A stretch of 64,000 nucleotides of DNA from a virus. Under the pieces are notes generated by a model. That model ran no database searches, was not told the origin of the DNA, and saw nothing but the letters and a program-made list of their open reading frames with translations. The stretch is from the IMG/VR virus record IMGVR_UViG_3300050821_005065, positions 1 through 64,000 of that record; one strand, 5' to 3'. The position numbers and the translations under genes were made by a program. This document shows positions 1 to 64,000 of this stretch, in pieces; the stretch's first letter is position 1, and each line of letters starts with the position of its first letter.

Positions 1-1
1 G

Positions 2-292
2 CCCTCCTACATCCCCCGTGGCGACCGCATCCTAGTTCGCCGCTTAGAAGCTCCAGAACCCAAGCCGGGAGAAATGGTCAACCCACGCTCCCAGCAGAAA
101 CCGTTGAACCGCGGCACCGTTCTAGTCGTCGGCCCAGGCGCACGGAATCGCGTCACCGGGCAGATAGAACCCATCACCGATTTGCAGCCCGGGGACATCG
201 TAGAGTTTGTAGACTACGCGCAAGAAATCGAAGTCGATGGGGAAACGTTGTTGTTGTTGAGAGATGAAGAAATATCTGGCAAGCGTATCTAA
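2..292 (+). CDS. groES: GroES co-chaperonin, 5'-truncated by window edge
   Basis: Co-chaperonin that caps the GroEL cavity in the cytoplasm. The frame is open from base 2 and already inside the gene; the visible 96 residues begin PSYIPRGDRILVRRLEAPEP, which matches the GroES N-terminal strand (family pattern LxDRVLVRR). They continue through the conserved G-V-x-x-V-G-P-G segment and the Pro-G-D-I-V-x-F segment to the C-terminal strand. A mobile-loop-like stretch lies around residues 24-36 of the visible part. The stop is 1 nt before the next gene's preferred start, and groEL follows, so this is a groES-groEL pair interrupted by an endonuclease gene. Only the extreme N-terminus is missing. Confidence 0.9.
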   Translation, partial: PSYIPRGDRILVRRLEAPEPKPGEMVNPRSQQKPLNRGTVLVVGPGARNRVTGQIEPITDLQPGDIVEFVDYAQEIEVDGETLLLLRDEEISGKRI

Positions 293-293
293 A

Positions 294-809
294 ATGAAAG
301 AAATCCCGCTCACGCAAGGCCAAGTTGCACTTGTTGATGACGAAGACTACGAGCGCATCTCTGCCCACCCGTGGTATGCGCGCCTTGATCCCGATACCCG
401 CTCGTACTACGCGCTTCGCAACATGACATTTGAAGGCAAGCGAGTTACGCAGCGAATGCATCGGGAAGTTATGGGTCTTGGTTATGGCGATCCGCTAAAG
501 GTGGACCATCGTGTCAGTGGCAACACTCTGGACAATCGAAAGTCGAACCTCCGCTTAGCTAACGATCAACAGAATACACATAACGCTCGTCGCCGGAAGG
601 ATAACACCAGCGGCTTTAAGGGCGTCCACTTCATCAAGGGTTGGAAATACAGAGCGCGAATCCAAGTCAACGGAAAGCGCATAGTGTTGGGTGACCGAGC
701 CACGCCCGAAGCTGCTTACGAGCTTTACGTTGCGGCAGCTAGGGAGTTGCACGGAGAATTTGCGAACGACGGAAAGGGACAGAATGCCGAAGCAATCATT
801 GGAAGGTAA
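294..809 (+). CDS. HNH homing-type endonuclease with AP2 DNA-binding domain
   Basis: Free-standing DNA endonuclease of the HNH/AP2 class common in phages. The 171-residue product starts MKEIPLTQG, the usual N-terminus of this family. It has an HNH core (His56, Asp71-His72, Asn in GNTLDNRKSNLRLA) at about residues 50-95 and an AP2-like domain (GFKGVHF through AAYELYVAAARELHG) at about 107-160. An upstream in-frame ATG at 264 would add 10 residues and overlap groES; the family N-terminus favours 294. The gene sits exactly between groES and groEL and its 3' end overlaps the groEL start by 26 nt, a position typical of a mobile endonuclease. It appears intact. Confidence 0.9.
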   Translation: MKEIPLTQGQVALVDDEDYERISAHPWYARLDPDTRSYYALRNMTFEGKRVTQRMHREVMGLGYGDPLKVDHRVSGNTLDNRKSNLRLANDQQNTHNARRRKDNTSGFKGVHFIKGWKYRARIQVNGKRIVLGDRATPEAAYELYVAAARELHGEFANDGKGQNAEAIIGR

Positions 810-2430
810 CAGTGCTCGCGAGGCACTTCAAAGGGGCCTCGATAAAGTCGTAGATGCGGTTAAGGTAACTCTCGGACCAAGAGGGCGCAACGTTCTGCTG
901 GATCGCCCAGGCCAGCCGCTTGCAACCAGAGACGGCGTAACCGTTGCGAAGGAGCGGGCGAGCCTCCCGGACCCATTTGAAAACATGGGAGCGCAATACG
1001 CTCGTGAGTGCGCCGATGCAGCGGTGGTTGAAAGCGGAGACGGAACCACAACCGCTTCCGTGATCCTTCAAGCCATCGTCTCCGCCGGCATGAAAGCAGT
1101 CTCCGAAGGCGCCGAACCGCTCTTGCTGGCCGATGGGATTCAGATGGCTGCAGCGAAGTGTGCAGAGTTCATCAAGGCCATGTCGATTCCAGCCACGCCA
1201 GAACTCGTGCGCCAGGCTGCGATTGTTTCCACGCACCAAGACATTGAACTCGGAACTTTAATCGCGGAGGCTACCTGCAAGGTCGGGCCCACGGGCGTGC
1301 TTGAGCTGCAGGACTCGCGCGACGAAAAGACCACAATCGAACATCTCGAAGGCTTCTATTTTGGGCGCGGCTGGAGGCCAAACCAGTTCTTTGCCAACGA
1401 CCGGACAGGGCAGAAGTGCGTGCTGAAGAAGCCGTTCATTCTGATCTCGGAGCGGCCGATTGCGGGATCGCACGATCAATTGGCGGGGAATCATATCACC
1501 AAGATTGCGTGCGCCGTCGCAGCGACGGGCAGGCCGTTCCTGATTGTCTCTGAGGATTTGATTGGCGATGCGATGCAGTTTATGTCTGTCAATATGGCAC
1601 GTGGGACGATTCAATTCTGCTTTGTGAAACTCCCTGGATTCCGGGACAAGGCTGGCGAAGTCGAGGATCTTCGCATTGCCGTGGGAGCGAAGCGCGTTCA
1701 TTCCCAGATTGCAAACTCGGCTAACGATCACCTCTCCGGCTTCACGCTTGAGGATTTAGGCTGGTGCGAAGAAGCCGTCATTACACGAGATAGAACAGTG
1801 TTGATCAAAGGCGGCGCCAACGACATGCTCCTGCAAAAGAGAATCAAGCAGCTTGCGGAGCAGGCACGAGAAGCTACCAACGACTACGAGAAAGGGGAAC
1901 TCGAAGCGCGCGCGGCCAGACTCTTTGGCGGGATTGCGGTGTTGAAAGTGGGAGCGAATTCAGAACCGCAGATGTTGGAACGGAAGGCAAGGGCAGAGGA
2001 TGCGATTCATGCATGTAGGGGGGCTTTGCAAGAGGGAGTTGTGCCAGGGGGAGGAGTGGCGCTGTTAAGGGCGGCGATGGCCTATCAATATGCCTATCTC
2101 TCGAAGGATATATGCGCTGGCGAACTTATTCTCGTGCAAGCCATTTGTGAACCCGCCAAACAGATCATACGCAACACGGGACACGGCAGCGCACAAGAAG
2201 TCGTGGAAGCGCTGGGACATCACGAAGGCAAAGACTCATGGGGATTCAACGCAGCCACCGGGCAAGCAGGCGACCTCTACGAAATGGGCATCGTGGACCC
2301 CACTCGTGTTGTGCTGACGGCCCTCACCAAAGCAGCCTCGATTGGAGCTTTGTTGCTGACTTCTGAAGTCTTGGTCACTGATATTCCACAGCCGAAGATG
2401 GTGATGATGCCGCCGGGGGGAGCGTTCTGA
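784..2430 (+). CDS. groEL: GroEL chaperonin (60 kDa), phage-encoded
   Basis: ATP-driven protein-folding chaperonin. The start at 784 is chosen over an in-frame start at 691 because it follows an AAGGGA ribosome site and gives the normal N-terminus; the product is 548 residues, the family length. Conserved ATPase elements are present: VTLGPRGRNV (28-37), TRDGVTV with Asp50, GDGTTTAS with Asp86, and RAEDAIHACRGAL with Asp406, the counterpart of E. coli Asp398. VVPGGGVALLR marks the equatorial domain. The apical domain (about 185-330) is much less conserved, with a roughly five-residue insertion near 225-240. The C-terminus ends PPGGAF and lacks the Gly-Gly-Met tail. It probably pairs with the groES at the left edge to fold a phage protein. 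Confidence 0.95.
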   Translation: MPKQSLEGNSAREALQRGLDKVVDAVKVTLGPRGRNVLLDRPGQPLATRDGVTVAKERASLPDPFENMGAQYARECADAAVVESGDGTTTASVILQAIVSAGMKAVSEGAEPLLLADGIQMAAAKCAEFIKAMSIPATPELVRQAAIVSTHQDIELGTLIAEATCKVGPTGVLELQDSRDEKTTIEHLEGFYFGRGWRPNQFFANDRTGQKCVLKKPFILISERPIAGSHDQLAGNHITKIACAVAATGRPFLIVSEDLIGDAMQFMSVNMARGTIQFCFVKLPGFRDKAGEVEDLRIAVGAKRVHSQIANSANDHLSGFTLEDLGWCEEAVITRDRTVLIKGGANDMLLQKRIKQLAEQAREATNDYEKGELEARAARLFGGIAVLKVGANSEPQMLERKARAEDAIHACRGALQEGVVPGGGVALLRAAMAYQYAYLSKDICAGELILVQAICEPAKQIIRNTGHGSAQEVVEALGHHEGKDSWGFNAATGQAGDLYEMGIVDPTRVVLTALTKAASIGALLLTSEVLVTDIPQPKMVMMPPGGAF

Positions 2431-2567
2431 TGAAATGGCAGACCCATGAGTGCTTTCTCGCTGCACCCCTCGCATTCTTGGCGAAAAAAGAAGCTGAGAG
2501 ACGAGCAACCAAAGAGTGTAGAGAAGCCCTACTAAAGCAAGCCTCAGCGTTGAAAGGCGCGTCGTGA
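2430..2567 (+). CDS. Small hypothetical protein (45 aa)
   Basis: The ATG overlaps the groEL stop (ATGA), indicating translational coupling. The product, starting MKWQTHECFLAAPLAFLAKK, is a short basic helix-rich protein with two cysteines and no recognised family. Its stop overlaps the GTG of the next ORF. The evidence is the overlap pattern only. Confidence 0.5.
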   Translation: MKWQTHECFLAAPLAFLAKKEAERRATKECREALLKQASALKGAS

Positions 2568-2698
2568 AACGCTTCATGCGGTTATTCTGGCTGCTGCGCG
2601 GCATCTGGCGTAAACAGGTGAAGCGGTACGTCCGCTGGAAAGAGATCATGATCAAAGAAGGTATGCTCTTGCGTAAGTATTGGTCACCATATCGTTAG
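2564..2698 (+). CDS. Small basic protein (44 aa)
   Basis: Starts with GTG overlapping the previous stop (GTGA). The product, MKRFMRLFWLLRGIWRKQ onward, is very rich in Arg, Lys, Trp and Tyr with an amphipathic or membrane-associating N-terminus. Function is unknown. It is supported by the coupled start and by being the last ORF before a hairpin-containing gap. Confidence 0.45.
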   Translation: MKRFMRLFWLLRGIWRKQVKRYVRWKEIMIKEGMLLRKYWSPYR

Positions 2699-2945
2699 TT
2701 TCCCTCGCTGGTAGCCTTCCCGGCGAGGCGCTCCTGTTGTCTCGCCGGGAGCATAGGCCGCACGGTGGCCGTCATCCCACTGTGCGGCTGAATATCTGAT
2801 TTCCACAGCCTTTTCCATAAACCATTCTTGACATGAAATGGTTTTGCCTGTATCTCTTAGACGTAACTCCCCAGCCTTGACTTTCCGTTTTGCCGTTAGG
2901 ACCGACGCGCGCCGGAAATAAAGCGCAGCCCTTAAAGCACTCACA
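2699..2945. other. 247-nt non-coding gap with three tandem hairpins
   Basis: Three inverted repeats are visible. The first has 10-bp arms at 2718-2727 and 2741-2750 (TCCCGGCGAG / CTCGCCGGGA). The second has 7-bp arms at 2757-2763 and 2782-2788 (GCCGCAC / GTGCGGC). The third has 8-bp arms at 2819-2826 and 2837-2844 (AAACCATT / AATGGTTT) and runs into TTTT. No convincing ORF covers the gap. The last hairpin resembles a weak terminator; the set could also be a structured RNA. A TTGACA-N17-TATCTC promoter-like string begins at 2828 inside the third hairpin. Confidence 0.5.
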
Positions 2946-3251
2946 ATGCGAATCCCTGTCTGGTCCCATGACGCCAACCCCAGCGTTGATGCTCCTCTCT
3001 GCCGCAAGAAACTCTCCTACTGCGAGGATATGATTCTGCGCGGCCTCCTCAAGCTCTTAAACGTGAGCGACATTCGGCAAGGCTGCATAGCGACTGGCAA
3101 GCTATATCTGCGTGCGGATGAGTATTCAGGTTCAATCAATCGTGCGGCTGGCTGGGGATTTGATTCAGCTTGGGGGATTCGGCAGTCTGGGCCGACTGGC
3201 CCGCTGGTGTGGCAACTGCGAACGCCGCGCACTAATGCTGCTACAGCATGA
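2946..3251 (+). CDS. Hypothetical protein (101 aa), uncertain
   Basis: Open frame whose stop overlaps the start of the next ORF (ATGA at 3248), which argues for coding. Residues 29-62 (MILRGLLKLLNVSDIRQG onward) look protein-like, while the C-terminal third is less convincing. A competing frame from 3112 or 3118 overlaps it. No family is recognised. The true start may be the internal ATG at 3030. Confidence 0.35.
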   Translation: MRIPVWSHDANPSVDAPLCRKKLSYCEDMILRGLLKLLNVSDIRQGCIATGKLYLRADEYSGSINRAAGWGFDSAWGIRQSGPTGPLVWQLRTPRTNAATA

Positions 3252-3478
3252 CTTCCCGAATCCCAAGCGCCCAAGCCGGGTATATGGAACTGGCTGGCGC
3301 AAAGAAAGATGGAGACTGCCGGAAAGTGGAAGTGGCGGGCGGCGTCAGCTTGGAATTAGGCTGCTGCAATGAATATCGGCCGCAGGCAAAAACTACACAG
3401 CGCTTTGATTGTGGGAACTGCGAATACCACAAGGCTTCCGAATCTCCTCGCGCCCCAAAACCTCCATCGAAGCTATGA
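3248..3478 (+). CDS. Small Cys-rich hypothetical protein (76 aa)
   Basis: Starts at an ATGA overlap and ends at another, so it is coupled on both sides. The product carries GCC near residue 39 and a CGNC pair near residue 55, a possible zinc-binding site, and ends in a Pro/Lys-rich tail. This four-Cys small-protein style recurs throughout the genome. Function is unknown. Confidence 0.5.
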   Translation: MTSRIPSAQAGYMELAGAKKDGDCRKVEVAGGVSLELGCCNEYRPQAKTTQRFDCGNCEYHKASESPRAPKPPSKL

Positions 3479-3564
3479 CTGAGCGCGAACGCACTGCCTT
3501 GATCGTGTTTGGCTGCATCGCATGTGCAGCTTTCATTCTCGCCCTATTTGGCGTTTTTCAGTAA
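3475..3564 (+). CDS. Single-pass membrane micropeptide (29 aa)
   Basis: ATGA overlap with the previous gene. The peptide starts MTERERTALIVFGCIACAAF and is a charged N-terminus followed by one hydrophobic helix. The role is unknown; it could be a small membrane effector. Confidence 0.45.
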   Translation: MTERERTALIVFGCIACAAFILALFGVFQ

Positions 3565-3587
3565 CCATAATTCTGGAGGAATCAATT

Positions 3588-3737
3588 ATGAAGCAGTTTC
3601 TAGTCTACGACCGATTCACTCAGAGTCAATGGCGGCGCATGTCTTATGAGCAACAGCGTCTTGCCGTCAACCGCTGGCGTGCCGAGTATTCGAATAACCC
3701 GAAATACTGGCCTCAAACCGCAGGAGAATGCGCTTAA
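3588..3737 (+). CDS. Small hypothetical protein (49 aa)
   Basis: The ATG follows a good ribosome site (GGAGG, 8 nt upstream). The product, MKQFLVYDRFTQSQWRRM onward, is soluble, Arg/Trp/Tyr-rich and unrecognised. It begins the run leading to the exported-protein cassette. Confidence 0.55.
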   Translation: MKQFLVYDRFTQSQWRRMSYEQQRLAVNRWRAEYSNNPKYWPQTAGECA

Positions 3738-3741
3738 GGAT

Positions 3742-4149
3742 ATGAGACAGCCTCGTTACCGCGCCGCACGCCGCGCAGCCCTCAGAGTCCAAGGAATTAC
3801 TTCAGCCAACCAGCAGGAAGTGTGGCAAGTCACTCCGAGTCGAATTGGAATGCCAGCTTGGGCGAAAGAGCGGGCAGTGAAAGGGCTAATGGGCTTCTGG
3901 TTGATGGAGTGGGACGGGGCGCGAGTCGCGAATCTCGACAGATTGCGCGGCGGCTTTCCCATTGTGCTGAGGCAACCCTTCCGGCGCTGTGAAGTCTGCA
4001 ACCGCCCCATCATCGGAGGAGAAGCGATTGACCGGCGCAACCAAGTGGAGAGTTGTGTTGGCGGCAGAGAGCTTCCTTGCCGAGACCAGTGTTTAGCCGA
4101 GCGGGATCTGGGATTGTGGACGCGATTGAGCGAGGTCAAAGCAGCGTGA
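3742..4149 (+). CDS. Hypothetical protein with C-terminal zinc-finger-like cysteines (135 aa)
   Basis: The start is set at 3742, after AAGGA and 4 nt past the previous stop; an upstream in-frame start at 3646 would overlap the preceding gene. The N-terminal half is Arg/Ala-rich. The C-terminal half carries CEVCNRPIIGG plus three further cysteines, suggesting a zinc-binding site. Its stop overlaps a GTG start (GTGA) of the large exported protein. Function is unknown. Confidence 0.6.
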   Translation: MRQPRYRAARRAALRVQGITSANQQEVWQVTPSRIGMPAWAKERAVKGLMGFWLMEWDGARVANLDRLRGGFPIVLRQPFRRCEVCNRPIIGGEAIDRRNQVESCVGGRELPCRDQCLAERDLGLWTRLSEVKAA

Positions 4150-7100
4150 GGCAGCGCAGTGATTTCATCTTCTTCCTGTTGGTGGTTGCCGTGGTGTTGT
4201 GCTTGGCCTCAGCCGCGCGCTGCCAATCGCCCTACGTAAACCTTACCGGCGTGGTCCAAGGGCCGAACGGCTTACCCGCAGCCAATCAAATAATTTCCCT
4301 CACTCCAACCCAGCAGTTCTTCGTCCCAGGCTCCGGAAGCAACTGCGATGGCTATACGTTGCAGATCACAGGGATTACTCTGTTCTGCGGGGATACGGTC
4401 AATTTCAATAACACCACGCCGGCGGCACCGGTGAATGGCTTAAATATTCAGTGGCAAACTCTGAACATTCCAGGCATTCCCGGAACCGACGAGGTAAGCG
4501 CAGCGATCGTAGGCGATGCGAATCCGAATCACTGCCTTAATGGTACGGGTGCATGGGCCGATTGCGGTGTAGGCGTCGTCGGCCCGATTACTCCCGGAGA
4601 TTGCGCGTACTGGGCCAGCACAACCGCCGTCGGAGACATTGGCGCTCCATGCGGCAGTGGCGGCGGCGGCGGCACACCCGGAACTCCGGTTGGATCGCTG
4701 CAAGGATACAATCCAACTCCTTCACCTCATTTTGGTGGAATCCCCAACACATCCGTAAACTTCACCACAGGGCAGACGCGGGTCGCCAACTTCAGCAATG
4801 TGCTTTACGCTCCCGATCCATCGGTTGTGACGGCAGGTGGATTCAACTGGCAGCAGAGTCCTTCGGGAACTTTGACGGCTGGAACTCCGGCGACCGTGAC
4901 TTTAACTCCGTGTCCGCTTGGGGTTAACGGACTTGATTACTGGAACACATTTCTCATTTCGGATTACACGACCGCAACGTTTACGAACGGCTCGGCGTCC
5001 ATTGCGGCAACTAATTCTTATTTTGCCGGAGAGATGGTTCGGTTTACTGGCAGCGTTCCAACGAACTTCAGCACAACTGCGATTTACTACGTTCTCTCGA
5101 CGGGCCTTTCGGGGAGCACGTTTCAACTGGCAGCGATCCCCGGCGGCACAGCAATTCTAGCCGGCGGAAACGGTTCCGCGACTGCGATTGACTGGGAAAC
5201 TCCGCAAATCACCTATGGTGGTACGTGTGCGTCCGGAGCATCTTCCGGAACGGTGCTGTTCACGCCAATCTATTCGCACGCGGCGGGCTATAGCATCGGG
5301 ACGGGTACGGCGGGCATTTACGAAACACTTGCGGCGAATGCCCAACCACAAACCGGCGGCTCGACCTTTTCGACCAACTATCGCATCGTGCTGGGGCCGG
5401 CGGGCAATCCGAACAACAACGGCCAGACCGGACCAACTGTATACCAAATCTTCGGCACGCTGAGAGCTGGGTTTTATAATTTGACGATTGACGCCTACGG
5501 CAGCGTCCTTCAGTGCTGGACGCGCAATTACTGCATCGACTATAACCGCCTGTCTGGGTCGCAGAACAAGTTCAACATCCTCGGGCCGACCATGGTCTCG
5601 ATGCAGAATTTGAACGGTTGGCCCATTGCCTCGACACAGTGCTCGGGAGGCGTGGTGACAATCAACACCACCGTGCCTCATGCGATTCAAATTGGCGATA
5701 TCACCGACGTACTGAGAACAGATAACGCCTTCTACTGGGGCGGATCGGCCACTTGGGGGCTCAATTACGACGGCCACACGGTGACCTCGGTAACCTCGAC
5801 TTCCTACAGCTACCCGATTAATGGTTCGTGTCCTGCCGGAACTTCACTAGCCAATACTCCTGGTTATACCAATGTCATCAACGCCCCGATCATGTCCACC
5901 CAGAACGGCATGCACATCGCAGACTTTCAGGGATTCTTAGCCGGAGCCGCCTACATCGGGACGCAAGGACATTGGAACGAAGGCCCTGTAGGGCTTAACG
6001 ATCAGGATTTTACGGTGGACAGATCGACCGATATCTTGTTGGTCTCTGGGCAGGTAACGCCATCGACTTGTTCGACCACCTATCCGTATTGTGGGTTCAA
6101 GATGTATTTCCCCGGCCCCGGCTCCCGAAACTCTTCCATTCCCCATCTTTACAATCTGGATTTCAACGTAGCCTGTACCGGAAACGGCATTGGCAATTTT
6201 GCCGGAAACACGATGGATGTCACTGGAGCCAATCTTCAGAGCGTGAGCCAGGTTGCGATTGTCTCTGGCAATCCGCTCAGTGGCTTTGGGCCTACCACGC
6301 TGTTGAATGTTTACGCCGAAGCGGGCGGCTGCACCAATCCGGATGTAGGTCTGATCGCGGATGCCGGGATTATCAACTACGGCACTCCAATCACGGTCAT
6401 TGGCGGAGAAGGTCCGGGCGGCGGATTAATCACACTAGCGACCGGAGGCAGCACGGTTTATGCCTACTATATTCAGGCAGTAGATTCGGTTGCGGGAGTA
6501 AGCGCTCCATTACTCTTTGGCGAAGCAGCTCCTTCAGGCAGCACCGTGAATGTGCAATTCCCGAGAATGCAACCCCTTCCCGGCAACACGATCACTTACA
6601 ACATAATCCGCACGACCGATCTTCATAACGCGCCAACTACATCAGCTTGTACGGGAGGAAGCACCAGCGCGTGCGGCTCCGTAACCACAGGAATGGCACA
6701 GTGCTCCGGCTTGTGGTGCTCATTCACCGATTCTGTCGCATCAAACACATCTGCGATCACTGTGACATCGCCCGCACCCTTTTTACCTTCTGCTACTTTC
6801 TGGCCTGCAAGTTGGGTGATGGAGGGGAATGGAGTAGCCTATGTAGTCGGTATTACGAACCAAGGTTGTGCGGAGGCGACGCTCAGTTTCGGTGGCCTCT
6901 CTAGCCCGGCCTGCTTTAGCGCGAACGATCCTAATGCCGGGAGCCTTACTTCATGGGGATCATCATTACAAGGGGGGCGAACCGCGTTAATTTTGGATGA
7001 CATCACCCAAATCACCCCTCCGGTTCGAGGAAGATTGAATTTCAATTACACAACCACGACGTACAAATATCCGCAGAGCGTCATCACCTTGGCAGATGCT

Positions 7101-8102
7101 TCGCCAGATGTAACCTTAGCTAATATTGGGCATCGGCCTTCGATGTCTGCCTCCGACACATGGATAGGCTTCGATTGTCTGAATTACGTTACCCTTCAGT
7201 GTTTGGGATTGGGCAGCCCGGTGTCAATTTCCAGCTACATCGGCGCTGTGCCAAACGCGGCTGGCGTTGGGGGATCATCCAATTGGACGCATCAACTTAC
7301 CGCATCTCTCGAAACCAGCCGAGTACCCAACCTCATTACGCAGGGATTGACCGTGCTGGGATCGTGTACCGGCTTCCTGTTCTGCGGGCCGTTCTCTCCC
7401 ACGAATCAGGTATCTGACACTTTTGTGCGGGCCAATAGCGGCACTTTAGGAGTGAACTGGACTTGCAGTTCAAACGGCACGTGGGGAATTACCAGCAATA
7501 CAGCCACGCCGCTTACCCTCACTTCGGGAACGGTCCTAAACTGCGCTTACACGGCGACCTCTTTCACCAATGATCAAGTATCGCAGGTTACATTTTCCGC
7601 ACCATCGACGGATGGCATCGGGGCGACCTGTCGAACTGCATCAGGCGCTTCGACCGGATACACGCTGCTTTTAGATGGCTTAGGCGATTCGCGCATCTTG
7701 AAAAGTGTAGCTGGCGTAGCTAGCAACCTCGCTACCGGCGGGCCCGCTTTTGCTATCGGCGATGTTGCAACTATCGCTTGCGTTGGAACGACGATCACGG
7801 CTTACAAAAATGGTACGCAAATTCTCTCGGCTACGGACAGCGCTATTACTTCCGGCTCTCCCGGCATGACCTACTTCAACAATCCTGCCGCAGGAAGCGG
7901 AGCACTCTCAAACTTCATCGGCGGAAACGCTTCATGGAATAGCGTGCAGGGCCTGTCAATCCAGAGCAATCCGATTCCAGGGCAGGAAGGCAGCCCGACT
8001 CTTAATACCGCGGTGTGCTGGAAGACGACTGGGGTAACGCCGACCTTGGGATATTGCTCGACCGCTCTTAGCGGCAGTCCGCCAACTTGCACATGCAACT
8101 AA
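4146..8102 (+). CDS. Large exported beta-rich protein, tail-fibre/lectin-like (1318 aa)
   Basis: The GTG start overlaps the previous stop, and the N-terminus (VRQRSDF, a hydrophobic stretch FIFFLLVVAVVLCLASAA, then RCQ) is a textbook Sec signal peptide. The mature part is Thr/Ser/Gly/Asn-rich. A carboxypeptidase-regulatory or Ig-like stretch (NLTGVVQGPNGLPAANQ) follows the signal. A GGGGG linker lies near residue 176. An Fn3-like segment sits around 760-830, and a concanavalin/LamG-like segment (SDTFVRANSGTLGVNW onward) around 1090-1255. Cysteines are frequent, fitting an extracytoplasmic location. It could be a receptor-binding or adhesion protein, but a signal peptide is unusual for a tail fibre. 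The function is inferred. Confidence 0.75.
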   Translation: MRQRSDFIFFLLVVAVVLCLASAARCQSPYVNLTGVVQGPNGLPAANQIISLTPTQQFFVPGSGSNCDGYTLQITGITLFCGDTVNFNNTTPAAPVNGLNIQWQTLNIPGIPGTDEVSAAIVGDANPNHCLNGTGAWADCGVGVVGPITPGDCAYWASTTAVGDIGAPCGSGGGGGTPGTPVGSLQGYNPTPSPHFGGIPNTSVNFTTGQTRVANFSNVLYAPDPSVVTAGGFNWQQSPSGTLTAGTPATVTLTPCPLGVNGLDYWNTFLISDYTTATFTNGSASIAATNSYFAGEMVRFTGSVPTNFSTTAIYYVLSTGLSGSTFQLAAIPGGTAILAGGNGSATAIDWETPQITYGGTCASGASSGTVLFTPIYSHAAGYSIGTGTAGIYETLAANAQPQTGGSTFSTNYRIVLGPAGNPNNNGQTGPTVYQIFGTLRAGFYNLTIDAYGSVLQCWTRNYCIDYNRLSGSQNKFNILGPTMVSMQNLNGWPIASTQCSGGVVTINTTVPHAIQIGDITDVLRTDNAFYWGGSATWGLNYDGHTVTSVTSTSYSYPINGSCPAGTSLANTPGYTNVINAPIMSTQNGMHIADFQGFLAGAAYIGTQGHWNEGPVGLNDQDFTVDRSTDILLVSGQVTPSTCSTTYPYCGFKMYFPGPGSRNSSIPHLYNLDFNVACTGNGIGNFAGNTMDVTGANLQSVSQVAIVSGNPLSGFGPTTLLNVYAEAGGCTNPDVGLIADAGIINYGTPITVIGGEGPGGGLITLATGGSTVYAYYIQAVDSVAGVSAPLLFGEAAPSGSTVNVQFPRMQPLPGNTITYNIIRTTDLHNAPTTSACTGGSTSACGSVTTGMAQCSGLWCSFTDSVASNTSAITVTSPAPFLPSATFWPASWVMEGNGVAYVVGITNQGCAEATLSFGGLSSPACFSANDPNAGSLTSWGSSLQGGRTALILDDITQITPPVRGRLNFNYTTTTYKYPQSVITLADASPDVTLANIGHRPSMSASDTWIGFDCLNYVTLQCLGLGSPVSISSYIGAVPNAAGVGGSSNWTHQLTASLETSRVPNLITQGLTVLGSCTGFLFCGPFSPTNQVSDTFVRANSGTLGVNWTCSSNGTWGITSNTATPLTLTSGTVLNCAYTATSFTNDQVSQVTFSAPSTDGIGATCRTASGASTGYTLLLDGLGDSRILKSVAGVASNLATGGPAFAIGDVATIACVGTTITAYKNGTQILSATDSAITSGSPGMTYFNNPAAGSGALSNFIGGNASWNSVQGLSIQSNPIPGQEGSPTLNTAVCWKTTGVTPTLGYCSTALSGSPPTCTCN

Positions 8103-8104
8103 AA

Positions 8105-9028
8105 ATGACACTCTTTTCTATGGTCGATCGACGGCTGAGCAGCACCCTTGGAGTGCTGGCTGTTTTTCTCGGCATCCTCACCTCCTGCGAACCCATCCCG
8201 GTCTACGCTCAGTTCGTTGTGGCGCCCACCACCGCAGAGTGTGCGACCTCAATTGATGGATCTGTCGTGGGAACCATTAATCCTCTGTCCCCACCAATTC
8301 TGACCACGAGCTTCACCGGCAGCTTATCTGCGGGAAATTACTTCGTCGAAGAGGCTTGGCTCGATTCGTTCGGACATACCACATTGGTCAGTCCGGAAAC
8401 TCCAGTTCAACTCACCGGCACCGGAGAATTGATTGAGAATATCCCCTCAAGTGGGATTCCGGCCACGGTCGTCACACGAAAGATTTATATCGGCACAACT
8501 TCTGGGTCAGAGACTCTTCAGGGCTCCGCCTCTGGCTCTACTGCTTATACTCAAAGCGTGCCGCTGGTCACGGGAGCGGCAGTTCCGACACTGAATAACA
8601 CAGTTTGCCAGGTAGTCGCGAACGATGCCGGCTGGCCCACGGGAACCGGTTATCTTGTCTCCCTTACTACTCCCTCGGGTGAAACGGCACCAGGGTATCC
8701 TTTGCAAGCCCAATTCCTAGGGCCGGGAAACAACATCAACTTAGGACAAGGTTTCCCGCAGTACAACGGGACAGTGCTGTATCCGATTCCAATCATGGCG
8801 CGACCCTACAATCATGGGCCGCAAAGCATCTCGGGAAATCTAACCTTGGGGCCCTACGCTTTGTCGGCCAACACCATGACGCTTGGCACGAGCGTAACTA
8901 ATCCCTCTGGAGGAACCAATGTTGTCTATCGCTGCGTTACCGCGGGGTCTACGCTGCCCATTGGATCGTTAACGATCAACGCCGCGGCTTGTGGCAGCAC
9001 ACAGGATACAGGTTTACGAGTTCCGTAA
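8105..9028 (+). CDS. Exported Fn3/Ig-like protein (307 aa)
   Basis: Starts 2 nt after the previous stop; the ATG at 8105 is preferred to the one at 8093, and neither has a strong ribosome site. Residues 1-37 form a signal peptide (RR, then LGVLAVFLGILTSCE through VYAQ). The mature protein has two Fn3-like segments, one with YFVEEAWLDSFGHTTLVSPE and one with GYLVSLTTPSGETAPG. The same style of module appears in the nozzle-like protein at 30802. Part of the exported cassette; the role is unknown. Confidence 0.7.
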   Translation: MTLFSMVDRRLSSTLGVLAVFLGILTSCEPIPVYAQFVVAPTTAECATSIDGSVVGTINPLSPPILTTSFTGSLSAGNYFVEEAWLDSFGHTTLVSPETPVQLTGTGELIENIPSSGIPATVVTRKIYIGTTSGSETLQGSASGSTAYTQSVPLVTGAAVPTLNNTVCQVVANDAGWPTGTGYLVSLTTPSGETAPGYPLQAQFLGPGNNINLGQGFPQYNGTVLYPIPIMARPYNHGPQSISGNLTLGPYALSANTMTLGTSVTNPSGGTNVVYRCVTAGSTLPIGSLTINAAACGSTQDTGLRVP

Positions 9029-9072
9029 CTCCCCGCAATGCCCAGCATCAACCCTTTAACCTTGGAGGAAGC

Positions 9073-9495
9073 ATGAAATACTCCGACTCAGTAACTTTAG
9101 TCCAACGCCAGTCCGATGGCTCAATCACGCGCACGAATGCGCTGGTGCTGGCCTCGGCAATCCAACCCAAAAACGCCAGCATCCACACAGGTCTCAAGAA
9201 TCAGCATGGCCTGTTACCCGAAGGCGAGTATCTTGACCTCGCATTCTTAACCCCGATGCCAGACGGGCAAGTGTTGAAGACCACGAGCGCGGAAAACTAT
9301 ACGCGACCGGCACATTTAGTCGCACCATGGAAGGACGGCGCGGTGATCGGATGGGAACCGAAAGTCGCTCCACCTTCCCCGGACGCCGCGAAGCTTCGCA
9401 AGTTTCTGTTCGCGAATTTCAAGAGCGAAACCGGCAACGAAACTCCCGAAGACTGCGCCATCCGCCTGCTGTCCGCCACTCTCAAAAAGAAGTAG
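9073..9495 (+). CDS. Hypothetical protein (140 aa)
   Basis: Strong ribosome site (TTGGAGGAAGC then ATG). The product has no signal peptide. Its sequence, with repeated polar strands (VTLVQRQSDGSITRTNAL) and a C-terminal helix (CAIRLLSATLKKK), is soluble and unrecognised. It lies between exported genes and a glycosyltransferase, so it could be cytoplasmic support for that cassette. Confidence 0.65.
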   Translation: MKYSDSVTLVQRQSDGSITRTNALVLASAIQPKNASIHTGLKNQHGLLPEGEYLDLAFLTPMPDGQVLKTTSAENYTRPAHLVAPWKDGAVIGWEPKVAPPSPDAAKLRKFLFANFKSETGNETPEDCAIRLLSATLKKK

Positions 9496-9500
9496 AACCT

Positions 9501-10529
9501 ATGTCGCGTATCCTCTTTATCGTTAAATTCAGGGAAGACTCTGCGGGGCGCTGTGCCTACGATGGAACACCAGCCTGTTATGGCGGACTCTATCACTCGG
9601 CGCTCTTTGTTGTGCAAATGCTGCGCGCGGCTCATGTCGATGCCAAACTCGTGCAGGTCTGCGACAACAATGACATCGACCGCGAAGTAGACCGCTACAA
9701 GCCCGACATCGTGATTATCGAAGGCTTGTGGGTCATTCCCGAGAAATTCCTGATCCTGGCGCAACTTCATCCTCGGGTGCGCTGGGTCGTAAGGATTCAC
9801 AGCGAGATACCCTTCCTGGCCTATGAAGGAATTGCAATTCAATGGGTCGATGGATATGTGCGGCAACTACAAGTCTATGTTGCGGCAAATTCGACTTACG
9901 CAACCCGCGATTTACAGGTTGTCGTGGGGTCGCGTTACGCCAGTAAGATTCTGTGCCTCCCGAACTTCTACCCGCTATTGAATCAGGTCGCCAAGCGGCA
10001 GAACGCTTTCCTGGATATCGGTTGCTTCGGCGCGCTGCGGCCGCTCAAAAACCAGTTATTACAAGGGATAGCCGCAATTGAGTTTGCCGAGCGCGAAAAA
10101 CGCTCCCTACGCTTCCACATCAATGAACGATGCGAGCAGATGGGCGATTCTGTACTGAAAAACCTGCGCGCATTGTTTGACGCTCCAGGCCGGGAACTCG
10201 TCGAACATAAATGGGAGACGCGGGAGCAATTCCTCGAGACTCTCAGTTGTACCGATATCGGAATGCAAGTCTCGTTTTCTGAGACCTTCGACATCACGGC
10301 TGCCGACACCGTATCGCTCGGAATTCCCTTGGTGGCCTCGTCCGAAATCGTCTGGGCCTCGCCGCACGCGCAAGCCTCCGTCACCAATGTAGCCTCCATT
10401 GTGCAAAAGTTGCGTGACGTAACTTCCTCGGTCTTCGGTTGGTGGATTCGCAAAGATAGCCTCAAGAGGCTTCGTACTTATTGCGATCACAGCCGCGCTA
10501 CATGGCTTCACTTCGCAGAACAATTTTAG
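9501..10529 (+). CDS. GT-B fold glycosyltransferase (GT4-like)
   Basis: Predicted sugar transferase of 342 residues. The N-terminal Rossmann half starts MSRILFIVKF. The C-terminal half has the GT4-type segment GCFGALRPLKNQ (about 175-185) and a nucleotide-sugar-binding region SFSETFDITAADTVSLGIPL (about 258-277) with Glu261. It starts 5 nt after the previous stop. It has no signal or membrane segment, so it should act in the cytoplasm. Lying among six exported proteins, it may modify cell-surface glycans or glycosylate a phage protein. The donor and acceptor cannot be read from the sequence. Confidence 0.8.
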   Translation: MSRILFIVKFREDSAGRCAYDGTPACYGGLYHSALFVVQMLRAAHVDAKLVQVCDNNDIDREVDRYKPDIVIIEGLWVIPEKFLILAQLHPRVRWVVRIHSEIPFLAYEGIAIQWVDGYVRQLQVYVAANSTYATRDLQVVVGSRYASKILCLPNFYPLLNQVAKRQNAFLDIGCFGALRPLKNQLLQGIAAIEFAEREKRSLRFHINERCEQMGDSVLKNLRALFDAPGRELVEHKWETREQFLETLSCTDIGMQVSFSETFDITAADTVSLGIPLVASSEIVWASPHAQASVTNVASIVQKLRDVTSSVFGWWIRKDSLKRLRTYCDHSRATWLHFAEQF

Positions 10530-10548
10530 TTTCCAAAGGAGAAACCAC

Positions 10549-11520
10549 ATGAAACGTACTTTGACCTCAACTCTAATCGCCCTTGCGCTGGTTGTCGCTT
10601 GCATTTGTATTGCGGCCCCGGCGTTCGCCCAAAACTACCCGCCCACCTGGGTCTTCGCCCGCGATTACAATTACTCGCCGGTCATCGGCCAGCAAGCCAA
10701 CACCTATACGTTCAATGGGGGAAGTTGCAACTATACTCCCACCGGGGGAAGCGTGAACGGCTTGGCGAATCCCATCTTCGATTTCTCAGGGGTCATCGTT
10801 TCAACTCCGGTGTACTTTCCGGTGTTCATCAACGATGCGACTCCGACGAATTCCGAGATTGTGACGCCCTCGGCAACGTCGAATACTCAGACAGTGTGCG
10901 GGTTCACGGCTTCGCCGGCGAACTCTCATACCACCTTCCAGCTTCAGTCGGGAACTGCCGGCTTGCAGGAAGCCGTCGCTTACCAGATCAACTCAGCGCC
11001 AAGCTCCGTGGTGATGCTCGATAAGTCTTGGTACACCTTGCTGACCGGGCTCGGTTCAACGCCTCCAAGTGCCGCGGCAGTCATCAACGCTTTGACCGGC
11101 AGCGCCAACGTGGAGATCGTCGATACCACCACGGCGCCGTGGGTGTCTTACTGCTGGAATGGGACGAACTACACCCCGTGTGCCAGCAATCAGACCGTGC
11201 CTGCAGTAGCGGCTGGTGCGGGCGCCGGAACCGGCCCAACTATTACCGTAGTTGGCACTGGCGTATCCGGGATTGTGACTCTGACCACGGGCACCACGCC
11301 GACGGCCTCGGCTACCATTTTTACCTTGACCTGGCCCGCGATCGCATCGGGCGGCTTCCAGTATGCTCCGAGTTGCACCATCTCAACCATCGGGACGCGG
11401 GCTTATACCGGAACCAACGCGAGCGTAGCTGGACCTCCGGCAGTCGATACCTACACTGCGACTTCCACGGCTCTCACGGCTTCAGTGAGCGGCTATAAGT
11501 GGTCGTATACCTGCCGATAA
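10549..11520 (+). CDS. Exported Thr/Ala-rich beta protein (323 aa)
   Basis: Good ribosome site (AAAGGAGAAACCAC then ATG). A clear Sec signal peptide (MKRTLTSTLIALALVVACI to AFAQ) gives cleavage near residue 27. The mature part is rich in Thr, Ser, Ala and Gly with paired cysteines (CNY, CGF, CWN, CAS, CTI, CR), and a low-complexity run of Ala-Gly at 220-228. No enzymatic motif is seen. It fits an extracellular or fibrous protein. Confidence 0.7.
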   Translation: MKRTLTSTLIALALVVACICIAAPAFAQNYPPTWVFARDYNYSPVIGQQANTYTFNGGSCNYTPTGGSVNGLANPIFDFSGVIVSTPVYFPVFINDATPTNSEIVTPSATSNTQTVCGFTASPANSHTTFQLQSGTAGLQEAVAYQINSAPSSVVMLDKSWYTLLTGLGSTPPSAAAVINALTGSANVEIVDTTTAPWVSYCWNGTNYTPCASNQTVPAVAAGAGAGTGPTITVVGTGVSGIVTLTTGTTPTASATIFTLTWPAIASGGFQYAPSCTISTIGTRAYTGTNASVAGPPAVDTYTATSTALTASVSGYKWSYTCR

Positions 11521-11559
11521 GCTGATCGTCGAATCTGGCGAAAGGAATAGGTCTTAGCC

Positions 11560-13536
11560 ATGCGAATGCGTCTCTGTGCGTTTCTCCTCCTTGGTGCCGT
11601 GTTCGCTGCTCCCTTATGGGGGCAGCGGGCCGGACCGCAAAACATTACCGCAGCATCAGGTGCAGGTTCGTGTGCTTCGGTTCAAATCTCTTCCGGCCAA
11701 GCCTCGACCGTTGGGATTCAGATCGTCGGAACTTGGTCAGCCACGCTTCAGCCCCAGGTTAAAATTGCCGCGCAAACCGCAGTCAACACCACGGTCACGC
11801 CGGCGGGCTCGTCATCCTCGCAAGGGACGATCACCGCGAATGGGATCTATACCGCAGTGGTTGCGGGCATGGATTTCTTTCAAGTCTGTGCGACGGCCTA
11901 CACCTCGGGAACCGCCACTGTCTATTTCAATCTCTCGAATGGCGTAGCGATCAATCAGTTAGGCGGAGGAGCTTCCGGCGCGGTTGCGATCACAGTCAAC
12001 GGGGGAGGAGTCTTAACCTCTCCTGTAAATTTGCAGAACGGCACGAACACCACCGCATCAAATTCCGGATCGAACGTCCAATACAACGTTCCCACTGCTA
12101 CAAGTTCTGTTCTGGGAGTCGTCGAGCCGGACGGAACAACCATCGCCAACACCGCGGGTGCCATTAAGGTGGCGATCCCGAACTGTATCAGCACAGTCGC
12201 CAATCTGGGATTGTGTCCATCCCTGCAAGCCGGGATTCAGGCTGAAGTGACCGACGGCGCTTCAGTCACGGACTGCACCGTCGGAGGAGGCTCAACCTTG
12301 GTCTCCTGCGCTTACAACGGCGCATCGTGGGCGGCAACTTTTCCCGGTGGGTTATCCGTCGCAGGCAGTCAGTTCGCGGTGCAAACCAACAACGGCTCAG
12401 GCGGCCTTGCAGGAATCAATTCTCCAACAACCAACGGTTACTACGGTTGCGGATTCAATGTGACAGCAAGCGTAGCAGTTCTTTTTGGCTGCACGCTTCA
12501 GGGCGTAGCCATCGACACCAGCAATCCGGCAACTTTACTGTATAACGACCGCGCGGCCTATGTTGATTGGACTAGCGGCACGGGTTTGGCGCTCCCAGCA
12601 ATCAGCGGCCAGTTCGGCTCCAACTTCCCCTTCGTTCTAGAAAATAACGCAGGCTCTACTTTGACCATTACCCCGAATGCTGGAGCAAGCAATCTTATCG
12701 ACGGCAGCGCCACGGGAACCTTGCTGCCGGGCTTCGCGGCCTTTGTCTATAGCGATGGAGTTACGAACTGGGATTCGATCAAGTTCCCGACCTTTGGAGC
12801 GTTCCCCGCCTGCACTAATATCCTTCAGTTCAGCACGACCACAGGATTCAACTGTCCAGCCGCGCCGCCGGTTAATTTGGGCGTGACCAACGTCAAGCCA
12901 GCCGCGGATAGCACCTCGACCTTTAGCGTCACCGGGCAAACGTCAGGTACGAACGACTTTCAAGTTGATACGACAAACCATCGCACATGTATAGGTTGTG
13001 CTGGTGCGGCCCCAGCGGCCGGTTTGGATGTAGGTGGAGGAAAGTTTGAGGTCAACAACACCACTGGAGCTTGCCCCGTAATTAACGGATTCACGACAGT
13101 AGCTCCTGGCTGCACTCCGTTGATGAGCAACACGGCCAGTGGAACCTTGAATAATAATCTAGGTGCCACAACCTTAACGGCCTCGATCGCTGCGACTCAC
13201 TGGTATGTCGCCGAGTTCGAAGTTGTGCAAGTGGCTGCCGGAACAAGCTGTGCAACCGCAACATCTTTTGTGGTCAACATCATCGTCCAAGATCCGAATG
13301 CAGGCGGGGCGAGCACGGTGCCATTGATTCCGATCGGCACGACCAGTTCGACGATCAGCATCAGCGCCAGCACAGGGAATGGCGCGGCAGGAGCGCAACT
13401 GGCACAGCTTCACTACGCTTGGGCGCAGAAGGCGAGTCAGACGCCGCAGTACAGCGTTACCGGATATTCGGCAGGAACGGCTTGTTCTCCGGCTCCAACG
13501 TTCGCAATCAATCCCATCGTGATGATGACCAAATGA
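11560..13536 (+). CDS. Exported tail-fibre-like protein (658 aa)
   Basis: Preceded by AAAGGAATAGG. The signal peptide is MRMRLCAFLLLGAVFAAPLW to G-Q. The mature protein carries phage-fibre-style segments: ATSSVLGVVEPDGTTI (about 186-201) is typical of trimeric fibre repeats, and a sequence of the fibre-tip type (FQVDTTNHRTCIGCAGAAPA, about 467-486) follows. The rest is Thr/Ser/Gly-rich beta sequence. Fibre-like repeats behind a signal peptide are unexpected, because virion fibres normally assemble in the cytoplasm. It ends with an ATGA overlap to the glycosidase gene. Confidence 0.75.
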   Translation: MRMRLCAFLLLGAVFAAPLWGQRAGPQNITAASGAGSCASVQISSGQASTVGIQIVGTWSATLQPQVKIAAQTAVNTTVTPAGSSSSQGTITANGIYTAVVAGMDFFQVCATAYTSGTATVYFNLSNGVAINQLGGGASGAVAITVNGGGVLTSPVNLQNGTNTTASNSGSNVQYNVPTATSSVLGVVEPDGTTIANTAGAIKVAIPNCISTVANLGLCPSLQAGIQAEVTDGASVTDCTVGGGSTLVSCAYNGASWAATFPGGLSVAGSQFAVQTNNGSGGLAGINSPTTNGYYGCGFNVTASVAVLFGCTLQGVAIDTSNPATLLYNDRAAYVDWTSGTGLALPAISGQFGSNFPFVLENNAGSTLTITPNAGASNLIDGSATGTLLPGFAAFVYSDGVTNWDSIKFPTFGAFPACTNILQFSTTTGFNCPAAPPVNLGVTNVKPAADSTSTFSVTGQTSGTNDFQVDTTNHRTCIGCAGAAPAAGLDVGGGKFEVNNTTGACPVINGFTTVAPGCTPLMSNTASGTLNNNLGATTLTASIAATHWYVAEFEVVQVAAGTSCATATSFVVNIIVQDPNAGGASTVPLIPIGTTSSTISISASTGNGAAGAQLAQLHYAWAQKASQTPQYSVTGYSAGTACSPAPTFAINPIVMMTK

Positions 13537-16500
13537 AGCGCCTCCTTCTCATCTTCGCGCTGCTGTGCGGCTCGGCCTTCGGGACGACCTATTTCGCGCC
13601 CACTTCCGCCGGATCGAACAACGGTACGGACTGCGCGGACGCTTACGCGATTGGGGACGTGGCGCACGGTATCAACGTCTCGGGAAATTGGACGGCGGGG
13701 AATACCATACACGTCTGTTCGGGAACATATACCGGATCGGCAGGATCGACGCTCATTACAGCGGCGGGCAGCGGATCGAGCGGCAATCCGATCAATCTCT
13801 ATCTCGATCCCGGAGCGGTTCTGACCGCTCCCTACTGGGCGGCAGGAAATGGGGCAATCAACATCTCCGGCCAAAGTTGGATTACCGTGGATGGATGGGT
13901 GGGTCATTCCTGTGGTTTCGTTAATGCCGTAGATGTGACTTGCGGCGGAGCGATAATTGAAAACTCCGCGAATGGCTCGAAGCTTGCCAACCAACAGAAT
14001 TCCCGTGGAGTATTCGCCGATCCCTGCCAGAACTGCATCGTCCGTGGGATTAATTTTCAGAATCTCTACGTTCACACCCTGCCACAAGCGGTGACTTCAA
14101 CCACCATCGTCGGCTCCGGGAACGGCGCTACGATTACGATCAACTGCACGGCATCCTGTCTCTTTCCGGTTGGAGCTGTCGTCAGCTTAATTCAGACCTC
14201 GAACGCGAGCATCAACTCGCACAATGGCTGCGGCCAGCCCATCACGATTACCAACGTCAGTCCTTCGACGCAGGTTACAGGTACGATCAACTCGACTTTC
14301 TGCGGTCTGACTCCGTCCGGCAGTTCCACGGGCGGAGCGGTAGCGGAAGTCGGTATCTCCAACTCTCAAGTAAACGCGGTTTACTTCTCCGGCCAGAACA
14401 CACAGGTTTGCAATAACTGGATTTCCAATTCTGCTTGGGCCATAATTGCGCACGCCGAAACGAATGATACCGGGATTCAAATTTGCCATAATCATATTGA
14501 CTCCAGCGACCACACCGTCGCCTACTCACCCAACAACGAGACCACGGCTTATACAGCCTATATCTACGGCAACCACTTCACGAACTTCATGAACTGGGAT
14601 TCTGGTTGCGGGCCGGAGAATGGAGCCTGTTCAACGTGGGATACGGGATCGAATAACTATCACCACGATGGTATCCACTTCTTCGATGGCGGAGTCAGCG
14701 TCTCCTACACGATGTTCATTTATAACAACGTGTGTGACGGAACTATTGGAGTGAACGCAACCGGCTGCTATTTCGCGGAAGGCACGACCTCCTCGAATCT
14801 GGCCTCAACAACTTACTATTTCAACAATGTAGCTGTGAGCCAGCCGACCAACACCAGCGGCCAAGGGCACACGATGTTCGTCGGCGGATGCCTCTCCGGT
14901 GGATCGACGCGGAATTGCTTCGTTTACAACAATACGGTGTTATCGGCGGCAAACGCCTCCGATGTAGCATACGACACCTCCGGCACGGACGCGCTGTTCA
15001 AGAATAACGCGGCACAATCCAGCGGCTCATACCTGCAATGGAATAACTGGACGATCACAACGCCCTCGACCGACATCGACTACAACGCCTATGCCGATAA
15101 TGGGCAGTGCGGCGGTAACGGTTGCTGGAATTGGGGCGCTCAAGGCATCGACGCCTCTAGCCTGGCAGCATGGAAGTCTGCGTGTGTCTGCGATAGCCAC
15201 GGAGTATACGCGGCTTCACTCGGAATCAATTCCAGTACGTACGTTCCGACGAGTACAGGATCGTTAGTCTACCATGCCGGAGTCAATCTAACCTCGGTTT
15301 GCAGCGGCCAACCCAGTCCCGGTTTAGGCGATTTGTGCTCGGATGCGGCTGGAGTCGCAAGGCCGAACTCGGCATGGGATGTGGGAGCATTCCAGTTCGG
15401 AGTAACTGTCACGGTCGCCACTCCAACGCTCTCTCTGGCAGCGGGAAGTTATGCCAACGCGCAAACGACTATCTGTGCAACGAGCACTCCGGGAGCATCC
15501 TGCGTCTACACGGCAGATGGCACCACACCAACGGTCTCCGGCACAACCTGCACTGTCACAAACGGCAACCTTGCACCGAATAACTACGTGCTCCCGGTAA
15601 GTCAGTCAGTGACGATTGCAGTTATTGGTTGCCTCTCTGGAGATACGGCAAGTTCGACCGTCTCGGCAGCCTATACCATCACCTATTCCTCGACGATAGC
15701 GGCCAGCAACTTCGGTTTACAATGTGGCTTCAGCAATGGAGCGTGCAAGAATCCCTCTCCTCCGCCGCTGGTCCTGTGGCCGACCTCAATTGCGACACCC
15801 TCAGTGGTTCGCATGTTGAGTTCCAACACCGATTGGGCAACGATGCAGCCGAACTCCAGCGGGATTGTTTACACCGACCTCGACGGCTACCTCGACGCAC
15901 TGGCGGCGACGGCGCTTGTAAGCGGGAATCCAGCTGCAGCCGACGAGGTATTTATCTCGGTGCCATGCTATCTAGCAGCCGCTCCGACGCCATGCCCCAC
16001 GGCCAGCCAGCCGGCGCACGGAACCAATAGTCCGCCCGCCGATCTGGTCGCTTCCGGATCTCCATCGTTCAACGCCTTCGTGACAGCGTTCGTTAACCAC
16101 TGCTCGGTTGCGGGAAATTGCGTCAAAAATCTCATCAAGTATTACGAAATGTGGAACGAACCCAACCTGCCTTACTCATGGGCGGGGACGGAACTTCAGT
16201 TGGAGCAGATGATTGCTCCTGCGGCACAGATCATCGCGGCCAACGTTCCGAACGCCGTGATCATGACGCCCTCTTTTAGTTCAGGAGGAAGCGGTTACAC
16301 CACCTACGCAAGCAACTGGCTAACGTTTGAAAACACGGTTGGACCTTTTTCGAGCATCGTCTTGCTGCACGACTACCTTGGGACTTCCATCCCAGAATCC
16401 CGCGGCCCGCCTGGTGCCTTTGCCACAGCCGTCCACGGTGTCGCCGGCTGGTCGAACGCGCTATTAGGTAACGACGAAACGAACTGGGCCGCCAGCAATA

Positions 16501-16973
16501 ATTTCAAGTGCGTGGGTTATAGCACCGCCGACTGCATCGGGCAAATCGTGCGATGGCAACTCATTCAAGCGAGCAAGGGTTACGCAGCCATCTGGTGGTT
16601 CGTTTGGAATGGAACCATCGGCAACGGGCCCGTGGGCTACGCCAGCGCTTATTACTGGGCAGAGCAATATTTGATTGGCGGGCACTTCACCGGGGCGGCC
16701 AGTGGCACAGGGACGCCGCCAGTCTGGACGGCTCCGTTCGTCGAAGGCAATGGCAAGACGGCGCTGTGGGTGTGGACGACGAGTGAAAGTGGAACGACCT
16801 ATACGGTGCCGAGCAACTACACGGATTACCGCGACATTTCGGGCGGATCGACTCCGATAACAGCGGGAAACAGTATCGCAATCAGCGTGCAGCCCATCAT
16901 GTTGGAACAAGGTACAAGCGTACTGCCGCCAGCAACGGTGAATGCGGCGATCGCGCTGTTAGCACAAAACTAA
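13533..16973 (+). CDS. Exported beta-helix / glycoside hydrolase fusion (1146 aa)
   Basis: The ATG overlaps the previous stop; the signal peptide is MKRLLLIFALLCGSAFG. About residues 20-600 resemble a right-handed parallel beta-helix (pectate-lyase-like, beginning TTYFAPTSAGSNNG). About 625-720 resembles the chitobiase/hexosaminidase C-terminal domain (TPTLSLAAGSYANAQTT with CVYTADGTTPTVSG). About 725-1060 is a TIM-barrel glycosidase of clan-A type: YYEMWNEPN gives a candidate acid/base Glu876, and GNDETNW a candidate nucleophile Glu982. A C-terminal beta-sandwich follows. Likely a secreted glycan-degrading enzyme; substrate unknown. The catalytic assignments come from motif reading, not alignment. 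Confidence 0.75.
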   Translation: MKRLLLIFALLCGSAFGTTYFAPTSAGSNNGTDCADAYAIGDVAHGINVSGNWTAGNTIHVCSGTYTGSAGSTLITAAGSGSSGNPINLYLDPGAVLTAPYWAAGNGAINISGQSWITVDGWVGHSCGFVNAVDVTCGGAIIENSANGSKLANQQNSRGVFADPCQNCIVRGINFQNLYVHTLPQAVTSTTIVGSGNGATITINCTASCLFPVGAVVSLIQTSNASINSHNGCGQPITITNVSPSTQVTGTINSTFCGLTPSGSSTGGAVAEVGISNSQVNAVYFSGQNTQVCNNWISNSAWAIIAHAETNDTGIQICHNHIDSSDHTVAYSPNNETTAYTAYIYGNHFTNFMNWDSGCGPENGACSTWDTGSNNYHHDGIHFFDGGVSVSYTMFIYNNVCDGTIGVNATGCYFAEGTTSSNLASTTYYFNNVAVSQPTNTSGQGHTMFVGGCLSGGSTRNCFVYNNTVLSAANASDVAYDTSGTDALFKNNAAQSSGSYLQWNNWTITTPSTDIDYNAYADNGQCGGNGCWNWGAQGIDASSLAAWKSACVCDSHGVYAASLGINSSTYVPTSTGSLVYHAGVNLTSVCSGQPSPGLGDLCSDAAGVARPNSAWDVGAFQFGVTVTVATPTLSLAAGSYANAQTTICATSTPGASCVYTADGTTPTVSGTTCTVTNGNLAPNNYVLPVSQSVTIAVIGCLSGDTASSTVSAAYTITYSSTIAASNFGLQCGFSNGACKNPSPPPLVLWPTSIATPSVVRMLSSNTDWATMQPNSSGIVYTDLDGYLDALAATALVSGNPAAADEVFISVPCYLAAAPTPCPTASQPAHGTNSPPADLVASGSPSFNAFVTAFVNHCSVAGNCVKNLIKYYEMWNEPNLPYSWAGTELQLEQMIAPAAQIIAANVPNAVIMTPSFSSGGSGYTTYASNWLTFENTVGPFSSIVLLHDYLGTSIPESRGPPGAFATAVHGVAGWSNALLGNDETNWAASNNFKCVGYSTADCIGQIVRWQLIQASKGYAAIWWFVWNGTIGNGPVGYASAYYWAEQYLIGGHFTGAASGTGTPPVWTAPFVEGNGKTALWVWTTSESGTTYTVPSNYTDYRDISGGSTPITAGNSIAISVQPIMLEQGTSVLPPATVNAAIALLAQN

Positions 16974-16996
16974 AAAGAGAAGAGAGGAATCACAAA

Positions 16997-17377
16997 ATGA
17001 AACGAATCCTGCTGGCAGTTCTGGTTCTCATGCTGGGGGTAGTCGCACAAGCCCAGGCATCATCGCCTTGCGGAGTTGTACCGACTCCGGGCGCTCCGCA
17101 TGTGTGCTTTAGCTGGTCCGCGTCCCCGACGCAAGGCGTGGCCTATAACGTCTACCGGGCGACGACTTCCGGTGGAGAGAATTACGCGACTCCGCTCAAC
17201 GCGGTGCCGCTGACCACGCTATACTTTTATGACACGACTGTGGTTGACGGAACAAAATACTTCTACACGGTGACCGCCGAGACTGGAGGTGCGCAAAGCT
17301 TGCCTTCTCCAGAGGCAAGCTCAATAGTCCCAGTGCCTCCTTCTGCCCCGACATCCCCCGCAGCTATCATTGATTAA
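16997..17377 (+). CDS. Exported single Fn3-domain protein (126 aa)
   Basis: Ribosome site GAGAGGAA upstream. The signal peptide MKRILLAVLVLMLGVVAQAQ is followed by one fibronectin type III domain (HVCFSWSASPTQGVAYNVYR, later TKYFYTVTAE) and a Pro/Ser tail. Fn3 domains commonly mediate carbohydrate or surface adhesion in phage and secreted enzymes. It is the last member of the exported cassette. Confidence 0.75.
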   Translation: MKRILLAVLVLMLGVVAQAQASSPCGVVPTPGAPHVCFSWSASPTQGVAYNVYRATTSGGENYATPLNAVPLTTLYFYDTTVVDGTKYFYTVTAETGGAQSLPSPEASSIVPVPPSAPTSPAAIID

Positions 17378-17422
17378 GTGTCAAACAACCTCGTATCCCA
17401 AAATGTAAAACAGGAGGAAACC

Positions 17423-17695
17423 ATGAACGCATTCTTGACCTATGTAAAGGCGAACTGGAAGACGAACTTGGCGGCAGTGGCCGCATTCGCTTATTCGGTG
17501 CCTCAGTTCGTCACCGCCATTACCGCATGGCAGGCCGGACAACAGCCAAACTGGCACGCTGCGGTTATCAGCATCATTGTGGCTGCTGGACTTGCTGCTG
17601 CCAAGGACGGCACGAATCATTCCACGATGGCCCAAGTGAAAGCCTCGACTGCTGCTGTAGAGGAATCTAAGGCTACGGCGACGGGTACTCCCTAA
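17423..17695 (+). CDS. Holin-like small membrane protein (90 aa)
   Basis: Start at 17423 after CAGGAGGAAACC; an in-frame GTG at 17378 is less likely. It has two hydrophobic segments (NLAAVAAFAYSVPQFVTAI and AAVISIIVAAGLAAA) and a polar Ala/Thr-rich tail. This, and its position upstream of the endolysin, suits a holin that permeabilises the inner membrane. Inferred from topology and context only. Confidence 0.55.
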   Translation: MNAFLTYVKANWKTNLAAVAAFAYSVPQFVTAITAWQAGQQPNWHAAVISIIVAAGLAAAKDGTNHSTMAQVKASTAAVEESKATATGTP

Positions 17696-17703
17696 CCAAT
17701 GAA

Positions 17704-17844
17704 ATGCAGCCGAAAGAACTAACGATCCTCGCGAGGAAGATTCGCGAACTGGAGCGGAACATCGAGATCAATCCGAAAGGCGGTCTCGTGCTCGCAATGA
17801 AAGCTAGAATCGCGCAGTTGAAGAAGCAGTTGGAGGGAAAATGA
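17704..17844 (+). CDS. Small coiled-coil protein (46 aa)
   Basis: MQPKELTILARKIRELERNI onward forms a charged amphipathic helix pattern. Its stop overlaps the next ATG (ATGA), and the GGAGGGAAA ribosome site for that gene lies within its end. Likely real but of unknown role. Confidence 0.5.
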   Translation: MQPKELTILARKIRELERNIEINPKGGLVLAMKARIAQLKKQLEGK

Positions 17845-18650
17845 ACACGCTATTCGACATTCTCAAGAAGCCTGTCCTGTTCCACTTGGTTCTCTACCAA
17901 GGCAAGAATGGTATCGCAACTTCTCCTACGGCCTACCTGTCGAACGATCCCGACGTAATTGGTGACCAGCTTTCCGCGATGCAGAATCTTGGTGGTCCCG
18001 GCTGCGGCGTCATCGGCCTAACCTACGGGCCAACCGTCAGTTCTTTCATCAACTCCGCTGCGGAAGAAGTGTGCGCCCAATGCGCCGAGAGAGAGATGCC
18101 GTTTGCGCTCTGTTACGATCCTTGGGTTGTGAAGAATCCCGATGGCTCGATGCCGACCGTTGCTATCGCTACCCAGAAGATGATTGCCGCGCTGGAAAAT
18201 CCAATCACGCAGGCCATGATGGACTCGAAGACCTACATCTCCAGCATTAATGGGATCAGCGGCAAATTGGTGCTCGACTTCGGAACCACCGCGACACCAT
18301 CGGCGGTGACTGCTGCCATGAAGGGAACGACCTACTGGCAGAACAGCGTAGATTACGCTTGGCCGCTCATTGCCGACAATAACGGACCCGCGCCTGTCAA
18401 CAACACGACTGCGAAGTTGCCGTGCGTTTGCCGCGCTTTTAATGACGGCACTGGCCCAAATCGCAATGTGTCAATCTGGACTCCGACCAAGCCCGCGCGG
18501 ATCATTCCGGCGAACGCTGGAAGTTATTTTTGGTCGCTGGCGAACGCGATGAATCCTGCCGCCGAGTACGCGCAGGTAGTCACTTGGAATGATGTTCTGG
18601 AGGGAACTGACATCGAGTCGTTCGCCGCAATACTGTACGGCAAGATTTAA
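17841..18650 (+). CDS. GH71/GH99-like TIM-barrel glycosidase-like protein (269 aa)
   Basis: The product resembles endo-alpha-1,3-glucanase-type barrels. Supporting segments are FALCYDPWV (about 88-96), KLVLDFG with Asp146, and the C-terminal YAQVVTWNDVLEGTDIE (about 243-259), which matches the TWND segment of that superfamily. It has no signal peptide, unlike the upstream glycosidase. Lying between holin-like genes and the M15 peptidase, it may be a cell-envelope or exopolysaccharide hydrolase released at lysis, or a virion component. The substrate is unproven. Confidence 0.55.
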   Translation: MNTLFDILKKPVLFHLVLYQGKNGIATSPTAYLSNDPDVIGDQLSAMQNLGGPGCGVIGLTYGPTVSSFINSAAEEVCAQCAEREMPFALCYDPWVVKNPDGSMPTVAIATQKMIAALENPITQAMMDSKTYISSINGISGKLVLDFGTTATPSAVTAAMKGTTYWQNSVDYAWPLIADNNGPAPVNNTTAKLPCVCRAFNDGTGPNRNVSIWTPTKPARIIPANAGSYFWSLANAMNPAAEYAQVVTWNDVLEGTDIESFAAILYGKI

Positions 18651-18695
18651 CCTTGCGCTCGGAAACTCCAACCTGGTAACAAAGAAAGCGGTCTC

Positions 18696-18923
18696 ATGGA
18701 ATGGTTACTGGCGGCCGAGCAGCACATCCAATTCGGCGGATTCGTGATCATCGCGACCTGGCTGGCAAAGAAGTATCGCGTGGATCTGGAAATTAAAAGG
18801 CGCTTGAATACTTTGTGGTATGACCGCTGCGCTACAAAACAGGAAGTCTATCAGCCGGTGGAGAATGGGACGCCTCCGATTCTTCCCCCAAGGCCAGTAT
18901 ATTCGAGGCGGCATTTGGACTAA
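18696..18923 (+). CDS. Small membrane protein (75 aa)
   Basis: One hydrophobic N-terminal segment (IQFGGFVIIATWLA) followed by a basic, Pro-rich cytoplasmic-type tail. The stop overlaps the next start (TAATG). Lysis-module context suggests a holin or spanin accessory, but no family is recognised. Confidence 0.5.
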   Translation: MEWLLAAEQHIQFGGFVIIATWLAKKYRVDLEIKRRLNTLWYDRCATKQEVYQPVENGTPPILPPRPVYSRRHLD

Positions 18924-19285
18924 TGGTGGCCTCTCAAGAAACGGTTACACTCACGGTCGAGCACTTTGTAGACCGGGAGATCGGCCATCTCAAAGAGAAG
19001 ATGGAGTTGCGATTTGATTCACAAGCAGAAGCATTAGCGCTTGCGATGGTACGGCTGAACGAGCGTCTTGCCGAGATGAATGAGCTTCGCGGCCAGATCG
19101 CTACGGAACGAGGTTCGTACCTCACGAGAGAGGCTTACGAGCGAGAGCACAAGATCGTGAGCGACCGGGCAGGAGCGCTGGAGCTTCAAGCCAGCAAATG
19201 GTCGGGAAGCATCTGGATGTTGGGTGGGGTTATCAGCTTGGTCGTGGTAGGGATTAATATTCTGCTGAGAATGTGGCCGAAATGA
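18923..19285 (+). CDS. Coiled-coil protein with C-terminal membrane anchor (120 aa)
   Basis: Start at the TAATG overlap. Residues 1-90 are a long charged helix (VEHFVDREIGHLKEKMELRF onward); residues about 93-115 are one transmembrane helix (SIWMLGGVISLVVVGINILL). This tail-anchored layout is common beside phage endolysins, in holin or spanin-like proteins. Its stop overlaps the peptidase start. Confidence 0.6.
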   Translation: MVASQETVTLTVEHFVDREIGHLKEKMELRFDSQAEALALAMVRLNERLAEMNELRGQIATERGSYLTREAYEREHKIVSDRAGALELQASKWSGSIWMLGGVISLVVVGINILLRMWPK

Positions 19286-19701
19286 CCTCTACCCCGGCTT
19301 ACCAACTGCGCCACTTTACTGAGTTCGAACTTGCCTGTAGACATTGCGGTCGGCAGGGATGCACTGAAGAATTAAAACAAGCCTTGGACGACTACCGCGA
19401 TGTTGTGAAACTCCCCGTGATCGTGAACGACGCTTATCGCTGCGAGGAGCACAATGCGGCGGTCAGTTTGGTCTCAAAGTCTCAGCACCCGGAAGGCACT
19501 GCCGCCGATATTCGAGTACCTGGCTTGACTCTCCAAGAAATGTACGACGCCGCACTGAAGATTCCTGCTTTCAAATATGGCGGGATCGGCGTGTACGACA
19601 AAAACTTTATCCACGTTGACGTACGGCACACGGGCCTGGCGCGCTGGGCGTTTGTGGGCAACAAAGAGATGAGCATCGCAGAATCAGGATTGGTGAAATG
19701 A
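19282..19701 (+). CDS. M15-family peptidase endolysin
   Basis: Predicted zinc peptidase that cuts peptidoglycan cross-links (D-Ala-D-Ala carboxypeptidase-like fold). The 139-residue product has the SQHPEGTAAD motif with His69 and Asp76, and FIHVDVR with His111 and Asp113, the canonical M15 metal site. The N-terminus adds CRHCGRQGC, a small possible zinc knuckle. The ATGA overlap at 19282 favours that start over the GTG at 19273. No signal peptide, so release would depend on the neighbouring holin. Confidence 0.85.
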   Translation: MTSTPAYQLRHFTEFELACRHCGRQGCTEELKQALDDYRDVVKLPVIVNDAYRCEEHNAAVSLVSKSQHPEGTAADIRVPGLTLQEMYDAALKIPAFKYGGIGVYDKNFIHVDVRHTGLARWAFVGNKEMSIAESGLVK

Positions 19702-19772
19702 GTATCAAGTACGGGACACATGTTCTCTTACAAGAGCAGGCGCACATCCTCGGATATTGGATGAAGACTTAA
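19698..19772 (+). CDS. Possible micropeptide (24 aa)
   Basis: ATGA overlap with the endolysin stop; product MSIKYGTHVLLQEQAHILGY plus four residues. Supported only by the coupled start. Confidence 0.25.
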   Translation: MSIKYGTHVLLQEQAHILGYWMKT

Positions 19773-19784
19773 GCAGGAGACCTT

Positions 19785-20207
19785 ATGGCAACCAGTAATC
19801 CCAGAGTGACGCAGATCGCGTTAAACGCGAATACGGGCGTGATGGTCAACATCATGTTGACCATGATGGCCTCGAAAGTCCTGGTCATGGAAGACCCCTC
19901 GGTCAACAACGGCGTTCCGCAAGGACTGCAGGGCTATTACATCGACACGCAACCGCCTCAGCCAGCAATCCCAATTGAAGCTGGCGGCGCTCCTCCTCCG
20001 CAAGCCACTCCGCAAGGGCTACAAGTGTGGCTTCCGCAAACCACGGGACAGGAAGGTCCAGCCTATCAACCAATCATCCTCGGTGGAACCGATGGCCGCG
20101 TGCATGGCGGGGAAGGCGATTACGTTGGAGCGCAAGGGTTAGTGGTCCTGCAGCTCCAGAGCTATTCGGAAACGCCGTCACAGGTGCTGTTGTTGGAATG
20201 GGCATAG
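19785..20207 (+). CDS. Hypothetical Pro/Gly/Gln-rich protein (140 aa)
   Basis: Good ribosome site (CAGGAGACCTT then ATG). The N-terminal 45 residues contain a Met-rich hydrophobic run (MVNIMLTMMASKVLVM), followed by a Pro/Gln/Gly-rich body. No family is recognised. It lies between lysis and portal genes. Confidence 0.55.
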   Translation: MATSNPRVTQIALNANTGVMVNIMLTMMASKVLVMEDPSVNNGVPQGLQGYYIDTQPPQPAIPIEAGGAPPPQATPQGLQVWLPQTTGQEGPAYQPIILGGTDGRVHGGEGDYVGAQGLVVLQLQSYSETPSQVLLLEWA

Positions 20208-20209
20208 CG

Positions 20210-20455
20210 ATGAAATTCCCACAGCCAAAACCATCCCCGCTAATTGATCAGGTTCACGCCTGGGCAGATGCGTGCCTCGGACAAGTGAAAGCAGGGAACG
20301 TTGAGAAGGCTGTGTACTGTGCGGAAGCGGCAGCGCATTGCGCATTTCTTTACATGGAATCCGTCTCTGGAACGATGGATCGGGAATGGCGGATACTGCG
20401 CGGGTGGAAGCCGATTCCCGGACCAATCGGTACAACTACGTGGGTGTTGGCATGA
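20210..20455 (+). CDS. Hypothetical protein (81 aa)
   Basis: MKFPQPKPSPLIDQVHAWAD onward; helix-rich with three cysteines. The ATG at 20210 is 2 nt past the previous stop; an in-frame ATG at 20198 is possible. Its stop overlaps the next ATG. Function is unknown. Confidence 0.55.
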   Translation: MKFPQPKPSPLIDQVHAWADACLGQVKAGNVEKAVYCAEAAAHCAFLYMESVSGTMDREWRILRGWKPIPGPIGTTTWVLA

Positions 20456-20712
20456 AACTCCCTTGGGTTTCCCGTGAACTCTTCAATCACGTTAAGCAAC
20501 AGTTGCAGGACTCGGAAGATGAGCGCCTATGGCTCCTTAAGAAACTCGCCGAACGGCCCGAAGTCCAAGCCGACGCGAAACCAGAGAAAGAAGAGTCGCA
20601 AGGTCCGCAACCCTACACCACGCCCTTTGATCGGATTGAGGCGAGATTTAATGAAGCTCTGCGAAGCGGACGGCTCACCGACAAGTCAAAGTACCGAGCG
20701 AGGATGCACTAA
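20452..20712 (+). CDS. Hypothetical charged protein (86 aa)
   Basis: ATGA overlap at the start. Strongly helical, charged product with a Lys/Glu-rich centre and the segment FDRIEARFNEALRSGRL. It ends directly against the portal gene's TTG. It may be a small head-assembly factor, but this is only context. Confidence 0.55.
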   Translation: MKLPWVSRELFNHVKQQLQDSEDERLWLLKKLAERPEVQADAKPEKEESQGPQPYTTPFDRIEARFNEALRSGRLTDKSKYRARMH

Positions 20713-23289
20713 TTGAGCACTTTGCCCATTGGCGCAATCGGAGGTGATCCCCAAGGGGGGCAAGAGACCGGAGGCACGCCGCAAAACGTCGCGGAAACTT
20801 CATGGCAGAATCCCTCACAGGCCAGTCCAGAAGACGACAGTTACTTCTCGACCCAAGGTGTATCCGATGACGATCAGAAGATGCTCAAAGACATTATCAC
20901 GGACTACCGCTCGAACTGGATGCAGGACCGGATTGAACGATTAGCGCAGTGGATGGCAAACCTACTCTACTGGAAAGGCGTGCAAGTTCTCGGCTGGGAT
21001 GCAAGTTCAAACTGCTGGTATGACGCGCTCTCGTGGGCCAGAAACAACAGCCAGGAATCGGGGGAAGATACCGACCTTGAGCGCTGGATCAATCCTCTGG
21101 TGCTGATGTTCTGCAATGTATTCACGGCCACCATGAGCCAGGGGATTCCAAAGCCCGTGATTAAGCCAGAGAACGCCAACCCGGAACTACAGGACATCGT
21201 AACCGCCAAAGCCAGCAAAGAAGCCATCGACATCATCCGCAGCAAGAACGAATTCACCAAGATCATTTTCTCGATTTACGAACTCTTGTTTCTCTTCGGC
21301 TCTTACTTTCGCTACACCCGTGCCGTGATTGACGGCAAAATGTTCGGCTACGAAGAGCGCCAGCAGTTTGCAGACATGGAGATCCAGACCGGCCCGCATT
21401 TTACCTGCCCGAACTGCGGCACGGAAAGCCCAGCAGAATCTCCCGATGGAATGAATTGTCCAAGCTGCGGCGCGTTTATGGGGCAGGAAAGCTACTACGC
21501 CGCCGGAGAAGGCAGCCGTACAAGCCTGAAATCCGCCGGGACGCAGAAGATTCCGAAAGCTGGCGTGAAGTGGTCTCTGCACTCTCCATTAGAAATTGAT
21601 TGTGACCCGAAGTGCAAAGGGACTCACCCTCTGCGGCAGACGGCGATTCTCGCGAAAGATTGCGAGATCGATTTCTCCGAAGCCTGCACCATGTTCCCAA
21701 AGTTTAGAGACCGGATCAAACCAGGCGCGGGCTCGCCAACGACGCCCAACGCCGATCTAGAGCGCATCAACCGCATCATGGCAATCAGCGCGCTTGGGGG
21801 AATCACCGCCGACAACGAGATGGTGAATCCAACCTACTCGGAAGTCTGGGTACAGCCGTGGGCCTATGCCAAGAAAAAAGATTGGGACTTCGCCGACCGT
21901 ATGCGCGCCAAGTTTCCCGAAGGCTTAAAGATTTCGATGGTGGGAGAAGAAGTCGTAGACATCCGCGCAGCCGTCCTCGAAAAAGAGTGGAGCCATTGTG
22001 CGCTGTATGCCAATCAAGGCGTCTACTGTGCGGCCTTGGCGAATACGGCAGTTAGCTTCAACGCCAGATTCAATCGGACGATGTGGATTCTGGACGACTG
22101 GGCGGCGCGGGCGGCCCTTGGATTGAATCTCGCCAATGCGTCGATGGTCGATACCGAGAAAATGAGCGGGAAGCCGGTTCCGGCAGGCACCTTAACCCCC
22201 GTGCCGATGAAGATCAACGGGCAGAATATTCCGATGGAGCAAATTGTTGCTCACTACGAATTGCCCATCAACGCGGCCCTCTGGAACTACCCCATGATGC
22301 TCATGACCTTTGCAGAATTGATCTTGGGGATTCCGCGGCAACTCGGAGGACAGGGAACGCAGGACGATGTTGAAACGCTCGGCGGCCAGCAGTTGCAACT
22401 CGCACGGTCGCTCACCACACTGAAGCCCTACTTCAAGAACGTGAAAAACGAGTCTGCCGAAGCCGACCAGAACGCGATTGAGTGCTTGCAGAATTTGATG
22501 AAAGTGGGTGCGGTCAAAGAGATTCAGGATGTCATCGAGTCGAAGGGTGGAGCCTTCCAGAACCAAACCGTCAAGTGGGACCAGATGACGGGGAACGTGA
22601 GAATTTCCGCGGATGAAGATCAGGAACTCCCAGCCTCGCCCGAAGAGTTACGCACAGCCGTGCAGATGATGTTCCAGGAATTGACCAAAGGCAATCCGGC
22701 GGCCGCGAAGTGGTTCGACGTGCCGGCCAATCAGGACCAGGCCCTCAGTTCGATGGTTCCTGACAGCGTGAACCCTACAGAAGCGCAACGGCTCAAGACC
22801 GAGGCCGACATTCAAACCATCGTGGATCAGGGCGTGCAAGTCTCCTTGAACCCGGATGGCAGCCAGGGGACACAACTTCCAGTTCAACCCGAAGCGTGGG
22901 AAGACTACTCCGTCGCCAAAGAAATCGTACAGCGTTACATGCTGGAAAATTATCAGCTACGAACCGAAAAGCCGGATCGCTGGCAGGCTCTGTCGCAGTA
23001 TTACTCGCAACTCAAACAGAGCGAGATGCAGGTTGGGCAAGAGCAGGCACAGAGACAGCTTGCGGTTACGACCGCTGGTCAGCCGAAGCCGCCTGCGCCC
23101 GACCCGGCGATTCAAAGCGAATTCCAGCAGCAGCTTCAGGCCGCACAGCTTGCGATTCAAACGCTCGTGAGAATTGCTCAAGTAGATCCAGTCTTGACGG
23201 GCGGACAGATGAAAGATCAAGTCGCCGCCAGCAAGGAAGTAATCGATTCGACCGTGAATGCCGCCAAATTAATGAATGGTGGGAAATAA
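20713..23289 (+). CDS. Portal protein
   Basis: Forms the dodecameric ring through which DNA enters and leaves the head. The 858-residue product has the helical wing-like start (YRSNWMQDRIERLAQWMANL), a long middle domain and a Gln-rich, Pro-rich C-terminal tail suited to a portal barrel. A two-CxxC insertion (CPNCG at 232-236, CPSCG at 249-253) looks like a zinc ribbon. The start is TTG directly after the previous stop (TAA then TTG). Scaffold and capsid genes follow. The family assignment rests on size, position and pattern; the zinc insertion is unusual. Confidence 0.75.
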   Translation: MSTLPIGAIGGDPQGGQETGGTPQNVAETSWQNPSQASPEDDSYFSTQGVSDDDQKMLKDIITDYRSNWMQDRIERLAQWMANLLYWKGVQVLGWDASSNCWYDALSWARNNSQESGEDTDLERWINPLVLMFCNVFTATMSQGIPKPVIKPENANPELQDIVTAKASKEAIDIIRSKNEFTKIIFSIYELLFLFGSYFRYTRAVIDGKMFGYEERQQFADMEIQTGPHFTCPNCGTESPAESPDGMNCPSCGAFMGQESYYAAGEGSRTSLKSAGTQKIPKAGVKWSLHSPLEIDCDPKCKGTHPLRQTAILAKDCEIDFSEACTMFPKFRDRIKPGAGSPTTPNADLERINRIMAISALGGITADNEMVNPTYSEVWVQPWAYAKKKDWDFADRMRAKFPEGLKISMVGEEVVDIRAAVLEKEWSHCALYANQGVYCAALANTAVSFNARFNRTMWILDDWAARAALGLNLANASMVDTEKMSGKPVPAGTLTPVPMKINGQNIPMEQIVAHYELPINAALWNYPMMLMTFAELILGIPRQLGGQGTQDDVETLGGQQLQLARSLTTLKPYFKNVKNESAEADQNAIECLQNLMKVGAVKEIQDVIESKGGAFQNQTVKWDQMTGNVRISADEDQELPASPEELRTAVQMMFQELTKGNPAAAKWFDVPANQDQALSSMVPDSVNPTEAQRLKTEADIQTIVDQGVQVSLNPDGSQGTQLPVQPEAWEDYSVAKEIVQRYMLENYQLRTEKPDRWQALSQYYSQLKQSEMQVGQEQAQRQLAVTTAGQPKPPAPDPAIQSEFQQQLQAAQLAIQTLVRIAQVDPVLTGGQMKDQVAASKEVIDSTVNAAKLMNGGK

Positions 23290-23310
23290 CCGAAATGAGA
23301 GGACACTGAA

Positions 23311-24984
23311 ATGCCAGAACCCGTAGCTCCCGCTGCACCCGCACCTTCTGCCCCAGCCGCAGTTTCGGCTCCGGTAGCGCCCGTAGTATCTTCACCTGCG
23401 GCACCCGAAAGTTCTCCTGCTGCTCCTGCGCCTCCGAGTGCCGCGGCACCAAGCGCACCCGCTGCTCCGTCCGCTCCGGCGAAGTTTGACGCGCAGACTT
23501 CTACCGCTCCCCCAGACTCCAAATCCTATCCCGATACTCAAGATGGGATGGAGCAATTCATCATAGACAATACAGCTTGGGAGTTCGCGCACCCGGAAGA
23601 AGCCGACAGGCTCCGGCAGGCCGCGCACAAGCCCGAGACGCAAGAGAACTTCCTTGGAGAACCGGAAGCCGTTGTCGAACCCGAGGCAAAGGTTGAACCC
23701 GAGAAGCCTGCCGAAGAACCAAAGCCCACTGAGACCATCGCTGCGCCAGCAACCCCCGCTGTAATCGAAGAGTGGACAACAAAAAGTCCAGAACTGAAAG
23801 CGGCCTTTGAGAAAAATCCAGAACTGCAATCTCAGATCATGGAGATGGCAAGAGCGAACGAAGCGGCCAAGCCCGTGCTGGACATCGTTTCCACGAAGGA
23901 AGAAGCAGAATTCGCGGTCGAGCACGCGCAACGGTTGGTCAGTGTGCAAGCCAACTGGATGCTCGCAGCCAACGATCCCGACATGATCCCCGCAGCCTAC
24001 GAGCAAACCGTAGACTTCTTCAAAGAGCGGGATGCGAACGGAGCGGAGATCAAAGGGCCAGACGGCCAGCCAAAAATGGGAGCGGATTTCCCTATCTTCC
24101 AACGGTCAGTCGCTACACCGCTGTTTGAGAATTTCAAAGCCGGAGCGGACGCGAAACTTGCTGCCTTGAAAGCCGCCCCGGTTCCCGATGAGGAAGCGAT
24201 TCAGCAAGCGGAGTACGACGTCGCAGGACTGGCCTTCGCCATTGACATGATCAAGCGCGGTGGCGCGGAGCCAGCCATTCCGTCATTGCCGGCCGATGCG
24301 ACCCCAGCGCAGATCGAAGCCCAGAAGAGGCTTGAGAAACTCTCCGCAGAAGTAGACGAAAAGAACGGCAAGCAAAACGCGGCCACGCGCAAAGCCGCGA
24401 ACCAAGCAGTGACCAAGAGAGTGCAAACGGCCTACGAGCAGGGCGTCGTCTCTTACATCCAAACCAAAGTTGCGGAGATGAAGGAGCGCGGCGAATATCT
24501 CCCCGAATTCGTACTGCAAGACAAGTGGTTCAATCCGGCCACACAAAAGCTCACAAACCTCTCCGCGTTCGATGTGAAGATCTATCAAACGCTCAACGAC
24601 AAAATCAACAAGAACCCCGTTCACCATGCGAAGCTTCTGAGCCTTGAAGTCATGGGCGCTGCCGGAGAAGAGGCCCGACTCGCCGAAGTGAAACGGTTGC
24701 AAGGTCTCTATCTGCCAAAAATCTTCGACGCGGAAGTCAAGCGCATTCAGGACGGCATCCGCGCGACCTCCAAGGCCCAACCGCCCGCAACCGTGGCTGG
24801 AAAAGTGGCTCGTGTCGAACCGCAATCCCAAGGCACCGTCGTCCCTCAAGCCATGAACGATCAGCAAATGCGAACCTGGGCCGAAGGAGAAGCCAAGAAA
24901 GCGGATGGCTATGCTGGAATGCCGACTCGCGATCGTGAAGAGCTCGTGATGCAAATCATGATGAAAAAGAAGTACGGAGCCTAA
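23311..24984 (+). CDS. Capsid scaffolding-like protein (557 aa)
   Basis: Lies between portal and capsid, the usual scaffold position. The first 70 residues are Pro/Ala/Ser low complexity, then an acidic Glu/Pro-rich stretch, then long charged helices, and a short basic C-terminal helix (LVMQIMMKKKYG) of the kind scaffolds use to bind the capsid shell. It would act during procapsid assembly. No catalytic motif is seen. Confidence 0.65.
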   Translation: MPEPVAPAAPAPSAPAAVSAPVAPVVSSPAAPESSPAAPAPPSAAAPSAPAAPSAPAKFDAQTSTAPPDSKSYPDTQDGMEQFIIDNTAWEFAHPEEADRLRQAAHKPETQENFLGEPEAVVEPEAKVEPEKPAEEPKPTETIAAPATPAVIEEWTTKSPELKAAFEKNPELQSQIMEMARANEAAKPVLDIVSTKEEAEFAVEHAQRLVSVQANWMLAANDPDMIPAAYEQTVDFFKERDANGAEIKGPDGQPKMGADFPIFQRSVATPLFENFKAGADAKLAALKAAPVPDEEAIQQAEYDVAGLAFAIDMIKRGGAEPAIPSLPADATPAQIEAQKRLEKLSAEVDEKNGKQNAATRKAANQAVTKRVQTAYEQGVVSYIQTKVAEMKERGEYLPEFVLQDKWFNPATQKLTNLSAFDVKIYQTLNDKINKNPVHHAKLLSLEVMGAAGEEARLAEVKRLQGLYLPKIFDAEVKRIQDGIRATSKAQPPATVAGKVARVEPQSQGTVVPQAMNDQQMRTWAEGEAKKADGYAGMPTRDREELVMQIMMKKKYGA

Positions 24985-25060
24985 CTCTTAGCCTGTGGAA
25001 ATCAGTTTGCATTCTATGACTTCTCGTAGTATGTTGCAGATGTTCTCTCCTTCTACCACC

Positions 25061-25077
25061 TCCAGAATTGTTCTGGA
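25061..25077. promoter_or_regulatory. Hairpin in the capsid-gene leader
   Basis: The 148-nt gap between scaffold and capsid genes holds no ORF but contains a perfect 7-bp inverted repeat, TCCAGAA-TTG-TTCTGGA, ending 55 nt before the capsid ATG. A TTGCAT-N17-TATGTT string at 25007-25035 is a weak promoter candidate. This long leader probably sets independent, high expression of the capsid gene. Confidence 0.35.
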
Positions 25078-25132
25078 CCGTGTAACCGCAAGCAATTCCC
25101 CTCTCACCTTTTCTTGCGGAAGGAGATAACTC

Positions 25133-26425
25133 ATGCCCGCACCCAATTACACAACTGCTCAAAGCCAGTTGCCGCTCATGCTGCAGATCGTTGCAGACAC
25201 GGTGGCGAAGTCCCAGAATCTTGATCGAGGCATTGACAAGCGCTTTCAGGCAGTCAGCTCGAAAGATATGGGTAAAGAGAAGTATCGTCATCCCATTCAG
25301 TTTGACGAAGGCGGCCAGGGATCAGCCTACAACCCCGATGGTGGCGGCTACCCTCAAGGCACCGGGCCGGAATACCAGCAGTTCATCGTGACCCCAATTC
25401 CGATCCTCGTTGCTTTCGCCGCAACCGAATTGCTCGAGCGCATCGAAAAATCGCAAGGTCTCGAAATTGTCCAGCCCATCTCCCGCATGGTTGGTGGCGC
25501 CAAGGACAAAATGGCCCACATCCGCAACACCTTGACCCAAAGCTATAACCAGTTCATCGTGGGCACCGTAGATGCTTCTTATGCCGGCGGAAATACCGTA
25601 CAGATGGCCTCCAGCCCCTTCGGAAACCGTCTGCTCGATTTGAATAACCAGTATCTTGTGACCGACGCCTCCGGCCAGTACAACGTGCTCGGAAGCCCCG
25701 CAGTGCTGGCAAAGTCAAACTCCACCGGCGCCACTGTCGATACCGTACAGCTGGACGCCGCCCCTGCCGGACTCGTGGCCGGTTCTTCCTTCCTGTTGAT
25801 GGGTGCGACCTCTGGCGCTCCCCTCGGCCCGCAAGGTCTGCAGTACATGATCTCAACCTCGAACGCTGGCGATATGGACGGAATCTCGCGCAACCTGGCT
25901 CAAATGCAGGCTGCGGGAGTGAACGCTTCCAACTCCACGCTCACCCTGGGCATGATTCTCGCCCTCGATGTGCGGCAGCGCCAGAATGCAGGCCCGGATG
26001 CGGAAGGGGGACCACGGTTCTACTACACCTACATCTCCCAGCAATCGACCGCACGTCAGCTTGGATTCGCCAAAACCACGCTGATGAGCCAAGACGGCAA
26101 GCTCGACAACTTCAACATGTCGCCCGATCTGAAAGGCAAGTGGATGATCGGCACCGACGAAGTGGAAGTCGATACCACCGCGGCCAACAACACGATGTAC
26201 TGGGTCAGCGCGAATCACCTGAAGCGCGTTCGCTATCCCGGATCGCAAAAGTTTATTCCGGGCACGCTGAACGGGCTGTGGTGGCCACGTTACTCGGGGG
26301 GACAGCCGACCTCAGAACGCGACCTTTATTATCAGGACGCATACAATTACTATACTAATTTTCCCTGGTCACATGGTCTGATTCACTCGCTCGGGGTAAC
26401 TCCTGCTATGTCAGCGCCGGTTTAG
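25133..26425 (+). CDS. Major capsid protein
   Basis: Main head shell protein, 430 residues, with a very strong ribosome site (GGAAGGAGATAACTC then ATG). The N-terminal region (VADTVAKSQNLDRGIDKRFQ), an E-loop-like segment (KYRHPIQFDEGGQGSAYNPD), a long spine-like helix near 115-140 and a C-terminal W/Y-rich region fit an HK97-fold capsid. It is followed by an intrinsic terminator, as expected for an abundant product. Identified by size, position and expression signals; no close family was matched by eye. Confidence 0.75.
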   Translation: MPAPNYTTAQSQLPLMLQIVADTVAKSQNLDRGIDKRFQAVSSKDMGKEKYRHPIQFDEGGQGSAYNPDGGGYPQGTGPEYQQFIVTPIPILVAFAATELLERIEKSQGLEIVQPISRMVGGAKDKMAHIRNTLTQSYNQFIVGTVDASYAGGNTVQMASSPFGNRLLDLNNQYLVTDASGQYNVLGSPAVLAKSNSTGATVDTVQLDAAPAGLVAGSSFLLMGATSGAPLGPQGLQYMISTSNAGDMDGISRNLAQMQAAGVNASNSTLTLGMILALDVRQRQNAGPDAEGGPRFYYTYISQQSTARQLGFAKTTLMSQDGKLDNFNMSPDLKGKWMIGTDEVEVDTTAANNTMYWVSANHLKRVRYPGSQKFIPGTLNGLWWPRYSGGQPTSERDLYYQDAYNYYTNFPWSHGLIHSLGVTPAMSAPV

Positions 26426-26466
26426 TCCATTGTAAGTTGGTATTAAGAGTCAACAAATGAGAGAGC

Positions 26467-26499
26467 CCGCGCCAGAGCCAAGTATCTGGCGCGGATTTT
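26467..26499 (+). terminator. Rho-independent terminator after the capsid gene
   Basis: Perfect 10-bp stem (CCGCGCCAGA at 26467-26476, TCTGGCGCGG at 26485-26494), an 8-nt loop and then ATTTTT. It lies 42 nt after the capsid stop and just before the ribosome site of the next gene, so it may be leaky and attenuate downstream head genes. Confidence 0.85.
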
Positions 26500-26521
26500 T
26501 ATGCGACAAAGGAGATATCAA

Positions 26522-26845
26522 GTGAAAGAGAAATTCCTGATCTGGTTAGCATGGATTACGCCGCGTAGCCTTGCATATTGGTGCGCGGTTCGTGTCATTT
26601 CTTACGCGACTGTCGGCAAGTATAGCAATCAAGTTGTGCCTGAGTTACTTGCGATGGATGCGCTGAAACGATGGAACGACAACGATCCAGTGATGTGGAA
26701 TCCGTACAACAAAGTCGTGCAGGATCACCGCGATGGGACCATCTACGAGGAGCGCACGAATGCGGAGCGCAAGCTACGTGGCTTGCCGACTCCTTGGACT
26801 CCCGCGCTGGGTACTCTGGAGGTTCGGCAAGCACCAGAATTCTAA
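26522..26845 (+). CDS. Conserved-type phage hypothetical protein (107 aa)
   Basis: GTG start after AAGGAGATATCA; an upstream in-frame start at 26501 lies in the terminator tail and is unlikely. The N-terminal amphipathic helix (KFLIWLAWITPRSLAYWC) and the segment YSNQVVPELLAMDALKRW are reminiscent of small proteins found in many phages, with no assigned function. Confidence 0.65.
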   Translation: MKEKFLIWLAWITPRSLAYWCAVRVISYATVGKYSNQVVPELLAMDALKRWNDNDPVMWNPYNKVVQDHRDGTIYEERTNAERKLRGLPTPWTPALGTLEVRQAPEF

Positions 26846-26855
26846 GGCAATTTTT

Positions 26856-27014
26856 ATGCCCGGATCGCGACAAGTTAACCTCGAACATAAGCAAGCGTTT
26901 CGCAAGGACGAAGGGTTTTCGCTGCGCGCGCACCTTGAAGCGAAAGGCCAGTTCTGCACGAACTGCCAGCAGCCGGAAGCCCTTTGTCGTTGTATCAAGA
27001 GACGAGATGCCTGA
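26856..27014 (+). CDS. Small zinc-binding-like protein (52 aa)
   Basis: Basic N-terminal half and a C-terminal four-cysteine cluster (CTNCQQPEALCRC). Its end overlaps the next start by 8 nt. Likely a small zinc-knuckle protein of unknown role. Confidence 0.5.
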   Translation: MPGSRQVNLEHKQAFRKDEGFSLRAHLEAKGQFCTNCQQPEALCRCIKRRDA

Positions 27015-27195
27015 AACCCTCGACATCAAGCAAACCGTCTGGTCGGGATCGGTGAATTACAAGGCCAAGGGCGGCGAGATCAAAGAAATTAAGATCATAC
27101 AGAACCTTGAACCCGGACAGGTTCACATGACCTTTGCCGATATTCAGATGTTAGCCAAACAAATCGCAGTGAAGTTACAGGAGGATGCTCAATAA
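27007..27195 (+). CDS. Small hypothetical protein (62 aa)
   Basis: MPETLDIKQTVWSGSVNYK onward; a beta-strand-rich start then a C-terminal helix. The start at 27007 avoids a long overlap with two upstream genes. The stop overlaps the next ATG (TAATG). Function is unknown. Confidence 0.55.
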   Translation: MPETLDIKQTVWSGSVNYKAKGGEIKEIKIIQNLEPGQVHMTFADIQMLAKQIAVKLQEDAQ

Positions 27196-27356
27196 TGGCG
27201 ACCGCAGCCTTAGTCGTAGCTTTGATCAGTTCCAGTTTCGTCGCAGGGCAGCAGGGCGTGAGCTTTATTGCTGCCGTGAAAGCCCTGCATCATCACACCA
27301 CAAAGCCTTTGTACCACCACGTTCTGAAGCCAGTGGGGAAAGCGATTAGTCAGTAA
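27195..27356 (+). CDS. Small membrane-associating protein (53 aa)
   Basis: TAATG overlaps on both sides. The N-terminal hydrophobic run (MATAALVVALISSSFVAG) is followed by a His-rich basic tail. It may be signal-like or membrane-anchored. The role is unknown. Confidence 0.5.
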   Translation: MATAALVVALISSSFVAGQQGVSFIAAVKALHHHTTKPLYHHVLKPVGKAISQ

Positions 27357-28051
27357 TGTACGAAGACCGCCCCCTCAAAGACACGCCCAACTGGATCACA
27401 GACGAACTCGCGGAGTATAGCGGCCTCTCTCCAGATGGGCAACCGATCTGGCGATTAGTCCTGGCGGAAAATTGCCGGTCGCACTGCTTTGGGTCAATGA
27501 ACCATATTGATCCCGCGCTGATTCAAAACATGACGGATGAGACGCGGCCGACCGACATCGTTCCTGACCGGATCGAAGAAGGAGAATTCTGGGTTCCCAA
27601 ATATCGCCAGAAGGGATGGATCTTGCAACGCTGGTTCGCGGCCTCGGCGTGGGGATCACGAAACGATTGGGAGTCGCAGAAGGCAAAGGATGGGTGCACG
27701 CGGCTCTTGGCGTCGTTTCCTCAGCGTGGGGATTACGTGATGATGCCGTGTGGACCCTGGAACTCGTTGCCGTCGATAGGGCCGCTGAAGTATGCGATCC
27801 GGTCGTTCAACCTTCAGCAGAAAAACAATCCCGCCAACTGGTCGAACGATACTCAAGCTTACATCGCGTTTGACAACTTTGAGCGAGAGCAGGCGAAAGA
27901 AAAGTTTTCGGAAGAGTTAGAAGCCCAGTACCGAGTAGGAGTTTCGTCGATGCTGCGAACGGTCTCAGGAGCGGCGCAAAGAGTGAGAAATGAGATTTCT
28001 GCAGTGACTGCTGGTGGAGTGAATCTTGGCGGAGCTGAAAAGTGGGGATGA
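27356..28051 (+). CDS. Hypothetical head-region protein (231 aa)
   Basis: Starts at a TAATG overlap. Soluble Trp-rich protein (WITDELAEYSGLSPDGQPIW at the start) with a C-terminal helical, Glu/Arg-rich segment ending AEKWG. Its place between capsid and adaptor suggests a minor head or assembly protein. No motif is recognised. Confidence 0.6.
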   Translation: MYEDRPLKDTPNWITDELAEYSGLSPDGQPIWRLVLAENCRSHCFGSMNHIDPALIQNMTDETRPTDIVPDRIEEGEFWVPKYRQKGWILQRWFAASAWGSRNDWESQKAKDGCTRLLASFPQRGDYVMMPCGPWNSLPSIGPLKYAIRSFNLQQKNNPANWSNDTQAYIAFDNFEREQAKEKFSEELEAQYRVGVSSMLRTVSGAAQRVRNEISAVTAGGVNLGGAEKWG

Positions 28052-28143
28052 GTCGGCGGTGGGCCACCAGGCCGCAGAGCGTCCATAACGGATCGTCTGG
28101 AGGGATTGAACCTCTTTACGCCGCCGATCAATACGAATTCTAA
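28048..28143 (+). CDS. Possible micropeptide (31 aa)
   Basis: ATGA overlap with the previous stop; product MSRRWATRPQSVHNGSSGGI plus eleven residues. It fills most of an otherwise empty 114-nt gap. Evidence is only the coupled start. Confidence 0.3.
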   Translation: MSRRWATRPQSVHNGSSGGIEPLYAADQYEF

Positions 28144-28165
28144 GTCATACCAAGGAGAACCTGCA

Positions 28166-29386
28166 ATGCCAGAAACACAACAGATAACTGAAATTCAAAT
28201 TGATGAACCTGTCGTACCCGCACTGGATCTGACACGCGGCCCAGGAGAAGAGAAGTATGGCGCAGCGTTAGGCGTCGAGCACGCCCGCCGGGAAGAATCG
28301 CGCCTTGACTTTCTAGAGCGGGAACTGGCGCGATTGCTGAATATCCCGGCTCCGCACAAAGAGATGATCGAAGGCTTGGGAGCGAAACGGCGCAAGCAGA
28401 TCATGACGGCGAAAGTGAAAGAGTTGAGAGCTCTCACCCGCAAGGTCGATGACCGCTGGGATGGGCCGTGCGCTCCGTTTACCGTGCTGAATTTCAATCC
28501 CGTGCCTTTGAAGCTGCAGGGCGTGCTCGCCGACCATAGCGTCCCGCCAGCAGGCAAAGGGAAGATCATCAAGATTCCCTACAATGGACGAACCTTCGTC
28601 GCAAGCTATGTGACCTTGTGGAACGCAAAGGTCTGGTCGGTAACGATCTCCACCGAGAGCATCAAAGGCTTTGACGAGCCGGCCATCCGCGCCGATTATC
28701 TTCCAACCAAAGGCATCGCCCACCAGTTCTACTCGCACTATGTCGAGGGAGCGATGGATGCCCTAGGCATGGGCGGAATCGTGATCTTCGATGGAGATAT
28801 TTACACCATCGCCGATAAAAAGAAACTGGAGAAAGCCAACGGCATGATCCGGGTGCCGCGGATTGATCAAGAATTAAGCACGCAAGATACCGTGGAATAT
28901 ACGTGCGACGAGCGGGCCTTCATTGAAGACGTGCTTGCCTCATCCTTGCGGCGCCAGAAAGCCTATGCGGAATCGGTAATCGTCGAAGGTCACGGCTTTG
29001 CCAACAGCCAAGCCGACGATATCAGAAACCAACTCGCGCCCAATCATCACATCTTGTGGCACAACTGGGCAATTCAAATGAACTACAAGACGGTGCCGGA
29101 AAAATGGGCCTCCGACCAATTGAGCGATACGCCGGATACGAAAGCGGTGAATTGTCCGGGATGCGGAACCCGTCAACCAACCGGGAATCCGCCGTTCTGC
29201 CCGAAGTGCAATGCACCGTTTAACGCCTTTCAATCGTTCATGGCGGGACTACCCGTTCCCGACGCATGGCTTGAGATGTACGAAGGCGAACAGTGGGAAC
29301 AAATCGTTGCCGAAAAGTCGCGGCGCCGCGCGAAGCGGGCGCAACTCGACGGCGAACCCAAGGCAGAGAAGGGAAAAGCCAAGTAG
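28166..29386 (+). CDS. Hypothetical head-associated protein with C-terminal zinc ribbon (406 aa)
   Basis: ATG after CAAGGAGAACCTGCA. The N-terminal third is charged and helical; the middle (about 110-230) is beta-rich; the C-terminus has CPGCG and CPKCN (about residues 331-353) forming a probable zinc ribbon, then a Lys/Arg/Ala tail. The position suggests a structural or assembly role. Function is unknown. Confidence 0.65.
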   Translation: MPETQQITEIQIDEPVVPALDLTRGPGEEKYGAALGVEHARREESRLDFLERELARLLNIPAPHKEMIEGLGAKRRKQIMTAKVKELRALTRKVDDRWDGPCAPFTVLNFNPVPLKLQGVLADHSVPPAGKGKIIKIPYNGRTFVASYVTLWNAKVWSVTISTESIKGFDEPAIRADYLPTKGIAHQFYSHYVEGAMDALGMGGIVIFDGDIYTIADKKKLEKANGMIRVPRIDQELSTQDTVEYTCDERAFIEDVLASSLRRQKAYAESVIVEGHGFANSQADDIRNQLAPNHHILWHNWAIQMNYKTVPEKWASDQLSDTPDTKAVNCPGCGTRQPTGNPPFCPKCNAPFNAFQSFMAGLPVPDAWLEMYEGEQWEQIVAEKSRRRAKRAQLDGEPKAEKGKAK

Positions 29387-29539
29387 CTAAATGTTCTGTT
29401 CGCAGGGCACGATCATTCGGCAAACCGGACACCAATACAGCCATGCGAATAACGGTTCTGGCAATGGCGGAACGATAACATCGGCAGCATGGGGAAGTTC
29501 TTTCGTAAGTTCCCCAATTTTACAAACAAGGCAGATCAT
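29387..29539 (-). CDS. Small reverse-strand CxxC protein (50 aa)
   Basis: Reads MICLVCKIGELTKELPHAAD onward on the reverse strand with paired CLVC and CPVC motifs, a typical zinc-ribbon spacing. A forward reading of the same bases gives a less protein-like 56-residue ORF. It sits alone in a forward-strand region, ending against the previous gene's stop, so it looks like an inserted accessory gene. Function is unknown. Confidence 0.5.
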   Translation of the reverse strand: MICLVCKIGELTKELPHAADVIVPPLPEPLFAWLYWCPVCRMIVPCEQNI

Positions 29540-29568
29540 AGCCAGAGAGTATAGCACCTAGAACCTAA

Positions 29569-30360
29569 ATGCCTCCGCAAGCCACGCCATTGCCGAATAC
29601 GCTGGGAGATGTGGTATCCCGCTGCCAATCTTTGTTGGCTGGGAATACATCTTCAGTAGGTCTCTACCAAAGACCCTACTTAGTCCCATTTATCCAGCAA
29701 GCGTATGAGGACATGGCGTCCGTAATCAAGCTGGCCTCGGGCAAGAATTTTGAGATGAACATCCAATTACTCAACGTTCCCATCGGGCAAAACAGCTTAT
29801 ACCCATACCAGAGCGCGCAGTACAAAGATCCCAACACTCCGAATAGTCCGGCTACCCTTGGGCCGCTGTTCGGGTTGTACGATCCTTTGCGACTCTGGGC
29901 GAAAACTACAGGTGCGCTGCCGCAATACTGGACACGCTGCAACGGGCCGATTGACAACCTGCCGTTCGTGAATCCTCCAGGGATCACGCCGGGTTCATTC
30001 TCGACCACAATGTTTTGGACCTGGCTGGGGAATCAACTGCTCGTCACGCCGGTCGCCAGCGCGATCGACATACAGGTCTATGGGCGATTTGATCCGCCGC
30101 CGCTGCAGAAGGATGAAGATAAACTCCTGCTCTATCCGAGGATGACGGCAGCTTTGGCTTATAGCGCTTCCGCCCTCACCGCGGTGGAACGGTCGAATCC
30201 CCAAATCCTGCAAGGCTATGCCGTTCGTGGGGAAGCGATGGTCGATAACATCGTCGCCGACATCATCAAGCAGACACAACGCTATCCCCGAAGATTGGCG
30301 AAGATGGGCGGCTCGAACGGGAACTTCTGGGGATGGGGCTGCGGCAGTTTTAGCAATTAA
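29569..30360 (+). CDS. Putative head-tail adaptor (P22 gp4-like position)
   Basis: The 263-residue product starts with a helical domain (LGDVVSRCQSLLAGNTSSVG; later YLVPFIQQAYEDMASVI), then a central beta domain, then a C-terminal helix bundle (MVDNIVADIIKQTQRYPRR) and a Gly/Trp/Asn tail. The helical pattern and position between capsid and nozzle fit the ring that joins portal to tail in short-tailed phages. The assignment is contextual. Confidence 0.55.
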   Translation: MPPQATPLPNTLGDVVSRCQSLLAGNTSSVGLYQRPYLVPFIQQAYEDMASVIKLASGKNFEMNIQLLNVPIGQNSLYPYQSAQYKDPNTPNSPATLGPLFGLYDPLRLWAKTTGALPQYWTRCNGPIDNLPFVNPPGITPGSFSTTMFWTWLGNQLLVTPVASAIDIQVYGRFDPPPLQKDEDKLLLYPRMTAALAYSASALTAVERSNPQILQGYAVRGEAMVDNIVADIIKQTQRYPRRLAKMGGSNGNFWGWGCGSFSN

Positions 30361-30380
30361 ATTCTGAGAGGAGAAATCAC

Positions 30381-30779
30381 ATGGCAGTCGCACTAGCATT
30401 TCTTAAACAAACCGAGTTCAACAATCCTGGGGCATTCCTGGTTCGGGCAACACTTACGGGAAATTATGGCACGAATGGTGTCGGTGACTTACTCAACCTT
30501 GCCCCTTATCAAGTAGGCACCAATCCCGGCGGAATCACAGACCCAAATTCCACCTACGATGAAATCCTGGGCACGCCTACGAGCGCGATTGGTCCATTCA
30601 ATACCAACCTTGGTGGTTCGACTGTCGCCATCAAGCCGGGTTCGCCGGTCACTTTGACAAACGTGGGCCTGCAGGTATTTGAGCCTGGTGGAGCGGAAAA
30701 GGCGACTGGAGCGGCTTATACCGCAGCGGAATTGGCGGGATATGTCGATCTGATCATCGAAATTCCGAAATATCAGTAA
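30381..30779 (+). CDS. Small beta-rich structural protein (132 aa)
   Basis: Ribosome site GAGAGGAGAAATCAC. The product is Gly/Thr/Asn-rich with strands such as AFLVRATLTGNYGTNGVGDL, and ends IIEIPKYQ. It resembles phage head-decoration or tail-ring proteins in composition. The role is inferred from position. Confidence 0.5.
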   Translation: MAVALAFLKQTEFNNPGAFLVRATLTGNYGTNGVGDLLNLAPYQVGTNPGGITDPNSTYDEILGTPTSAIGPFNTNLGGSTVAIKPGSPVTLTNVGLQVFEPGGAEKATGAAYTAAELAGYVDLIIEIPKYQ

Positions 30780-30801
30780 GTCGAAAATAGGGGGGTTCTA
30801 A

Positions 30802-33800
30802 TTGATCTGGTTCGGGAAACCTGTTCCGCAGAATCGGATGTTGGGACAGGTCGATAGTGACGATCCCACCAACCTTCCGGCTGGTCTCGCCTCGCTTGCC
30901 AAGAACTTTGAGTGGACGCGGGATACAGCCGGGCCAACATGCGCTAACTCTCGCTGCGGTTGCAACACCGCCATGCAATGCCTCGACCATGCCGCGCCTG
31001 TAACTGGCTTGCTCGGCTTTGTCTATTCTCCAGAATCGGCCAGCGATCCGTTCTTTCAACTTCCACTAGCTTTTCAACCGACCGAAGGCTCGCAGTACGA
31101 ATCTCCAGTCGGCACAGGCCGCATGGTAGCCTTCCCGCCGACAAACTTTCAGGAACCATCCCTCGCCAGTCTCGGCGTTCCTCCCCATGTGATATCCGCC
31201 AGCGCAGGGAATCGAGTCTTCCAAGCGTATAGCGACTTGAGTATCCCAGCCGGCGGATTGGCGAACCTTGATCCCAAAGCGAAGACCATGAACCCGTATG
31301 GGATGAAACCAGTCGGATTCTATTGGGTTCCAAACACTCCAGTCTTGCAAGGAGAAATCTGCTGCCCGCCGACTCCGACCACTGGAAACGGCCATACCTA
31401 CCAAGCGCAGAACTCAGGCACCACCGGAGCGAACGCACCTATCTTCCCCACGGGAGAATCCGCGACTGTCAACGACAACGGCATCATCTGGAAAGAAAAT
31501 ACGATGGTGATTGCCAACCGCCTGCCACCTCCCGATGAGGCACAATTCATCGTAATCAATAGCGGCGGAACCATCCCGGCGAACATCCGTGTCTATGCGG
31601 TCATCACATTTCTCAACTCTATCGGTGAGACATTGCCGTCGCTTCCACACTTCATCGCGACCGTGGTCAACAATTCGCAGGTGAAAATCGAGGTGCCGTC
31701 GCTCGCGCAATTGCCCGCATGGATACGAAATCTTCCATCCCAATATGTTCCAACCCAGGCAAATGTCTACGCCCAGGAAACCGGCATCGCCTCACCCGCG
31801 CCAGCACTTTCTACCTATTATCAGCTAGGAGGGTCGGTTGCCCTTGGATCAACTGTTAATTTCGTTCCCGGAAGCGGTACAGCTCCGCCCGTCTCGAATA
31901 CCGCAAGAATTACTCCAGGGCAGTTGCCGACTCCGACCGTTGAACCTGAGATGCAAGTTTCTCCTGCGGGCTCCGTCGTTACTCCTCCCAGCCTGCCTAC
32001 TATTTCCTTGGCGCCCAGCGCGGGAAGCGCATTTACCGCAGGCCAAGTCATCGACGTAGCTTTAACCTTGGTCAACGCGAATGGAGAAACCACCAGAGGC
32101 CCAGCTCCACCGATCAAAATTATCAACAATGGCGATGGCATCTTAGTTTCTTTGGCTGCGAGTTATGGGCCCACGGTGACCGGAGTCAACATCTACCTCT
32201 CGACCAATGGATTTTCCGCTGGGACTGGATCCTTGGAATCCGGTTCGCCGTTTGCGGTGGGATCTGTAACAACGTTGTTAGCTTTTGGGCCGTCCACGAC
32301 ATTGCCGACGACGAACACGGCAACGCTCCCCTTAGGAACGTTCCCTGCAGGCCGTGATGTATACGTCGCGCAAACTTATACCAATGCGAGTGGGGAAACT
32401 CCGCTCGGGCCAGCTAACTTCATCCTCAATACCGCTGCCGACGACTCTATTTTAGTGACGGTCGCGGTTCCACTCGGACCGGACAACGAGCAACTTTACA
32501 CGATCACCAGCGTGGGAATTTATGAAGCGGATGTAGCCACAGGAACTGCTGCGCCAGCGCCATCCGCTTTTGCCTTGGTCGGCTATTACCAACCGGGAAA
32601 TCAGCCTTTCATCTTGAATACAGCAACGGGACCGAATCCGCCCATCACGAATACCACGGGCCCAGGCGGCGCGATTGTGGCGGATACCGCGACTGGGGGA
32701 GCCAACGGAGGGCAAGGCTATCGCTATGCCGCCTTTGGCTGGATCAACCAAATGGAAACTTTCTCTGGCTTCACTCTGGCAAGCGTAGTGAAAACCATCA
32801 TTGATGAAGACGGCTGGGAGATTGGAGCGTTCAACGTCCCCACAGGAATGCCGAATGTAGTTGGGAGATACGTCCCCTTCTCAGGCGCCGACGGATCACA
32901 GGCAGGGCCATTCAACTGGATTGGGTTAGTGAATCTCATTGTCCCCTCACAGAACGTTGTCTTCCCGATGCAGACCTTGATCGACACGGTTCTGCAGAGC
33001 GCCACAGTATTTCTCGACAACGTGACCACGCAGGGAACCTTCAACTTCACCGATACCTATTTGCAGTCGGCTAACAATGTCGATGACCGGTTGCAACTCG
33101 CGATTCCGCCGCAGGGCGTGCGCGTGGATTATCTTGAGAGTGTAGATCGGCTGGCTATCACTGGGGTGCCGGGATTCGCCAGCGGGCCGTGGATCAGCCT
33201 CGCGGAAGACTACGAAAGTTTCTATGGCGCGCTCAGTCCGGTTCCTGTCACCACGACTGGTGAGCGATGTTTCGGAGTGACCGACAAATACAAAGGCATC
33301 GTCTTCGCCTTGATGGAAGAGAGCGGTTTCGTACTCAATGCGAATACCGGAGCCCCGGCAAGCTGGGCCGCAACCCGGCGCTGGCAGGGTATGGGGCCGT
33401 GCGGCTTTCGGGCGTGGGACGCGAACGGCAAATTCATCATCTTCGCGCACCGCTCGGGGCTTTACAAATATGACGAGTCCGACCCCGACATGATGCAGAA
33501 GGAAATCCCGAAACTCTGGTCCACGATCAACTGGGCCGCGGGTGAAACCATCTGCGTCTACATCGACGAAGATACCCATACGGTGCATTGCTTAGCGCCC
33601 ACGGGAGCCAGTACAGTACCCAATCAGGACTTTGTTTTAAGCTATATCGAAGGCTGGAACAATCCGATCCACTTCTCAACCTTCTCGGGAAAAGAAATCT
33701 CGATGGATGCAGCGCGCCGCTGGTCACCGCATGACCGAGCAGCCTTCGTCGTGTTGCGCATGAAACGCACACTGCCACCGGGTGGGAACCAGTTCATTGA

Positions 33801-34296
33801 CGGCCCCACTTTCGAGACGTTGCCGGACTCCAGCTTTCTTTTGACGCAACTCTTATTCGCTTCGAGCGCAAACGATGGCACAGTGCAAGCGCGGACTCCG
33901 GGAATCTTCTCCGACAACGGCGGATACATTGACTGGCAATACGAGACCATGAGTTCTGGAATGATGCAGGCAGTGTGCAAGCCAGAGGGGTTCAACCTGA
34001 ACGCCACGGGATCAGGGGTGATGATCGCTTCGTTTATCGCCAGTCGAGAACAGGTGACCGATGAAGGCGGAGAACAAAAGCTGATTATCGAAGAGGAGGA
34101 AGTCGAAGTCGATCCCATTCCTTTGAGTCCGAAGCAGGTATCTGGGATCACGCGCAAGTGCAATCAGTCGGCGGTGAATGAGTTTTGGAGAATGAGGTTT
34201 CGAGGGGACCGGCAGCCGGGGACGTGGGTGAGTTTGAAGATTGTAACCCCCTATGTAATTCCTGTTACGCCGGGAAGGGATGCCGGGGACCGATGA
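30802..34296 (+). CDS. Large tail nozzle-like structural protein (1164 aa)
   Basis: TTG start after a GGGGGG Shine-Dalgarno-like run; the first ATG would remove 12 conserved-looking residues. An N-terminal cysteine cluster (Cys47, 52, 54, 60) is followed by three Ig/Fn3-like repeats: about 255-320, 412-480 (DVALTLVNANGETTRGP) and 515-585 (YVAQTYTNASGETPLGP). The C-terminal half (about 760-1000: VDRLAITGVPGF, CFGVTDKYKGIVFALM, YKYDESDP) reads like the beta-propeller of short-tail nozzle proteins. Its 3' end overlaps a reverse-strand gene by 46 nt. Confidence 0.6.
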   Translation: MIWFGKPVPQNRMLGQVDSDDPTNLPAGLASLAKNFEWTRDTAGPTCANSRCGCNTAMQCLDHAAPVTGLLGFVYSPESASDPFFQLPLAFQPTEGSQYESPVGTGRMVAFPPTNFQEPSLASLGVPPHVISASAGNRVFQAYSDLSIPAGGLANLDPKAKTMNPYGMKPVGFYWVPNTPVLQGEICCPPTPTTGNGHTYQAQNSGTTGANAPIFPTGESATVNDNGIIWKENTMVIANRLPPPDEAQFIVINSGGTIPANIRVYAVITFLNSIGETLPSLPHFIATVVNNSQVKIEVPSLAQLPAWIRNLPSQYVPTQANVYAQETGIASPAPALSTYYQLGGSVALGSTVNFVPGSGTAPPVSNTARITPGQLPTPTVEPEMQVSPAGSVVTPPSLPTISLAPSAGSAFTAGQVIDVALTLVNANGETTRGPAPPIKIINNGDGILVSLAASYGPTVTGVNIYLSTNGFSAGTGSLESGSPFAVGSVTTLLAFGPSTTLPTTNTATLPLGTFPAGRDVYVAQTYTNASGETPLGPANFILNTAADDSILVTVAVPLGPDNEQLYTITSVGIYEADVATGTAAPAPSAFALVGYYQPGNQPFILNTATGPNPPITNTTGPGGAIVADTATGGANGGQGYRYAAFGWINQMETFSGFTLASVVKTIIDEDGWEIGAFNVPTGMPNVVGRYVPFSGADGSQAGPFNWIGLVNLIVPSQNVVFPMQTLIDTVLQSATVFLDNVTTQGTFNFTDTYLQSANNVDDRLQLAIPPQGVRVDYLESVDRLAITGVPGFASGPWISLAEDYESFYGALSPVPVTTTGERCFGVTDKYKGIVFALMEESGFVLNANTGAPASWAATRRWQGMGPCGFRAWDANGKFIIFAHRSGLYKYDESDPDMMQKEIPKLWSTINWAAGETICVYIDEDTHTVHCLAPTGASTVPNQDFVLSYIEGWNNPIHFSTFSGKEISMDAARRWSPHDRAAFVVLRMKRTLPPGGNQFIDGPTFETLPDSSFLLTQLLFASSANDGTVQARTPGIFSDNGGYIDWQYETMSSGMMQAVCKPEGFNLNATGSGVMIASFIASREQVTDEGGEQKLIIEEEEVEVDPIPLSPKQVSGITRKCNQSAVNEFWRMRFRGDRQPGTWVSLKIVTPYVIPVTPGRDAGDR

Positions 34297-34694
34297 GCAA
34301 CCACGCCAACTTGGGATTGATCGTAGAGAGGGAAGAGGCACTTGGCTTCCTCGATACTGATTTCTTTGACGCGGGAAACATAGTCGCAGGGCTTCTTCTG
34401 GTAGAACGGCCACATCTCCAATCGGTGTTGGGAAATAATTGTTTCACCAATGGAGTCAACCTGCCAGATGCCTTCCTTCCCGAGATGGATGACCGTCTGC
34501 TTAACTTCGACACGCTGTATTCCCATGAAATCCCCAACGTGCTTTCCGTCTTCCCAATAGGGAAGACCAGCGAGGGACAGTTCGGGCACAACGATTTCTT
34601 TTGGAAAGAAATAAGTGCGGAACGGCCAAGTTCTTACCGCGGCAGAAGCGGCTACTCCACCGACCAAGGTACGCAGGAAGTTTCTACGATTCAT
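34251..34694 (-). CDS. Tat-signal protein, inserted accessory gene (147 aa)
   Basis: The N-terminus MNRRNFLRTLVGGVAASAAV matches the twin-arginine signal consensus (RRxFL, then a hydrophobic stretch), predicting export of a folded protein. The mature 115 residues are soluble with a beta-rich core and no known motif. It is on the opposite strand from the structural operon, convergent with the nozzle gene (46-nt overlap). A forward ORF covering the same bases lacks such logic. Likely a moron expressed independently, for example to change the host envelope. Confidence 0.7.
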   Translation of the reverse strand: MNRRNFLRTLVGGVAASAAVRTWPFRTYFFPKEIVVPELSLAGLPYWEDGKHVGDFMGIQRVEVKQTVIHLGKEGIWQVDSIGETIISQHRLEMWPFYQKKPCDYVSRVKEISIEEAKCLFPLYDQSQVGVVAHRSPASLPGVTGIT

Positions 34695-34703
34695 GCCGCA
34701 TAG

Positions 34704-34717
34704 TCTACTCTCATGAG
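34704..34717. repeat. 14-bp direct repeat, left copy
   Basis: TCTACTCTCATGAG, identical to 34970-34983. Each copy contains the start codon of a forward gene (34713 and 34979), and the pair brackets the small ORF between them. It may be the footprint of a duplication or insertion. Confidence 0.6.
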
Positions 34718-34982
34718 GATCAAGATGCCAAGAGATTTTGTGTTTATTGACTACGCTTACGCTGCTCGTACTGCACTGGCTGTTTGTTATCGGCGAGACC
34801 GCAAAGGCGAGTTAACCATATGTGGCATGATCGAAGAAAGCCGAATGCCAGCTAAGGCGTTCGCGGAGCGCGTACGGCGCGCATTCGGCGATAGCGACTA
34901 CTATATTTCTCCCGCAACCTTTCAAAATGTAGGAAATGGACGATCCGTCGGCGCGATTATTCACGACGCTCTACTCTCATGA
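34713..34982 (+). CDS. Hypothetical protein (89 aa), repeat-flanked
   Basis: Starts inside the left 14-bp repeat; a second in-frame ATG at 34725 is possible. The product begins MRIKMPRDFVFIDYAYAART and is compact with mixed alpha/beta character. Its stop overlaps the next start (ATGA) inside the right repeat. Together with the Tat gene it forms a 730-bp block that interrupts the tail operon. Function is unknown. Confidence 0.55.
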   Translation: MRIKMPRDFVFIDYAYAARTALAVCYRRDRKGELTICGMIEESRMPAKAFAERVRRAFGDSDYYISPATFQNVGNGRSVGAIIHDALLS

Positions 34983-34983
34983 G
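34970..34983. repeat. 14-bp direct repeat, right copy
   Basis: Second copy of TCTACTCTCATGAG, 266 bp from the first. It supplies the start codon of the 34979 gene. Confidence 0.6.
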
Positions 34984-35818
34984 TCAAACCATTCAAGGCA
35001 ACCAACTCGCGCTCATCGAAAGCTTCGTCCGCACCTTGGCACCATCTGCCCGAGACGATGCGCGGCAATTGCTGGTCAATCTCTACGACAACCTCACCGC
35101 ACTTTCCCCCGGCGGGAACTTGATCCGTATCGGAGGAGTGCAAGAAAACGCCAGTCAGCCGCCTTCAGGAGTGGTTCATTCCGTCAGTGCAGCCAATGGA
35201 GTCGCCACAGTTAATATCACGAATCCTCCAACACCAGGTGGCACGCAAATCTGGCACCGGATCAGCTATTCCCCACTGAAAAGCTTTACCCAGAACGTGA
35301 CGACGCTGGAGCCGACGACCGCAACCTCCGTGACCATCCCGCAGTCGGGAGTCAGCACGTTTTATCAACTGGAATCTTCCTTCGATAAGAAAACCTGGTC
35401 AAAAGCAACGCTATCCTCGACTGAGACCATTGACGCTGGCTTAGTTGCCTCGCAAGCGATTGAACCCGCCGCAGTGTTCAATCAGAGCAATTTTGCCTTC
35501 GTGAATTCGCAGGCGACTGGATCGGGCGCAACCGTAACCGTGAATGGATCTGGTGGAACCTTTAGCCCTTACACTGCGGTCAAGGGCAATCAAACTTTCC
35601 TGAGACCATCCGCCACGATTGTAGGAGTAGAACTCGGAGCCAATCAGTTTGTGGGCTACGACCCGAAAGCGAAACAGTTTCAACTACTCCCGACTCTCGC
35701 GGGAGTGTTACCTGACAACTTAGAGCCTGTGGGCTATGTGCAAGCGGGAAGCAGCACACCGGGCGGTGGAGGAACGACTGGTGGGAATGGTGGGAGATTG
35801 AGCGCGGTGCAAGTATGA
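34979..35818 (+). CDS. Tail-associated beta-sandwich protein (279 aa)
   Basis: The N-terminal 45 residues are helical (LALIESFVRTLAPSARDDAR). Then an Fn3/Ig-like domain (residues about 60-150: GTQIWHRISYSPLKSF, STFYQLESSFDKKTWS) and a C-terminal beta region ending in a Gly/Thr-rich tail. Probably a tail or appendage protein, given the neighbours. No enzymatic motif. Confidence 0.55.
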   Translation: MSQTIQGNQLALIESFVRTLAPSARDDARQLLVNLYDNLTALSPGGNLIRIGGVQENASQPPSGVVHSVSAANGVATVNITNPPTPGGTQIWHRISYSPLKSFTQNVTTLEPTTATSVTIPQSGVSTFYQLESSFDKKTWSKATLSSTETIDAGLVASQAIEPAAVFNQSNFAFVNSQATGSGATVTVNGSGGTFSPYTAVKGNQTFLRPSATIVGVELGANQFVGYDPKAKQFQLLPTLAGVLPDNLEPVGYVQAGSSTPGGGGTTGGNGGRLSAVQV

Positions 35819-36099
35819 GTTGGGCGATCCACGACGAATTTGTTGACTTCGGAAACTTCCGGCATACGGTCATTTTCAAGAACCGGGATACTGGAGCCGA
35901 ACACCATTTGATCCATGAATTTAAGTTGCACTCCTGCCCGCACTGCGGAGTAGTGAAAACACAACCGAACGGAGAGCCCATCGACTTCGCGCTGCTCAAA
36001 GCGGAAACTCTTGCCGCGCTACAGGCCCATCATAAAACCGTTTTGCAGTACGGAGAAAAGCACGTCAATATCCGCCGGGGAAGCGAACGCAAGAAGTGA
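35815..36099 (+). CDS. Hypothetical protein with CxxC motif (94 aa)
   Basis: ATGA overlap start. Short protein with His-rich beta segment then CPHCG at about residue 41, and a helical, basic C-terminus. The stop overlaps a GTG start (GTGA). Function is unknown. Confidence 0.55.
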   Translation: MSWAIHDEFVDFGNFRHTVIFKNRDTGAEHHLIHEFKLHSCPHCGVVKTQPNGEPIDFALLKAETLAALQAHHKTVLQYGEKHVNIRRGSERKK

Positions 36100-36572
36100 G
36101 AACCGAGTTGAGGCAAATGACTCCCGCGGATGTGCCCGCGGTGCTGGAGAAACTTCGGGAGCAAAATGAAAGAGACGGAACCAGTTATGCCATGCCACTG
36201 GTCTTTGATCAGGACGGGAAAAGGCTGGCGCGAATTGAGCTGGCATTGGTTGCGGTGGATGAGGAAACTGGCCAAGTGGAGCAGGGTCATGTGTGGGAGC
36301 GTACGGTAGAACAGACGACCTATGGCATCTCGAAAGAAGCCACCGTTTGCAGTATGCACGAACAGGATGCGGTGCTGTATCTTTTGCGGGAGCGCGGCTA
36401 CACCGACATGCATATCTTTGTCCCACAAGAGCGCGTGAAGCAGATGCAGCACGGCCTCGAAAAGATTTACGGGATGAGCGCCACCGGACTAACACACTTC
36501 TATCGAATGCTGGACCCCTCGGAGAACGAGGCGTTACGCCAATTTTACCAAGAACGCGAGGTCACAGCATGA
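36096..36572 (+). CDS. GNAT-like internal virion protein candidate (158 aa)
   Basis: GTG start at a GTGA overlap. The sequence follows an N-acetyltransferase-like plan: LRQMTPADVPAVLEKLREQN at the start, a strand carrying LARIELALVAVDEETGQV, then HDAVLYLLRERGYTDMHIFV-type helix and strand, and a final HFYRM segment. In T7-like phages a GNAT-fold protein (gp13) lies just before the ejection proteins, as here. The acetyl-CoA loop (R-x-x-G-x-G/A) is not clearly present, so it may be enzymatically inactive. Confidence 0.45.
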   Translation: MRTELRQMTPADVPAVLEKLREQNERDGTSYAMPLVFDQDGKRLARIELALVAVDEETGQVEQGHVWERTVEQTTYGISKEATVCSMHEQDAVLYLLRERGYTDMHIFVPQERVKQMQHGLEKIYGMSATGLTHFYRMLDPSENEALRQFYQEREVTA

Positions 36573-37159
36573 GTCGCGGCCAACAGGGTCAAGTGTTTCA
36601 GACCGGACAGCAGGAGAACAAAAACTTCACGACCGGCGCCAATACTGATTTCGATCTCGCACAGCAGGATGTAAACTCATTCGCCAATCAAGTAGGACAA
36701 TTCCGCGCAGCCAATCCCTTTGTGCAAGGCGGCCAAGTGCAGACCGCCGAGAATCAAGCTATCGCCGATACTGCTGGAGCAGGCGGGGAAGCTCTTGGAC
36801 AAACTTTGCAGAGTGCTGCGGTGCGAGGCGGCCAGAATCCGAATGCTGCCATCGCCGCGACGGAAGATCAAGCCACGAAGAATATGCGGGATGTTTCCGC
36901 ACAGGAAGCCAATGCCACATTAGGCCGTGCTACGGCTGGAGCTGGATACGGAGAAACCGCACTCGGGGAAACCGGGAAAGTTGCCGGGTTACAGGACACT
37001 CTTGCGGAACAACAAGGCCAGCTTGCCCAAGGAGCCCTTGGCACGGAAGAACAGGCAGCCCAGCAACCGAGTTTTGGCGATATCTTCGGTAGTGCCTTCG
37101 GCCAGCAGTTAGGAAAGGGTCTCGCAGGCGGAAACTTCCAGGTGAACGCCAATGTCTAA
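36569..37159 (+). CDS. Internal virion/ejection protein candidate, Gln/Ala/Gly-rich (196 aa)
   Basis: ATGA overlap start. Composition is Gln/Ala/Gly/Asn with long predicted helices (AIADTAGAGGEALGQTLQSA) and a Gly-rich C-terminus (FGQQLGKGLAGGNFQ). Size, composition and order match the second of three ejection proteins in T7-like virions. Inferred. Confidence 0.5.
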   Translation: MSRGQQGQVFQTGQQENKNFTTGANTDFDLAQQDVNSFANQVGQFRAANPFVQGGQVQTAENQAIADTAGAGGEALGQTLQSAAVRGGQNPNAAIAATEDQATKNMRDVSAQEANATLGRATAGAGYGETALGETGKVAGLQDTLAEQQGQLAQGALGTEEQAAQQPSFGDIFGSAFGQQLGKGLAGGNFQVNANV

Positions 37160-38597
37160 CGACTACAAATCCGGCCTCGACGACCAAGACGAACTCGGGC
37201 AATTTCCTTCTGCCGCGTCACCTCTTGCGGCTTTGGGGATTGATCCCGACGAAGCCAGAGCGAATCCTGAATTCCTAGCAAGGCTCATGAAAGGTCCATC
37301 ACAGGGTACGCCGCTATCCTCTCCTTCTCCCAGTGCGGTGGCGGCCGGGGCCACTGGTGGTGCTGGTGATACAGAGCCAACCGATGAAGAAGGTTATGGA
37401 CGCGCTGGCCTGTCGAAGACCTTCCACGCTATGTCGGATGCGTCCAAAGCTGCAAACGCTGTGCCGACAGAGACTCCAGCCGATATTACGCGACTGCAAT
37501 CCCAGGAAGAGAAACTTCAGCCCAAAACTCCTTTGCGGGACGCCTCGGGAAATATGCTGGATCAGTACAAACCCTCAACCGGGCAGAAGATCTGGCGCGG
37601 TGTGCGTGGCGGACTTACTGGTCTCGCTACTGGTGGAGTTTTGGGTGCCGGACTCGGAGCGGCCTATCCGCAAGATGTGAAAGGCGGCACTGCCTACAAC
37701 GCGCCGAACAAGCAGTATGAGCGCACAGAGCAAAAGCGCACTCAAGATTTGAGTGCAACAGAATCCAATCTCGACCAAGCCCGTAAGAACTGGGGCGAAG
37801 CGGTCAAAGCGCGGCAGGCCCAAGCGGGAGAGTTCGGAAAAGTCGCGGCCCTCGGGAAAGACCTCACCACCGGAGCCACAGGATTAATCAACGCGGAAAA
37901 TAAACCGGAGACGGAAGAGAACAAGACCAAGGCAAAACTGGAGTTGTCACAGAAGGAATTTGAGCAGCGGCGCCAATCGTTGACGACCGATCCGACTCTA
38001 TCAAAACTCTCTCCTCTCCAAAAAGCTCTGTACATGGCAAACGGGAAACTCCCCGACCCCCGAGAGCCGAACGAAGCCGACGTACAGGCCGCGAACATGG
38101 CACGGGCACTCACAACGTTTAAGCTTCAGACTGGGCGCGCCCCGCAAACGCTCGAGGAAATGAACTCAGTCATCGCAACCGCCAAGGGCGAACTCAATAA
38201 AGGGAAGGGTGCGAACAATCCCGACGCCGCCAACCTCCGTGTGGCCGCTCGACTCGCCGAGACTCACTTAAAAGAATTGCAGAACATGATGAAGGCTCCG
38301 TCGATTGCCTATGGTTCTCCAGAAGTGAAGAAACAACTTCAGGACCAAGTAGACGAAGCCAAAGAACGGTACGACGATTTACAAGAGCAGTTAACCCAAG
38401 CCACAGGGCCAACGCAGACACCCGCCGCTACTCCCGCGCAACCTGCTCCCGCTGCACCCGCAGCATCGCAACCCGCGAAACCGGCGCAGAATGCTCCCGC
38501 TACCAAGCCGCAACCCGCCCCGGATGGGACGCGCCGACAAGCTCCAAATGGAACCATCGAAGTGAAGCAGAATGGTAAATGGGTGCCGGAGAGCTAA
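37152..38597 (+). CDS. Internal virion/ejection protein candidate (481 aa)
   Basis: Overlaps the previous gene by 8 nt. Features in order: an acidic N-terminus, a Gly-rich hydrophobic segment (GLTGLATGGVLGAGLGAAY, about 151-169) able to enter membranes, long coiled-coil regions (about 185-270 and 330-400), and a Pro/Ala/Gln-rich low-complexity tail ending NGKWVPES. This layout suits a protein that forms part of a trans-envelope DNA conduit. Inferred from context and composition. Confidence 0.5.
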   Translation: MSNDYKSGLDDQDELGQFPSAASPLAALGIDPDEARANPEFLARLMKGPSQGTPLSSPSPSAVAAGATGGAGDTEPTDEEGYGRAGLSKTFHAMSDASKAANAVPTETPADITRLQSQEEKLQPKTPLRDASGNMLDQYKPSTGQKIWRGVRGGLTGLATGGVLGAGLGAAYPQDVKGGTAYNAPNKQYERTEQKRTQDLSATESNLDQARKNWGEAVKARQAQAGEFGKVAALGKDLTTGATGLINAENKPETEENKTKAKLELSQKEFEQRRQSLTTDPTLSKLSPLQKALYMANGKLPDPREPNEADVQAANMARALTTFKLQTGRAPQTLEEMNSVIATAKGELNKGKGANNPDAANLRVAARLAETHLKELQNMMKAPSIAYGSPEVKKQLQDQVDEAKERYDDLQEQLTQATGPTQTPAATPAQPAPAAPAASQPAKPAQNAPATKPQPAPDGTRRQAPNGTIEVKQNGKWVPES

Positions 38598-41500
38598 TTG
38601 GACGCCGCCCAGCAGTTTACCGACATCCCTAGCGGGTACAAAGTTCTCCCACCCGCCGCGCCTCTGGATCAATTCTCCGACGTTCCAGACGGCTATAAAG
38701 TTCTTCCGCCAAAAGCGCCAACCGCACAGCAATCCTCCGCCGCAATCGGGCGAGTTACCAGTCCGCTATCGCCTGCCCCGATACCACCCGCTTCTCTCCC
38801 GCCATTCTCCTTAGGTGCTCCTCCGTCAACGCCGCGTTCGACCGCAGAGGGCTTGACCACCGAGCAGCAAGAGCGCCGTGCCGGAATGCCACTTGCAATC
38901 CAGCCGGCCAGCGGCAGTTTAGAGAACACTCACCCCGAACAGGTCGTCGCACAACCCCTAACCAATCAGACCCTAGCCACTCCGCCCAAGCCGGCTCCAA
39001 TCGATACCTCGCTTGGGCCGAACGCTCCCTTTACCCCGGAAGAAGTTGCGGCACGCCATCAAGAGAAGCAGGCCGATGAAGCCGCCGATAGTTCCATGCT
39101 GGCAAATTACAGCCGAGCCGTAGAAGCCGGTAGGCGAATGGGATCAAAAGCGGGCGAACAGATTGCAGCCTTGGGGACGCCGATTGAAAAGGGCTATGGG
39201 GATCTGACTGACGAGAACCGCGGAGCCTTTGAGAAAGAGCACCCTGCCGCTGCGGGCATCGGGAAAGCCGCTGGCGGATTCGTGGGCCAGATGGCCGCCG
39301 ACCCGGTTACCTATTTGTTTATGGGGAGTAGCGAACTGGCGCATCCCATGCTCGACCGGATTATCAGTTCGGGATTCCGGTTTGGTCTGGGCGTCCACGC
39401 CGTCAACGCTGCGCGTGATCTGCAAAAGAATTGGAATGATTACACTCCCGAGAAACGGTATGAGGTCGCAACCGAAGCGGGGCTAAGCGGATTGCTGGCT
39501 GCTGGCGCCCACCAGATCAGAGACTTTCTCAAAGGACCGTATGAAGCTTTACCTACTGAGCCGACCGAGCGCGCCGAATCTCTCTTCCGGAATCTGGTCC
39601 ACAAAGCCGGCGGAACCGTGGGAGAAAATCCTACTCTTGAGGAAGCCAACGCCGCATACCGATCCGCGATCGCCAACCTGCACCCAGACGTAAATCCAGA
39701 AGCGGCCGAAGATGCGCGCAACCTGAATGACGCATGGGCCAAGCTGAAGCAGTCGGGGCGTTTCACCGGGAAACAGCGATTCAGTGATGTGCCGGAAGGC
39801 TACAGAATTCTTCCGCCTGCCGCTGGAGCAGAACAGCCCACCGTTCACGCCTCGAACGATGTCGAAGAGCTCCGTGCCTCCGCCGAACGCCAAGCCCCGA
39901 AAATAGGAGATGCGGTTAGTAGCGCCACTGAAGGCGTTCCCGGCACCAAACTGGAAGCCGTGCGCGACTCCAAAGACTCTGACCGAATCACAGATAAAGC
40001 CGAGCGCCAAGGCGTCGAACCTTCCCAGATCAAAGACATTGCCGCGGCGAAGGTCACCGTCCCGGATCAGGAAGCCGCCAATCAGGTATTAGAAAATCTT
40101 CACCCCGAGATGCCCGTTGAGGAAGTCAACGGCATGGTGACAGGGGAACCCGGTAAAAACGCGGTGCGTCAAACGCAAGCCGTCGTATCGACGGATCAAC
40201 CGGGCGAACCTGTCAAGAACGCCGAAGTGCTCTTACAGACGCCGGAGATGCACAAAGCCACGGAAACCACTCATGATGACTACCGTAAAGCTCAGGAACT
40301 ACGCGCTGCGGGTAAAGAAGCCGAAGCCCAGGCTGTCGAAAATCGTATCGCAGGCGAGCACGAAGAGGCCCACCAAGCGGCCATTGCACGACAGGAGGAA
40401 TCAAATGCCATTCAAGAGCGAAGCGCAGAGGGGGTTCATGGAAGCGCACAAGAAGAAGATGGAGGCCAGCGGAGTCAACATGAAAGAGTGGGAGAGCGCC
40501 AGCAAGGGCAAGGATCTTCCGCCGCGCGCCCCCAAGCCGCCCGACAAGAAAAAGAAGAAGCCCCCCGCGCCCCCAAGCCGCCCACCCGAGGAGTTTCAGG
40601 GGCCAATGACCTAACTCATAATCTCAAGAACCAAGCAATTGAGATTCGTGACTCTCAAGGCAACTGGAAGCAAGGCACCGTTCTAGCCGACAGCCTTACC
40701 CAAGGGGGAGATCGGCCACGTCGATTGCGCGGAACCTTCGCCGATGGGACAGAATTCGACAACATCAAACTCTCAGACGTTCGCAGGCCGGAGGTGCAAA
40801 CAGGTTCCGAGGGAATCGACTTCGACGGAACCCTGTTCACCGAGCGTCCCGATGGATCAATCGGCGAACCCATCCCAGAGCGGATCGCAAGCTTAAAAGA
40901 ACGCATTGCCAATGGAGAGGAAGTAGTAATCGAGAGTCACCGAGCGCGTCAACCGGGAGGAGTTTCAGCCATTCAGGACGCGCTGGAGAAAGCAGGTTTG
41001 CCGCGCCTGCCAGTCTCCGCCAAGAAGAACGTAGAACCCACTCTCGTTGACGACGAAAAACAAAACGCTCCGGGAGTCACCCAACAAAAAGTAGCGACGA
41101 ATCGAAATACGCCGTTACCCGATGTGCCGCGCGCCCCACGCCCGCCCAGCTACGGTCCTCCCAAGAAAGATTTTCAAGGCTCCGTCCCTGCGGAGAGTTT
41201 GGGCTTCAATCACACGATCGATACTGGTCCCGACATCGGCGCAAAGGCTCGCGTAGAGACTGAGAAGCGTATGGGTGGGCCTCTCCCCCGTGGGCAGGCA
41301 GAGCGGAGAGCGCCGGAACCCAAGCCCGTTGACACGTCCTCTGAAGCCATCAAAGCCGCCTCCAACCCAGAACGCGATACCGACATCATGGCGAAGCTGA
41401 AAGAGGAGCATCCTGATTGGTCTTTAAGTCAACGGTTACAAGAGGCGGCGAAACTCGCCAATCCCCCCAAGGAGAAGCCCGTTGAAATCTCGTCAAAAGA

Positions 41501-44500
41501 TGTATCGAAGCCTGTACCGCAAGCAAGTGAAGCAGGAAAGAAAGAAACTGTTCAAGTCAATCAGGGTGCTGGAGGCGCTGATAAAGTTGGACCCGGTACT
41601 AAAGGCGAAATAGCTCCGGGTAAAGTCGGCGAAATGAAAGTTGCCGACCTGAAGGTTGCGCCGAACAAATTCCAGTACAAACTTGGCACGGATGCGGCAG
41701 GGACTTCGACTCTTCTCAAAGAGGCGAAGACGTTCAATCCCGATCTGGCAGGAACCATTTCAGTTTGGAAAGACCCCGCGGATGGCAAAACTTATGTGGT
41801 CAACGGTCATCACCGCTATGAACTGGCGAAGCGTACGGGACAGGATGAAGTTGCGGTGCGGCACATCGTCGCGCAGGATGCGGCAGAAGCGCGCGCGGTC
41901 GGAGCTCGGCAGAACATCGCTGAAGGTCGCGGCACTCCTGTGGATGCAGCCAAATTCTTTCGCGATACCAGCATCACCCCCGAAGACCTCGACAAGCACG
42001 GTATCTCGCTCGGCGAAGCTACCGCCGCGAAAGGGCTGGCACTCTCGAACCTTGACGACTCGCTATTCAGCAAAGTGGTAAATGGCGATTTGCGCGAAGG
42101 CCGCGCCGTCGCTATCGGAGAGGCGACCAAAGACCCGGCAGAGCAGAAAGCAATTCTATCGCTGCTTGAACGCAAGGAGCGCATCGGGGCGAAGGTCTCG
42201 GACGATACGCTTTCCGAGTTGATTCGTCTTGTCAAGGGCGCAGAGCAGAAGACAGAGACCACAGCAAACTTATTTGGCACACAGGAAATTAACCGCTCCC
42301 TTGCTCTCGAAAAAGCGGAAATCTCCGCGCACATCAAGCAGCAGTTATCGAAGGATAAAAAGTTGTTTGGGTTTGTCGCGAAGGAGGGGCGCGCGGAGGA
42401 ACTGGCGCGCGCTGGCAACAAGATCGACGTAGAGAAGTCCAAGGAAATATCGACTGGCGCAGCTCAGGCGGAAGAGGTTTATAATAAACTGAGTGCGCGC
42501 GGAGGGCCAATTGCAACCATCCTCGATGAAGCCGCCCGAAAACTCGCCGACCGTGAAGGCTCCCCGGCCTCCATTAAATCCGACGCCTACGAGCGCATCC
42601 GGGAAGAGGTATCCCAAACTCTCAGGGGAACCGAAAGAGAAGTTCCTGAAAGAATGGAAGCGGGAGCAGGACCAAGTAAAGAAGTAGAACCGACGCTCCC
42701 CGGCATGGAGCATGTCCCCGCCGAACGTGCCGAAGCGGTCTCCGAACAACAAGGCAAAGACCTCACCGCCAAACTCACCGAGCCGCCGAAGTCCATCGAA
42801 TCGAAAGCGGGTGAGATTGAGCAACGTTCGCCCCTCTTCCGCGACACGGAAGCGAATCCGCAAAAGGGATTATTCGGCGGCGAATCCGGATCCCTCGACA
42901 TCTCCAAACTTTCCCCCTCTCACATCAAGCAACAGTACGACCAAGCCGTCTCTGAATTCATTTCCGGCAAACTGAAAATCGGCGACAAGTATCACGATGT
43001 TGCCAAGCACGATGAGACCGTAGCCAACACGCTTCACCTGGTAGACAACGCTCCCCGCTATTTCAAAGCCAAAGCCGACGCCAATCTCAAAGGAGTCACC
43101 GCTGGATTAAACGACGATCAGATTCGTCTTGCGTCCATGATGGCCGATTCGGACTCGCGAGACTACCTGAAAGCCAACAAGCCCGATGAGTTCAAGCAAG
43201 CCACCTCCGACCCGGCAGTGATGGCCGCTGTAAAGAAGTTTGAACCGCTCCAGCAGGAACTCACCAAAGACCGTCAAGCGTTGGGCTGGCCTGTCCGCAT
43301 GAGCATGGAAGCCATTGAGCAGCCAGACGGAACTTTCAAAGTAATGGACCGGAGCGGCGCGGACCTAGGCGACTTCAAGACTGCGAAGAAAGCCAACGAG
43401 TTCATTCAGGAGAATGGTGAAGTCGAACCGCATCTGAAGCGCACCTACCCCGAGCACTCGAAGAACCCTCTCCCTGCCGAGACTGGTGTAGGAGATTTCA
43501 CTCAAGCTTTCCCCCACGAAAAAGGCTTACGTCCGCCGAAGATGGACAAGAAGTCCCGCGAAATGTCGGCGGAATATCATTACGAACATGGGCGCAAAGA
43601 TTTCTCTGGCTACACCGAGAGCTTCAAGCAGACCAAAACCGCCGTGCTGAAACAGAAACTCTTTGACGACTTTGTAGACCGGGCAACCCCGTACTCCGCC
43701 GGGACCGCGCAACCTCCCAAGATCGAATACAACGGGAAGACCTACTACCGTCCCGACATCGTGCAGAAAGCCAAAGAAGGTGGAACCAAGCTTGAATCCT
43801 ATGCCATGTATGATCCCACGCGCGGCGAAAAGTTCATGATCGCGAACCCCGAAGAAGGCTGGGCCACACTCGCCACCGGGAAGTCGGGAATCAAAGCCAG
43901 TGACCGATTCCTAGGTCCAAAGCCCGTAGTCGATGCGATGGAGAACTACGACACGTCCCGCGGCGGGGAATCTTCAAAGCTACGCCACTTCTTTCAAGAG
44001 CAGATCGTGGGACTCTTCGGCCCAGTGGTTCACATCAACAACATTGTCCGACGAATCGGGCAGGCAACCGGCATGGGAACATTTGATCCGCGCTCCTGGC
44101 CTTCGATCGCGCGTGTGATTGCCAGTCCAGAACTGAGACAGCGGGTGATGAGTGGAGTTGATGACGCCACCATCGACATGCTCACCAAGTACGGAGCCTA
44201 CACCGACTGGGGCGATATCGGGACGGTCAACAAATATATCGGCGGAAACCTGAATCCGGCATCATGGGTTAGATCCTTTGGTAAAGGTGTTCTGTTCGAT
44301 CCCAAGTTCGCAAAGGGCTGGGGCGGTCTCGATCCGAAAGCGCGCGTAGTGGTCGCGGATTATTTCAAAGAGCACTTCCCGAAGATGACCGACGCCGAAG
44401 TAGCCAAGGCGATCGAAGATGGATTCGGAAATTACAACCGCGCCAACTGGACTGAGCGCCAAAGACTTCTTGCCAAGTTCACTCTTTTCCCCGGCTGGGA

Positions 44501-45431
44501 TGCAGCCTCCGCAAAATGGTTTCTGCGTCATCCCTTCCGCGCCGGCGTGGCCGGTTCGCTCGTAGTCCTTGCCATCAATCGGGCCTTGAATGCTCTCGGG
44601 AAAAACAAAGACCAAGACGCCAACGATCTCAGCTATGTCCACTTCGGCGATAGGAAACTTTCTTCCGGCTTGATCATGGATAACATGGGAAACCACTTCA
44701 TGTCGCCCGTGCTGGGAGCGTTGCAAGCGAAGTTGAGTGGGGATGACGTTGCTGCAGGAGCCACCGAAGGAGCGCAGAGAGGCAGCGCAGCCCTTGCGGG
44801 AACTTTGGCTGGACCCGTGGTCGAAATGGTTGCGGATCAAATCTACAACCGGAAGTATGCTGGCGGAGCCTCGGAACTGGTAAAGCCGGAAGACAAATAC
44901 ACTCCCGGCACCTGGTTGCCGAACGTGGAACTGGAGAAGCGTGCGGCCTTTGCTGCCCTGAAAGGCACACCAGCTCTCAATCGCTTTATCAATCCCAAAG
45001 GGGAATGGGATTGGGCGCAAGGCATCGGCGGCGGAGTGCTCGGCGTCACCAATTACAAGTACGGCGCAGAGGAACGGTTCAAGGCCAACGTCGCCAAAGC
45101 CGCGACCTATGGGCAGACATTGAACCAGCTTGCCATGAAGGAACCCGAAGCCGCGGCCAAGTTCGCCAGCGACCCGCAGCGCGCAACCTACCTGATGTTC
45201 CACGATGACCTTGAGCAGATGGCGCGTGATCTGAAAGAACTGGATTCCCAGATCGAGCGAGTACGCAGCGCGGACCTGCCGCACACCGAACGGCAGAGCA
45301 TTTTGGAAGACCTGAAGAACAACCGCAACACCCTGCTCAAAGCGGCCGATGGATTGAACGACGCCTTAAACGAAGCGAAGAACCAATCTCGCAAGAAGCA
45401 AACGGATTACTGGAAGAGCAAAGTACAATGA
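38598..45431 (+). CDS. Giant multidomain internal virion / polyvalent-type protein (2277 aa)
   Basis: TTG start directly after the previous stop, with GGAGAG upstream. Three copies of F-(T/S)-D-(I/V)-P-x-G-Y-(K/R)-(V/I)-L-P-P lie at residues 7, 26 and 395. A J-domain-like segment (about 318-385) has the diagnostic His362-Pro-Asp in AIANLHPDVNPE. A HAD-like motif (IDFDGTLFTE, Asp741/Asp743) and a ParB-like domain with YVVNGHHRYELAKRTG (about 1066-1081) follow. The next part (about 1180-1330) resembles the DdrB-like region of phage polyvalent proteins. The C-terminal third has a membrane-like helix (VAGSLVVLAINRAL) and long helices. It is probably ejected with DNA. Confidence 0.7.
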   Translation: MDAAQQFTDIPSGYKVLPPAAPLDQFSDVPDGYKVLPPKAPTAQQSSAAIGRVTSPLSPAPIPPASLPPFSLGAPPSTPRSTAEGLTTEQQERRAGMPLAIQPASGSLENTHPEQVVAQPLTNQTLATPPKPAPIDTSLGPNAPFTPEEVAARHQEKQADEAADSSMLANYSRAVEAGRRMGSKAGEQIAALGTPIEKGYGDLTDENRGAFEKEHPAAAGIGKAAGGFVGQMAADPVTYLFMGSSELAHPMLDRIISSGFRFGLGVHAVNAARDLQKNWNDYTPEKRYEVATEAGLSGLLAAGAHQIRDFLKGPYEALPTEPTERAESLFRNLVHKAGGTVGENPTLEEANAAYRSAIANLHPDVNPEAAEDARNLNDAWAKLKQSGRFTGKQRFSDVPEGYRILPPAAGAEQPTVHASNDVEELRASAERQAPKIGDAVSSATEGVPGTKLEAVRDSKDSDRITDKAERQGVEPSQIKDIAAAKVTVPDQEAANQVLENLHPEMPVEEVNGMVTGEPGKNAVRQTQAVVSTDQPGEPVKNAEVLLQTPEMHKATETTHDDYRKAQELRAAGKEAEAQAVENRIAGEHEEAHQAAIARQEESNAIQERSAEGVHGSAQEEDGGQRSQHERVGERQQGQGSSAARPQAARQEKEEAPRAPKPPTRGVSGANDLTHNLKNQAIEIRDSQGNWKQGTVLADSLTQGGDRPRRLRGTFADGTEFDNIKLSDVRRPEVQTGSEGIDFDGTLFTERPDGSIGEPIPERIASLKERIANGEEVVIESHRARQPGGVSAIQDALEKAGLPRLPVSAKKNVEPTLVDDEKQNAPGVTQQKVATNRNTPLPDVPRAPRPPSYGPPKKDFQGSVPAESLGFNHTIDTGPDIGAKARVETEKRMGGPLPRGQAERRAPEPKPVDTSSEAIKAASNPERDTDIMAKLKEEHPDWSLSQRLQEAAKLANPPKEKPVEISSKDVSKPVPQASEAGKKETVQVNQGAGGADKVGPGTKGEIAPGKVGEMKVADLKVAPNKFQYKLGTDAAGTSTLLKEAKTFNPDLAGTISVWKDPADGKTYVVNGHHRYELAKRTGQDEVAVRHIVAQDAAEARAVGARQNIAEGRGTPVDAAKFFRDTSITPEDLDKHGISLGEATAAKGLALSNLDDSLFSKVVNGDLREGRAVAIGEATKDPAEQKAILSLLERKERIGAKVSDDTLSELIRLVKGAEQKTETTANLFGTQEINRSLALEKAEISAHIKQQLSKDKKLFGFVAKEGRAEELARAGNKIDVEKSKEISTGAAQAEEVYNKLSARGGPIATILDEAARKLADREGSPASIKSDAYERIREEVSQTLRGTEREVPERMEAGAGPSKEVEPTLPGMEHVPAERAEAVSEQQGKDLTAKLTEPPKSIESKAGEIEQRSPLFRDTEANPQKGLFGGESGSLDISKLSPSHIKQQYDQAVSEFISGKLKIGDKYHDVAKHDETVANTLHLVDNAPRYFKAKADANLKGVTAGLNDDQIRLASMMADSDSRDYLKANKPDEFKQATSDPAVMAAVKKFEPLQQELTKDRQALGWPVRMSMEAIEQPDGTFKVMDRSGADLGDFKTAKKANEFIQENGEVEPHLKRTYPEHSKNPLPAETGVGDFTQAFPHEKGLRPPKMDKKSREMSAEYHYEHGRKDFSGYTESFKQTKTAVLKQKLFDDFVDRATPYSAGTAQPPKIEYNGKTYYRPDIVQKAKEGGTKLESYAMYDPTRGEKFMIANPEEGWATLATGKSGIKASDRFLGPKPVVDAMENYDTSRGGESSKLRHFFQEQIVGLFGPVVHINNIVRRIGQATGMGTFDPRSWPSIARVIASPELRQRVMSGVDDATIDMLTKYGAYTDWGDIGTVNKYIGGNLNPASWVRSFGKGVLFDPKFAKGWGGLDPKARVVVADYFKEHFPKMTDAEVAKAIEDGFGNYNRANWTERQRLLAKFTLFPGWDAASAKWFLRHPFRAGVAGSLVVLAINRALNALGKNKDQDANDLSYVHFGDRKLSSGLIMDNMGNHFMSPVLGALQAKLSGDDVAAGATEGAQRGSAALAGTLAGPVVEMVADQIYNRKYAGGASELVKPEDKYTPGTWLPNVELEKRAAFAALKGTPALNRFINPKGEWDWAQGIGGGVLGVTNYKYGAEERFKANVAKAATYGQTLNQLAMKEPEAAAKFASDPQRATYLMFHDDLEQMARDLKELDSQIERVRSADLPHTERQSILEDLKNNRNTLLKAADGLNDALNEAKNQSRKKQTDYWKSKVQ
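40405..40614 (+). CDS. Small gene nested out of frame inside the giant ORF (69 aa)
   Basis: A perfect ribosome site (CAGGAGGAATCAA) precedes the ATG. The product begins MPFKSEAQRGFMEAHKKKM, matching the N-terminus of a very common small phage protein family (MPFKSEAQRRFM type), and ends in a Lys/Pro-rich tail. The giant protein's own frame here is low-complexity Gln/Glu/Arg sequence. Either both frames are used, or two ancestral genes fused around this one. Function is unknown. Confidence 0.6.
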   Translation: MPFKSEAQRGFMEAHKKKMEASGVNMKEWESASKGKDLPPRAPKPPDKKKKKPPAPPSRPPEEFQGPMT

Positions 45432-45456
45432 ACGACGAACTAACTGGAGGAATGAG

Positions 45457-45837
45457 ATGGAGTTGACGGGTCGTAAGCCGATTCTGTGTTTGGATTTTGA
45501 TGGCGTGTGCCACAGCTATACGTCTGGCTGGAAGGGTGCGGCGGTGATTCCCGATCCGCCCGTGCCGGGATTGTTCGCGTTTCTCTCCGAAGCCTCACAG
45601 GTATTCGAGGTTAATATTTTCTCCTCGCGCTCAGGGCAAGCAGGCGGGGTGATGGCGATGATGAAGTGGTTTGTCGCGCACGCCCCGGAAGATTTCAATG
45701 TGACGCTGCTGAAGTTCCCCGACGAGAAGCCACCTGCGTTCGTGGGTATTGATGACCGCGTGCTCACCTTCCAAGGCGAATGGCCGTCCGTCGCTTCGCT
45801 ACAGGCTTTCAAAACGTGGAATGCGAAAGAGGTCTGA
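45457..45837 (+). CDS. HAD-superfamily hydrolase (126 aa)
   Basis: Small phosphatase-like protein. Motif I is CLDFDGVCH with Asp13 and Asp15, motif II the Ser of NIFSSRSG, and motifs III/IV a Lys followed by GIDDRV. Ribosome site CTGGAGGAATGAG. It has no cap domain. It sits between the giant protein and terminase genes. The substrate (nucleotide, polynucleotide end or sugar) cannot be told; the giant protein carries a second HAD-like motif. Confidence 0.75.
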   Translation: MELTGRKPILCLDFDGVCHSYTSGWKGAAVIPDPPVPGLFAFLSEASQVFEVNIFSSRSGQAGGVMAMMKWFVAHAPEDFNVTLLKFPDEKPPAFVGIDDRVLTFQGEWPSVASLQAFKTWNAKEV

Positions 45838-45952
45838 CTTTACAACGAGCACACTGACGGCGGGTAGGGACCCATCCCAACGGAACATGCTCGAAGAGAC
45901 GACCTGTAGAATATAAGAATATGACTTACTGTTTTTCCCGGAGCGCCCCGCA
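45838..45952. other. 115-nt intergenic region before the terminase genes
   Basis: No ORF. It contains an AT-rich segment (TAGAATATAAGAATATGAC, about 45906-45924) with a possible -10 element (TATAAG) but no matching -35 at 16-18 bp. It may hold a promoter for the packaging genes. Confidence 0.3.
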
Positions 45953-46627
45953 ATGCCCAGCAAGATTGCGTCCCGTCCTGTAGAAGAGAAAGAAAAGTTC
46001 TTTGTCAATCTCTTTATCCGGGAAGGGATGAACCCAGGATCAATCGCAAAATGCGAAAAACGCGCCCACCTGAAGCGGGGAGACGGCAAGAAGATCCTGC
46101 GGCGGAAGTCCGTCAAAGCGGAACTCCAGACGAAAACCGCACCGGCACGCGAGGAAATCTTACGTCAGGAAATCATTGGAGAAGCTGTTGTCAAAGCCAA
46201 GGCTGCCCAGCAGGAAGAACTTGCCAAAGTCGTCAAAAGTATCACTTTCCAAAAACTCAATCGGGAAATTCTCATCGACCAGCTCATGCAAGGGGCAGTC
46301 GGTTTGAACTGGCACATGTACCCCAGCGAGAAATTGGAAGTCATCAAAGCCGCGCTCGTATTGGAGCAAGACTCTAAAACCATCAATGGCTCATCAGAGA
46401 ACACCCCAGGCGTCTATCAAAGCGCCTTCCGCCGCCTAGCCCCTCCCCCGGCATCCCCCATTCTAGAGCCTCCTAAAGCGCAAGAAGGAGTATTCGACCT
46501 CTACCCGGGTAAGACGGTTCCGCCGGTCGAACTGGTTGCCACCCTCCCGCCCATCGGTGAATCTACCGAAGAAGCCCCTGAGAAGCCTTCCTCGAACCCC
46601 AACGTCATCACGGTTGAGATTGGATGA
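45953..46627 (+). CDS. Terminase small subunit-like protein (224 aa)
   Basis: Directly precedes, and overlaps by ATGA, the large terminase. The N-terminal region (FFVNLFIREGMNPGSIAKCE) resembles the helix-turn-helix that small terminases use to bind packaging sites, followed by a charged helical middle (about 60-120) and a Pro-rich tail. It would recognise viral DNA and stimulate the large subunit. Identified by position plus HTH-like pattern. Confidence 0.6.
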   Translation: MPSKIASRPVEEKEKFFVNLFIREGMNPGSIAKCEKRAHLKRGDGKKILRRKSVKAELQTKTAPAREEILRQEIIGEAVVKAKAAQQEELAKVVKSITFQKLNREILIDQLMQGAVGLNWHMYPSEKLEVIKAALVLEQDSKTINGSSENTPGVYQSAFRRLAPPPASPILEPPKAQEGVFDLYPGKTVPPVELVATLPPIGESTEEAPEKPSSNPNVITVEIG

Positions 46628-48252
46628 CGTCGCCGTACCCGCCTCTCCAGCTTCCACCAGAAAATATCGAGCCGATCTGGTGGCCTATCAATTCTGCCCA
46701 GCAAGCCTACCTTAATTGCAAAGCCCAAATCGCAGAATTCGGCGGAGAATCTGGAGGAGGAAAAACCCAGGTACTCGTGGCCGATGCGATGCAGGAACGG
46801 GATAACCCCCGGCTGCGCGGCCTTCTTCTTCGTACCACCCTAGAGGAGATGGCCGAACTGGAGGACATTCAGCAGAAAGTCTACGAACCTTTGGGGGCGC
46901 GGTGGACCCGTAAGCGCTCGATCGCAGCTTGGCGCTTCCCCTCTGGAGCCACCATTCGGCCGGGCTACCTCGCGCACGACAAGCACCTAAAACGCTATCA
47001 AGGCAACCCGTACACATGGCTGGGCATTGATGAAAGCGGGCAGCACCCGGAAAGCCGAATCCGGTTCATGTTGGCATGGCTGACTGCTCCAAAAGACTCT
47101 GGCCTGTTCGCGCGAGCTCGCTTCACCTCCAACCCTGGCGGGGAAGGCCACGGCTGGCAAATGAAAGTCTTCCTGCGAAACCGCTGCCCGGTTCACTATC
47201 CAGCCACATATGCCGACGACAAGCCACTCGAAACCAGTGTCTATCCAGGGAGAGTCTACCGCGGTGCCACTTGGACCGATGATTCGTTCGTTCACAAAAC
47301 CACAGCCTTCATCCCGGCTGGCTTGGCCGATAATCCGCTCTATGGAGAGGACAAGCTCGCCAGCCTCTTAACTCAGTCGAAGGCCATCCAACAGCAACTA
47401 CTCTACGGCTGCTGGTGCAACGCTGCAGGACTTTACTTCGATTTCATGCGGCCGGATATGGTCGTACCGTATGCCTCAATTGGAGACTCCTGGTGGTGGC
47501 AGCATTTTTGGTCGATTGATTATGGATTCGGAAACTCGGCGGCCGCTGCCGGCATGTACGCGATTAACCCCAACGGAGTCGTATTCAAAACTCGTGAGCG
47601 GATTGAACGCAAGATGGCCGCGCTGAAGTTCGCAAAATGCCTCTGTAAAGATGGCTTCTCCGCAGTGGATTATCCCCAGCAAGGCCCGCAAGAAAACTGG
47701 CTGAAGAAACTAAAAGCGCGAGATCCAGAAAATCCCCGCATGAGCTTTGTGGTGATGGACGAAGCGATGGACCAGCACCGCGGCACAGGAAAAAGCATTT
47801 ACGGAGTGATGTCGGAAGTCTTCGCAGAATACGGGCTTGGCTCGATGAAAGCCGCGCACGATCCTGCGGGCAACGCCCAAGTGCTTTACAACGGGCTTGC
47901 GAATAAGTTCTGTGTGCTCACGCGCGACTCCGCCGATCTGCCCCTTAGTTACCGCTCGATCTCCAGCCGAATCGTCGATGAGCGGAAGGCCGTCAAGAAG
48001 ATCCACGGAGCGTGGGAAGATGACAGTTACGACGAAACCTCTTACGCTTACAACACTTGGCGCCAGAACAGCGAGAAGCCGGCGCGCACCGCCCTACAGG
48101 AAGAATTAGCCGATCTGAGAAAACAAGGGCTGGATGAAACCTCACTCGCCCGAATCGCTTGGACCCGAGAGAAGGCCATCAAAGAGAAAGAACAAGAATC
48201 GTCCAAGGGGATCAGGCTTTCCCGGTCTCTCTCCCCTCCAAGGAAACGTTAG
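46624..48252 (+). CDS. terL: Terminase large subunit
   Basis: DNA-packaging motor, 542 residues. The ATPase has Walker A FGGESGGGKTQ (residues 39-49, Lys47) and Walker B TWLGIDES with Asp136-Glu137. The nuclease half starts with FWSIDYGFGN (Asp299) and continues with VVMDEAMDQ and a late acidic EDDSYDE cluster. It works at the portal to cut and translocate DNA. The C-terminal tail is basic (RSLSPPRKR). Convergent with the reverse-strand operon, overlapping it by 4 nt. Confidence 0.92.
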   Translation: MTSPYPPLQLPPENIEPIWWPINSAQQAYLNCKAQIAEFGGESGGGKTQVLVADAMQERDNPRLRGLLLRTTLEEMAELEDIQQKVYEPLGARWTRKRSIAAWRFPSGATIRPGYLAHDKHLKRYQGNPYTWLGIDESGQHPESRIRFMLAWLTAPKDSGLFARARFTSNPGGEGHGWQMKVFLRNRCPVHYPATYADDKPLETSVYPGRVYRGATWTDDSFVHKTTAFIPAGLADNPLYGEDKLASLLTQSKAIQQQLLYGCWCNAAGLYFDFMRPDMVVPYASIGDSWWWQHFWSIDYGFGNSAAAAGMYAINPNGVVFKTRERIERKMAALKFAKCLCKDGFSAVDYPQQGPQENWLKKLKARDPENPRMSFVVMDEAMDQHRGTGKSIYGVMSEVFAEYGLGSMKAAHDPAGNAQVLYNGLANKFCVLTRDSADLPLSYRSISSRIVDERKAVKKIHGAWEDDSYDETSYAYNTWRQNSEKPARTALQEELADLRKQGLDETSLARIAWTREKAIKEKEQESSKGIRLSRSLSPPRKR

Positions 48253-48455
48253 TCCTTTCCCGGCACTGGCTCTCGCTGCGAGGAGTATTTCATGCATCTG
48301 GCGCAGGCTCCCGCAGGCACAGTGTATCTATTGGCGCTGCCAGCCATTCCGAATCGTAGGCCGCAGGCTGTATTGTAATAGCCGTTGCTCTGGCTAACTT
48401 CTTTGTGCCACAACTGCGGCCCTTCCCACGCTAGAAGTCTACGCATTCGCCACAT
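48249..48455 (-). CDS. Small zinc-binding-like protein (68 aa)
   Basis: Starts immediately after the stop of the upstream gene on the same strand and ends 4 nt inside terL. The pattern WHKEV, then TACGLRFG, then ACARC is typical of short phage zinc-ribbon proteins. Last gene of the reverse-strand block. Function is unknown. Confidence 0.6.
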   Translation of the reverse strand: MWRMRRLLAWEGPQLWHKEVSQSNGYYNTACGLRFGMAGSANRYTVPAGACARCMKYSSQREPVPGKD

Positions 48456-49544
48456 CTACTTTTTCTCCTCCGGTGCGGCTGTCGAAGACACGGCTTCCAC
48501 GTTGCATCCGTGATTATAACGATGCGACTCCGCCACGCTTGCACCACACTTAGCGCAGGTAAAGCGCGGATCGGTCGAAGACACGGCTTCCGAAGGTTGA
48601 GCGGCCTCGGCTGCGTGCTTGCAATCAGTACAGCTACATATAGCCTCGCAATATTTGCAGACCTTACGGCATAACTCATGCTTGCCGTGTAGGCAGGCGG
48701 TTGAAAGGTAGCTATGCAAGCCAATCTTAACCATTGCTAGTGCGGCTTCCGAAGGAATGGGAGATTCGGCCACGAAATCATGCGTAGGTCCGCCGAATAA
48801 CTTGCTGTGCTCACGCGCCTTCTCGGGCTTTTTACACTTGGCACAGATCGGCGTGGCTGCGGGAGATAGTACGCTACCAACCACTTGCATGACCGCTGCA
48901 ACTGATTCTCGATCCAGCCCTTTCGCCGCTTCAGATAGCTGATCGTAGGGGACCATTAACTCTTCATCGGATTCACTCTTGCGCGACGTAACACCCTGTT
49001 TGACCTTAGACGCTATCCAGTTCTCGTGAACTTTGGCAGCGATGAATTCCAAGTCAGGTTTGGGAAATGGTACTGCTGAGGCTCCGCGCTCCACAGGTCC
49101 GTAGGTATTTCGCGAGAGAATGTATGCAGCCAGCTCTGATACTCTGCGCCACAACAGATGTCCACCTACAAGCAGCCCATTTGTTGTATAGAACTCAGTG
49201 ACCCAATCTTCAATCTGCTCGGGCGTGGGTGCGGCTTGTTCCCGGCTAATCCACTCAACCACCTTACTCTCCGCATCTTCACAGGCTTTATCCATTCCAT
49301 GCATTGATACATAATGACCGCCATCGCGATGGATCACAGCAAGAAGGTTAAGCAAGAGATGATGCTCGTCTGTATGGGGGGCTTGTTCCCGGCTGGCGGC
49401 GTCCAAATGTTCCTGAAGCTCAATTGCCTTGTGCCTCCACCAAGCAGCTGAGTATCCGTAGGGAACCTCAGCTTGTAATCGCGCGATGTCCAATCTCTCT
49501 TCCGCCGTTTGCGCGGCTCCCTTGGCTTGCGACGAGTTGCCCAC
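48456..49544 (-). CDS. RyR-domain protein with Cys-rich C-terminus (362 aa)
   Basis: GTG start behind an AAGGAGGGG site. The N-terminal half is helical. Residues about 165-218 match the RyR (ryanodine-receptor repeat) domain: KVHENWIASKVKQGV, then LMVPYDQLSEAAKGLDRESV with the hallmark VPYxxL...K..DR. The C-terminal 130 residues hold CAKCKKP, a CRKVCKYC cluster, CSCTDCKH and CAKCG, probably several zinc sites. RyR domains occur in phages and conflict systems and may bind nucleotide-type ligands; the ligand here is unknown. Confidence 0.7.
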   Translation of the reverse strand: MGNSSQAKGAAQTAEERLDIARLQAEVPYGYSAAWWRHKAIELQEHLDAASREQAPHTDEHHLLLNLLAVIHRDGGHYVSMHGMDKACEDAESKVVEWISREQAAPTPEQIEDWVTEFYTTNGLLVGGHLLWRRVSELAAYILSRNTYGPVERGASAVPFPKPDLEFIAAKVHENWIASKVKQGVTSRKSESDEELMVPYDQLSEAAKGLDRESVAAVMQVVGSVLSPAATPICAKCKKPEKAREHSKLFGGPTHDFVAESPIPSEAALAMVKIGLHSYLSTACLHGKHELCRKVCKYCEAICSCTDCKHAAEAAQPSEAVSSTDPRFTCAKCGASVAESHRYNHGCNVEAVSSTAAPEEKK

Positions 49545-49790
49545 TTACCCCTCCTTGGACAGCGCCCGAATCGCCGCCGCCACAGTTGGCCCGTCCGTCT
49601 TGTCGAAGTCGAAGGCCAGTTTTGCCGCTTCCTCATATCCCAGCGCCCGCCCCGTAGACATATGTTCTCGGCGCTCCGTGCATCGTTTACAGTTCTCGTC
49701 GAAGCCCTCCGAGTGGCCCACCTTTAAACTTCCCTGCCATCGAATCATTGGCATTCCACAATACGCCAGCTTTTCCAGTTCAGTCGCCAT
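49545..49790 (-). CDS. Hypothetical protein with Cys motif (81 aa)
   Basis: MATELEKLAYCGMPMIRWQG onward, with CKRC near residue 34 and a helical C-terminus. The stop abuts the RyR gene's GTG (TAA then GTG). Function is unknown. Confidence 0.6.
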   Translation of the reverse strand: MATELEKLAYCGMPMIRWQGSLKVGHSEGFDENCKRCTERREHMSTGRALGYEEAAKLAFDFDKTDGPTVAAAIRALSKEG

Positions 49791-50121
49791 TCTTCACCGC
49801 CTTGGGTGGCTCGTTCGCCTGGTACACAATCTTCCAAATCTTCATAAGCGCCTCGCTCTCGTCGATTGTCGCATTCTCGCCAGCGCCCGCTTCGCATAAT
49901 CCCCAAATCTCGTTGATTCGAGCTTGTCCCTGCGACAGGCCAAGGGTGTAAGCGGCCTTAAATACGTCTTCCTCCGTAATCGGTGACTTCCCATAGCAGG
50001 GACACTGTTCATCGTGCTCTTGTCCGACAAGATAGCCGTCGCAGCCGCGCATGAATCCTATACAAGTCGGCTGCTCGGCCTTCCACTCCCAATACTTGTT
50101 GCTCAGGGTAGGGTCAGTCAT
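49780..50121 (-). CDS. Hypothetical protein with Cys cluster (113 aa)
   Basis: The start at 50121 overlaps the previous stop (ATGA); a longer in-frame start at 50166 is less likely. It contains CIGFMRGC and CPCYG cysteines then a helical region (ITEEDVFKAAYTLGLSQGQA). Possibly zinc-binding; function unknown. Confidence 0.6.
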   Translation of the reverse strand: MTDPTLSNKYWEWKAEQPTCIGFMRGCDGYLVGQEHDEQCPCYGKSPITEEDVFKAAYTLGLSQGQARINEIWGLCEAGAGENATIDESEALMKIWKIVYQANEPPKAVKNGD

Positions 50122-50336
50122 CGCTTCACCGGAAGGAATGCCATATTGCGCATTTTGTGCATCCAAGCAAAAACTTCAGGATCAGACAATAAACTCTTAA
50201 TAGTAGCTGCATCTTCCTTGTGCCCACGAGCCGCGTTTGGTGTATCATCTGTCAGTTCATCCGCGTGAATCGCGATGCTGCCCAGCTTGACTAACAACGT
50301 AACGCTCGGCTTCATCGGGTCGGTAGGGTTATCCAC
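50118..50336 (-). CDS. Small hypothetical protein (72 aa)
   Basis: GTG start inside the end of the upstream ORF. Product: a beta segment (VTLLVKLGSIAIHADEL) then a helical C-terminus with DAATIKSLLSDPEVFAWM. Coupled on both sides. Function is unknown. Confidence 0.55.
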   Translation of the reverse strand: MDNPTDPMKPSVTLLVKLGSIAIHADELTDDTPNAARGHKEDAATIKSLLSDPEVFAWMHKMRNMAFLPVKR

Positions 50337-50505
50337 GGTTAGCCTCCCACTCGTACACTGTGAATCCAAACGCCTCGCCGATGATATGTTGCCTGCCCGC
50401 CTTGGAAGCTGCTTCGTGCGAGTCAAACAGGCAGATATCTTCCTCTAAGTCGATCAGCGGAAGCGGGAATCCTCCCTGGCTTCGCAACATCACAAAGTAA
50501 GCCAT
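50329..50505 (-). CDS. Small hypothetical protein (58 aa)
   Basis: MAYFVMLRSQGGFPLPLIDL onward; a compact alpha/beta pattern ending TVYEWEANRG. It overlaps the next start and fills the gap exactly. Unrecognised. Confidence 0.55.
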   Translation of the reverse strand: MAYFVMLRSQGGFPLPLIDLEEDICLFDSHEAASKAGRQHIIGEAFGFTVYEWEANRG

Positions 50506-50508
50506 TTC

Positions 50509-50622
50509 TTATTTCTCTTTCCCGGCCAACCGTTTCAGTAACTTAACCAGTGCGTATCCAATCAGGGCAATGACTGCAAACCCTCCGCCCATCCACCACA
50601 AGACCTGCTCAGGAGTCAGCAT
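50509..50622 (-). CDS. Single-pass membrane peptide (37 aa)
   Basis: MLTPEQVLWWMGGGFAVIAL onward, one transmembrane helix and a basic tail (KLLKRLAGKEK). The start overlaps the preceding gene by 14 nt. Role unknown; similar in style to the 38-residue membrane peptide at 59446. Confidence 0.5.
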   Translation of the reverse strand: MLTPEQVLWWMGGGFAVIALIGYALVKLLKRLAGKEK

Positions 50623-50866
50623 CGTGTTCTTTCCCGGCAGGAGCGGAGCCGCCCAACTCGCGGTCTCGCAGAATGTCAGCCAACTTCGCGATAAACTCCC
50701 GCCGCTTGCGAATGCCATCCACTCGCGCATCCGCTTTGAAATGCGACATGCGATCCCCGAGTAAACGAAAGGCTGTAATCTCGCGCTCCATCGTCACGAT
50801 TTCCGCCTCGGTCTCAGCGATATCCTGCTTAATCTCCCCGGTCGGTATTGATTCAACGTCGGCCAT
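50609..50866 (-). CDS. Small helical protein (85 aa)
   Basis: Strong ribosome site (AAAGGAGGAAGAAG). Charged, helical product with TEAEIVTMEREITAFRLLGD, then a basic helix. No family recognised. Confidence 0.6.
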   Translation of the reverse strand: MADVESIPTGEIKQDIAETEAEIVTMEREITAFRLLGDRMSHFKADARVDGIRKRREFIAKLADILRDRELGGSAPAGKEHDADS

Positions 50867-51146
50867 CTTCTTCCTCCTTTGCTACATTAGAGACAAGACA
50901 CTCCCCAACGCGACATTTGGGGCATATTTCCTCTGGCAGTTTCCATCCGCTTTGGGCGAAGCGTTTATTGAGATCATCTTCGAGCAATCCTACCTCCGTT
51001 TGCCATCGTCCGCACTTAACGCAGGTAGCTTTCAACGTGGTGCCGATAACATCCAGAGCCGAGAATAGGCCGCTTCCCTTGCCGCTCAACCAGTAATTAA
51101 ACTCGTCCGAGGCATCGTGCAAGACGCCGTGTTGCTGAATTCGCAT
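50853..51146 (-). CDS. Hypothetical protein with zinc-ribbon spacing (97 aa)
   Basis: CVKCGRW at about residue 42 and CPKCRVGEC at about 75 make a two-CxxC ribbon. The N-terminus contains a phage-like segment HDASDEFNYWLSGKG. Ribosome site GGAGAG. Function is unknown. Confidence 0.6.
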   Translation of the reverse strand: MRIQQHGVLHDASDEFNYWLSGKGSGLFSALDVIGTTLKATCVKCGRWQTEVGLLEDDLNKRFAQSGWKLPEEICPKCRVGECLVSNVAKEEEDGRR

Positions 51147-51193
51147 TTCTCTCCTGCTTTCTTTGCGGGCCGATCTTTCGACCAGCCAATTTG

Positions 51194-51394
51194 TTACGTA
51201 TGCAAGGTTCCTTCCAAGTTGCTCATAGGTGGCTCGTCCGCATCACTAATAGGCTGCATCGTGTGGCACGGTTCGCACACAGCATAGTAGCGGCCTTCCC
51301 TGAGTTCTCGCGCAAGAATCATCGGCTTGCCGCATGTCGTACATTTGCAATAGAACAGGTCTACGAAATCCTGCTCCGGAATCACTTTACTCAT
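51194..51394 (-). CDS. Small zinc-ribbon-like protein (66 aa)
   Basis: Start at MSKVIPEQDF; the longer in-frame start at 51445 would overlap the neighbouring gene. CKCTTCGKP and CEPCH pairs form a likely zinc site. Unrecognised. Confidence 0.55.
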   Translation of the reverse strand: MSKVIPEQDFVDLFYCKCTTCGKPMILARELREGRYYAVCEPCHTMQPISDADEPPMSNLEGTLHT

Positions 51395-51405
51395 CTCAGC
51401 ATCCC

Positions 51406-52068
51406 TCACTTGCACACGATCCGCATTCCCGTCACCGCTTCCCAAGTGTCAGGTACCGGGTGTTTCGGCATAAATGGCTGCGGGCCGTCCGGCGCAATCC
51501 AGCTTTCCTCTTCACTTCTGTGATGCACCAGCGTTTCGATGTGGCAGTGATCCGCGATGGCCTGCCAGTCAAAACCGTGTCCTACACCTAAAGGTTTATC
51601 GAGATTTAAGCTCCCCGGTGGATCGCCAATGACAGCATCATCCGGCACACACAGCGGCTTACACTCCCGTGCGGTATCTGAGTTGTTCACGCAGGCGACA
51701 GGGTATGCGCTCGATCCCTTTGGACATTGCCATATATCTTTAATCCAGTCCCATGTCGGCTCTGTGGACTCCAAGGGTGCGTTTGGAATAGGGATGCTGC
51801 TACCGGGTGCGGACTCCAGTTTGGGAGCGGCTGGTTCAATCGTTACAGTCGCTTTAGTCGGCAGCACGAGCGGTTCCATCCACATTACCCGCTGGCCCTG
51901 ACGGCTTCCCGAGCAAATGACCTCATCCTGCGGAGTTAGTATGCAGTTTTGTCCCGATACTTTCTGTTCGGTCGCGTAAATCGGCATCGTTACCGTGACA
52001 GTCGGAACTTTATCTGTCTGCCCCATCGCCACTACCACAGAAAGGAATAGGAAGTAGAACGGTTTCAT
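51406..52068 (-). CDS. Exported Cys-containing protein (220 aa)
   Basis: The N-terminus MKPFYFLFLSVVVAMGQTDK is a short Sec signal peptide. The mature part has six or more cysteines, a Pro/Val/Thr-rich first half and a C-terminal His/Trp-rich half. The start overlaps the stop of the upstream lipoprotein-like gene (ATGA), so the two may be co-exported. Function is unknown. Confidence 0.65.
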   Translation of the reverse strand: MKPFYFLFLSVVVAMGQTDKVPTVTVTMPIYATEQKVSGQNCILTPQDEVICSGSRQGQRVMWMEPLVLPTKATVTIEPAAPKLESAPGSSIPIPNAPLESTEPTWDWIKDIWQCPKGSSAYPVACVNNSDTARECKPLCVPDDAVIGDPPGSLNLDKPLGVGHGFDWQAIADHCHIETLVHHRSEEESWIAPDGPQPFMPKHPVPDTWEAVTGMRIVCK

Positions 52069-52421
52069 GGCTTCACCTCGTTAAGACATTTCTCAGCGGC
52101 AGCTTCGGCAGCTCTCTGGCTATACGCCGAATCGTTAAAGCTGCAATCCCCCCAATCGCTACGCGGCTTTTCATATTCGATATAAAACCACGGAGCGTGG
52201 CCGTCGCTGGTTGGACCCGTGAGATAGCCCTCATATCGGGCATAGACTTCTCCGGTTCCATCAATCAAGAATCCGCGGGATTCGCGCCACGGTTTGCCTT
52301 CCCTGTCACTCAGGCTAACGGCAACCTGCCTGATCCAATAGGGATGACTCGCCGTAACTGTGCACGGCTTTCCGCATCCGATCATCCCCGCCAGCAACAC
52401 GGATAACAAGGCATGTTTCAT
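52065..52421 (-). CDS. Lipoprotein-like exported protein (118 aa)
   Basis: MKHALLSVLLAGMIGCGKPC: a signal peptide with a lipobox-like MIGC near residue 16. The mature part has a beta-sandwich feel (IRQVAVSLSDREGKPWRE; GEVYARYEGYLTGPT) and an acidic C-terminus. A membrane-anchored periplasmic or surface location is likely. Superinfection exclusion is one possibility, not shown. Confidence 0.6.
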   Translation of the reverse strand: MKHALLSVLLAGMIGCGKPCTVTASHPYWIRQVAVSLSDREGKPWRESRGFLIDGTGEVYARYEGYLTGPTSDGHAPWFYIEYEKPRSDWGDCSFNDSAYSQRAAEAAAEKCLNEVKP

Positions 52422-52425
52422 AGAG

Positions 52426-52809
52426 TTACCTTCCGAATTTCCATTCGTTCCACTTGTTCACGAGATGCTGCTTCGCCGCCGCAGTCCTGAGTTTGGCGAG
52501 GCACCCCGTGGTCATAACCGGGAACATGTTGTCCTGAATATCTTCCCACATATTTCCAATCATGCGGCCGTCGCACGAAAAGGCGATACCGATCTCGGCG
52601 CAGATAAGGCATACGCTCATCCGGCTCCAACTGCCATCGTAGAGCATAGACGTGCGCTCATACTGCTCTCCCGGCTTGATCTCTTTATCGCACTCTTCGC
52701 AGGTGTGAGACTTCCTCGCCTTAACAATTGCGGAGTCAAAAACGTCGGCATATTCGCCGTAATCCCCGCCGATACAAACTCCGCAATCACCCGTCGCCAT
52801 ACCCTCCAT
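52426..52809 (-). CDS. Zinc-finger-like protein (127 aa)
   Basis: Start at 52809 behind CGGAGGTTAGTT. Contains CGVCIGGDYG near residue 9, then SHTCEECDKEIKPGEQYER (about 34-52), then CLIC, the pattern of common phage zinc-finger proteins. A C-terminal helix follows. Function is unknown. Confidence 0.65.
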   Translation of the reverse strand: MEGMATGDCGVCIGGDYGEYADVFDSAIVKARKSHTCEECDKEIKPGEQYERTSMLYDGSWSRMSVCLICAEIGIAFSCDGRMIGNMWEDIQDNMFPVMTTGCLAKLRTAAAKQHLVNKWNEWKFGR

Positions 52810-52855
52810 AACTAACCTCCGTTTCTGACCGCCAGCAACAACGCAAGGGCGTACC

Positions 52856-53896
52856 TCACGGCTTCACTCCTAGATTCTCCGGTCTGTAATTCGCGGCCTC
52901 CCATTGCTGCCACGACACGCCTTGCGGCCATTTCTTACTAGGCTTGTCATATGCGCCGATTACCCAACGCTGAAACCCGACAGTCTCTCGCGTTCGCACA
53001 TAGGGCATCGGGTAGGGCCGCGCACCAAACTCTCGCAACCGCCTTCGCCTATAGTCGCAATCCTGCATTGTCTCTCCCGACCAGTAACCGATGATCACAT
53101 AGACCATGATATTGTCGGGCTTTACTCCGTACTTCACGAGCCGCGCCAACCCTAAGAACAAGCGTTCCTCGTCTTTCCTATTGTCCCAAGCGGTATAAAT
53201 GCGCTTGCGGTCCATTGTGTCGTTCCGGTAGTTGACGGATGCAATTGCTTCTGCCGCTTCTTCCGTGAGACATCTCGCATTGATGCCCTGATTGAAGCTA
53301 ACCTTGAAATTGCCGTCTTGTAGTTCCTTGATTCGCGCACGCCATTCAGGCTGTCCGAAAAAGTCGTTATCTAGCAGCAGCACTTCACGAGGCCATGGAT
53401 CGCCACGCCAGATTTCATGGATTGTCCCTACCGCCCGAACTTTGCCTTCCTTCTGTGGAACACAACAATACGGGCAGGTATCCGAAGTCATCCGGCAACC
53501 GCGTTGTGTAAATCCTATCGACTGCCGATAGTAAGGCCAGAGAGAATAATCGCACTCATTGGTCACAATTCCATGCTTCTCTAGGGCCGTTACCTCGCTC
53601 TGGATCGCTGGACTTAGCGGAACGATCTCGGTAGGACGTGCCGGATCAACCCCAGTCCCGCCGACTACTGCATCTGGATACATCCGCAAAAACGTCTCCG
53701 CGAGTGGCAACGTTCGACGAAATAGGATCGACGCATAAACGCACTCGTGATTGTCTCCGAATCGAGGAGCGCAGGCATCCGCATTCCCGGCGATCCGTAA
53801 CTCGACCTCATCTCCTAAAGCTTTGTGATGCGCTGCGATCCGCATCAAGGCTAAGTTGGGGATCTTACCGTCGAGTTGAAATAACAAAACTCTCAT
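52856..53896 (-). CDS. Radical-SAM-like enzyme (346 aa)
   Basis: The N-terminus (MRVLLFQLDGKIPNLALMRI, through about residue 100) resembles the B12-binding-type Rossmann domain that precedes many radical-SAM enzymes. The cluster-binding segment reads IGFTQRGCRMTSDTCPYCCV with Cys134, Cys141, Cys144 and Cys145: spacing C-x6-C-x2-C, three residues longer than the usual CxxxCxxC. Then LLLDNDFFG (barrel strand), FNQGINARCLT and a C-terminal Trp-rich tail. It would bind an Fe-S cluster and SAM; the substrate is unknown. Confidence 0.75.
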   Translation of the reverse strand: MRVLLFQLDGKIPNLALMRIAAHHKALGDEVELRIAGNADACAPRFGDNHECVYASILFRRTLPLAETFLRMYPDAVVGGTGVDPARPTEIVPLSPAIQSEVTALEKHGIVTNECDYSLWPYYRQSIGFTQRGCRMTSDTCPYCCVPQKEGKVRAVGTIHEIWRGDPWPREVLLLDNDFFGQPEWRARIKELQDGNFKVSFNQGINARCLTEEAAEAIASVNYRNDTMDRKRIYTAWDNRKDEERLFLGLARLVKYGVKPDNIMVYVIIGYWSGETMQDCDYRRRRLREFGARPYPMPYVRTRETVGFQRWVIGAYDKPSKKWPQGVSWQQWEAANYRPENLGVKP

Positions 53897-53918
53897 TTCT
53901 TCCTTTCCGCCAGCAACC

Positions 53919-54068
53919 CTACGGTTTAACCGTTAATAGAATCCAAACCGCGCCCGCACTCAGGATGGCTGAGGTTAGATTTATCGCTGCCTGCCATCGT
54001 CGCTTCTGAATGTGCCTCACGCCAACAGCAAGGTTCAGAACGCATGCGAAGATATTCACGGCCAACAC
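53919..54068 (-). CDS. Small membrane protein (49 aa)
   Basis: GTG start, open frame, in the gap between the radical-SAM gene and the upstream gene. Two hydrophobic helices (VLAVNIFACVLNLAVGV and INLTSAILSAGAVWILLTV) with a basic loop between them. It lies in the same frame as the upstream gene after its stop codon. Start uncertain. Confidence 0.4.
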   Translation of the reverse strand: MLAVNIFACVLNLAVGVRHIQKRRWQAAINLTSAILSAGAVWILLTVKP

Positions 54069-54101
54069 CAGTGCGAATCCAGTAGATAGACTCGTCGAAC
54101 C

Positions 54102-54440
54102 TCAGTCTGTAACGACGCGATAGAATCCGCTTCCACCGCCGAAGTATCCAGCCTTCGCAATCGGCGGCCACTGCGGACGCAGGCTTTGAAACAGGTCTAT
54201 CTGCGTATCGTATTCGTGTTGATCCGAGAAGGCGATGACGCGAAACGGCTGGCCTACCGGATATTCCCAAAGGTCGGTAACTGTTTCGCCAAGCTGCATT
54301 GGTTCGCACCCTGCCTTGGTTCCCAGCACAAGATAGCCTTGCTGAGCGATGACCTCGTTCCATAACTCCTTCATCTCGTCTAGTGATGGCCTGCGAGACA
54401 TCTCCTCCCGGATAAACGACTTTAAGCTTCGCCTTCGCAT
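54102..54440 (-). CDS. Hypothetical protein, possibly frameshifted at its 5' end (112 aa)
   Basis: The segment from SRRPSLDEMKELWNEVIA to FYRVVTD is clearly protein-like (LGETVTDLWEYPVGQPFRVI, then SDQHEYDTQI). Its N-terminal 14 residues look non-coding. Another frame opens at GTG 54498, overlapping the upstream stop (GTGA), and reads SHEGIWIRAKTQTEEMVSDA plus more protein-like sequence before turning Arg-rich at about 54390. The two halves may be one gene joined by a frameshift near 54400. Function is unknown. Confidence 0.55.
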   Translation of the reverse strand: MRRRSLKSFIREEMSRRPSLDEMKELWNEVIAQQGYLVLGTKAGCEPMQLGETVTDLWEYPVGQPFRVIAFSDQHEYDTQIDLFQSLRPQWPPIAKAGYFGGGSGFYRVVTD

Positions 54441-54494
54441 CGCTCACCATCTCCTCAGTCTGAGTCTTTGCTCTTATCCAGATACCCTCATGGC

Positions 54495-55163
54495 TCACAC
54501 CCGCGCCAGCTTCTCTTTGCGAGGAAACCATTTTGCGGGTACTCCGGGAGGAATCTGCCTCATCCTGTCTGGAGTAAGGCGGTAGCGTTCGGCTTCTTTG
54601 GGATCAACCATTTCTCCGTTGCCGTAGAACACTACGTCGCATCGTTCATGCAGGCGTTCCTTGTGACACGCTCCAGTATCGCAGGTTCCGCATGAGCGCC
54701 CGAAGGCCCATTGATGAAAACAAATTTCCTTACCGCAGCACATGCAATGAAACGGCGGCGTAAAGTTCCAGCCCTTGTAATCGCGAAAGCAAATATCCAC
54801 CGGAGCGGGCGCATGAACGGTGCCGAAAGAACACAATCGGCAGGACGGATGCTCGGCTGTCGGAGCATGGTAGCCGTGGCAGTCGAGGCAATAGGGAAGC
54901 CGTTCGCCGTCAGCGCATTGATTTTTCCAGCCGTTCCGTTCGCGCATGGCATCGAATCTGGCCTTGCGCTGTAAACACTCCTCGACGATGATTCTGTACT
55001 TCTCCGCGTCGGCAAGTTCGTCTACGGTAATATGGAACCCGACGCAGCCCCAACCGCCACGGCCACATCCGTAACCGTGCAATGCGTCCATATTGGGAAA
55101 TCCAACCTCCGGCACCAAGCTATCGCCGCAAGATGGGCATTTAATTTCTGGAAACTTCGCCAT
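54495..55163 (-). CDS. Multi-zinc-site Cys-rich protein (222 aa)
   Basis: Strong ribosome site (GGGAGGAAGCGAAA). At least sixteen cysteines in ribbon-like pairs: CPSCGDS, GCGRGGWGC, CLDCHGYH, CRLCSFG, CMCCGKE and CGTCDTGAC. The C-terminal 50 residues are basic. No enzyme signature. It may be a nucleic-acid- or protein-binding factor. Function is unknown. Confidence 0.7.
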   Translation of the reverse strand: MAKFPEIKCPSCGDSLVPEVGFPNMDALHGYGCGRGGWGCVGFHITVDELADAEKYRIIVEECLQRKARFDAMRERNGWKNQCADGERLPYCLDCHGYHAPTAEHPSCRLCSFGTVHAPAPVDICFRDYKGWNFTPPFHCMCCGKEICFHQWAFGRSCGTCDTGACHKERLHERCDVVFYGNGEMVDPKEAERYRLTPDRMRQIPPGVPAKWFPRKEKLARV

Positions 55164-55207
55164 TTTCGCTTCCTCCCTTTCTTATCTCGTGGCACACAGC
55201 AGAACCT

Positions 55208-55459
55208 TCAGGGCTTCACAACTTTCCAATCTCGACACGAAAGCGTCCAGTTGCCCTCAAGCGGCGATTCTTCCGGCTTACCATTGTGCGAAATTGTCTT
55301 TGCCATGATGTTCCGTTCTCCGATGGCCGTCAGTTCAATGACGGTAGGCCCGTAACCTTCGTCGCCGACCAAGCGCGTACCCACTTTCCAACCGTTGTTC
55401 CGGCATACATCCGCGTCCGAATACTCTCCCGGTTTCTGATAAGTCCATTTCATAGACAT
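55208..55459 (-). CDS. Conserved-type small phage protein (83 aa)
   Basis: The core CRNNGWKVGTRLVGDEGYG followed by TVIELTAIGERNIMAK resembles a small beta-barrel-like protein seen in many phages with no assigned function. It ends with SCRDWKVVKP. MSMKW and MKW are both possible starts. Confidence 0.65.
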   Translation of the reverse strand: MSMKWTYQKPGEYSDADVCRNNGWKVGTRLVGDEGYGPTVIELTAIGERNIMAKTISHNGKPEESPLEGNWTLSCRDWKVVKP

Positions 55460-55519
55460 ACGTTTTAACCCTCACTCCTAACCGCCCTGTCACGGCGGCA
55501 GGATCAGGATTAAACCCGA

Positions 55520-56242
55520 CTACCCTCCAAACTTCGCTTTTCCAACCGCATTCCCCAGGTTGTCGCCAGCCTTTTCAAGCGCTCCTACTACCCGGTTATG
55601 GCCCACATGGAACTGCTTTCCCTTCACTTCTGGCGCGGCTTTTGCGATAGTGTCTACGGCATGATTCCACGTATTCTGGAAGCTCTTTGGCGTTGGAGCC
55701 GCTTGTAGTCGCGCAACCACTTCTCCGTGCTCCGTGATCGCTCCTGTCATCATTGGCGTTACGCTCCCTTTGATTACCGGAATGAGAGCCAAGAACGCAT
55801 CCAAGGTGCCCGTAATAGCTTCTGCGGCGCCTTCTACCCGCGCTTGCGTATTGGCATCCTTGATGTTTAGTGTCGGAAGAATGGTCGGCAGGTCGCCGGT
55901 AAGCGACTTGGCAACAGTTTCGATTTGTCCGATGAGCCCGGGCTGTGAGGCTGCCGGCGCTGTCTTGTATTGCGTGATGAGGGTTTGTAACTCGGCCAAT
56001 CCCGCGGTAAATTTCGCTTGCCAGGTCTGAATCGCTGCCAGAGCTTCCGGTGCAACCTTGCTCCCTAGGGCTGTAAGGATCCCAACAAAGGCTGTCCCGG
56101 CCGCCCCGATCAACGGAATCAAAGCCGAAGCCGTAGCGGTCCAAATCGTCGTACACCCAGAGAGAGTTAAGCAGAAGGTTGTGATCACAAGGATCAGGAA
56201 GAGTCGATTGAGGCGGTAGTGGTGGCGTGCGAGAAAGTTCAT
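55520..56242 (-). CDS. Predicted lipoprotein (240 aa)
   Basis: Ribosome site AAAGGAGACTACT. A basic N-terminus, hydrophobic stretch and lipobox (FCLTLSGC, Cys29) predict a lipid-anchored protein. A second hydrophobic segment (ASALIPLIGAAGTAFVGIL) follows, then long Ala/Thr/Gln-rich helices. Such phage lipoproteins can block superinfection or act in lysis. Role not shown by the sequence. Confidence 0.7.
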   Translation of the reverse strand: MNFLARHHYRLNRLFLILVITTFCLTLSGCTTIWTATASALIPLIGAAGTAFVGILTALGSKVAPEALAAIQTWQAKFTAGLAELQTLITQYKTAPAASQPGLIGQIETVAKSLTGDLPTILPTLNIKDANTQARVEGAAEAITGTLDAFLALIPVIKGSVTPMMTGAITEHGEVVARLQAAPTPKSFQNTWNHAVDTIAKAAPEVKGKQFHVGHNRVVGALEKAGDNLGNAVGKAKFGG

Positions 56243-56300
56243 AGTAGTCTCCTTTGAAAAAGTGTGAGGGATGGCCGCCGGTTAAGACGGCCACTCCGGG

Positions 56301-56498
56301 TTAGTTCTTCGTTTTCACGTAGACGCTCGTCCAGGTCACGGTTGGATCGTCTGGAGATACAGTGGTTGCTGCGAATTCCGGATAGCCGCCTGCGTTGGCG
56401 ATTTCGGCATTCAGGGCGTCGGTCCACTGCTGCGGTGTCATGCCTTCAGTGGTAGCTACGGCTGGCAGGAATCGGCCATCCGGAGGGTTCGGGGACAT
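56301..56498 (-). CDS. Small hypothetical protein (65 aa)
   Basis: Good ribosome site (AAGGAGAAACTCA); the start MSPNPPDGRF is preferred over an upstream in-frame ATG. Contains MTPQQWTDALNAEIANAGGY then a beta C-terminus. Unrecognised. Confidence 0.6.
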   Translation of the reverse strand: MSPNPPDGRFLPAVATTEGMTPQQWTDALNAEIANAGGYPEFAATTVSPDDPTVTWTSVYVKTKN

Positions 56499-56546
56499 TG
56501 AGTTTCTCCTTGTGCGTTTGAAATAAAATGCCAAAGAACTCTATTT

Positions 56547-57467
56547 TTAACTCTCTAATTCGTTAACCTGCCACATCCACACGCCGTTCTCGCGCACTGG
56601 CATCGCGTCAGGGAATCTCGAACGCACGCGATGCCCAGCGGTCGGATCATCGTCCATCGCGCAAGGCACATACTTAAGACAGCCTTGGGGATAACTCTTA
56701 TCCGGATAAAGTTCTACCGAGAAATCGAGCGCGGCGAAGCGATCCTCCGGCCAGTCGGACCCATCCACCGTGCTGTTTTCGTGAGTCATCGCTGCAGTTC
56801 TCATAACCATTCTCCAAAGATTAAGCGTGGTCTCCATTTCGAGCACAAAGGGCTGCCCGTCACAGATCACGTTTTTATCGTCCTCTGTGTCATAGCAGCG
56901 GTTGGACAGCGCGGGCCTGCTATCCCCTGGTTCCCCGTGGGGTCCAACATCGAACCGGGCGACGGCAGACACCAACTGATATTTACGCTTGTTTAATTCC
57001 CGCCCTCGCACGATATGAAAATAGTAGGTTGGATTCGTGATGTCGTCGCAAATGCCGCGGCGCACAGTATGCAACTCGATGACGTAGCCAGGGAACAGTT
57101 GCGGGAACTTCTCGTCGGCCGTCGGGCACCACCGAAACTCGTTCGGCTTTCCGGTTGCTAAGTTGATTGTCGAGATGCCCTTGGTTCCATCGACCGATTG
57201 AATCGCTTCGCAGTTCTCAGGACACTCAAAGTCGGACGCTTTTACGCTGCGTGCGAGTACTCCATAGGCAAGAATCATCACACACGCCGTCGCCGCTAAG
57301 ACTGGAATCCCCCAGACTGCCAGACCGTGCCGTTCTCCATCCTCCAGCCAGTTCCACGCGCTTTGCACTTCCCGCTTCCAGCGAATCACGTTTTCTTTCT
57401 CCTGCTCTGCGGTCCAGATGGGTGTTCCGGGGAACTTCTGGGTATTATGTCCGAAGAAGCGAATCAT
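56547..57467 (-). CDS. Single-pass membrane protein with Cys-rich exterior domain (306 aa)
   Basis: Residues 1-50 are cytoplasmic-type and charged; one transmembrane helix (LAVWGIPVLAATACVMILAY, about 49-68) is followed by a 235-residue domain with about eight cysteines (ECPENCEAI at the start), likely periplasmic. No enzymatic motif. Ribosome site AAAGGAGC. Envelope function is inferred from topology. Confidence 0.65.
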   Translation of the reverse strand: MIRFFGHNTQKFPGTPIWTAEQEKENVIRWKREVQSAWNWLEDGERHGLAVWGIPVLAATACVMILAYGVLARSVKASDFECPENCEAIQSVDGTKGISTINLATGKPNEFRWCPTADEKFPQLFPGYVIELHTVRRGICDDITNPTYYFHIVRGRELNKRKYQLVSAVARFDVGPHGEPGDSRPALSNRCYDTEDDKNVICDGQPFVLEMETTLNLWRMVMRTAAMTHENSTVDGSDWPEDRFAALDFSVELYPDKSYPQGCLKYVPCAMDDDPTAGHRVRSRFPDAMPVRENGVWMWQVNELES

Positions 57468-57485
57468 CGGAATGGTGCTCCTTTG

Positions 57486-57902
57486 TTAAGTTTGTATTCC
57501 GCAATGCTCAGGCTTCCAGTAGTTCGCTAGATAAATGTCGAGGTCGAGGCTGCCTTGGGCTCGGTTCGCTCCCTTATGCAGTAGCGAGATGTTTAGATCG
57601 GAGTCGTCCCTTTTCCAGCCACCGCTCCCTTTGCTGCGGACATGGCCAAGTTCAACATCTCGATAATCCGTAAAGTGCTGATCACAGGCAGCGCACGGTC
57701 GGCTCTGCCTGAGCAATTCATCCTTCCTTCGCTTCAGCGCCGCCGGCGTTCTCTCAATATGCCCGTCTGGATACTGCCGAATCCCTGGGCCAATATATTT
57801 CCACTTGGGCTGCTTGATCCCAGCCCGAGCTGGTTGCTCTCCTCTGCCGCAGCAGGTTGTAGAGTTCTTGTGGCCGGGAATGGGACATGGCTTAGAGTTC
57901 AC
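57486..57902 (-). CDS. HNH endonuclease (138 aa)
   Basis: GTG start overlapping the upstream gene. CAACDQHF (about residue 70) begins the zinc-supported HNH core: DVELGHVRSKGSGG with the catalytic His, then DLNISLLHKGANRAQGS with Asn and His. This is a phage-type HNH nuclease that may act in mobility, packaging or host DNA cleavage. An N-terminal CPIPGHK...CCGRG adds another Cys cluster. Confidence 0.8.
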   Translation of the reverse strand: MNSKPCPIPGHKNSTTCCGRGEQPARAGIKQPKWKYIGPGIRQYPDGHIERTPAALKRRKDELLRQSRPCAACDQHFTDYRDVELGHVRSKGSGGWKRDDSDLNISLLHKGANRAQGSLDLDIYLANYWKPEHCGIQT

Positions 57903-58089
57903 AGCGTTTCACCTTAACCCGACCCAAAGTCCGCTGCCCCTCAAGCTCGGCATCCAACCGTTCTACCTCCTCTGGCTTCACAATCAACCGTAGTTTGTAG
58001 TCGGTTGCTTCTAGAAGGGCCAGCACTTCACGAACAAAGGCCGCCGACGAGGTAAAGCGCGACGATTCGAGGTCGAGCCAGTCTGCCAC
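57892..58089 (-). CDS. Small hypothetical protein (65 aa)
   Basis: GTG start just after the stop of the nuclease gene with GGAGG in that gene's last codons; a longer in-frame start at 58122 is less likely. Contains a helical stretch SSAAFVREVLALLEATDYKL and a basic end. Its 3' end overlaps the HNH gene. Function is unknown. Confidence 0.55.
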   Translation of the reverse strand: MADWLDLESSRFTSSAAFVREVLALLEATDYKLRLIVKPEEVERLDAELEGQRTLGRVKVKRCEL

Positions 58090-58090
58090 G

Positions 58091-58741
58091 TCAAGCCTCC
58101 AATTCTGCCGGTGAGACCGCACCCTTAGTAATCCGGTCCAATAGCCGCTTCCTCGCCGACGCTGCCGCTAAGATTTTGCGCTCCTCGCGCTCCACTTCGG
58201 CAACTTCATTCTCGCTCAACCCCAACAGTTTTCTCCGCCGTGAACTGACCGAACTGTGACGCCGCGACCTCACGACAGCTTCCGCCAGGTTGCGCGTTGT
58301 TTTAGTGGTGTCCATAGCCTTGATTGGCTGCACTCTGTTCACCGAATCTCCGTACCGCACGATGACGGAACGAAGAGAAATCCAAACGAATTTCTTTTTC
58401 ACTTCAGCCGCCGGACGAATCAAGTGGAAAGCTTTCTCGATTCCAAGGTGCCTGAGTTGCGCCCCCGGCTCCAACCGGAAAATGTAAAAGTCGATGCAGT
58501 TCTCAGCGCACATTTTGCCATGCCGTACGATATTGAATCCCCACCCGAGGCATCGACCTTTCTTATACGGCTCCCCCACCTTTACCTCAATGGTTGTTCC
58601 GCGACTCGTGTACAGATCGAACGGTGCCCACCGGCCAGTTTCATTGATTGACAGCCCTTTACCACGGAGCCAATGCCGCACCGAACGCTGACCGGAGATG
58701 CCGATATAATCACTATTATCATCATTTAACGATTTATTCAT
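58091..58741 (-). CDS. PD-(D/E)XK nuclease-like protein (216 aa)
   Basis: First gene of the reverse early operon. ATG at 58741 is favoured by the promoter spacing; a TTG at 58747 is possible. Residues 15-60 hold ISGQRSVRHWLRGKG, then WAPFDLYTSRGTTIEVKVG: Asp42, Glu52 and Lys54 form the P-F-D-x9-E-V-K active site of restriction-like nucleases. The C-terminal 75 residues are a basic helical region. It may be a recycling or defence-related nuclease. Its promoter is part of the divergent leaderless pair. Confidence 0.7.
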   Translation of the reverse strand: MNKSLNDDNSDYIGISGQRSVRHWLRGKGLSINETGRWAPFDLYTSRGTTIEVKVGEPYKKGRCLGWGFNIVRHGKMCAENCIDFYIFRLEPGAQLRHLGIEKAFHLIRPAAEVKKKFVWISLRSVIVRYGDSVNRVQPIKAMDTTKTTRNLAEAVVRSRRHSSVSSRRRKLLGLSENEVAEVEREERKILAAASARKRLLDRITKGAVSPAELEA

Positions 58742-58776
58742 GTACAAAATTTATACCGGAACACTATGCAAGTCAA
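58742..58776 (-). promoter_or_regulatory. Leaderless early promoter, reverse
   Basis: Read on the reverse strand: TTGACT (58776-58771), 17-bp spacer, TAAATT (58753-58748), 6 nt, then ATG at 58741. A TATAAA at 58755-58750 with a 15-bp spacer is an alternative -10. No ribosome site precedes the ATG. Confidence 0.65.
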
Positions 58777-58788
58777 TAGCCTATTGAC
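58772..58788. promoter_or_regulatory. 17-bp palindromic operator candidate between divergent promoters
   Basis: GTCAATAG-C-CTATTGAC, perfect 8-bp arms, lying over both divergent -35 elements. A dimeric repressor bound here could shut off both directions at once. Confidence 0.55.
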
Positions 58789-58818
58789 ATAACCCCTATT
58801 CCATGCGATAACGGTTAC
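58784..58818 (+). promoter_or_regulatory. Leaderless early promoter, forward
   Basis: TTGACA (58784-58789), 17-bp spacer, GATAAC (58807-58812), 6 nt (GGTTAC), ATG at 58819. The predicted transcript starts at or next to the ATG. Confidence 0.65.
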
Positions 58819-58998
58819 ATGGCAACCGCAACCTTCATCTCCGAACGACCGCCTCACATTCACTCGCCCATCCTAATCTTCGGCGAAGGAGTAGACCTTG
58901 AAGCCCAAGTGCCTGTAGGCTATGCCTGCTCTACTTGCCGGGAAGAACTTTGTTCGCTGGTGCCAAGGGAAATTCCCGAGTATCGGCTTGCATCGTAA
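58819..58998 (+). CDS. Small CxxC protein from leaderless promoter (59 aa)
   Basis: MATATFISERPPHIHSPILI onward, with CSTCREELC near residue 37. The ATG lies at the predicted transcription start. Its last 68 nt overlap the reverse-strand gene at 58931. Function is unknown. Confidence 0.6.
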   Translation: MATATFISERPPHIHSPILIFGEGVDLEAQVPVGYACSTCREELCSLVPREIPEYRLAS

Positions 58999-59338
58999 CT
59001 GATTTTGAATCCTCAATGAGCGGATGGCCACTTTTACATGGCTCGGATACGTGGGCATCTCCTTCGTCCGTTTTGACTGGCTTTCGGCTATCGGCCACCG
59101 GTACGGCCCATGGGGCTAACTGGTGAGGCGGTGAAGAATAGTCGTAGACTGTGTAGCGCCCGCCACTTTCGTTGCGGGTCCGCATTTCTACCGACTTGCT
59201 CCGAGAAAAAGCATTCTCCTTCTTGCGACCGAGCTTCAGGGTTAGCTCCACCCCATCCAGTTGCGTCGTTACCCTACAACGCTGCTTTCTGGAATTTCTA
59301 GCCTCTCGCTCGCGTTTTCCGGCCCTGTTCGCGCTCAT
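58931..59338 (-). CDS. Hypothetical basic protein (135 aa)
   Basis: MSANRAGKREREARNSRKQR onward: a very basic N-terminus, then a beta segment (VTTQLDGVELTLKLGRKKEN) and a polar C-terminal half with YTVYDYSSPPHQ. Its end overlaps the forward gene at 58819 in antisense. Ribosome site not evident. Function is unknown. Confidence 0.5.
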   Translation of the reverse strand: MSANRAGKREREARNSRKQRCRVTTQLDGVELTLKLGRKKENAFSRSKSVEMRTRNESGGRYTVYDYSSPPHQLAPWAVPVADSRKPVKTDEGDAHVSEPCKSGHPLIEDSKSVTMQADTREFPLAPANKVLPGK

Positions 59339-59445
59339 GTTTTAGCGGGTTACCTCATACGCCTACTAACCGCAGTCGCGTGTCTCTCCACGCCGCATCC
59401 GCTCATTCAGAATTCAAAGATCGCCGAATCCCTTCTTTCTCCAAA
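59339..59445. other. 107-nt gap with no supported gene
   Basis: Only an 18-residue reverse-strand reading frame is present; no hairpin or promoter is obvious. Confidence 0.4.
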
Positions 59446-59562
59446 CTACTTACGCCAATATGTGCTGACGCTAATCAATATCAACAGGCCAGCCATGATC
59501 CACAAAGCCGCTTCCGTCTCGCGCAGCACGCTGATCAGAGAGTTTACCTGGTCCGGCGTCAA
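59446..59562 (-). CDS. Single-pass membrane peptide (38 aa)
   Basis: TTG start overlapping the upstream stop (TTGA). Product: TPDQVNSLISVLRETEAALW then a hydrophobic helix (IMAGLLILISVSTYW) and RK. The coupling and clear topology support it. Confidence 0.5.
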   Translation of the reverse strand: MTPDQVNSLISVLRETEAALWIMAGLLILISVSTYWRK

Positions 59563-59711
59563 CGAATGCCTTCTTTCTCGGCACAGCGCCGGAGAGCTTC
59601 TTCGAGAGTCTGCACGTTGCTTCGGGCGTTCCACTTCTGCCGCAAAGCCGCCAGCCATTTCCGCGCTAGCGGCGTCAGCTCGAAGTTCATCAGTTTTTTC
59701 TTTCCTGACAT
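59559..59711 (-). CDS. Small helical basic protein (50 aa)
   Basis: MSGKKKLMNFELTPLARKWL onward, with NVQTLEEALRRCAEKEG at the end; the pattern suggests a small DNA-binding (ribbon-helix-helix-like) protein. It is served by the leaderless reverse promoter at 59712-59746, so it is a candidate early regulator. Confidence 0.55.
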   Translation of the reverse strand: MSGKKKLMNFELTPLARKWLAALRQKWNARSNVQTLEEALRRCAEKEGIR

Positions 59712-59746
59712 GCAATAGGTGTAGCGCACAATCTTTATTTCGTCAA
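59712..59746 (-). promoter_or_regulatory. Leaderless early promoter, reverse
   Basis: Reverse strand: TTGACG (59746-59741), 17-bp spacer, TACACC (59723-59718), 6 nt (TATTGC), ATG at 59711. Back-to-back with the forward promoter at 59757. Confidence 0.6.
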
Positions 59747-59756
59747 GAGATTTTAT

Positions 59757-59792
59757 TTGACTTTCTTTTTGCGCGGGAGTAAAACCCTGTGC
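59757..59792 (+). promoter_or_regulatory. Leaderless early promoter, forward
   Basis: TTGACT (59757-59762), 17-bp spacer, TAAAAC (59780-59785), 7 nt, ATG at 59793. The downstream gene begins ATGGCAACC, like those at 58819 and 60877. Confidence 0.65.
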
Positions 59793-60158
59793 ATGGCAAC
59801 CAACCTAGCGCAGCCTGATCTGTTTCCCATCCCTCCAAACCTCAAGCGCAGAGTCCGCGTCATCCCCAAGCCGAAACAGCCGCTCTGGAAATCCTTTTAC
59901 GCTTTCAATGAGGCCAATCCGCATGTGTACCGGAGAATCGTGCAACTGGCGCGGAAGGCGAAGATGCGGGGGCTAGAGCACTACTCAATGGATGGAATTT
60001 TTCACGTCATGCGCTGGGAGATTGCGATCCGGACGAAGAGTAGCGATCAGTTCCGCCTCAACGACCATCACACTTCTTTCTATGCGCGGATGGTGGATGA
60101 ACGGGAAGATGACTTAAAGGGTTTCTTCACTCTCAGGAAACAGAGGGCCAAGAAATGA
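59793..60158 (+). CDS. Conserved-type phage hypothetical protein (121 aa)
   Basis: The C-terminal half (MRWEIAIRTKSSDQFRLNDH onward with SFYARMVDEREDDLKGFF) resembles a small family common in phage and prophage early regions with no known function. The N-terminus is Pro-rich and basic. Served by the leaderless promoter immediately upstream; its stop overlaps the next ATG. Confidence 0.7.
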   Translation: MATNLAQPDLFPIPPNLKRRVRVIPKPKQPLWKSFYAFNEANPHVYRRIVQLARKAKMRGLEHYSMDGIFHVMRWEIAIRTKSSDQFRLNDHHTSFYARMVDEREDDLKGFFTLRKQRAKK

Positions 60159-60361
60159 TCCGTACTATGGAAGAGGTAGAACGCGAAACCGTACTCGCGG
60201 CGATTCAAGAAACTGGCTCCGCTATTGAAACCGCTCGACTGCTCAAGATGGGCAAAACCACAGTGTTCCGCAAGCTGAAGAAGTGGGGCGTACCTGTACC
60301 CGGAACGAATGGGCTGAGGAAGAAAAAGATTCCGGCTCCAGCTCTTCCTCCGAAGCAATAA
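60155..60361 (+). CDS. Fis-type helix-turn-helix regulator (68 aa)
   Basis: Starts at an ATGA overlap. Residues about 10-45 (VLAAIQETGSAIETARLLKM, then GKTTVFRKLKKWG) match the Fis/NtrC-type C-terminal HTH (HTH_8), with a basic Pro-rich tail. It could be a DNA-binding regulator of early or middle genes. Confidence 0.75.
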   Translation: MIRTMEEVERETVLAAIQETGSAIETARLLKMGKTTVFRKLKKWGVPVPGTNGLRKKKIPAPALPPKQ

Positions 60362-60365
60362 CCTG

Positions 60366-60467
60366 ATGCTGCCGCGCACACCGCAAGAGATTAAAGATGC
60401 TCAATTCCGCTGCCCAGGCTGCCAACGTCCAGTGCTCTTGCCGAATGGGAATGGGAATCACAGATGA
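60366..60467 (+). CDS. Zinc-knuckle micropeptide (33 aa)
   Basis: MLPRTPQEIKDAQFRCPGCQ then thirteen residues; one CxxC pair. The stop overlaps the next ATG (ATGA). Probable but short. Confidence 0.4.
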   Translation: MLPRTPQEIKDAQFRCPGCQRPVLLPNGNGNHR

Positions 60468-60829
60468 GAATTACTCCAACCGAAGCGAACACGCAAAAAG
60501 CCTGCTTAGAGTTGTTAGCCGCTCACAAGATATTCGCAGGCCGACTCAACACAGCGGGCATCAAGACCGCCAACGGATTCTTCCAGTGCCATAGCTTCGG
60601 GGCCGGGTGCGCGGATATTCTGGCGTTCGTTGCTGGCAAGGGGATGTGCTGCAATGAGTGCGACTGCGATTTAATCACGCCGCTCTGGATCGAAGTGAAG
60701 GCCCCGCACGGCCAGCAATCGCCCGAGCAAATCACTTTCCAGGTCTTCGTGGAATCGCTCGGACATCACTACTTGCTCATCCGGTCCATTGACCAGTTGG
60801 TGGCGTGGCTGAAAGAAAATGCGGGGTAG
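60464..60829 (+). CDS. VRR-NUC-type nuclease (121 aa)
   Basis: PD-(D/E)XK nuclease of the VRR-NUC family, often found in phage replication modules and able to cut branched DNA. Evidence: the N-terminal helix with Glu7 (TPTEANTQKACLELLAAHKI), RLNTAGIKT, GCADILAF with the catalytic Asp, then WIEVKAPHGQQSPEQITF with Glu-x-Lys and the family Gln. An inserted CCNECDC is unusual. ATGA overlap start. Confidence 0.85.
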   Translation: MRITPTEANTQKACLELLAAHKIFAGRLNTAGIKTANGFFQCHSFGAGCADILAFVAGKGMCCNECDCDLITPLWIEVKAPHGQQSPEQITFQVFVESLGHHYLLIRSIDQLVAWLKENAG

Positions 60830-60841
60830 CGCATTTTGTGC

Positions 60842-60876
60842 TTGACACATTTCTTCCCCTTTGTTACACTTTTGAC
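60842..60876 (+). promoter_or_regulatory. Leaderless early promoter, forward
   Basis: TTGACA (60842-60847), 17-bp spacer, TACACT (60865-60870), 6 nt (TTTGAC), ATG at 60877, followed by ATGGCAACC as at 58819 and 59793. Confidence 0.7.
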
Positions 60877-61047
60877 ATGGCAACCAAACAAAGCGTAGTG
60901 AAGGAGTTGCGGCTAAAGTATCCAGCCGGGTCGCCGCTGGACAAGATGGTGGACCGGCTGCAATCGCACTTCGGCATCGACAAGCCGGCAGTTTTGCAGA
61001 TGGCGCTCAAGAAGCTTTCGGATGCCACGTTCGGAGGCGCGAAGTGA
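60877..61047 (+). CDS. Small DNA-binding-like protein (56 aa)
   Basis: MATKQSVVKELRLKYPAGSP, then a helical region (MVDRLQSHFGIDKPAVLQMA) resembling a ribbon-helix-helix or short HTH fold. Directly downstream of a leaderless promoter. The stop overlaps a GTG start. Candidate repressor or accessory regulator. Confidence 0.6.
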   Translation: MATKQSVVKELRLKYPAGSPLDKMVDRLQSHFGIDKPAVLQMALKKLSDATFGGAK

Positions 61048-61208
61048 GAAACATCGAACTGTACCACAAGGAAATCGAGAGTCTGGACCCTCTGCAGAGG
61101 AATGTGTTCTTGAATCTGTTTGTGGGCGCACTCGCCGCACTGGTGGATGAGGAGACGTGGAAAATGGCGCTCAAGTCGGCACACCTCGGGAAGGCGGCAC
61201 TTCTATGA
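61044..61208 (+). CDS. Small helical protein (54 aa)
   Basis: GTGA overlap start; product RNIELYHKEIESLDPLQRNV onward, helical and moderately hydrophobic. The next gene's ATG overlaps its end. Function is unknown. Confidence 0.5.
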   Translation: MRNIELYHKEIESLDPLQRNVFLNLFVGALAALVDEETWKMALKSAHLGKAALL

Positions 61209-61384
61209 TGTTCCACCACGAACCCGACATCTACCTTGAAACCAAATGGCATCGAGGTAACTTGCTGGTCATGGGGCCGGTGGGCCGGATGCGGTTGCTG
61301 ATTGAGAAGGCGAATCGTACAGAGCGCATCTGGGGCATGGTGGAGTACTTTGTATTCTTTCGCTGGCTGTGGAGGGCGCAATGA
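61205..61384 (+). CDS. Small hypothetical protein (59 aa)
   Basis: ATGATG start overlapping the previous stop. Product MMFHHEPDIYLETKWHRGNL onward, beta-rich then a Trp/Phe-rich C-terminus. Unrecognised. Coupled on both sides. Confidence 0.5.
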   Translation: MMFHHEPDIYLETKWHRGNLLVMGPVGRMRLLIEKANRTERIWGMVEYFVFFRWLWRAQ

Positions 61385-61569
61385 TCGAATCTTGGACTCC
61401 TCCGCGTCATGCTCTTGCAACCTTGGTGGCTTGCTCCGGCGATTTAGAGATGGCTTTCAGCATCGCCAAATCGAACGCCAAGCAGACGGCTCTGGCGGAC
61501 AATAGCACTTACTGGTTCTGGGCAGAGGTCAGAAATTCTTTGACTTCAGAGAAGGCGGCACAATGCTGA
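61381..61569 (+). CDS. Small hypothetical protein (62 aa)
   Basis: ATGA overlap start. MIESWTPPRHALATLVACSG then a helical segment, ending KAAQC. Function is unknown; 7-nt overlap with the next gene. Confidence 0.5.
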   Translation: MIESWTPPRHALATLVACSGDLEMAFSIAKSNAKQTALADNSTYWFWAEVRNSLTSEKAAQC

Positions 61570-61769
61570 ACAACGGACAAAAAGTAACCTCAATTTCCGA
61601 GCATGAGCATTGGGCAGACTACGCGGAGTTAGGGCCGGATCACTTCGCTCCGCACACTCCCTCAAAAGCAGAGTTGAATGCCGCAGCCTTCTTAGTCGTA
61701 GGCGGCCTGCTGGTGACTTGGATTGTGATCGGACTTGGAGTGTACGGGGTTTGGAAGCTTTGGCACTAA
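61563..61769 (+). CDS. Single-pass membrane protein (68 aa)
   Basis: Soluble His/Glu-rich N-terminus and one C-terminal helix (AAAFLVVGGLLVTWIVIGLG) followed by a short Trp/His tail. Tail-anchored topology. Role unknown. Confidence 0.55.
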   Translation: MLNNGQKVTSISEHEHWADYAELGPDHFAPHTPSKAELNAAAFLVVGGLLVTWIVIGLGVYGVWKLWH

Positions 61770-61791
61770 GGCGTTAAGGAGAAACAAGGCT

Positions 61792-62268
61792 ATGGCAAAC
61801 GAAATTATTGAGCATGGACACACACGAGTTAGCGGGCCGATGACAGCTTTGCAAATCGCCCGTGAGATTGAGGCGCACAAGAAGGCTTGCGCTGGCCTCG
61901 CCTCGTTGTCGTATTCTACGCATGACACGCGCCGTTATAACTGTACGGTCTGCATCGGTTTCAAGTGTTTTGGACGGATCGAAGAGCGCGACCGCACAGA
62001 AGAAATGGCTGCGATCCTGCGGACCATCAAGGACCGTGATTATGACTGGGTGAGTTGGTTCATTACCGATGTTCAAGTTGCCATTATCGCCGATGCGATG
62101 GAGGCTTGGCATGTTCGGCAGCAGATGCGGCTAGGATATTGCAAAACCGCTCACAAGACGGCAGGGGCGCATCCTCAAGGGAAACGCTGCCGCGATTGGG
62201 CTGAGGCGAAATGTACATGTCCTGATACTCAGTGCATCTACCACGTTGCGGTCGAAGGAGATTTTTAA
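61792..62268 (+). CDS. Hypothetical Cys/His-containing protein (158 aa)
   Basis: Ribosome site TTAAGGAGAAACAAGGC. Residues 50-75 have CTVCIGFKC; the C-terminus has CKTAHKTAG, KCTCPDTQC and a final YHVAVEGDF. The middle is helical. Likely a zinc-binding structural or regulatory protein. Function is unknown. Confidence 0.6.
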   Translation: MANEIIEHGHTRVSGPMTALQIAREIEAHKKACAGLASLSYSTHDTRRYNCTVCIGFKCFGRIEERDRTEEMAAILRTIKDRDYDWVSWFITDVQVAIIADAMEAWHVRQQMRLGYCKTAHKTAGAHPQGKRCRDWAEAKCTCPDTQCIYHVAVEGDF

Positions 62269-62270
62269 GA

Positions 62271-62384
62271 ATGTGCGGCGGCGTCACGCGAGACGAGCAG
62301 GGAGCAATCCTCAGACCTAGCGAAATTGGACTAGGTACATGGTCGGCCAATCCGACCCGTACAAATGAACTGGAGGCTTCATGA
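62271..62384 (+). CDS. Small peptide (37 aa)
   Basis: MCGGVTRDEQGAILRPSEIG onward; ATG 2 nt after the previous stop, and the stop overlaps the next ATG. Short but coupled. Confidence 0.4.
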   Translation: MCGGVTRDEQGAILRPSEIGLGTWSANPTRTNELEAS

Positions 62385-62662
62385 CGGCACGGATGGACAA
62401 AGCGATTGACCAGCTTCGCTACGCACTAGGCGGCGAATATCGAACGAGTTTCTGGGACCACGAGGCTATCGAGGAAGCTGCCAGACGCCTGACGCCTATT
62501 CAGTTGCGACCGTGGATGCACGCTGCCGCAGAAGAATATCTCAGACAGGCACATCCTGACCTGATGGCCGACATGATTAATGAACTCGCTGGAATCATCG
62601 CGAAGCACGCGCACAGCGATACAGTCAATCCGAACATGCAAGGGGCTGAGACAGGCGAGTAA
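62381..62662 (+). CDS. Hypothetical helical protein (93 aa)
   Basis: ATGA overlap with GGAGG upstream. Helical product with AIDQLRYALGGEYRTSFWDH and EEYLRQAHPDLMADMINELA. No family recognised; next gene begins 29 nt later with its own ribosome site. Confidence 0.55.
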   Translation: MTARMDKAIDQLRYALGGEYRTSFWDHEAIEEAARRLTPIQLRPWMHAAAEEYLRQAHPDLMADMINELAGIIAKHAHSDTVNPNMQGAETGE

Positions 62663-62691
62663 CGCACCACGAACCACAGAGGAGGTATACG

Positions 62692-63654
62692 ATGAACGCA
62701 CTACCGCAGTCCATGGAGGTCTATCAGCCCACCGGAGAGCCCTTAACCGCCTCTGCTGTCAGAGCCCACGTCAATCTGATTCAGGAAGTGATGGCTGCCG
62801 TGATGAAGAAGGATGTTCACTACGGCATCATCCCTGGGTGCAAGAAGCCGAGCCTTTGGAAGCCAGGCGCAGAAGTGCTCTTTATGACCTTCCGTATCGC
62901 CGTCGATGTCATGGTGGTGGACTTGAGCACTCCCGACGAAGCGCGGTTTCGCGTGCAGGCGAGGGCGACCAGCTACGGCAATGTGCCGCTGGGTACGGCT
63001 GTTGGGGAAGCCTCGACCGGGGAAGAAAAATATAAGTGGCGCGCTGCAATCTGCGATGAGGAGTGGGAAGCCACCCCGGAAGACCGCCGGCGCACAAAAT
63101 GGAAGAATGGCCGAAACGACGCCTACCCCGTGCAGCAGATTCGCACCGAGATAGCCGACAACCGAAATACCGCGCTGAAAATGGCTGCGAAACGGGCTAC
63201 TGTGGCCTTGGCGCTGCAAGTAACGGCAGCCTCCGACATCTTTACCCAGGACATCGAAGACATTCCAGAAGAAGCCCGCGGGGAAGTTTATGACGATGTT
63301 GCACAACAACCGGCACCCAACGATCTTCCGACCGAGATACGGCGCAAACCGCAACCCGCCCCTCAAGGACGTGGGCCGACAACCGACTATCCCCCGGTTC
63401 ACGGCAATTCGGCTGGGATGAAGGAATCGGAACGCAAACCGCAGCCGCCCCAGCCACGCGCACCGGAACCCTCGCGCGTGCGGACGATCAGCGAACCCCA
63501 GGCGCGTCGATTCTATGCTATCCGCACAAATACCGGACGAAGCGACGACGAAGTGCGCGACTTCCTGAAGGCAGAGTTTGGCGTGGACGATGACCGGAAG
63601 ATTCCCGCGGACAGGTACGAGTTCGCGATCGAATGGGCGCAGGGGGATTTCTGA
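62692..63654 (+). CDS. Phage recombination-module protein, DNA-binding-like (320 aa)
   Basis: Ribosome site GAGGAGGTATACG. The N-terminal 200 residues contain VMKKDVHYGIIPGCKKPSLW, KPGAEVLFMTFRI, then EEKYKWRAAICDEEWEATPE and NTALKMAAKRATVALALQVT, a pattern seen in a widespread phage family next to exonucleases and often linked to single-strand annealing or recombination. A Pro-rich linker and a C-terminal helical domain (SEPQARRFYAIRTNTGRSDD) follow. The TGATG overlap with a nuclease gene supports a recombinase pair. The biochemical role is not proven. Confidence 0.6.
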   Translation: MNALPQSMEVYQPTGEPLTASAVRAHVNLIQEVMAAVMKKDVHYGIIPGCKKPSLWKPGAEVLFMTFRIAVDVMVVDLSTPDEARFRVQARATSYGNVPLGTAVGEASTGEEKYKWRAAICDEEWEATPEDRRRTKWKNGRNDAYPVQQIRTEIADNRNTALKMAAKRATVALALQVTAASDIFTQDIEDIPEEARGEVYDDVAQQPAPNDLPTEIRRKPQPAPQGRGPTTDYPPVHGNSAGMKESERKPQPPQPRAPEPSRVRTISEPQARRFYAIRTNTGRSDDEVRDFLKAEFGVDDDRKIPADRYEFAIEWAQGDF

Positions 63655-64000
63655 TGGCAACCGCGACTCAGTTCACATTTACACCGGAAACCCATATCTA
63701 CGCCGACGCGAACGGCATCATGCGTCCTTCAGTAAGCCAAGTGATCAAGGGGGAGGGGTTGATTTCCTTCGCGGGGATCAGCCCTTCCGTGCTTGAGCGG
63801 AAACGGCAGCTCGGCACCTTGGTTCATAAAGTCACAGAGCTGTACGACCAGGGCGAGGATCTGAACGAGTACGAGATCCCTAACGAAGTGTGGCCTTATG
63901 TTGAAGGCTATCTCAACTTTCGTAACGATTGCCAGTTTGATCCGCGGTTGATCGAGCATAGAGTTCTCGCGCAAGTGCATGGGATGTGGTATGGCATGTG
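63654..64000 (+). CDS. RecB/Cas4-type PD-(D/E)XK exonuclease, truncated by window edge
   Basis: Start at a TGATG overlap. The first 115 residues show the family start: TPETHIYADANGIMRPSVSQ (a short lead strand, then RPSVSQVI), then RKRQLGTLVHKVTELYD (the G-x-x-V-H motif). The catalytic D, E and K motifs would lie beyond the window. With the upstream gene it likely forms an exonuclease plus annealing pair. Confidence 0.65.
   Translation, partial: MATATQFTFTPETHIYADANGIMRPSVSQVIKGEGLISFAGISPSVLERKRQLGTLVHKVTELYDQGEDLNEYEIPNEVWPYVEGYLNFRNDCQFDPRLIEHRVLAQVHGMWYGM

What the first reader, a model, noticed from the sequence alone, without database searches (positions are those of the whole stretch)
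4146..17377. Cassette of six signal-peptide proteins in a phage genome
Six of eight consecutive genes begin with clean Sec signal peptides (4146, 8105, 10549, 11560, 13533, 16997), and several have tail-fibre, lectin, Fn3 or glycosidase features. Virion fibres normally assemble in the cytoplasm, so fibre-like proteins with export signals imply a different role, such as a secreted matrix, glycan remodelling of the host surface, or decoys for competing phages. I know of no described system with this content.
Basis: partly seen in the sequence, partly recalled or inferred. Interest (0 to 1): 0.82.

Follow-up and report, generated by a model that had tools for sequence, protein, structure and literature searches.

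The report
Phage tail-fibre proteins with export signals
A group of uncultured soil phages makes its large fibre-like, sugar-binding proteins with genuine export signals and fully paired cysteines, so these proteins almost certainly fold outside the cytoplasm where phage particles are normally built, which suggests an undescribed two-compartment way of finishing a tailed phage.

Summary
Six of eight consecutive genes (4146-17377) of a complete 72-kb soil phage genome start with cleavable Sec signals; elsewhere in the genome 3 of 71 do. The feature recurs: 20 loci from about 18 contigs of related uncultured phages carry the same kind of cassette next to the virion genes. All 42 ORFs with the domain shared by many of these proteins keep a signal. 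Cysteine parity tests export independently: once the signal is removed, 65/69 large signal-bearing proteins have an even cysteine count (47/49 after clustering; other genes 45/80). Where the signal itself holds an odd number of cysteines, 30/32 become even only after removal. So the signals are very probably cut and the mature proteins disulphide-bonded, hence folded outside the cytoplasm.

The proteins have receptor-binding architecture (shared N-terminal domain, swapped C-termini), carry tail-fibre and virion domains, sit at the head of the late operon, and are the only variable large proteins in two related genomes. My best explanation is periplasm-folded receptor-binding fibres that join virions at lysis. 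Secreted, non-virion roles are not excluded. I found no precedent in the literature searched; virion proteomics would decide.

The parts
4146..8102 (+). Exported fibre-like protein 1 (1318 aa): signal (GTG start overlapping the upstream stop) ...ASAARC|Q; conserved mature N-terminal domain; variable middle; C-terminal virion-structural domain
   Evidence: 34 mature Cys; N-terminal aa 28-140 58% identical to the G003 homologue, which also has a signal; phrog_2804 E 8e-10 at aa 1086-1235
8105..9028 (+). Exported protein 2 (302-307 aa; start 8105 or 8120): signal ...VYA|Q; Ig-like domain, then a C-terminus that varies in length among relatives
   Evidence: 20 loci; C41 and C163 invariant; model domain aa ~51-160 matches viral tail/structural proteins
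9073..9495 (+). Non-exported cassette gene (140 aa), homologue follows the 8105-family gene in G003 and similar-looking genes in L047, L049, L063
   Evidence: 39% to G003:31454-31858; no signal
9501..10529 (+). Non-exported gene (342 aa), glycosyltransferase-4-like by a sub-threshold hit only
   Evidence: Pfam GT4-conflict E 0.018, below cut-off; 27% to G003:31876-32946
10549..11520 (+). Exported protein 3 (323 aa): signal ...APAFA|Q; ~190-aa mature N-terminal domain shared by 42 signal-bearing ORFs; C-terminal beta domain
   Evidence: C60 and C117 invariant in 35 sequences; AlphaFold pLDDT 82
11560..13536 (+). Exported protein 4 (658 aa): signal ...PLWG|Q; conserved N-terminal ~115 aa, variable rest; 16 mature Cys
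   Evidence: 49% over aa 18-130 to G003:35650, which also has a signal
13533..16973 (+). Exported protein 5 (1146 aa): signal ...CGSAFG|T; beta-helix-like N-terminus (by eye), CHB_HEX_C_1 domain, GH39-like KYYEMWNEPN motif; probable polysaccharide-acting module; 36 mature Cys
16997..17377 (+). Exported protein 6 (126 aa): signal ...AQAQA|S; small Fn3-like domain; 2 mature Cys
   Evidence: (phrog_33719 E 2e-5)
17423..17695 (+). Small membrane protein, possible holin, immediately downstream
   Evidence: by sequence only
19273..19701 (+). Endolysin (peptidase)
   Evidence: phrog_894 E 1e-28
19785..48252 (+). Virion structural module (putative portal 20713, scaffold 23311, capsid 25133 and tail hub 30838, inferred from size and order; ejection/portal-family protein 38598; terminase 46624), 0.62% Cys and no large signal-bearing gene
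   Evidence: terminase phrog_979 E 2e-29; 38598 phrog_21 E 1e-69

Best explanation
The cassette encodes the phage's receptor-binding fibres and spikes, and in this phage lineage they are made by an export route. Each protein is synthesised late in infection, sent through Sec, cut by signal peptidase I (mostly before Gln) and folded with all cysteines paired as disulphides in the oxidising periplasm of a diderm host. Tailed particles are assembled without them in the cytoplasm. When holin and endolysin open the inner membrane and wall, the particles meet the periplasmic pool, and the conserved N-terminal domains dock the fibres on the tail; the swapped C-terminal modules (lectin-like, beta-helix-like, glycosidase-like) bind or cut surface glycans of the next host. 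Well supported by sequence evidence: signals present and conserved, cleavage and disulphide pairing (through parity), modular N-conserved / C-variable architecture, virion-type domains. Inferred: periplasmic location as final compartment, docking on the tail, attachment at lysis, function of the tips, host identity.
For: Export and cleavage: 6/8 against 3/71 genes; rule false-positive rate 3/668; 42/42 ORFs with the shared N-terminal domain have a signal (41 by rule, one by eye), found with a profile built from mature regions only; in the 8105 family 14/21 by rule, the other seven look signal-like by eye, with start codons unclear in some. Disulphides: even mature Cys counts in 65/69 (p = 2e-15), 47/49 after clustering at 60% identity, other genes 45/80; of 32 proteins whose signal holds an odd Cys number, 30 are even after cutting and 2 uncut; invariant Cys pairs in both main families; Cys 2.65% in the window's mature cassette proteins against 0.62% in its virion proteins. 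Virion role: ~190-aa N-terminal domain shared by proteins with unrelated C-termini, up to three per phage; signal-bearing members carry tail fibre (phrog_11419, E 5e-24) and tail protein (phrog_17517, E 1e-23) modules and a virion-structural module; 8105-family model matches major tail protein, 'stabilization' and structural proteins; cassette lies directly upstream of the portal-side genes; virion genes of G000 and G003 pair nearly one to one at 38-78% identity, so the cassette is the only evident place for variable receptor-binding proteins.
Against: No virion proteomics exists for any member. The N-terminal domain has no confident PDB match (best E 0.067), so docking on a tail is inferred from architecture; the conserved 279-aa protein at 34979 could be another tail appendage. 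An N-conserved/C-variable layout would also suit a cell-surface anchor. Cultured podoviruses with distantly related terminases (HMO-2011, phiM6, CRP-3) show no signal on any structural-region gene of 180 aa or more and 0.27-0.29% Cys there, so the route has no known parallel. The 13533 and 16997 genes have no homologue in G003, and 13533 could be a free enzyme. Some gene starts (8105; L057, L064 members) are uncertain.
Confidence: 0.55

Rival explanations
1. The proteins are exported and disulphide-bonded but never join the virion: they decorate or leave the infected cell and act as adhesins, glycan-degrading enzymes, superinfection blockers or decoys.
For: Real export signals; glycan-acting modules: CHB_HEX_C_1, GH39-like motif, F5/8 type C; Porphyromonas phages carry Q-rule signal genes thought to alter the host envelope (PMC10367356).
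Against: Tail-fibre, tail-protein and virion modules inside the same proteins; several large paralogues sharing one N-terminal domain per phage; placement at the head of the structural operon; leaves the phage without an obvious receptor-binding protein.
Confidence: 0.3
2. Dual use: the same exported proteins sit on the host surface or in the matrix during infection and are also picked up by virions at lysis.
For: Compatible with all data above; multiple paralogues per phage leave room for a division of labour.
Against: No data separate it from the two simpler models.
Confidence: 0.1
3. The apparent signals are uncut virion membrane-interacting segments or recent host-derived leaders without function; the proteins fold in the cytoplasm.
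For: Standard location of tail-fibre folding in cultured phages (established knowledge); cultured podoviruses with distantly related terminases lack such signals.
Against: Even Cys counts appear only after removal of the signal (30/32 against 2/32); signals kept in 42/42 domain copies although their sequences have diverged; Cys-rich against Cys-poor virion proteins.
Confidence: 0.04

Closest known systems
Tail fibres / tailspikes of tailed phages (P22, T7, K2-2, phi297 type)
   Same: Large beta-rich modular proteins, conserved N-terminal part and variable glycan-binding or glycan-cutting C-terminal part; tail-fibre PHROG modules in members
   Different: Known ones fold in the cytoplasm without Sec signals; these carry conserved, cleavable signals and are densely disulphide-paired
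Coat proteins of filamentous phages (pIII, pVIII)
   Same: Virion proteins made with Sec signals and, for pIII, disulphides formed in the periplasm (own knowledge)
   Different: Membrane-anchored and assembled during extrusion through the envelope; these phages are tailed with terminase and portal, and the mature proteins look soluble (only 5 of 72 have a strongly hydrophobic stretch)
Q-rule signal-peptide genes in Porphyromonas gingivalis prophages (PMC10367356)
   Same: Phage-encoded Sec substrates with Gln at +1
   Different: Five genes of unknown function, linked by the authors to host-envelope change; not described as a fibre cassette in the late operon
HMO-2011-type and Sinorhizobium phiM6-type podoviruses
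   Same: Among the closest cultured terminases found (about 31-35% identity)
   Different: No signals on any structural-region gene >=180 aa and very few cysteines
Phage morons exported to the envelope (Lom, Bor, Llp-type; own knowledge)
   Same: Phage gene product exported by Sec
   Different: Small, single genes; here 3-6 large modular genes in a conserved block beside the virion genes

Membership tests
Sec / signal peptidase I substrate | Positive n-region, hydrophobic core, small-x-small cleavage site | tested here: met
   (own rule; SignalP not available)
Sec / signal peptidase I substrate | Signal actually removed | tested here: met
   Indirect only: Cys parity is even after removal in 30/32 odd-Cys signals, 2/32 uncut; no direct N-terminal data
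Disulphide-bonded extracytoplasmic protein | All cysteines pairable in the mature chain; invariant Cys pairs | tested here: met
   65/69 even; C60/C117 and C41/C163 invariant
Tail fibre / tailspike (receptor-binding protein) | Conserved N-terminal domain with exchangeable C-terminal modules | tested here: met
Tail fibre / tailspike (receptor-binding protein) | Homology or fold match to known tail-fibre proteins | tested here: inconclusive
   Some members hit tail fibre/tail protein PHROGs and the 8105 family matches tail/structural folds; the shared N-terminal domain itself has no confident PDB match
Tail fibre / tailspike (receptor-binding protein) | Presence in the virion | not testable with these tools
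   needs virion proteomics
Tail fibre / tailspike (receptor-binding protein) | Folding and assembly in the cytoplasm (as in cultured examples) | tested here: not met
   signals and parity indicate export; so the claim is that they work like fibres, with a different route
Bacteroidetes Q-rule substrate | Gln at +1 in most signal peptidase I substrates | tested here: inconclusive
   36/72 by a cut rule blind to the +1 residue, 69/72 when the nearest small|Gln site is preferred; a Granulicella plasmid 8/30; host unknown

The most novel reading that the evidence does not exclude
A lineage of tailed dsDNA phages builds its virion in two compartments: capsid and tail in the cytoplasm, disulphide-locked receptor-binding fibres in the periplasm after Sec export, joined only at lysis.
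Probability: 0.5. Interest if true: 0.9.

Novelty: new variant of a known kind. Interest (0 to 1): 0.75.

Why it matters
Annotators have treated a signal peptide as a sign that a variable binding protein is bacterial rather than viral (PMC6199706); this group shows that the rule fails. If the proteins are virion fibres, tailed-phage assembly has an unrecognised extracytoplasmic step that would explain how densely disulphide-bonded receptor-binding proteins can exist, and it gives a source of very stable glycan binders and depolymerases. If they are not in virions, soil phages spend roughly a sixth of their genome on secreted proteins, which would be equally unexpected. Either way the question becomes testable with specific peptides.

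Tried and rejected
(1) Single-protein peptide-pattern scans for 13533, 17841 and 38598 found no usable relative; terminase and family alignments worked. A Granulicella plasmid follows the Gln +1 preference only weakly (8/30), so Acidobacteriota remains a guess. (3) tblastn of cassette, portal and capsid proteins against 50,697 phage records: no match. (4) Sequence relation between the 8105 family and the tail-hub protein: not significant. (5) Start sites after the signals: considered and rejected because the signal region is conserved as protein in nearly all family members and parity needs its removal, with the signal translated in frame in each. (6) Lipoprotein reading of 8105 (LTSC): not favoured since relatives have A|Q signals.

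Full report
What was checked. The window is bases 1-64000 of a 72,157-bp IMG/VR virus record whose ends share an exact 97-bp direct repeat, with a GroES-like gene running across the join, so the genome is very probably complete. With a rule-based predictor (own script) 6/8 cassette genes and 3/71 other genes pass (p = 8e-6), while 3/668 non-gene ORFs pass.

Relatives. Terminase relatives (70-81% identity) led to G003 (70,286 bp), a syntenic relative. Its virion genes pair nearly one to one with those of the window at 38-78% identity, and in the same place, after a phage GroES/GroEL pair, it has its own cassette with signals on the homologues of 4146, 8105, 10549 and 11560. The 8105 family found 20 loci from about 18 contigs. 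Most show 3-6 large genes with signals in one block, and wherever the contig reaches that far the cassette leads into the lysis genes and the genes at the portal end of the virion module. Among non-truncated genes of 600 aa or more in the examined loci, 26 pass the signal rule and 9 do not; of these nine, one (L056:13414) clearly has a signal by eye, one (L059:398) has an uncertain start, and seven are portal-size, tail-hub or ejection-type proteins.

Signals kept. Profiles made only from mature regions were used to search all ORFs of the loci. All 42 ORFs with the 10549-type N-terminal domain have a signal (41 by rule, one by eye). In the 8105 family 14 of 21 pass the rule and the other seven have a signal-like N-terminus by eye, some with unclear start codons. 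The signal sequences themselves have diverged.

Cysteine parity. This test does not depend on the predictor's view of export. Counting cysteines after the predicted cut, 65 of 69 signal-bearing proteins of 180 aa or more (with at least two Cys) have an even number (p = 2e-15); one per 60%-identity cluster gives 47/49; genes without signals give 45/80. Thirty-two of these signals themselves contain an odd number of Cys: 30 of those proteins are even only after removal and 2 are even uncut. The simplest reading is that the signals are cut and every remaining cysteine is paired. In both main families two cysteines are invariant. Mature cassette proteins in the window hold 2.65% Cys against 0.62% in its virion proteins. 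In three cultured podoviruses with distantly related terminases no structural-region gene of 180 aa or more has a signal and Cys is 0.27-0.29%.

What the proteins are. Thirty-six of the 72 large signal-bearing proteins share a ~190-aa mature N-terminal domain, up to three per phage, followed by unrelated C-terminal parts. Members of the cassette carry tail fibre (phrog_11419, E 5e-24), tail protein (phrog_17517, E 1e-23), virion structural (phrog_2804, E 8e-10), F5/8-type-C (below Pfam's cut-off) and chitobiase-C modules. AlphaFold of 10549 is confident (pLDDT 82); it has no confident PDB match (best E 0.067, to a phage tailspike), but matches uncharacterised phage proteins in BFVD (E 3e-8). 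The 8105-family model is good only at aa ~51-160, an Ig-like domain that matches viral tail, 'stabilization' and structural proteins. Ig-like folds are widespread, so this match is supportive, not conclusive.

Interpretation. Export, cleavage and disulphide pairing are well supported by sequence evidence. The receptor-binding-fibre role is the better-supported function because of architecture, module content, operon position and the lack of any other variable large protein in the virion regions; attachment to the tail at lysis is inferred. Known tailspikes such as that of P22 can join particles outside cells (own knowledge), so late attachment is feasible.

Known context. I found no description of tailed phages with exported fibre cassettes in ten library searches (nine on the phage question, one on the Q-rule; open-licence papers only). 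One paper uses the absence of signals as a mark of phage origin for variable proteins (PMC6199706); another notes five Q-rule signal genes of unknown function in Porphyromonas phages (PMC10367356). The Gln at +1 seen here resembles the Bacteroidetes Q-rule (PMC5837995), but the host is not established.

Limits. No SignalP, no proteomics, no host; the signal rule and gene caller are my own; relatives were found through two gene families and share ancestry, though clustering leaves the parity result intact.

Noticed in passing
window 784-2430 (GroEL), window 2-292 joined with record 71768-72157 (GroES): The phage encodes its own GroES/GroEL pair directly upstream of the cassette; GroES runs across the record ends. 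G003 has the same pair at 21624-23860 (59% GroEL identity); G000 GroEL is only ~41% identical to the best plasmid-borne GroEL.
   Followed up: partly
window 38598-45431: A 2277-aa virion protein matching phrog_21 'portal protein' over aa 988-1316 only, and Prochlorococcus podovirus proteins of unknown function; probably an ejected internal virion protein rather than the portal.
   Followed up: partly
window 17841-18650: A 269-aa protein without signal between the possible holin and the endolysin; TIM-barrel glycosidase-like by eye, no family hit.
   Followed up: no
window 51406-52068, 52065-52421, 55520-56242 (minus strand): Three further signal or lipoprotein genes outside the cassette; possible envelope or spanin-type proteins.
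   Followed up: no
L030:19465-19980 (G003): A 171-aa signal-bearing protein ending in ...VGPNFRF, outer-membrane-barrel-like by eye, in the G003 cassette; no counterpart in the window.
   Followed up: no
L030:12959-13888 (G003): A 309-aa gene without signal inside the G003 cassette, papain-like by eye (no Pfam hit); no counterpart in the window.
   Followed up: no
L002:9089-12070: A siphovirus-type tail protein with the same KYYEMWNEPN glycosidase-like motif as 13533-16973 but no signal peptide.
   Followed up: partly
L051, L053, L054, L056, L058, L060, L061 upstream of the cassette: A small cysteine-free protein of 110-120 aa (MNSKNQAETLQEKV... and similar) sits just before the first signal gene in these related phages; possible cassette partner or chaperone.
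   Followed up: no

What the first reader, a model, noticed from the sequence alone, without database searches (positions are those of the whole stretch)
58742..60879. Family of five leaderless promoters with fixed geometry
Promoters at 58742-58776 (-), 58784-58818 (+), 59712-59746 (-), 59757-59792 (+) and 60842-60876 (+) all have TTGAC(A/T/G), exactly 17 bp, a degenerate -10 and the ATG 6-7 nt later. All three forward ones lead into ATGGCAACC. Transcription would begin at or next to the start codon, so these early mRNAs lack ribosome sites, unlike most other genes here. This implies a deliberate early translation mode, perhaps favouring intact 70S ribosomes at infection onset.
Basis: seen in the sequence. 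Interest (0 to 1): 0.8.

Follow-up and report, generated by a model that had tools for sequence, protein, structure and literature searches.

The report
Ordinary leaderless promoters in phage early region
A bacterial virus appears to start five of its early messages right at the protein's first codon instead of after a ribosome-binding leader; the pattern is real, but related phages and many bacteria show the same layout, so it is a good example of a known habit rather than a new mode of translation.

Summary
All five sites are at the stated places with TTGAC(A/T/G), exactly 17 bp, a weak -10 and an ATG 6-7 nt on, and none has a Shine-Dalgarno match. TTGAC-N(30/31)-ATG occurs 10 times in the 72,157-bp virus record, against 4.2 in shuffles; the five outside the family lie inside genes. 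Best reading: five host-sigma70-type promoters giving (near-)leaderless mRNAs for the first genes of early transcription units. No 5' end has been mapped. The "special early mode / 70S at infection onset" idea is not supported. The same geometry occurs at annotated gene starts in two Acidobacteriota phages, Tunturi_3 and Tunturi_4, one of them the Tunturi_4 homolog of the gene at 59793. It is over-represented in 60 Acidobacteriota genomes (327 hits versus 26 for a reversed pattern and 100 with 6 nt more before the ATG) and in 39 genomes of other phyla. ATGGCAACC is not specific to these promoters: all five copies in the record are likely gene starts, but one is SD-led and one overlaps the preceding stop codon. 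Divergent leaderless phage promoters are already known (PY54 cI/cro, by RACE). New members of a known kind; low-to-moderate interest.

The parts
58742..58776 (-). leaderless-type promoter: -35 TTGACT 58776-58771, N17, -10 TAAATT 58753-58748, 6 nt, ATG 58741
   Evidence: sequence
58784..58818 (+). leaderless-type promoter: -35 TTGACA 58784-58789, N17, -10 GATAAC 58807-58812, 6 nt, ATG 58819
   Evidence: sequence
59712..59746 (-). leaderless-type promoter: -35 TTGACG 59746-59741, N17, -10 TACACC 59723-59718, 6 nt, ATG 59711
   Evidence: sequence
59757..59792 (+). leaderless-type promoter: -35 TTGACT 59757-59762, N17, -10 TAAAAC 59780-59785, 7 nt, ATG 59793
   Evidence: sequence; the Tunturi_4 homolog has the same arrangement
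60842..60876 (+). leaderless-type promoter: -35 TTGACA 60842-60847, N17, -10 TACACT 60865-60870 (10 of 12 consensus, TG before the -10), 6 nt, ATG 60877
   Evidence: sequence
58772..58788 (.). perfect 17-bp palindrome GTCAATAG-C-CTATTGAC spanning the two back-to-back -35 elements; possible operator, not shared by the second divergent pair
58091..58741 (-). 216-aa ORF, first gene of the minus-strand block; PD-(D/E)xK-like IEVK motif by eye only, no family hit
58819..58998 (+). 59-aa ORF MATATF..., orphan
59559..59711 (-). 50-aa ORF MSGKKKLMNFELTP...; order looks ribbon-helix-helix-like by eye, low-confidence model (pLDDT 67), no database support
59793..60158 (+). 121-aa protein, PHROG 13625 (unknown function); best phage relative is Tunturiibacter phage Tunturi_4 gp47 (44%)
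60155..60361 (+). Fis-type HTH protein (HTH_8 above the Pfam cut-off), SD-led distal gene
60464..60829 (+). nuclease / Holliday-junction-resolvase-like protein (phrog_93, phrog_5702), ending 12 bp before the fifth promoter
60877..61047 (+). 56-aa ORF MATKQS..., all-helical model (pLDDT 76), orphan

Best explanation
The five sites are host-RNA-polymerase (sigma70-type) promoters in the early/regulatory region of a tailed-phage genome, read without a phage factor. The -10 ends 6-7 nt before the ATG, so transcription should begin at or within a nucleotide or so of the A of the start codon and give leaderless mRNAs for the first gene of each early transcription unit: two divergent pairs plus one internal promoter. 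Distal genes are then translated by SD or by coupling. The CA-rich ATGGCAACC start is a phage-wide preference for a favourable 5' coding sequence. Shown: geometry, intergenic position, lack of SD, recurrence in related phages and candidate hosts. Inferred: promoter activity, exact +1, early timing, and the host phylum (Acidobacteriota is a lead, not established).
For: Geometry and chance test. No SD at the five starts, SD common elsewhere. The closest phage relative of the 59793 protein, Tunturi_4 gp47, has TTGACA-N17-TAGATT-N6-ATG exactly at its annotated start. The same geometry lies at annotated starts of Tunturi_4 gp96 and Tunturi_3 gp51, gp84 and gp139. In 60 Acidobacteriota genomes TTGAC-N18-TANNNT-N6-ATG has 327 hits against 26 for the reversed pattern and 100 when the last gap is 12; single genomes reach 61 against 1. 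Acidobacteria have on average 13.3% predicted leaderless genes (PMC3160421). CA repeats after the start codon enhance leaderless and SD-led translation (PMC9031893). In PY54 cI and cro are divergent and both leaderless by RACE (PMC4488713). A set of other phage loci also shows a TTGAC-to-ATG peak at 30 and 31 nt (33 and 20 against about 12).
Against: Three of five -10s are weak (C at the last position). No RNA data. No close relative of the whole region was found, so there is no conservation test across the five. Other homologs of the 59793 gene sit in operons without such a promoter. The genome-wide excess also contains promoter-plus-ATG pairs that may not be leaderless.
Confidence: 0.75

Rival explanations
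1. A stage-specific translation strategy: early mRNAs are leaderless so that intact 70S ribosomes translate them at infection onset, while late genes use SD.
For: All five sites lie at the early/regulatory end; no TTGAC-N30/31-ATG with a -10 at a gene start in the late block; 70S binding to leaderless mRNA is established (PMC9031893).
Against: The geometry is used in hosts and for other phages' genes such as RNase H and integrase. SD-led genes lie interleaved in the same early region. ATGGCAACC is shared with non-leaderless genes. First-gene-of-unit position explains the pattern.
Confidence: 0.08
2. Some sites (those with weak -10, e.g. 58784, 59746, 59757) are not promoters, or start elsewhere; the true family is two or three sites plus chance.
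For: Only 2 of 5 match TANNNT; a plain consensus scan is not above chance; back-to-back -35s could share one real promoter.
Against: All five share -35, 17-bp spacing, A at positions 2 and 4 of the -10, and precede an ORF lacking SD; the Tunturi_4 homolog supports 59757.
Confidence: 0.3
3. The paired -35 region (17-bp palindrome 58772-58788) is a repressor operator, making this a lysis/lysogeny-type switch like PY54 or lambda immunity.
For: Perfect palindrome over both -35s; divergent first genes; Fis-type and small putative DNA-binding proteins nearby.
Against: Facing TTGAC elements give 5 of the 8 arm bases for free; the second pair lacks the palindrome; no CI/Cro family hit among the eight genes tested, and integrases were not searched for systematically.
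Confidence: 0.15

Closest known systems
Divergent leaderless cI/cro promoters of telomere phage PY54 (PMC4488713); lambda cI
   Same: Divergent phage regulatory promoters with mRNA starting at the AUG
   Different: No CI/Cro homolog identified here; no mapped 5' ends; five sites; different phage group
TANNNT-led leaderless genes of bacteria (Zheng et al. 2011, PMC3160421), including Acidobacteria
   Same: -10 about 12 nt upstream of the start codon, no SD, mostly first genes of units
   Different: Here a near-consensus TTGAC -35 at exactly 17 bp is present and the -10s are weaker
Leaderless-type starts in Tunturiibacter phages Tunturi_3 and Tunturi_4 (found here; the word leaderless does not occur in PMC11924767)
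   Same: TTGACA-N17/18-TANNNT-N6-ATG at annotated starts, one in a homologous gene
   Different: Different phages with little other similarity; several Tunturi_4 promoters share an operator-like ACACC-N-GGTGT repeat that the window lacks

Membership tests
leaderless sigma70 genes | -10 element ending 6-8 nt before the start codon | tested here: met
   weak in 3 of 5
leaderless sigma70 genes | -35 at 16-18 bp | tested here: met
   17 bp in all five
leaderless sigma70 genes | no Shine-Dalgarno upstream of the start | tested here: met
leaderless sigma70 genes | AUG start codon | tested here: met
   all five ATG
leaderless sigma70 genes | transcript 5' end at the AUG | not testable with these tools
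   needs RNA 5'-end mapping
phage immunity switch (PY54/lambda type) | divergent leaderless regulator genes | tested here: inconclusive
   divergent geometry met, but divergent products are orphans
phage immunity switch (PY54/lambda type) | CI/Cro-type repressor encoded at the site | tested here: not met
   no CI/Cro hit in PHROGs or Pfam among the eight genes tested; only a Fis-type HTH at 60155

The most novel reading that the evidence does not exclude
The phage deliberately confines leaderless translation, with a CA-rich ATGGCAACC start module, to early control genes so that they are translated by a different initiation route from the rest of its genome.
Probability: 0.07. Interest if true: 0.6.

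Novelty: new member of a known kind. Interest (0 to 1): 0.25.

Why it matters
It adds a compact, testable set of leaderless promoters in an uncultured phage and shows that exact TTGAC-17-(-10)-6-ATG geometry can flag start codons and short genes that ORF callers may miss. It also shows that an apparent special early mode disappears once candidate hosts and other phages are scanned as controls.

Tried and rejected
Host assignment by the phage GroEL (691-2430): about 40% identity to chaperonins of every phylum tried, uninformative. Terminase and helicase hits point to mixed hosts. Close relatives of the 59793 protein or of the GroEL in IMG/VR: none. Megablast of 40-64 kb against phages: none. 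Rfam and tRNA: none. Homologs of the 59793 gene in Mycobacterium, Polaribacter and cyanobacterial phages and in Acidobacteriota genomes: mostly start-overlapping or leadered, no leaderless promoter, so the trait does not follow the gene family. General 5'-AUG plus SD second start across viruses: only weak in-frame bias (30 of 71), so not a general rule. Structure models of the 50-aa and 56-aa proteins were made without alignments and are too weak to assign a fold.

Full report
What the record is. The window is bases 1-64,000 of a 72,157-bp virus record; I read the rest as L003. Genes run on the plus strand up to about 48.25 kb, on the minus strand from 58.74 down to 48.46 kb, and on the plus strand from 58.82 kb onwards. 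The left part carries a terminase (46624), an HNH endonuclease and a GroEL homolog. The right end carries nucleases, an exonuclease, a replication-initiation protein, a helicase and a methyltransferase. The divergent pair at 58.74-58.82 kb sits exactly at the strand switch. 'Early' is an inference from this layout.

The observation. All five sites are as described. TTGAC-to-ATG distances of 30 or 31 occur 10 times in the record against 4.24 in shuffles; the five that are not in the family lie inside genes. None of the five ATGs has an SD 4-mer, whereas 64 of 90 gene-sized ORFs have one at some candidate start. The -10s are weak in three cases, and a plain promoter scan is not above chance, so the strength of the case is the geometry relative to the start codon.

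Relatives. The 59793 protein belongs to PHROG 13625 and its best phage match is Tunturi_4 gp47, from an Acidobacteriota host. That gene's annotated start is preceded by TTGACA-N17-TAGATT-N6-ATG. Tunturi_4 gp96 and Tunturi_3 gp51, gp84 and gp139 show the same at annotated starts. Homologs elsewhere do not: position in a transcription unit, not gene identity, seems to decide. Tunturi_1 shows no such ATG start.

Hosts and other phages. In 60 Acidobacteriota genomes the strict pattern has 327 hits against 26 for the reversed pattern and 100 for a 6-nt longer gap; four genomes hold half of the hits, but without them it is still 160 against 84 (longer gap) and 23 (reversed). In 39 genomes of other phyla it is 241 against 37; these genomes were reached through a related pattern search, so they are not a random sample. 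The layout is thus ordinary in bacteria. Acidobacteria were already predicted to have about 13% leaderless genes (PMC3160421). The host of this phage is not established.

The ATGGCAACC start. The 9-mer occurs five times in the record, always at a likely gene start: 19785 (SD-led, GCAGGAGACCTT-ATG), 58819, 59793, 60877 and 63654 (overlapping the preceding stop codon). It is a coding-start preference, compatible with known enhancement by CA-rich sequence after the start codon (PMC9031893), not a mark of leaderless genes.

Mechanism. The most likely account is host sigma70 holoenzyme starting at or next to the A of ATG, giving leaderless mRNAs for first genes of early units, with distal genes using SD or coupling. 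Divergent leaderless phage regulator promoters are documented for PY54 (PMC4488713). The 17-bp palindrome over the first pair's -35s may be an operator, but five of its eight arm bases follow from facing TTGAC elements.

Verdict. Real, well described, ordinary: new members of a known kind.

Noticed in passing
L217, L224, L230, L236, L239, L241, L246, L251, L259, L266, L269, L280, L282, L283, L293 (IMG/VR, mostly 56-65% GC) and L262 (40% GC): TTGACA-N17-TATCTT-N6-ATGGCAACCACC leaders in which a likely 5'-terminal ATG is followed 27/30/33/36 nt later by an SD-led second ATG, in frame in 24 of 26 promoters that have such a second start: a possible dual-start (leaderless plus SD) module, more than one copy on several contigs. 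No match to annotated phages for one of them. Across viruses in general the in-frame bias is weak (30 of 71).
   Followed up: partly
window 691-2430: Phage-encoded GroEL homolog (about 40% identity to phage and bacterial chaperonins), strongly diverged from every phylum tried.
   Followed up: partly
L084:16387, L084:37504, L205:16316 (Tunturi_4): Several Tunturi_4 promoters share an operator-like inverted repeat ACACC-N-GGTGT between -35 and -10, next to GTG/TTG codons.
   Followed up: no
window 59446-59715 (-): An 89-aa frame overlapping the 50-aa gene in another frame and ending in a membrane-like segment; which frame is coding is unclear.
   Followed up: no
window 52856-53896 (-): Radical SAM domain protein (phrog_9298) in the minus-strand block of small genes.
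   Followed up: no
L209:40226 (-) in Tunturi_3: Unannotated 120-aa ORF starting ATGGCAACA behind a TTGACA leaderless-type promoter; probably a missed gene.
   Followed up: no
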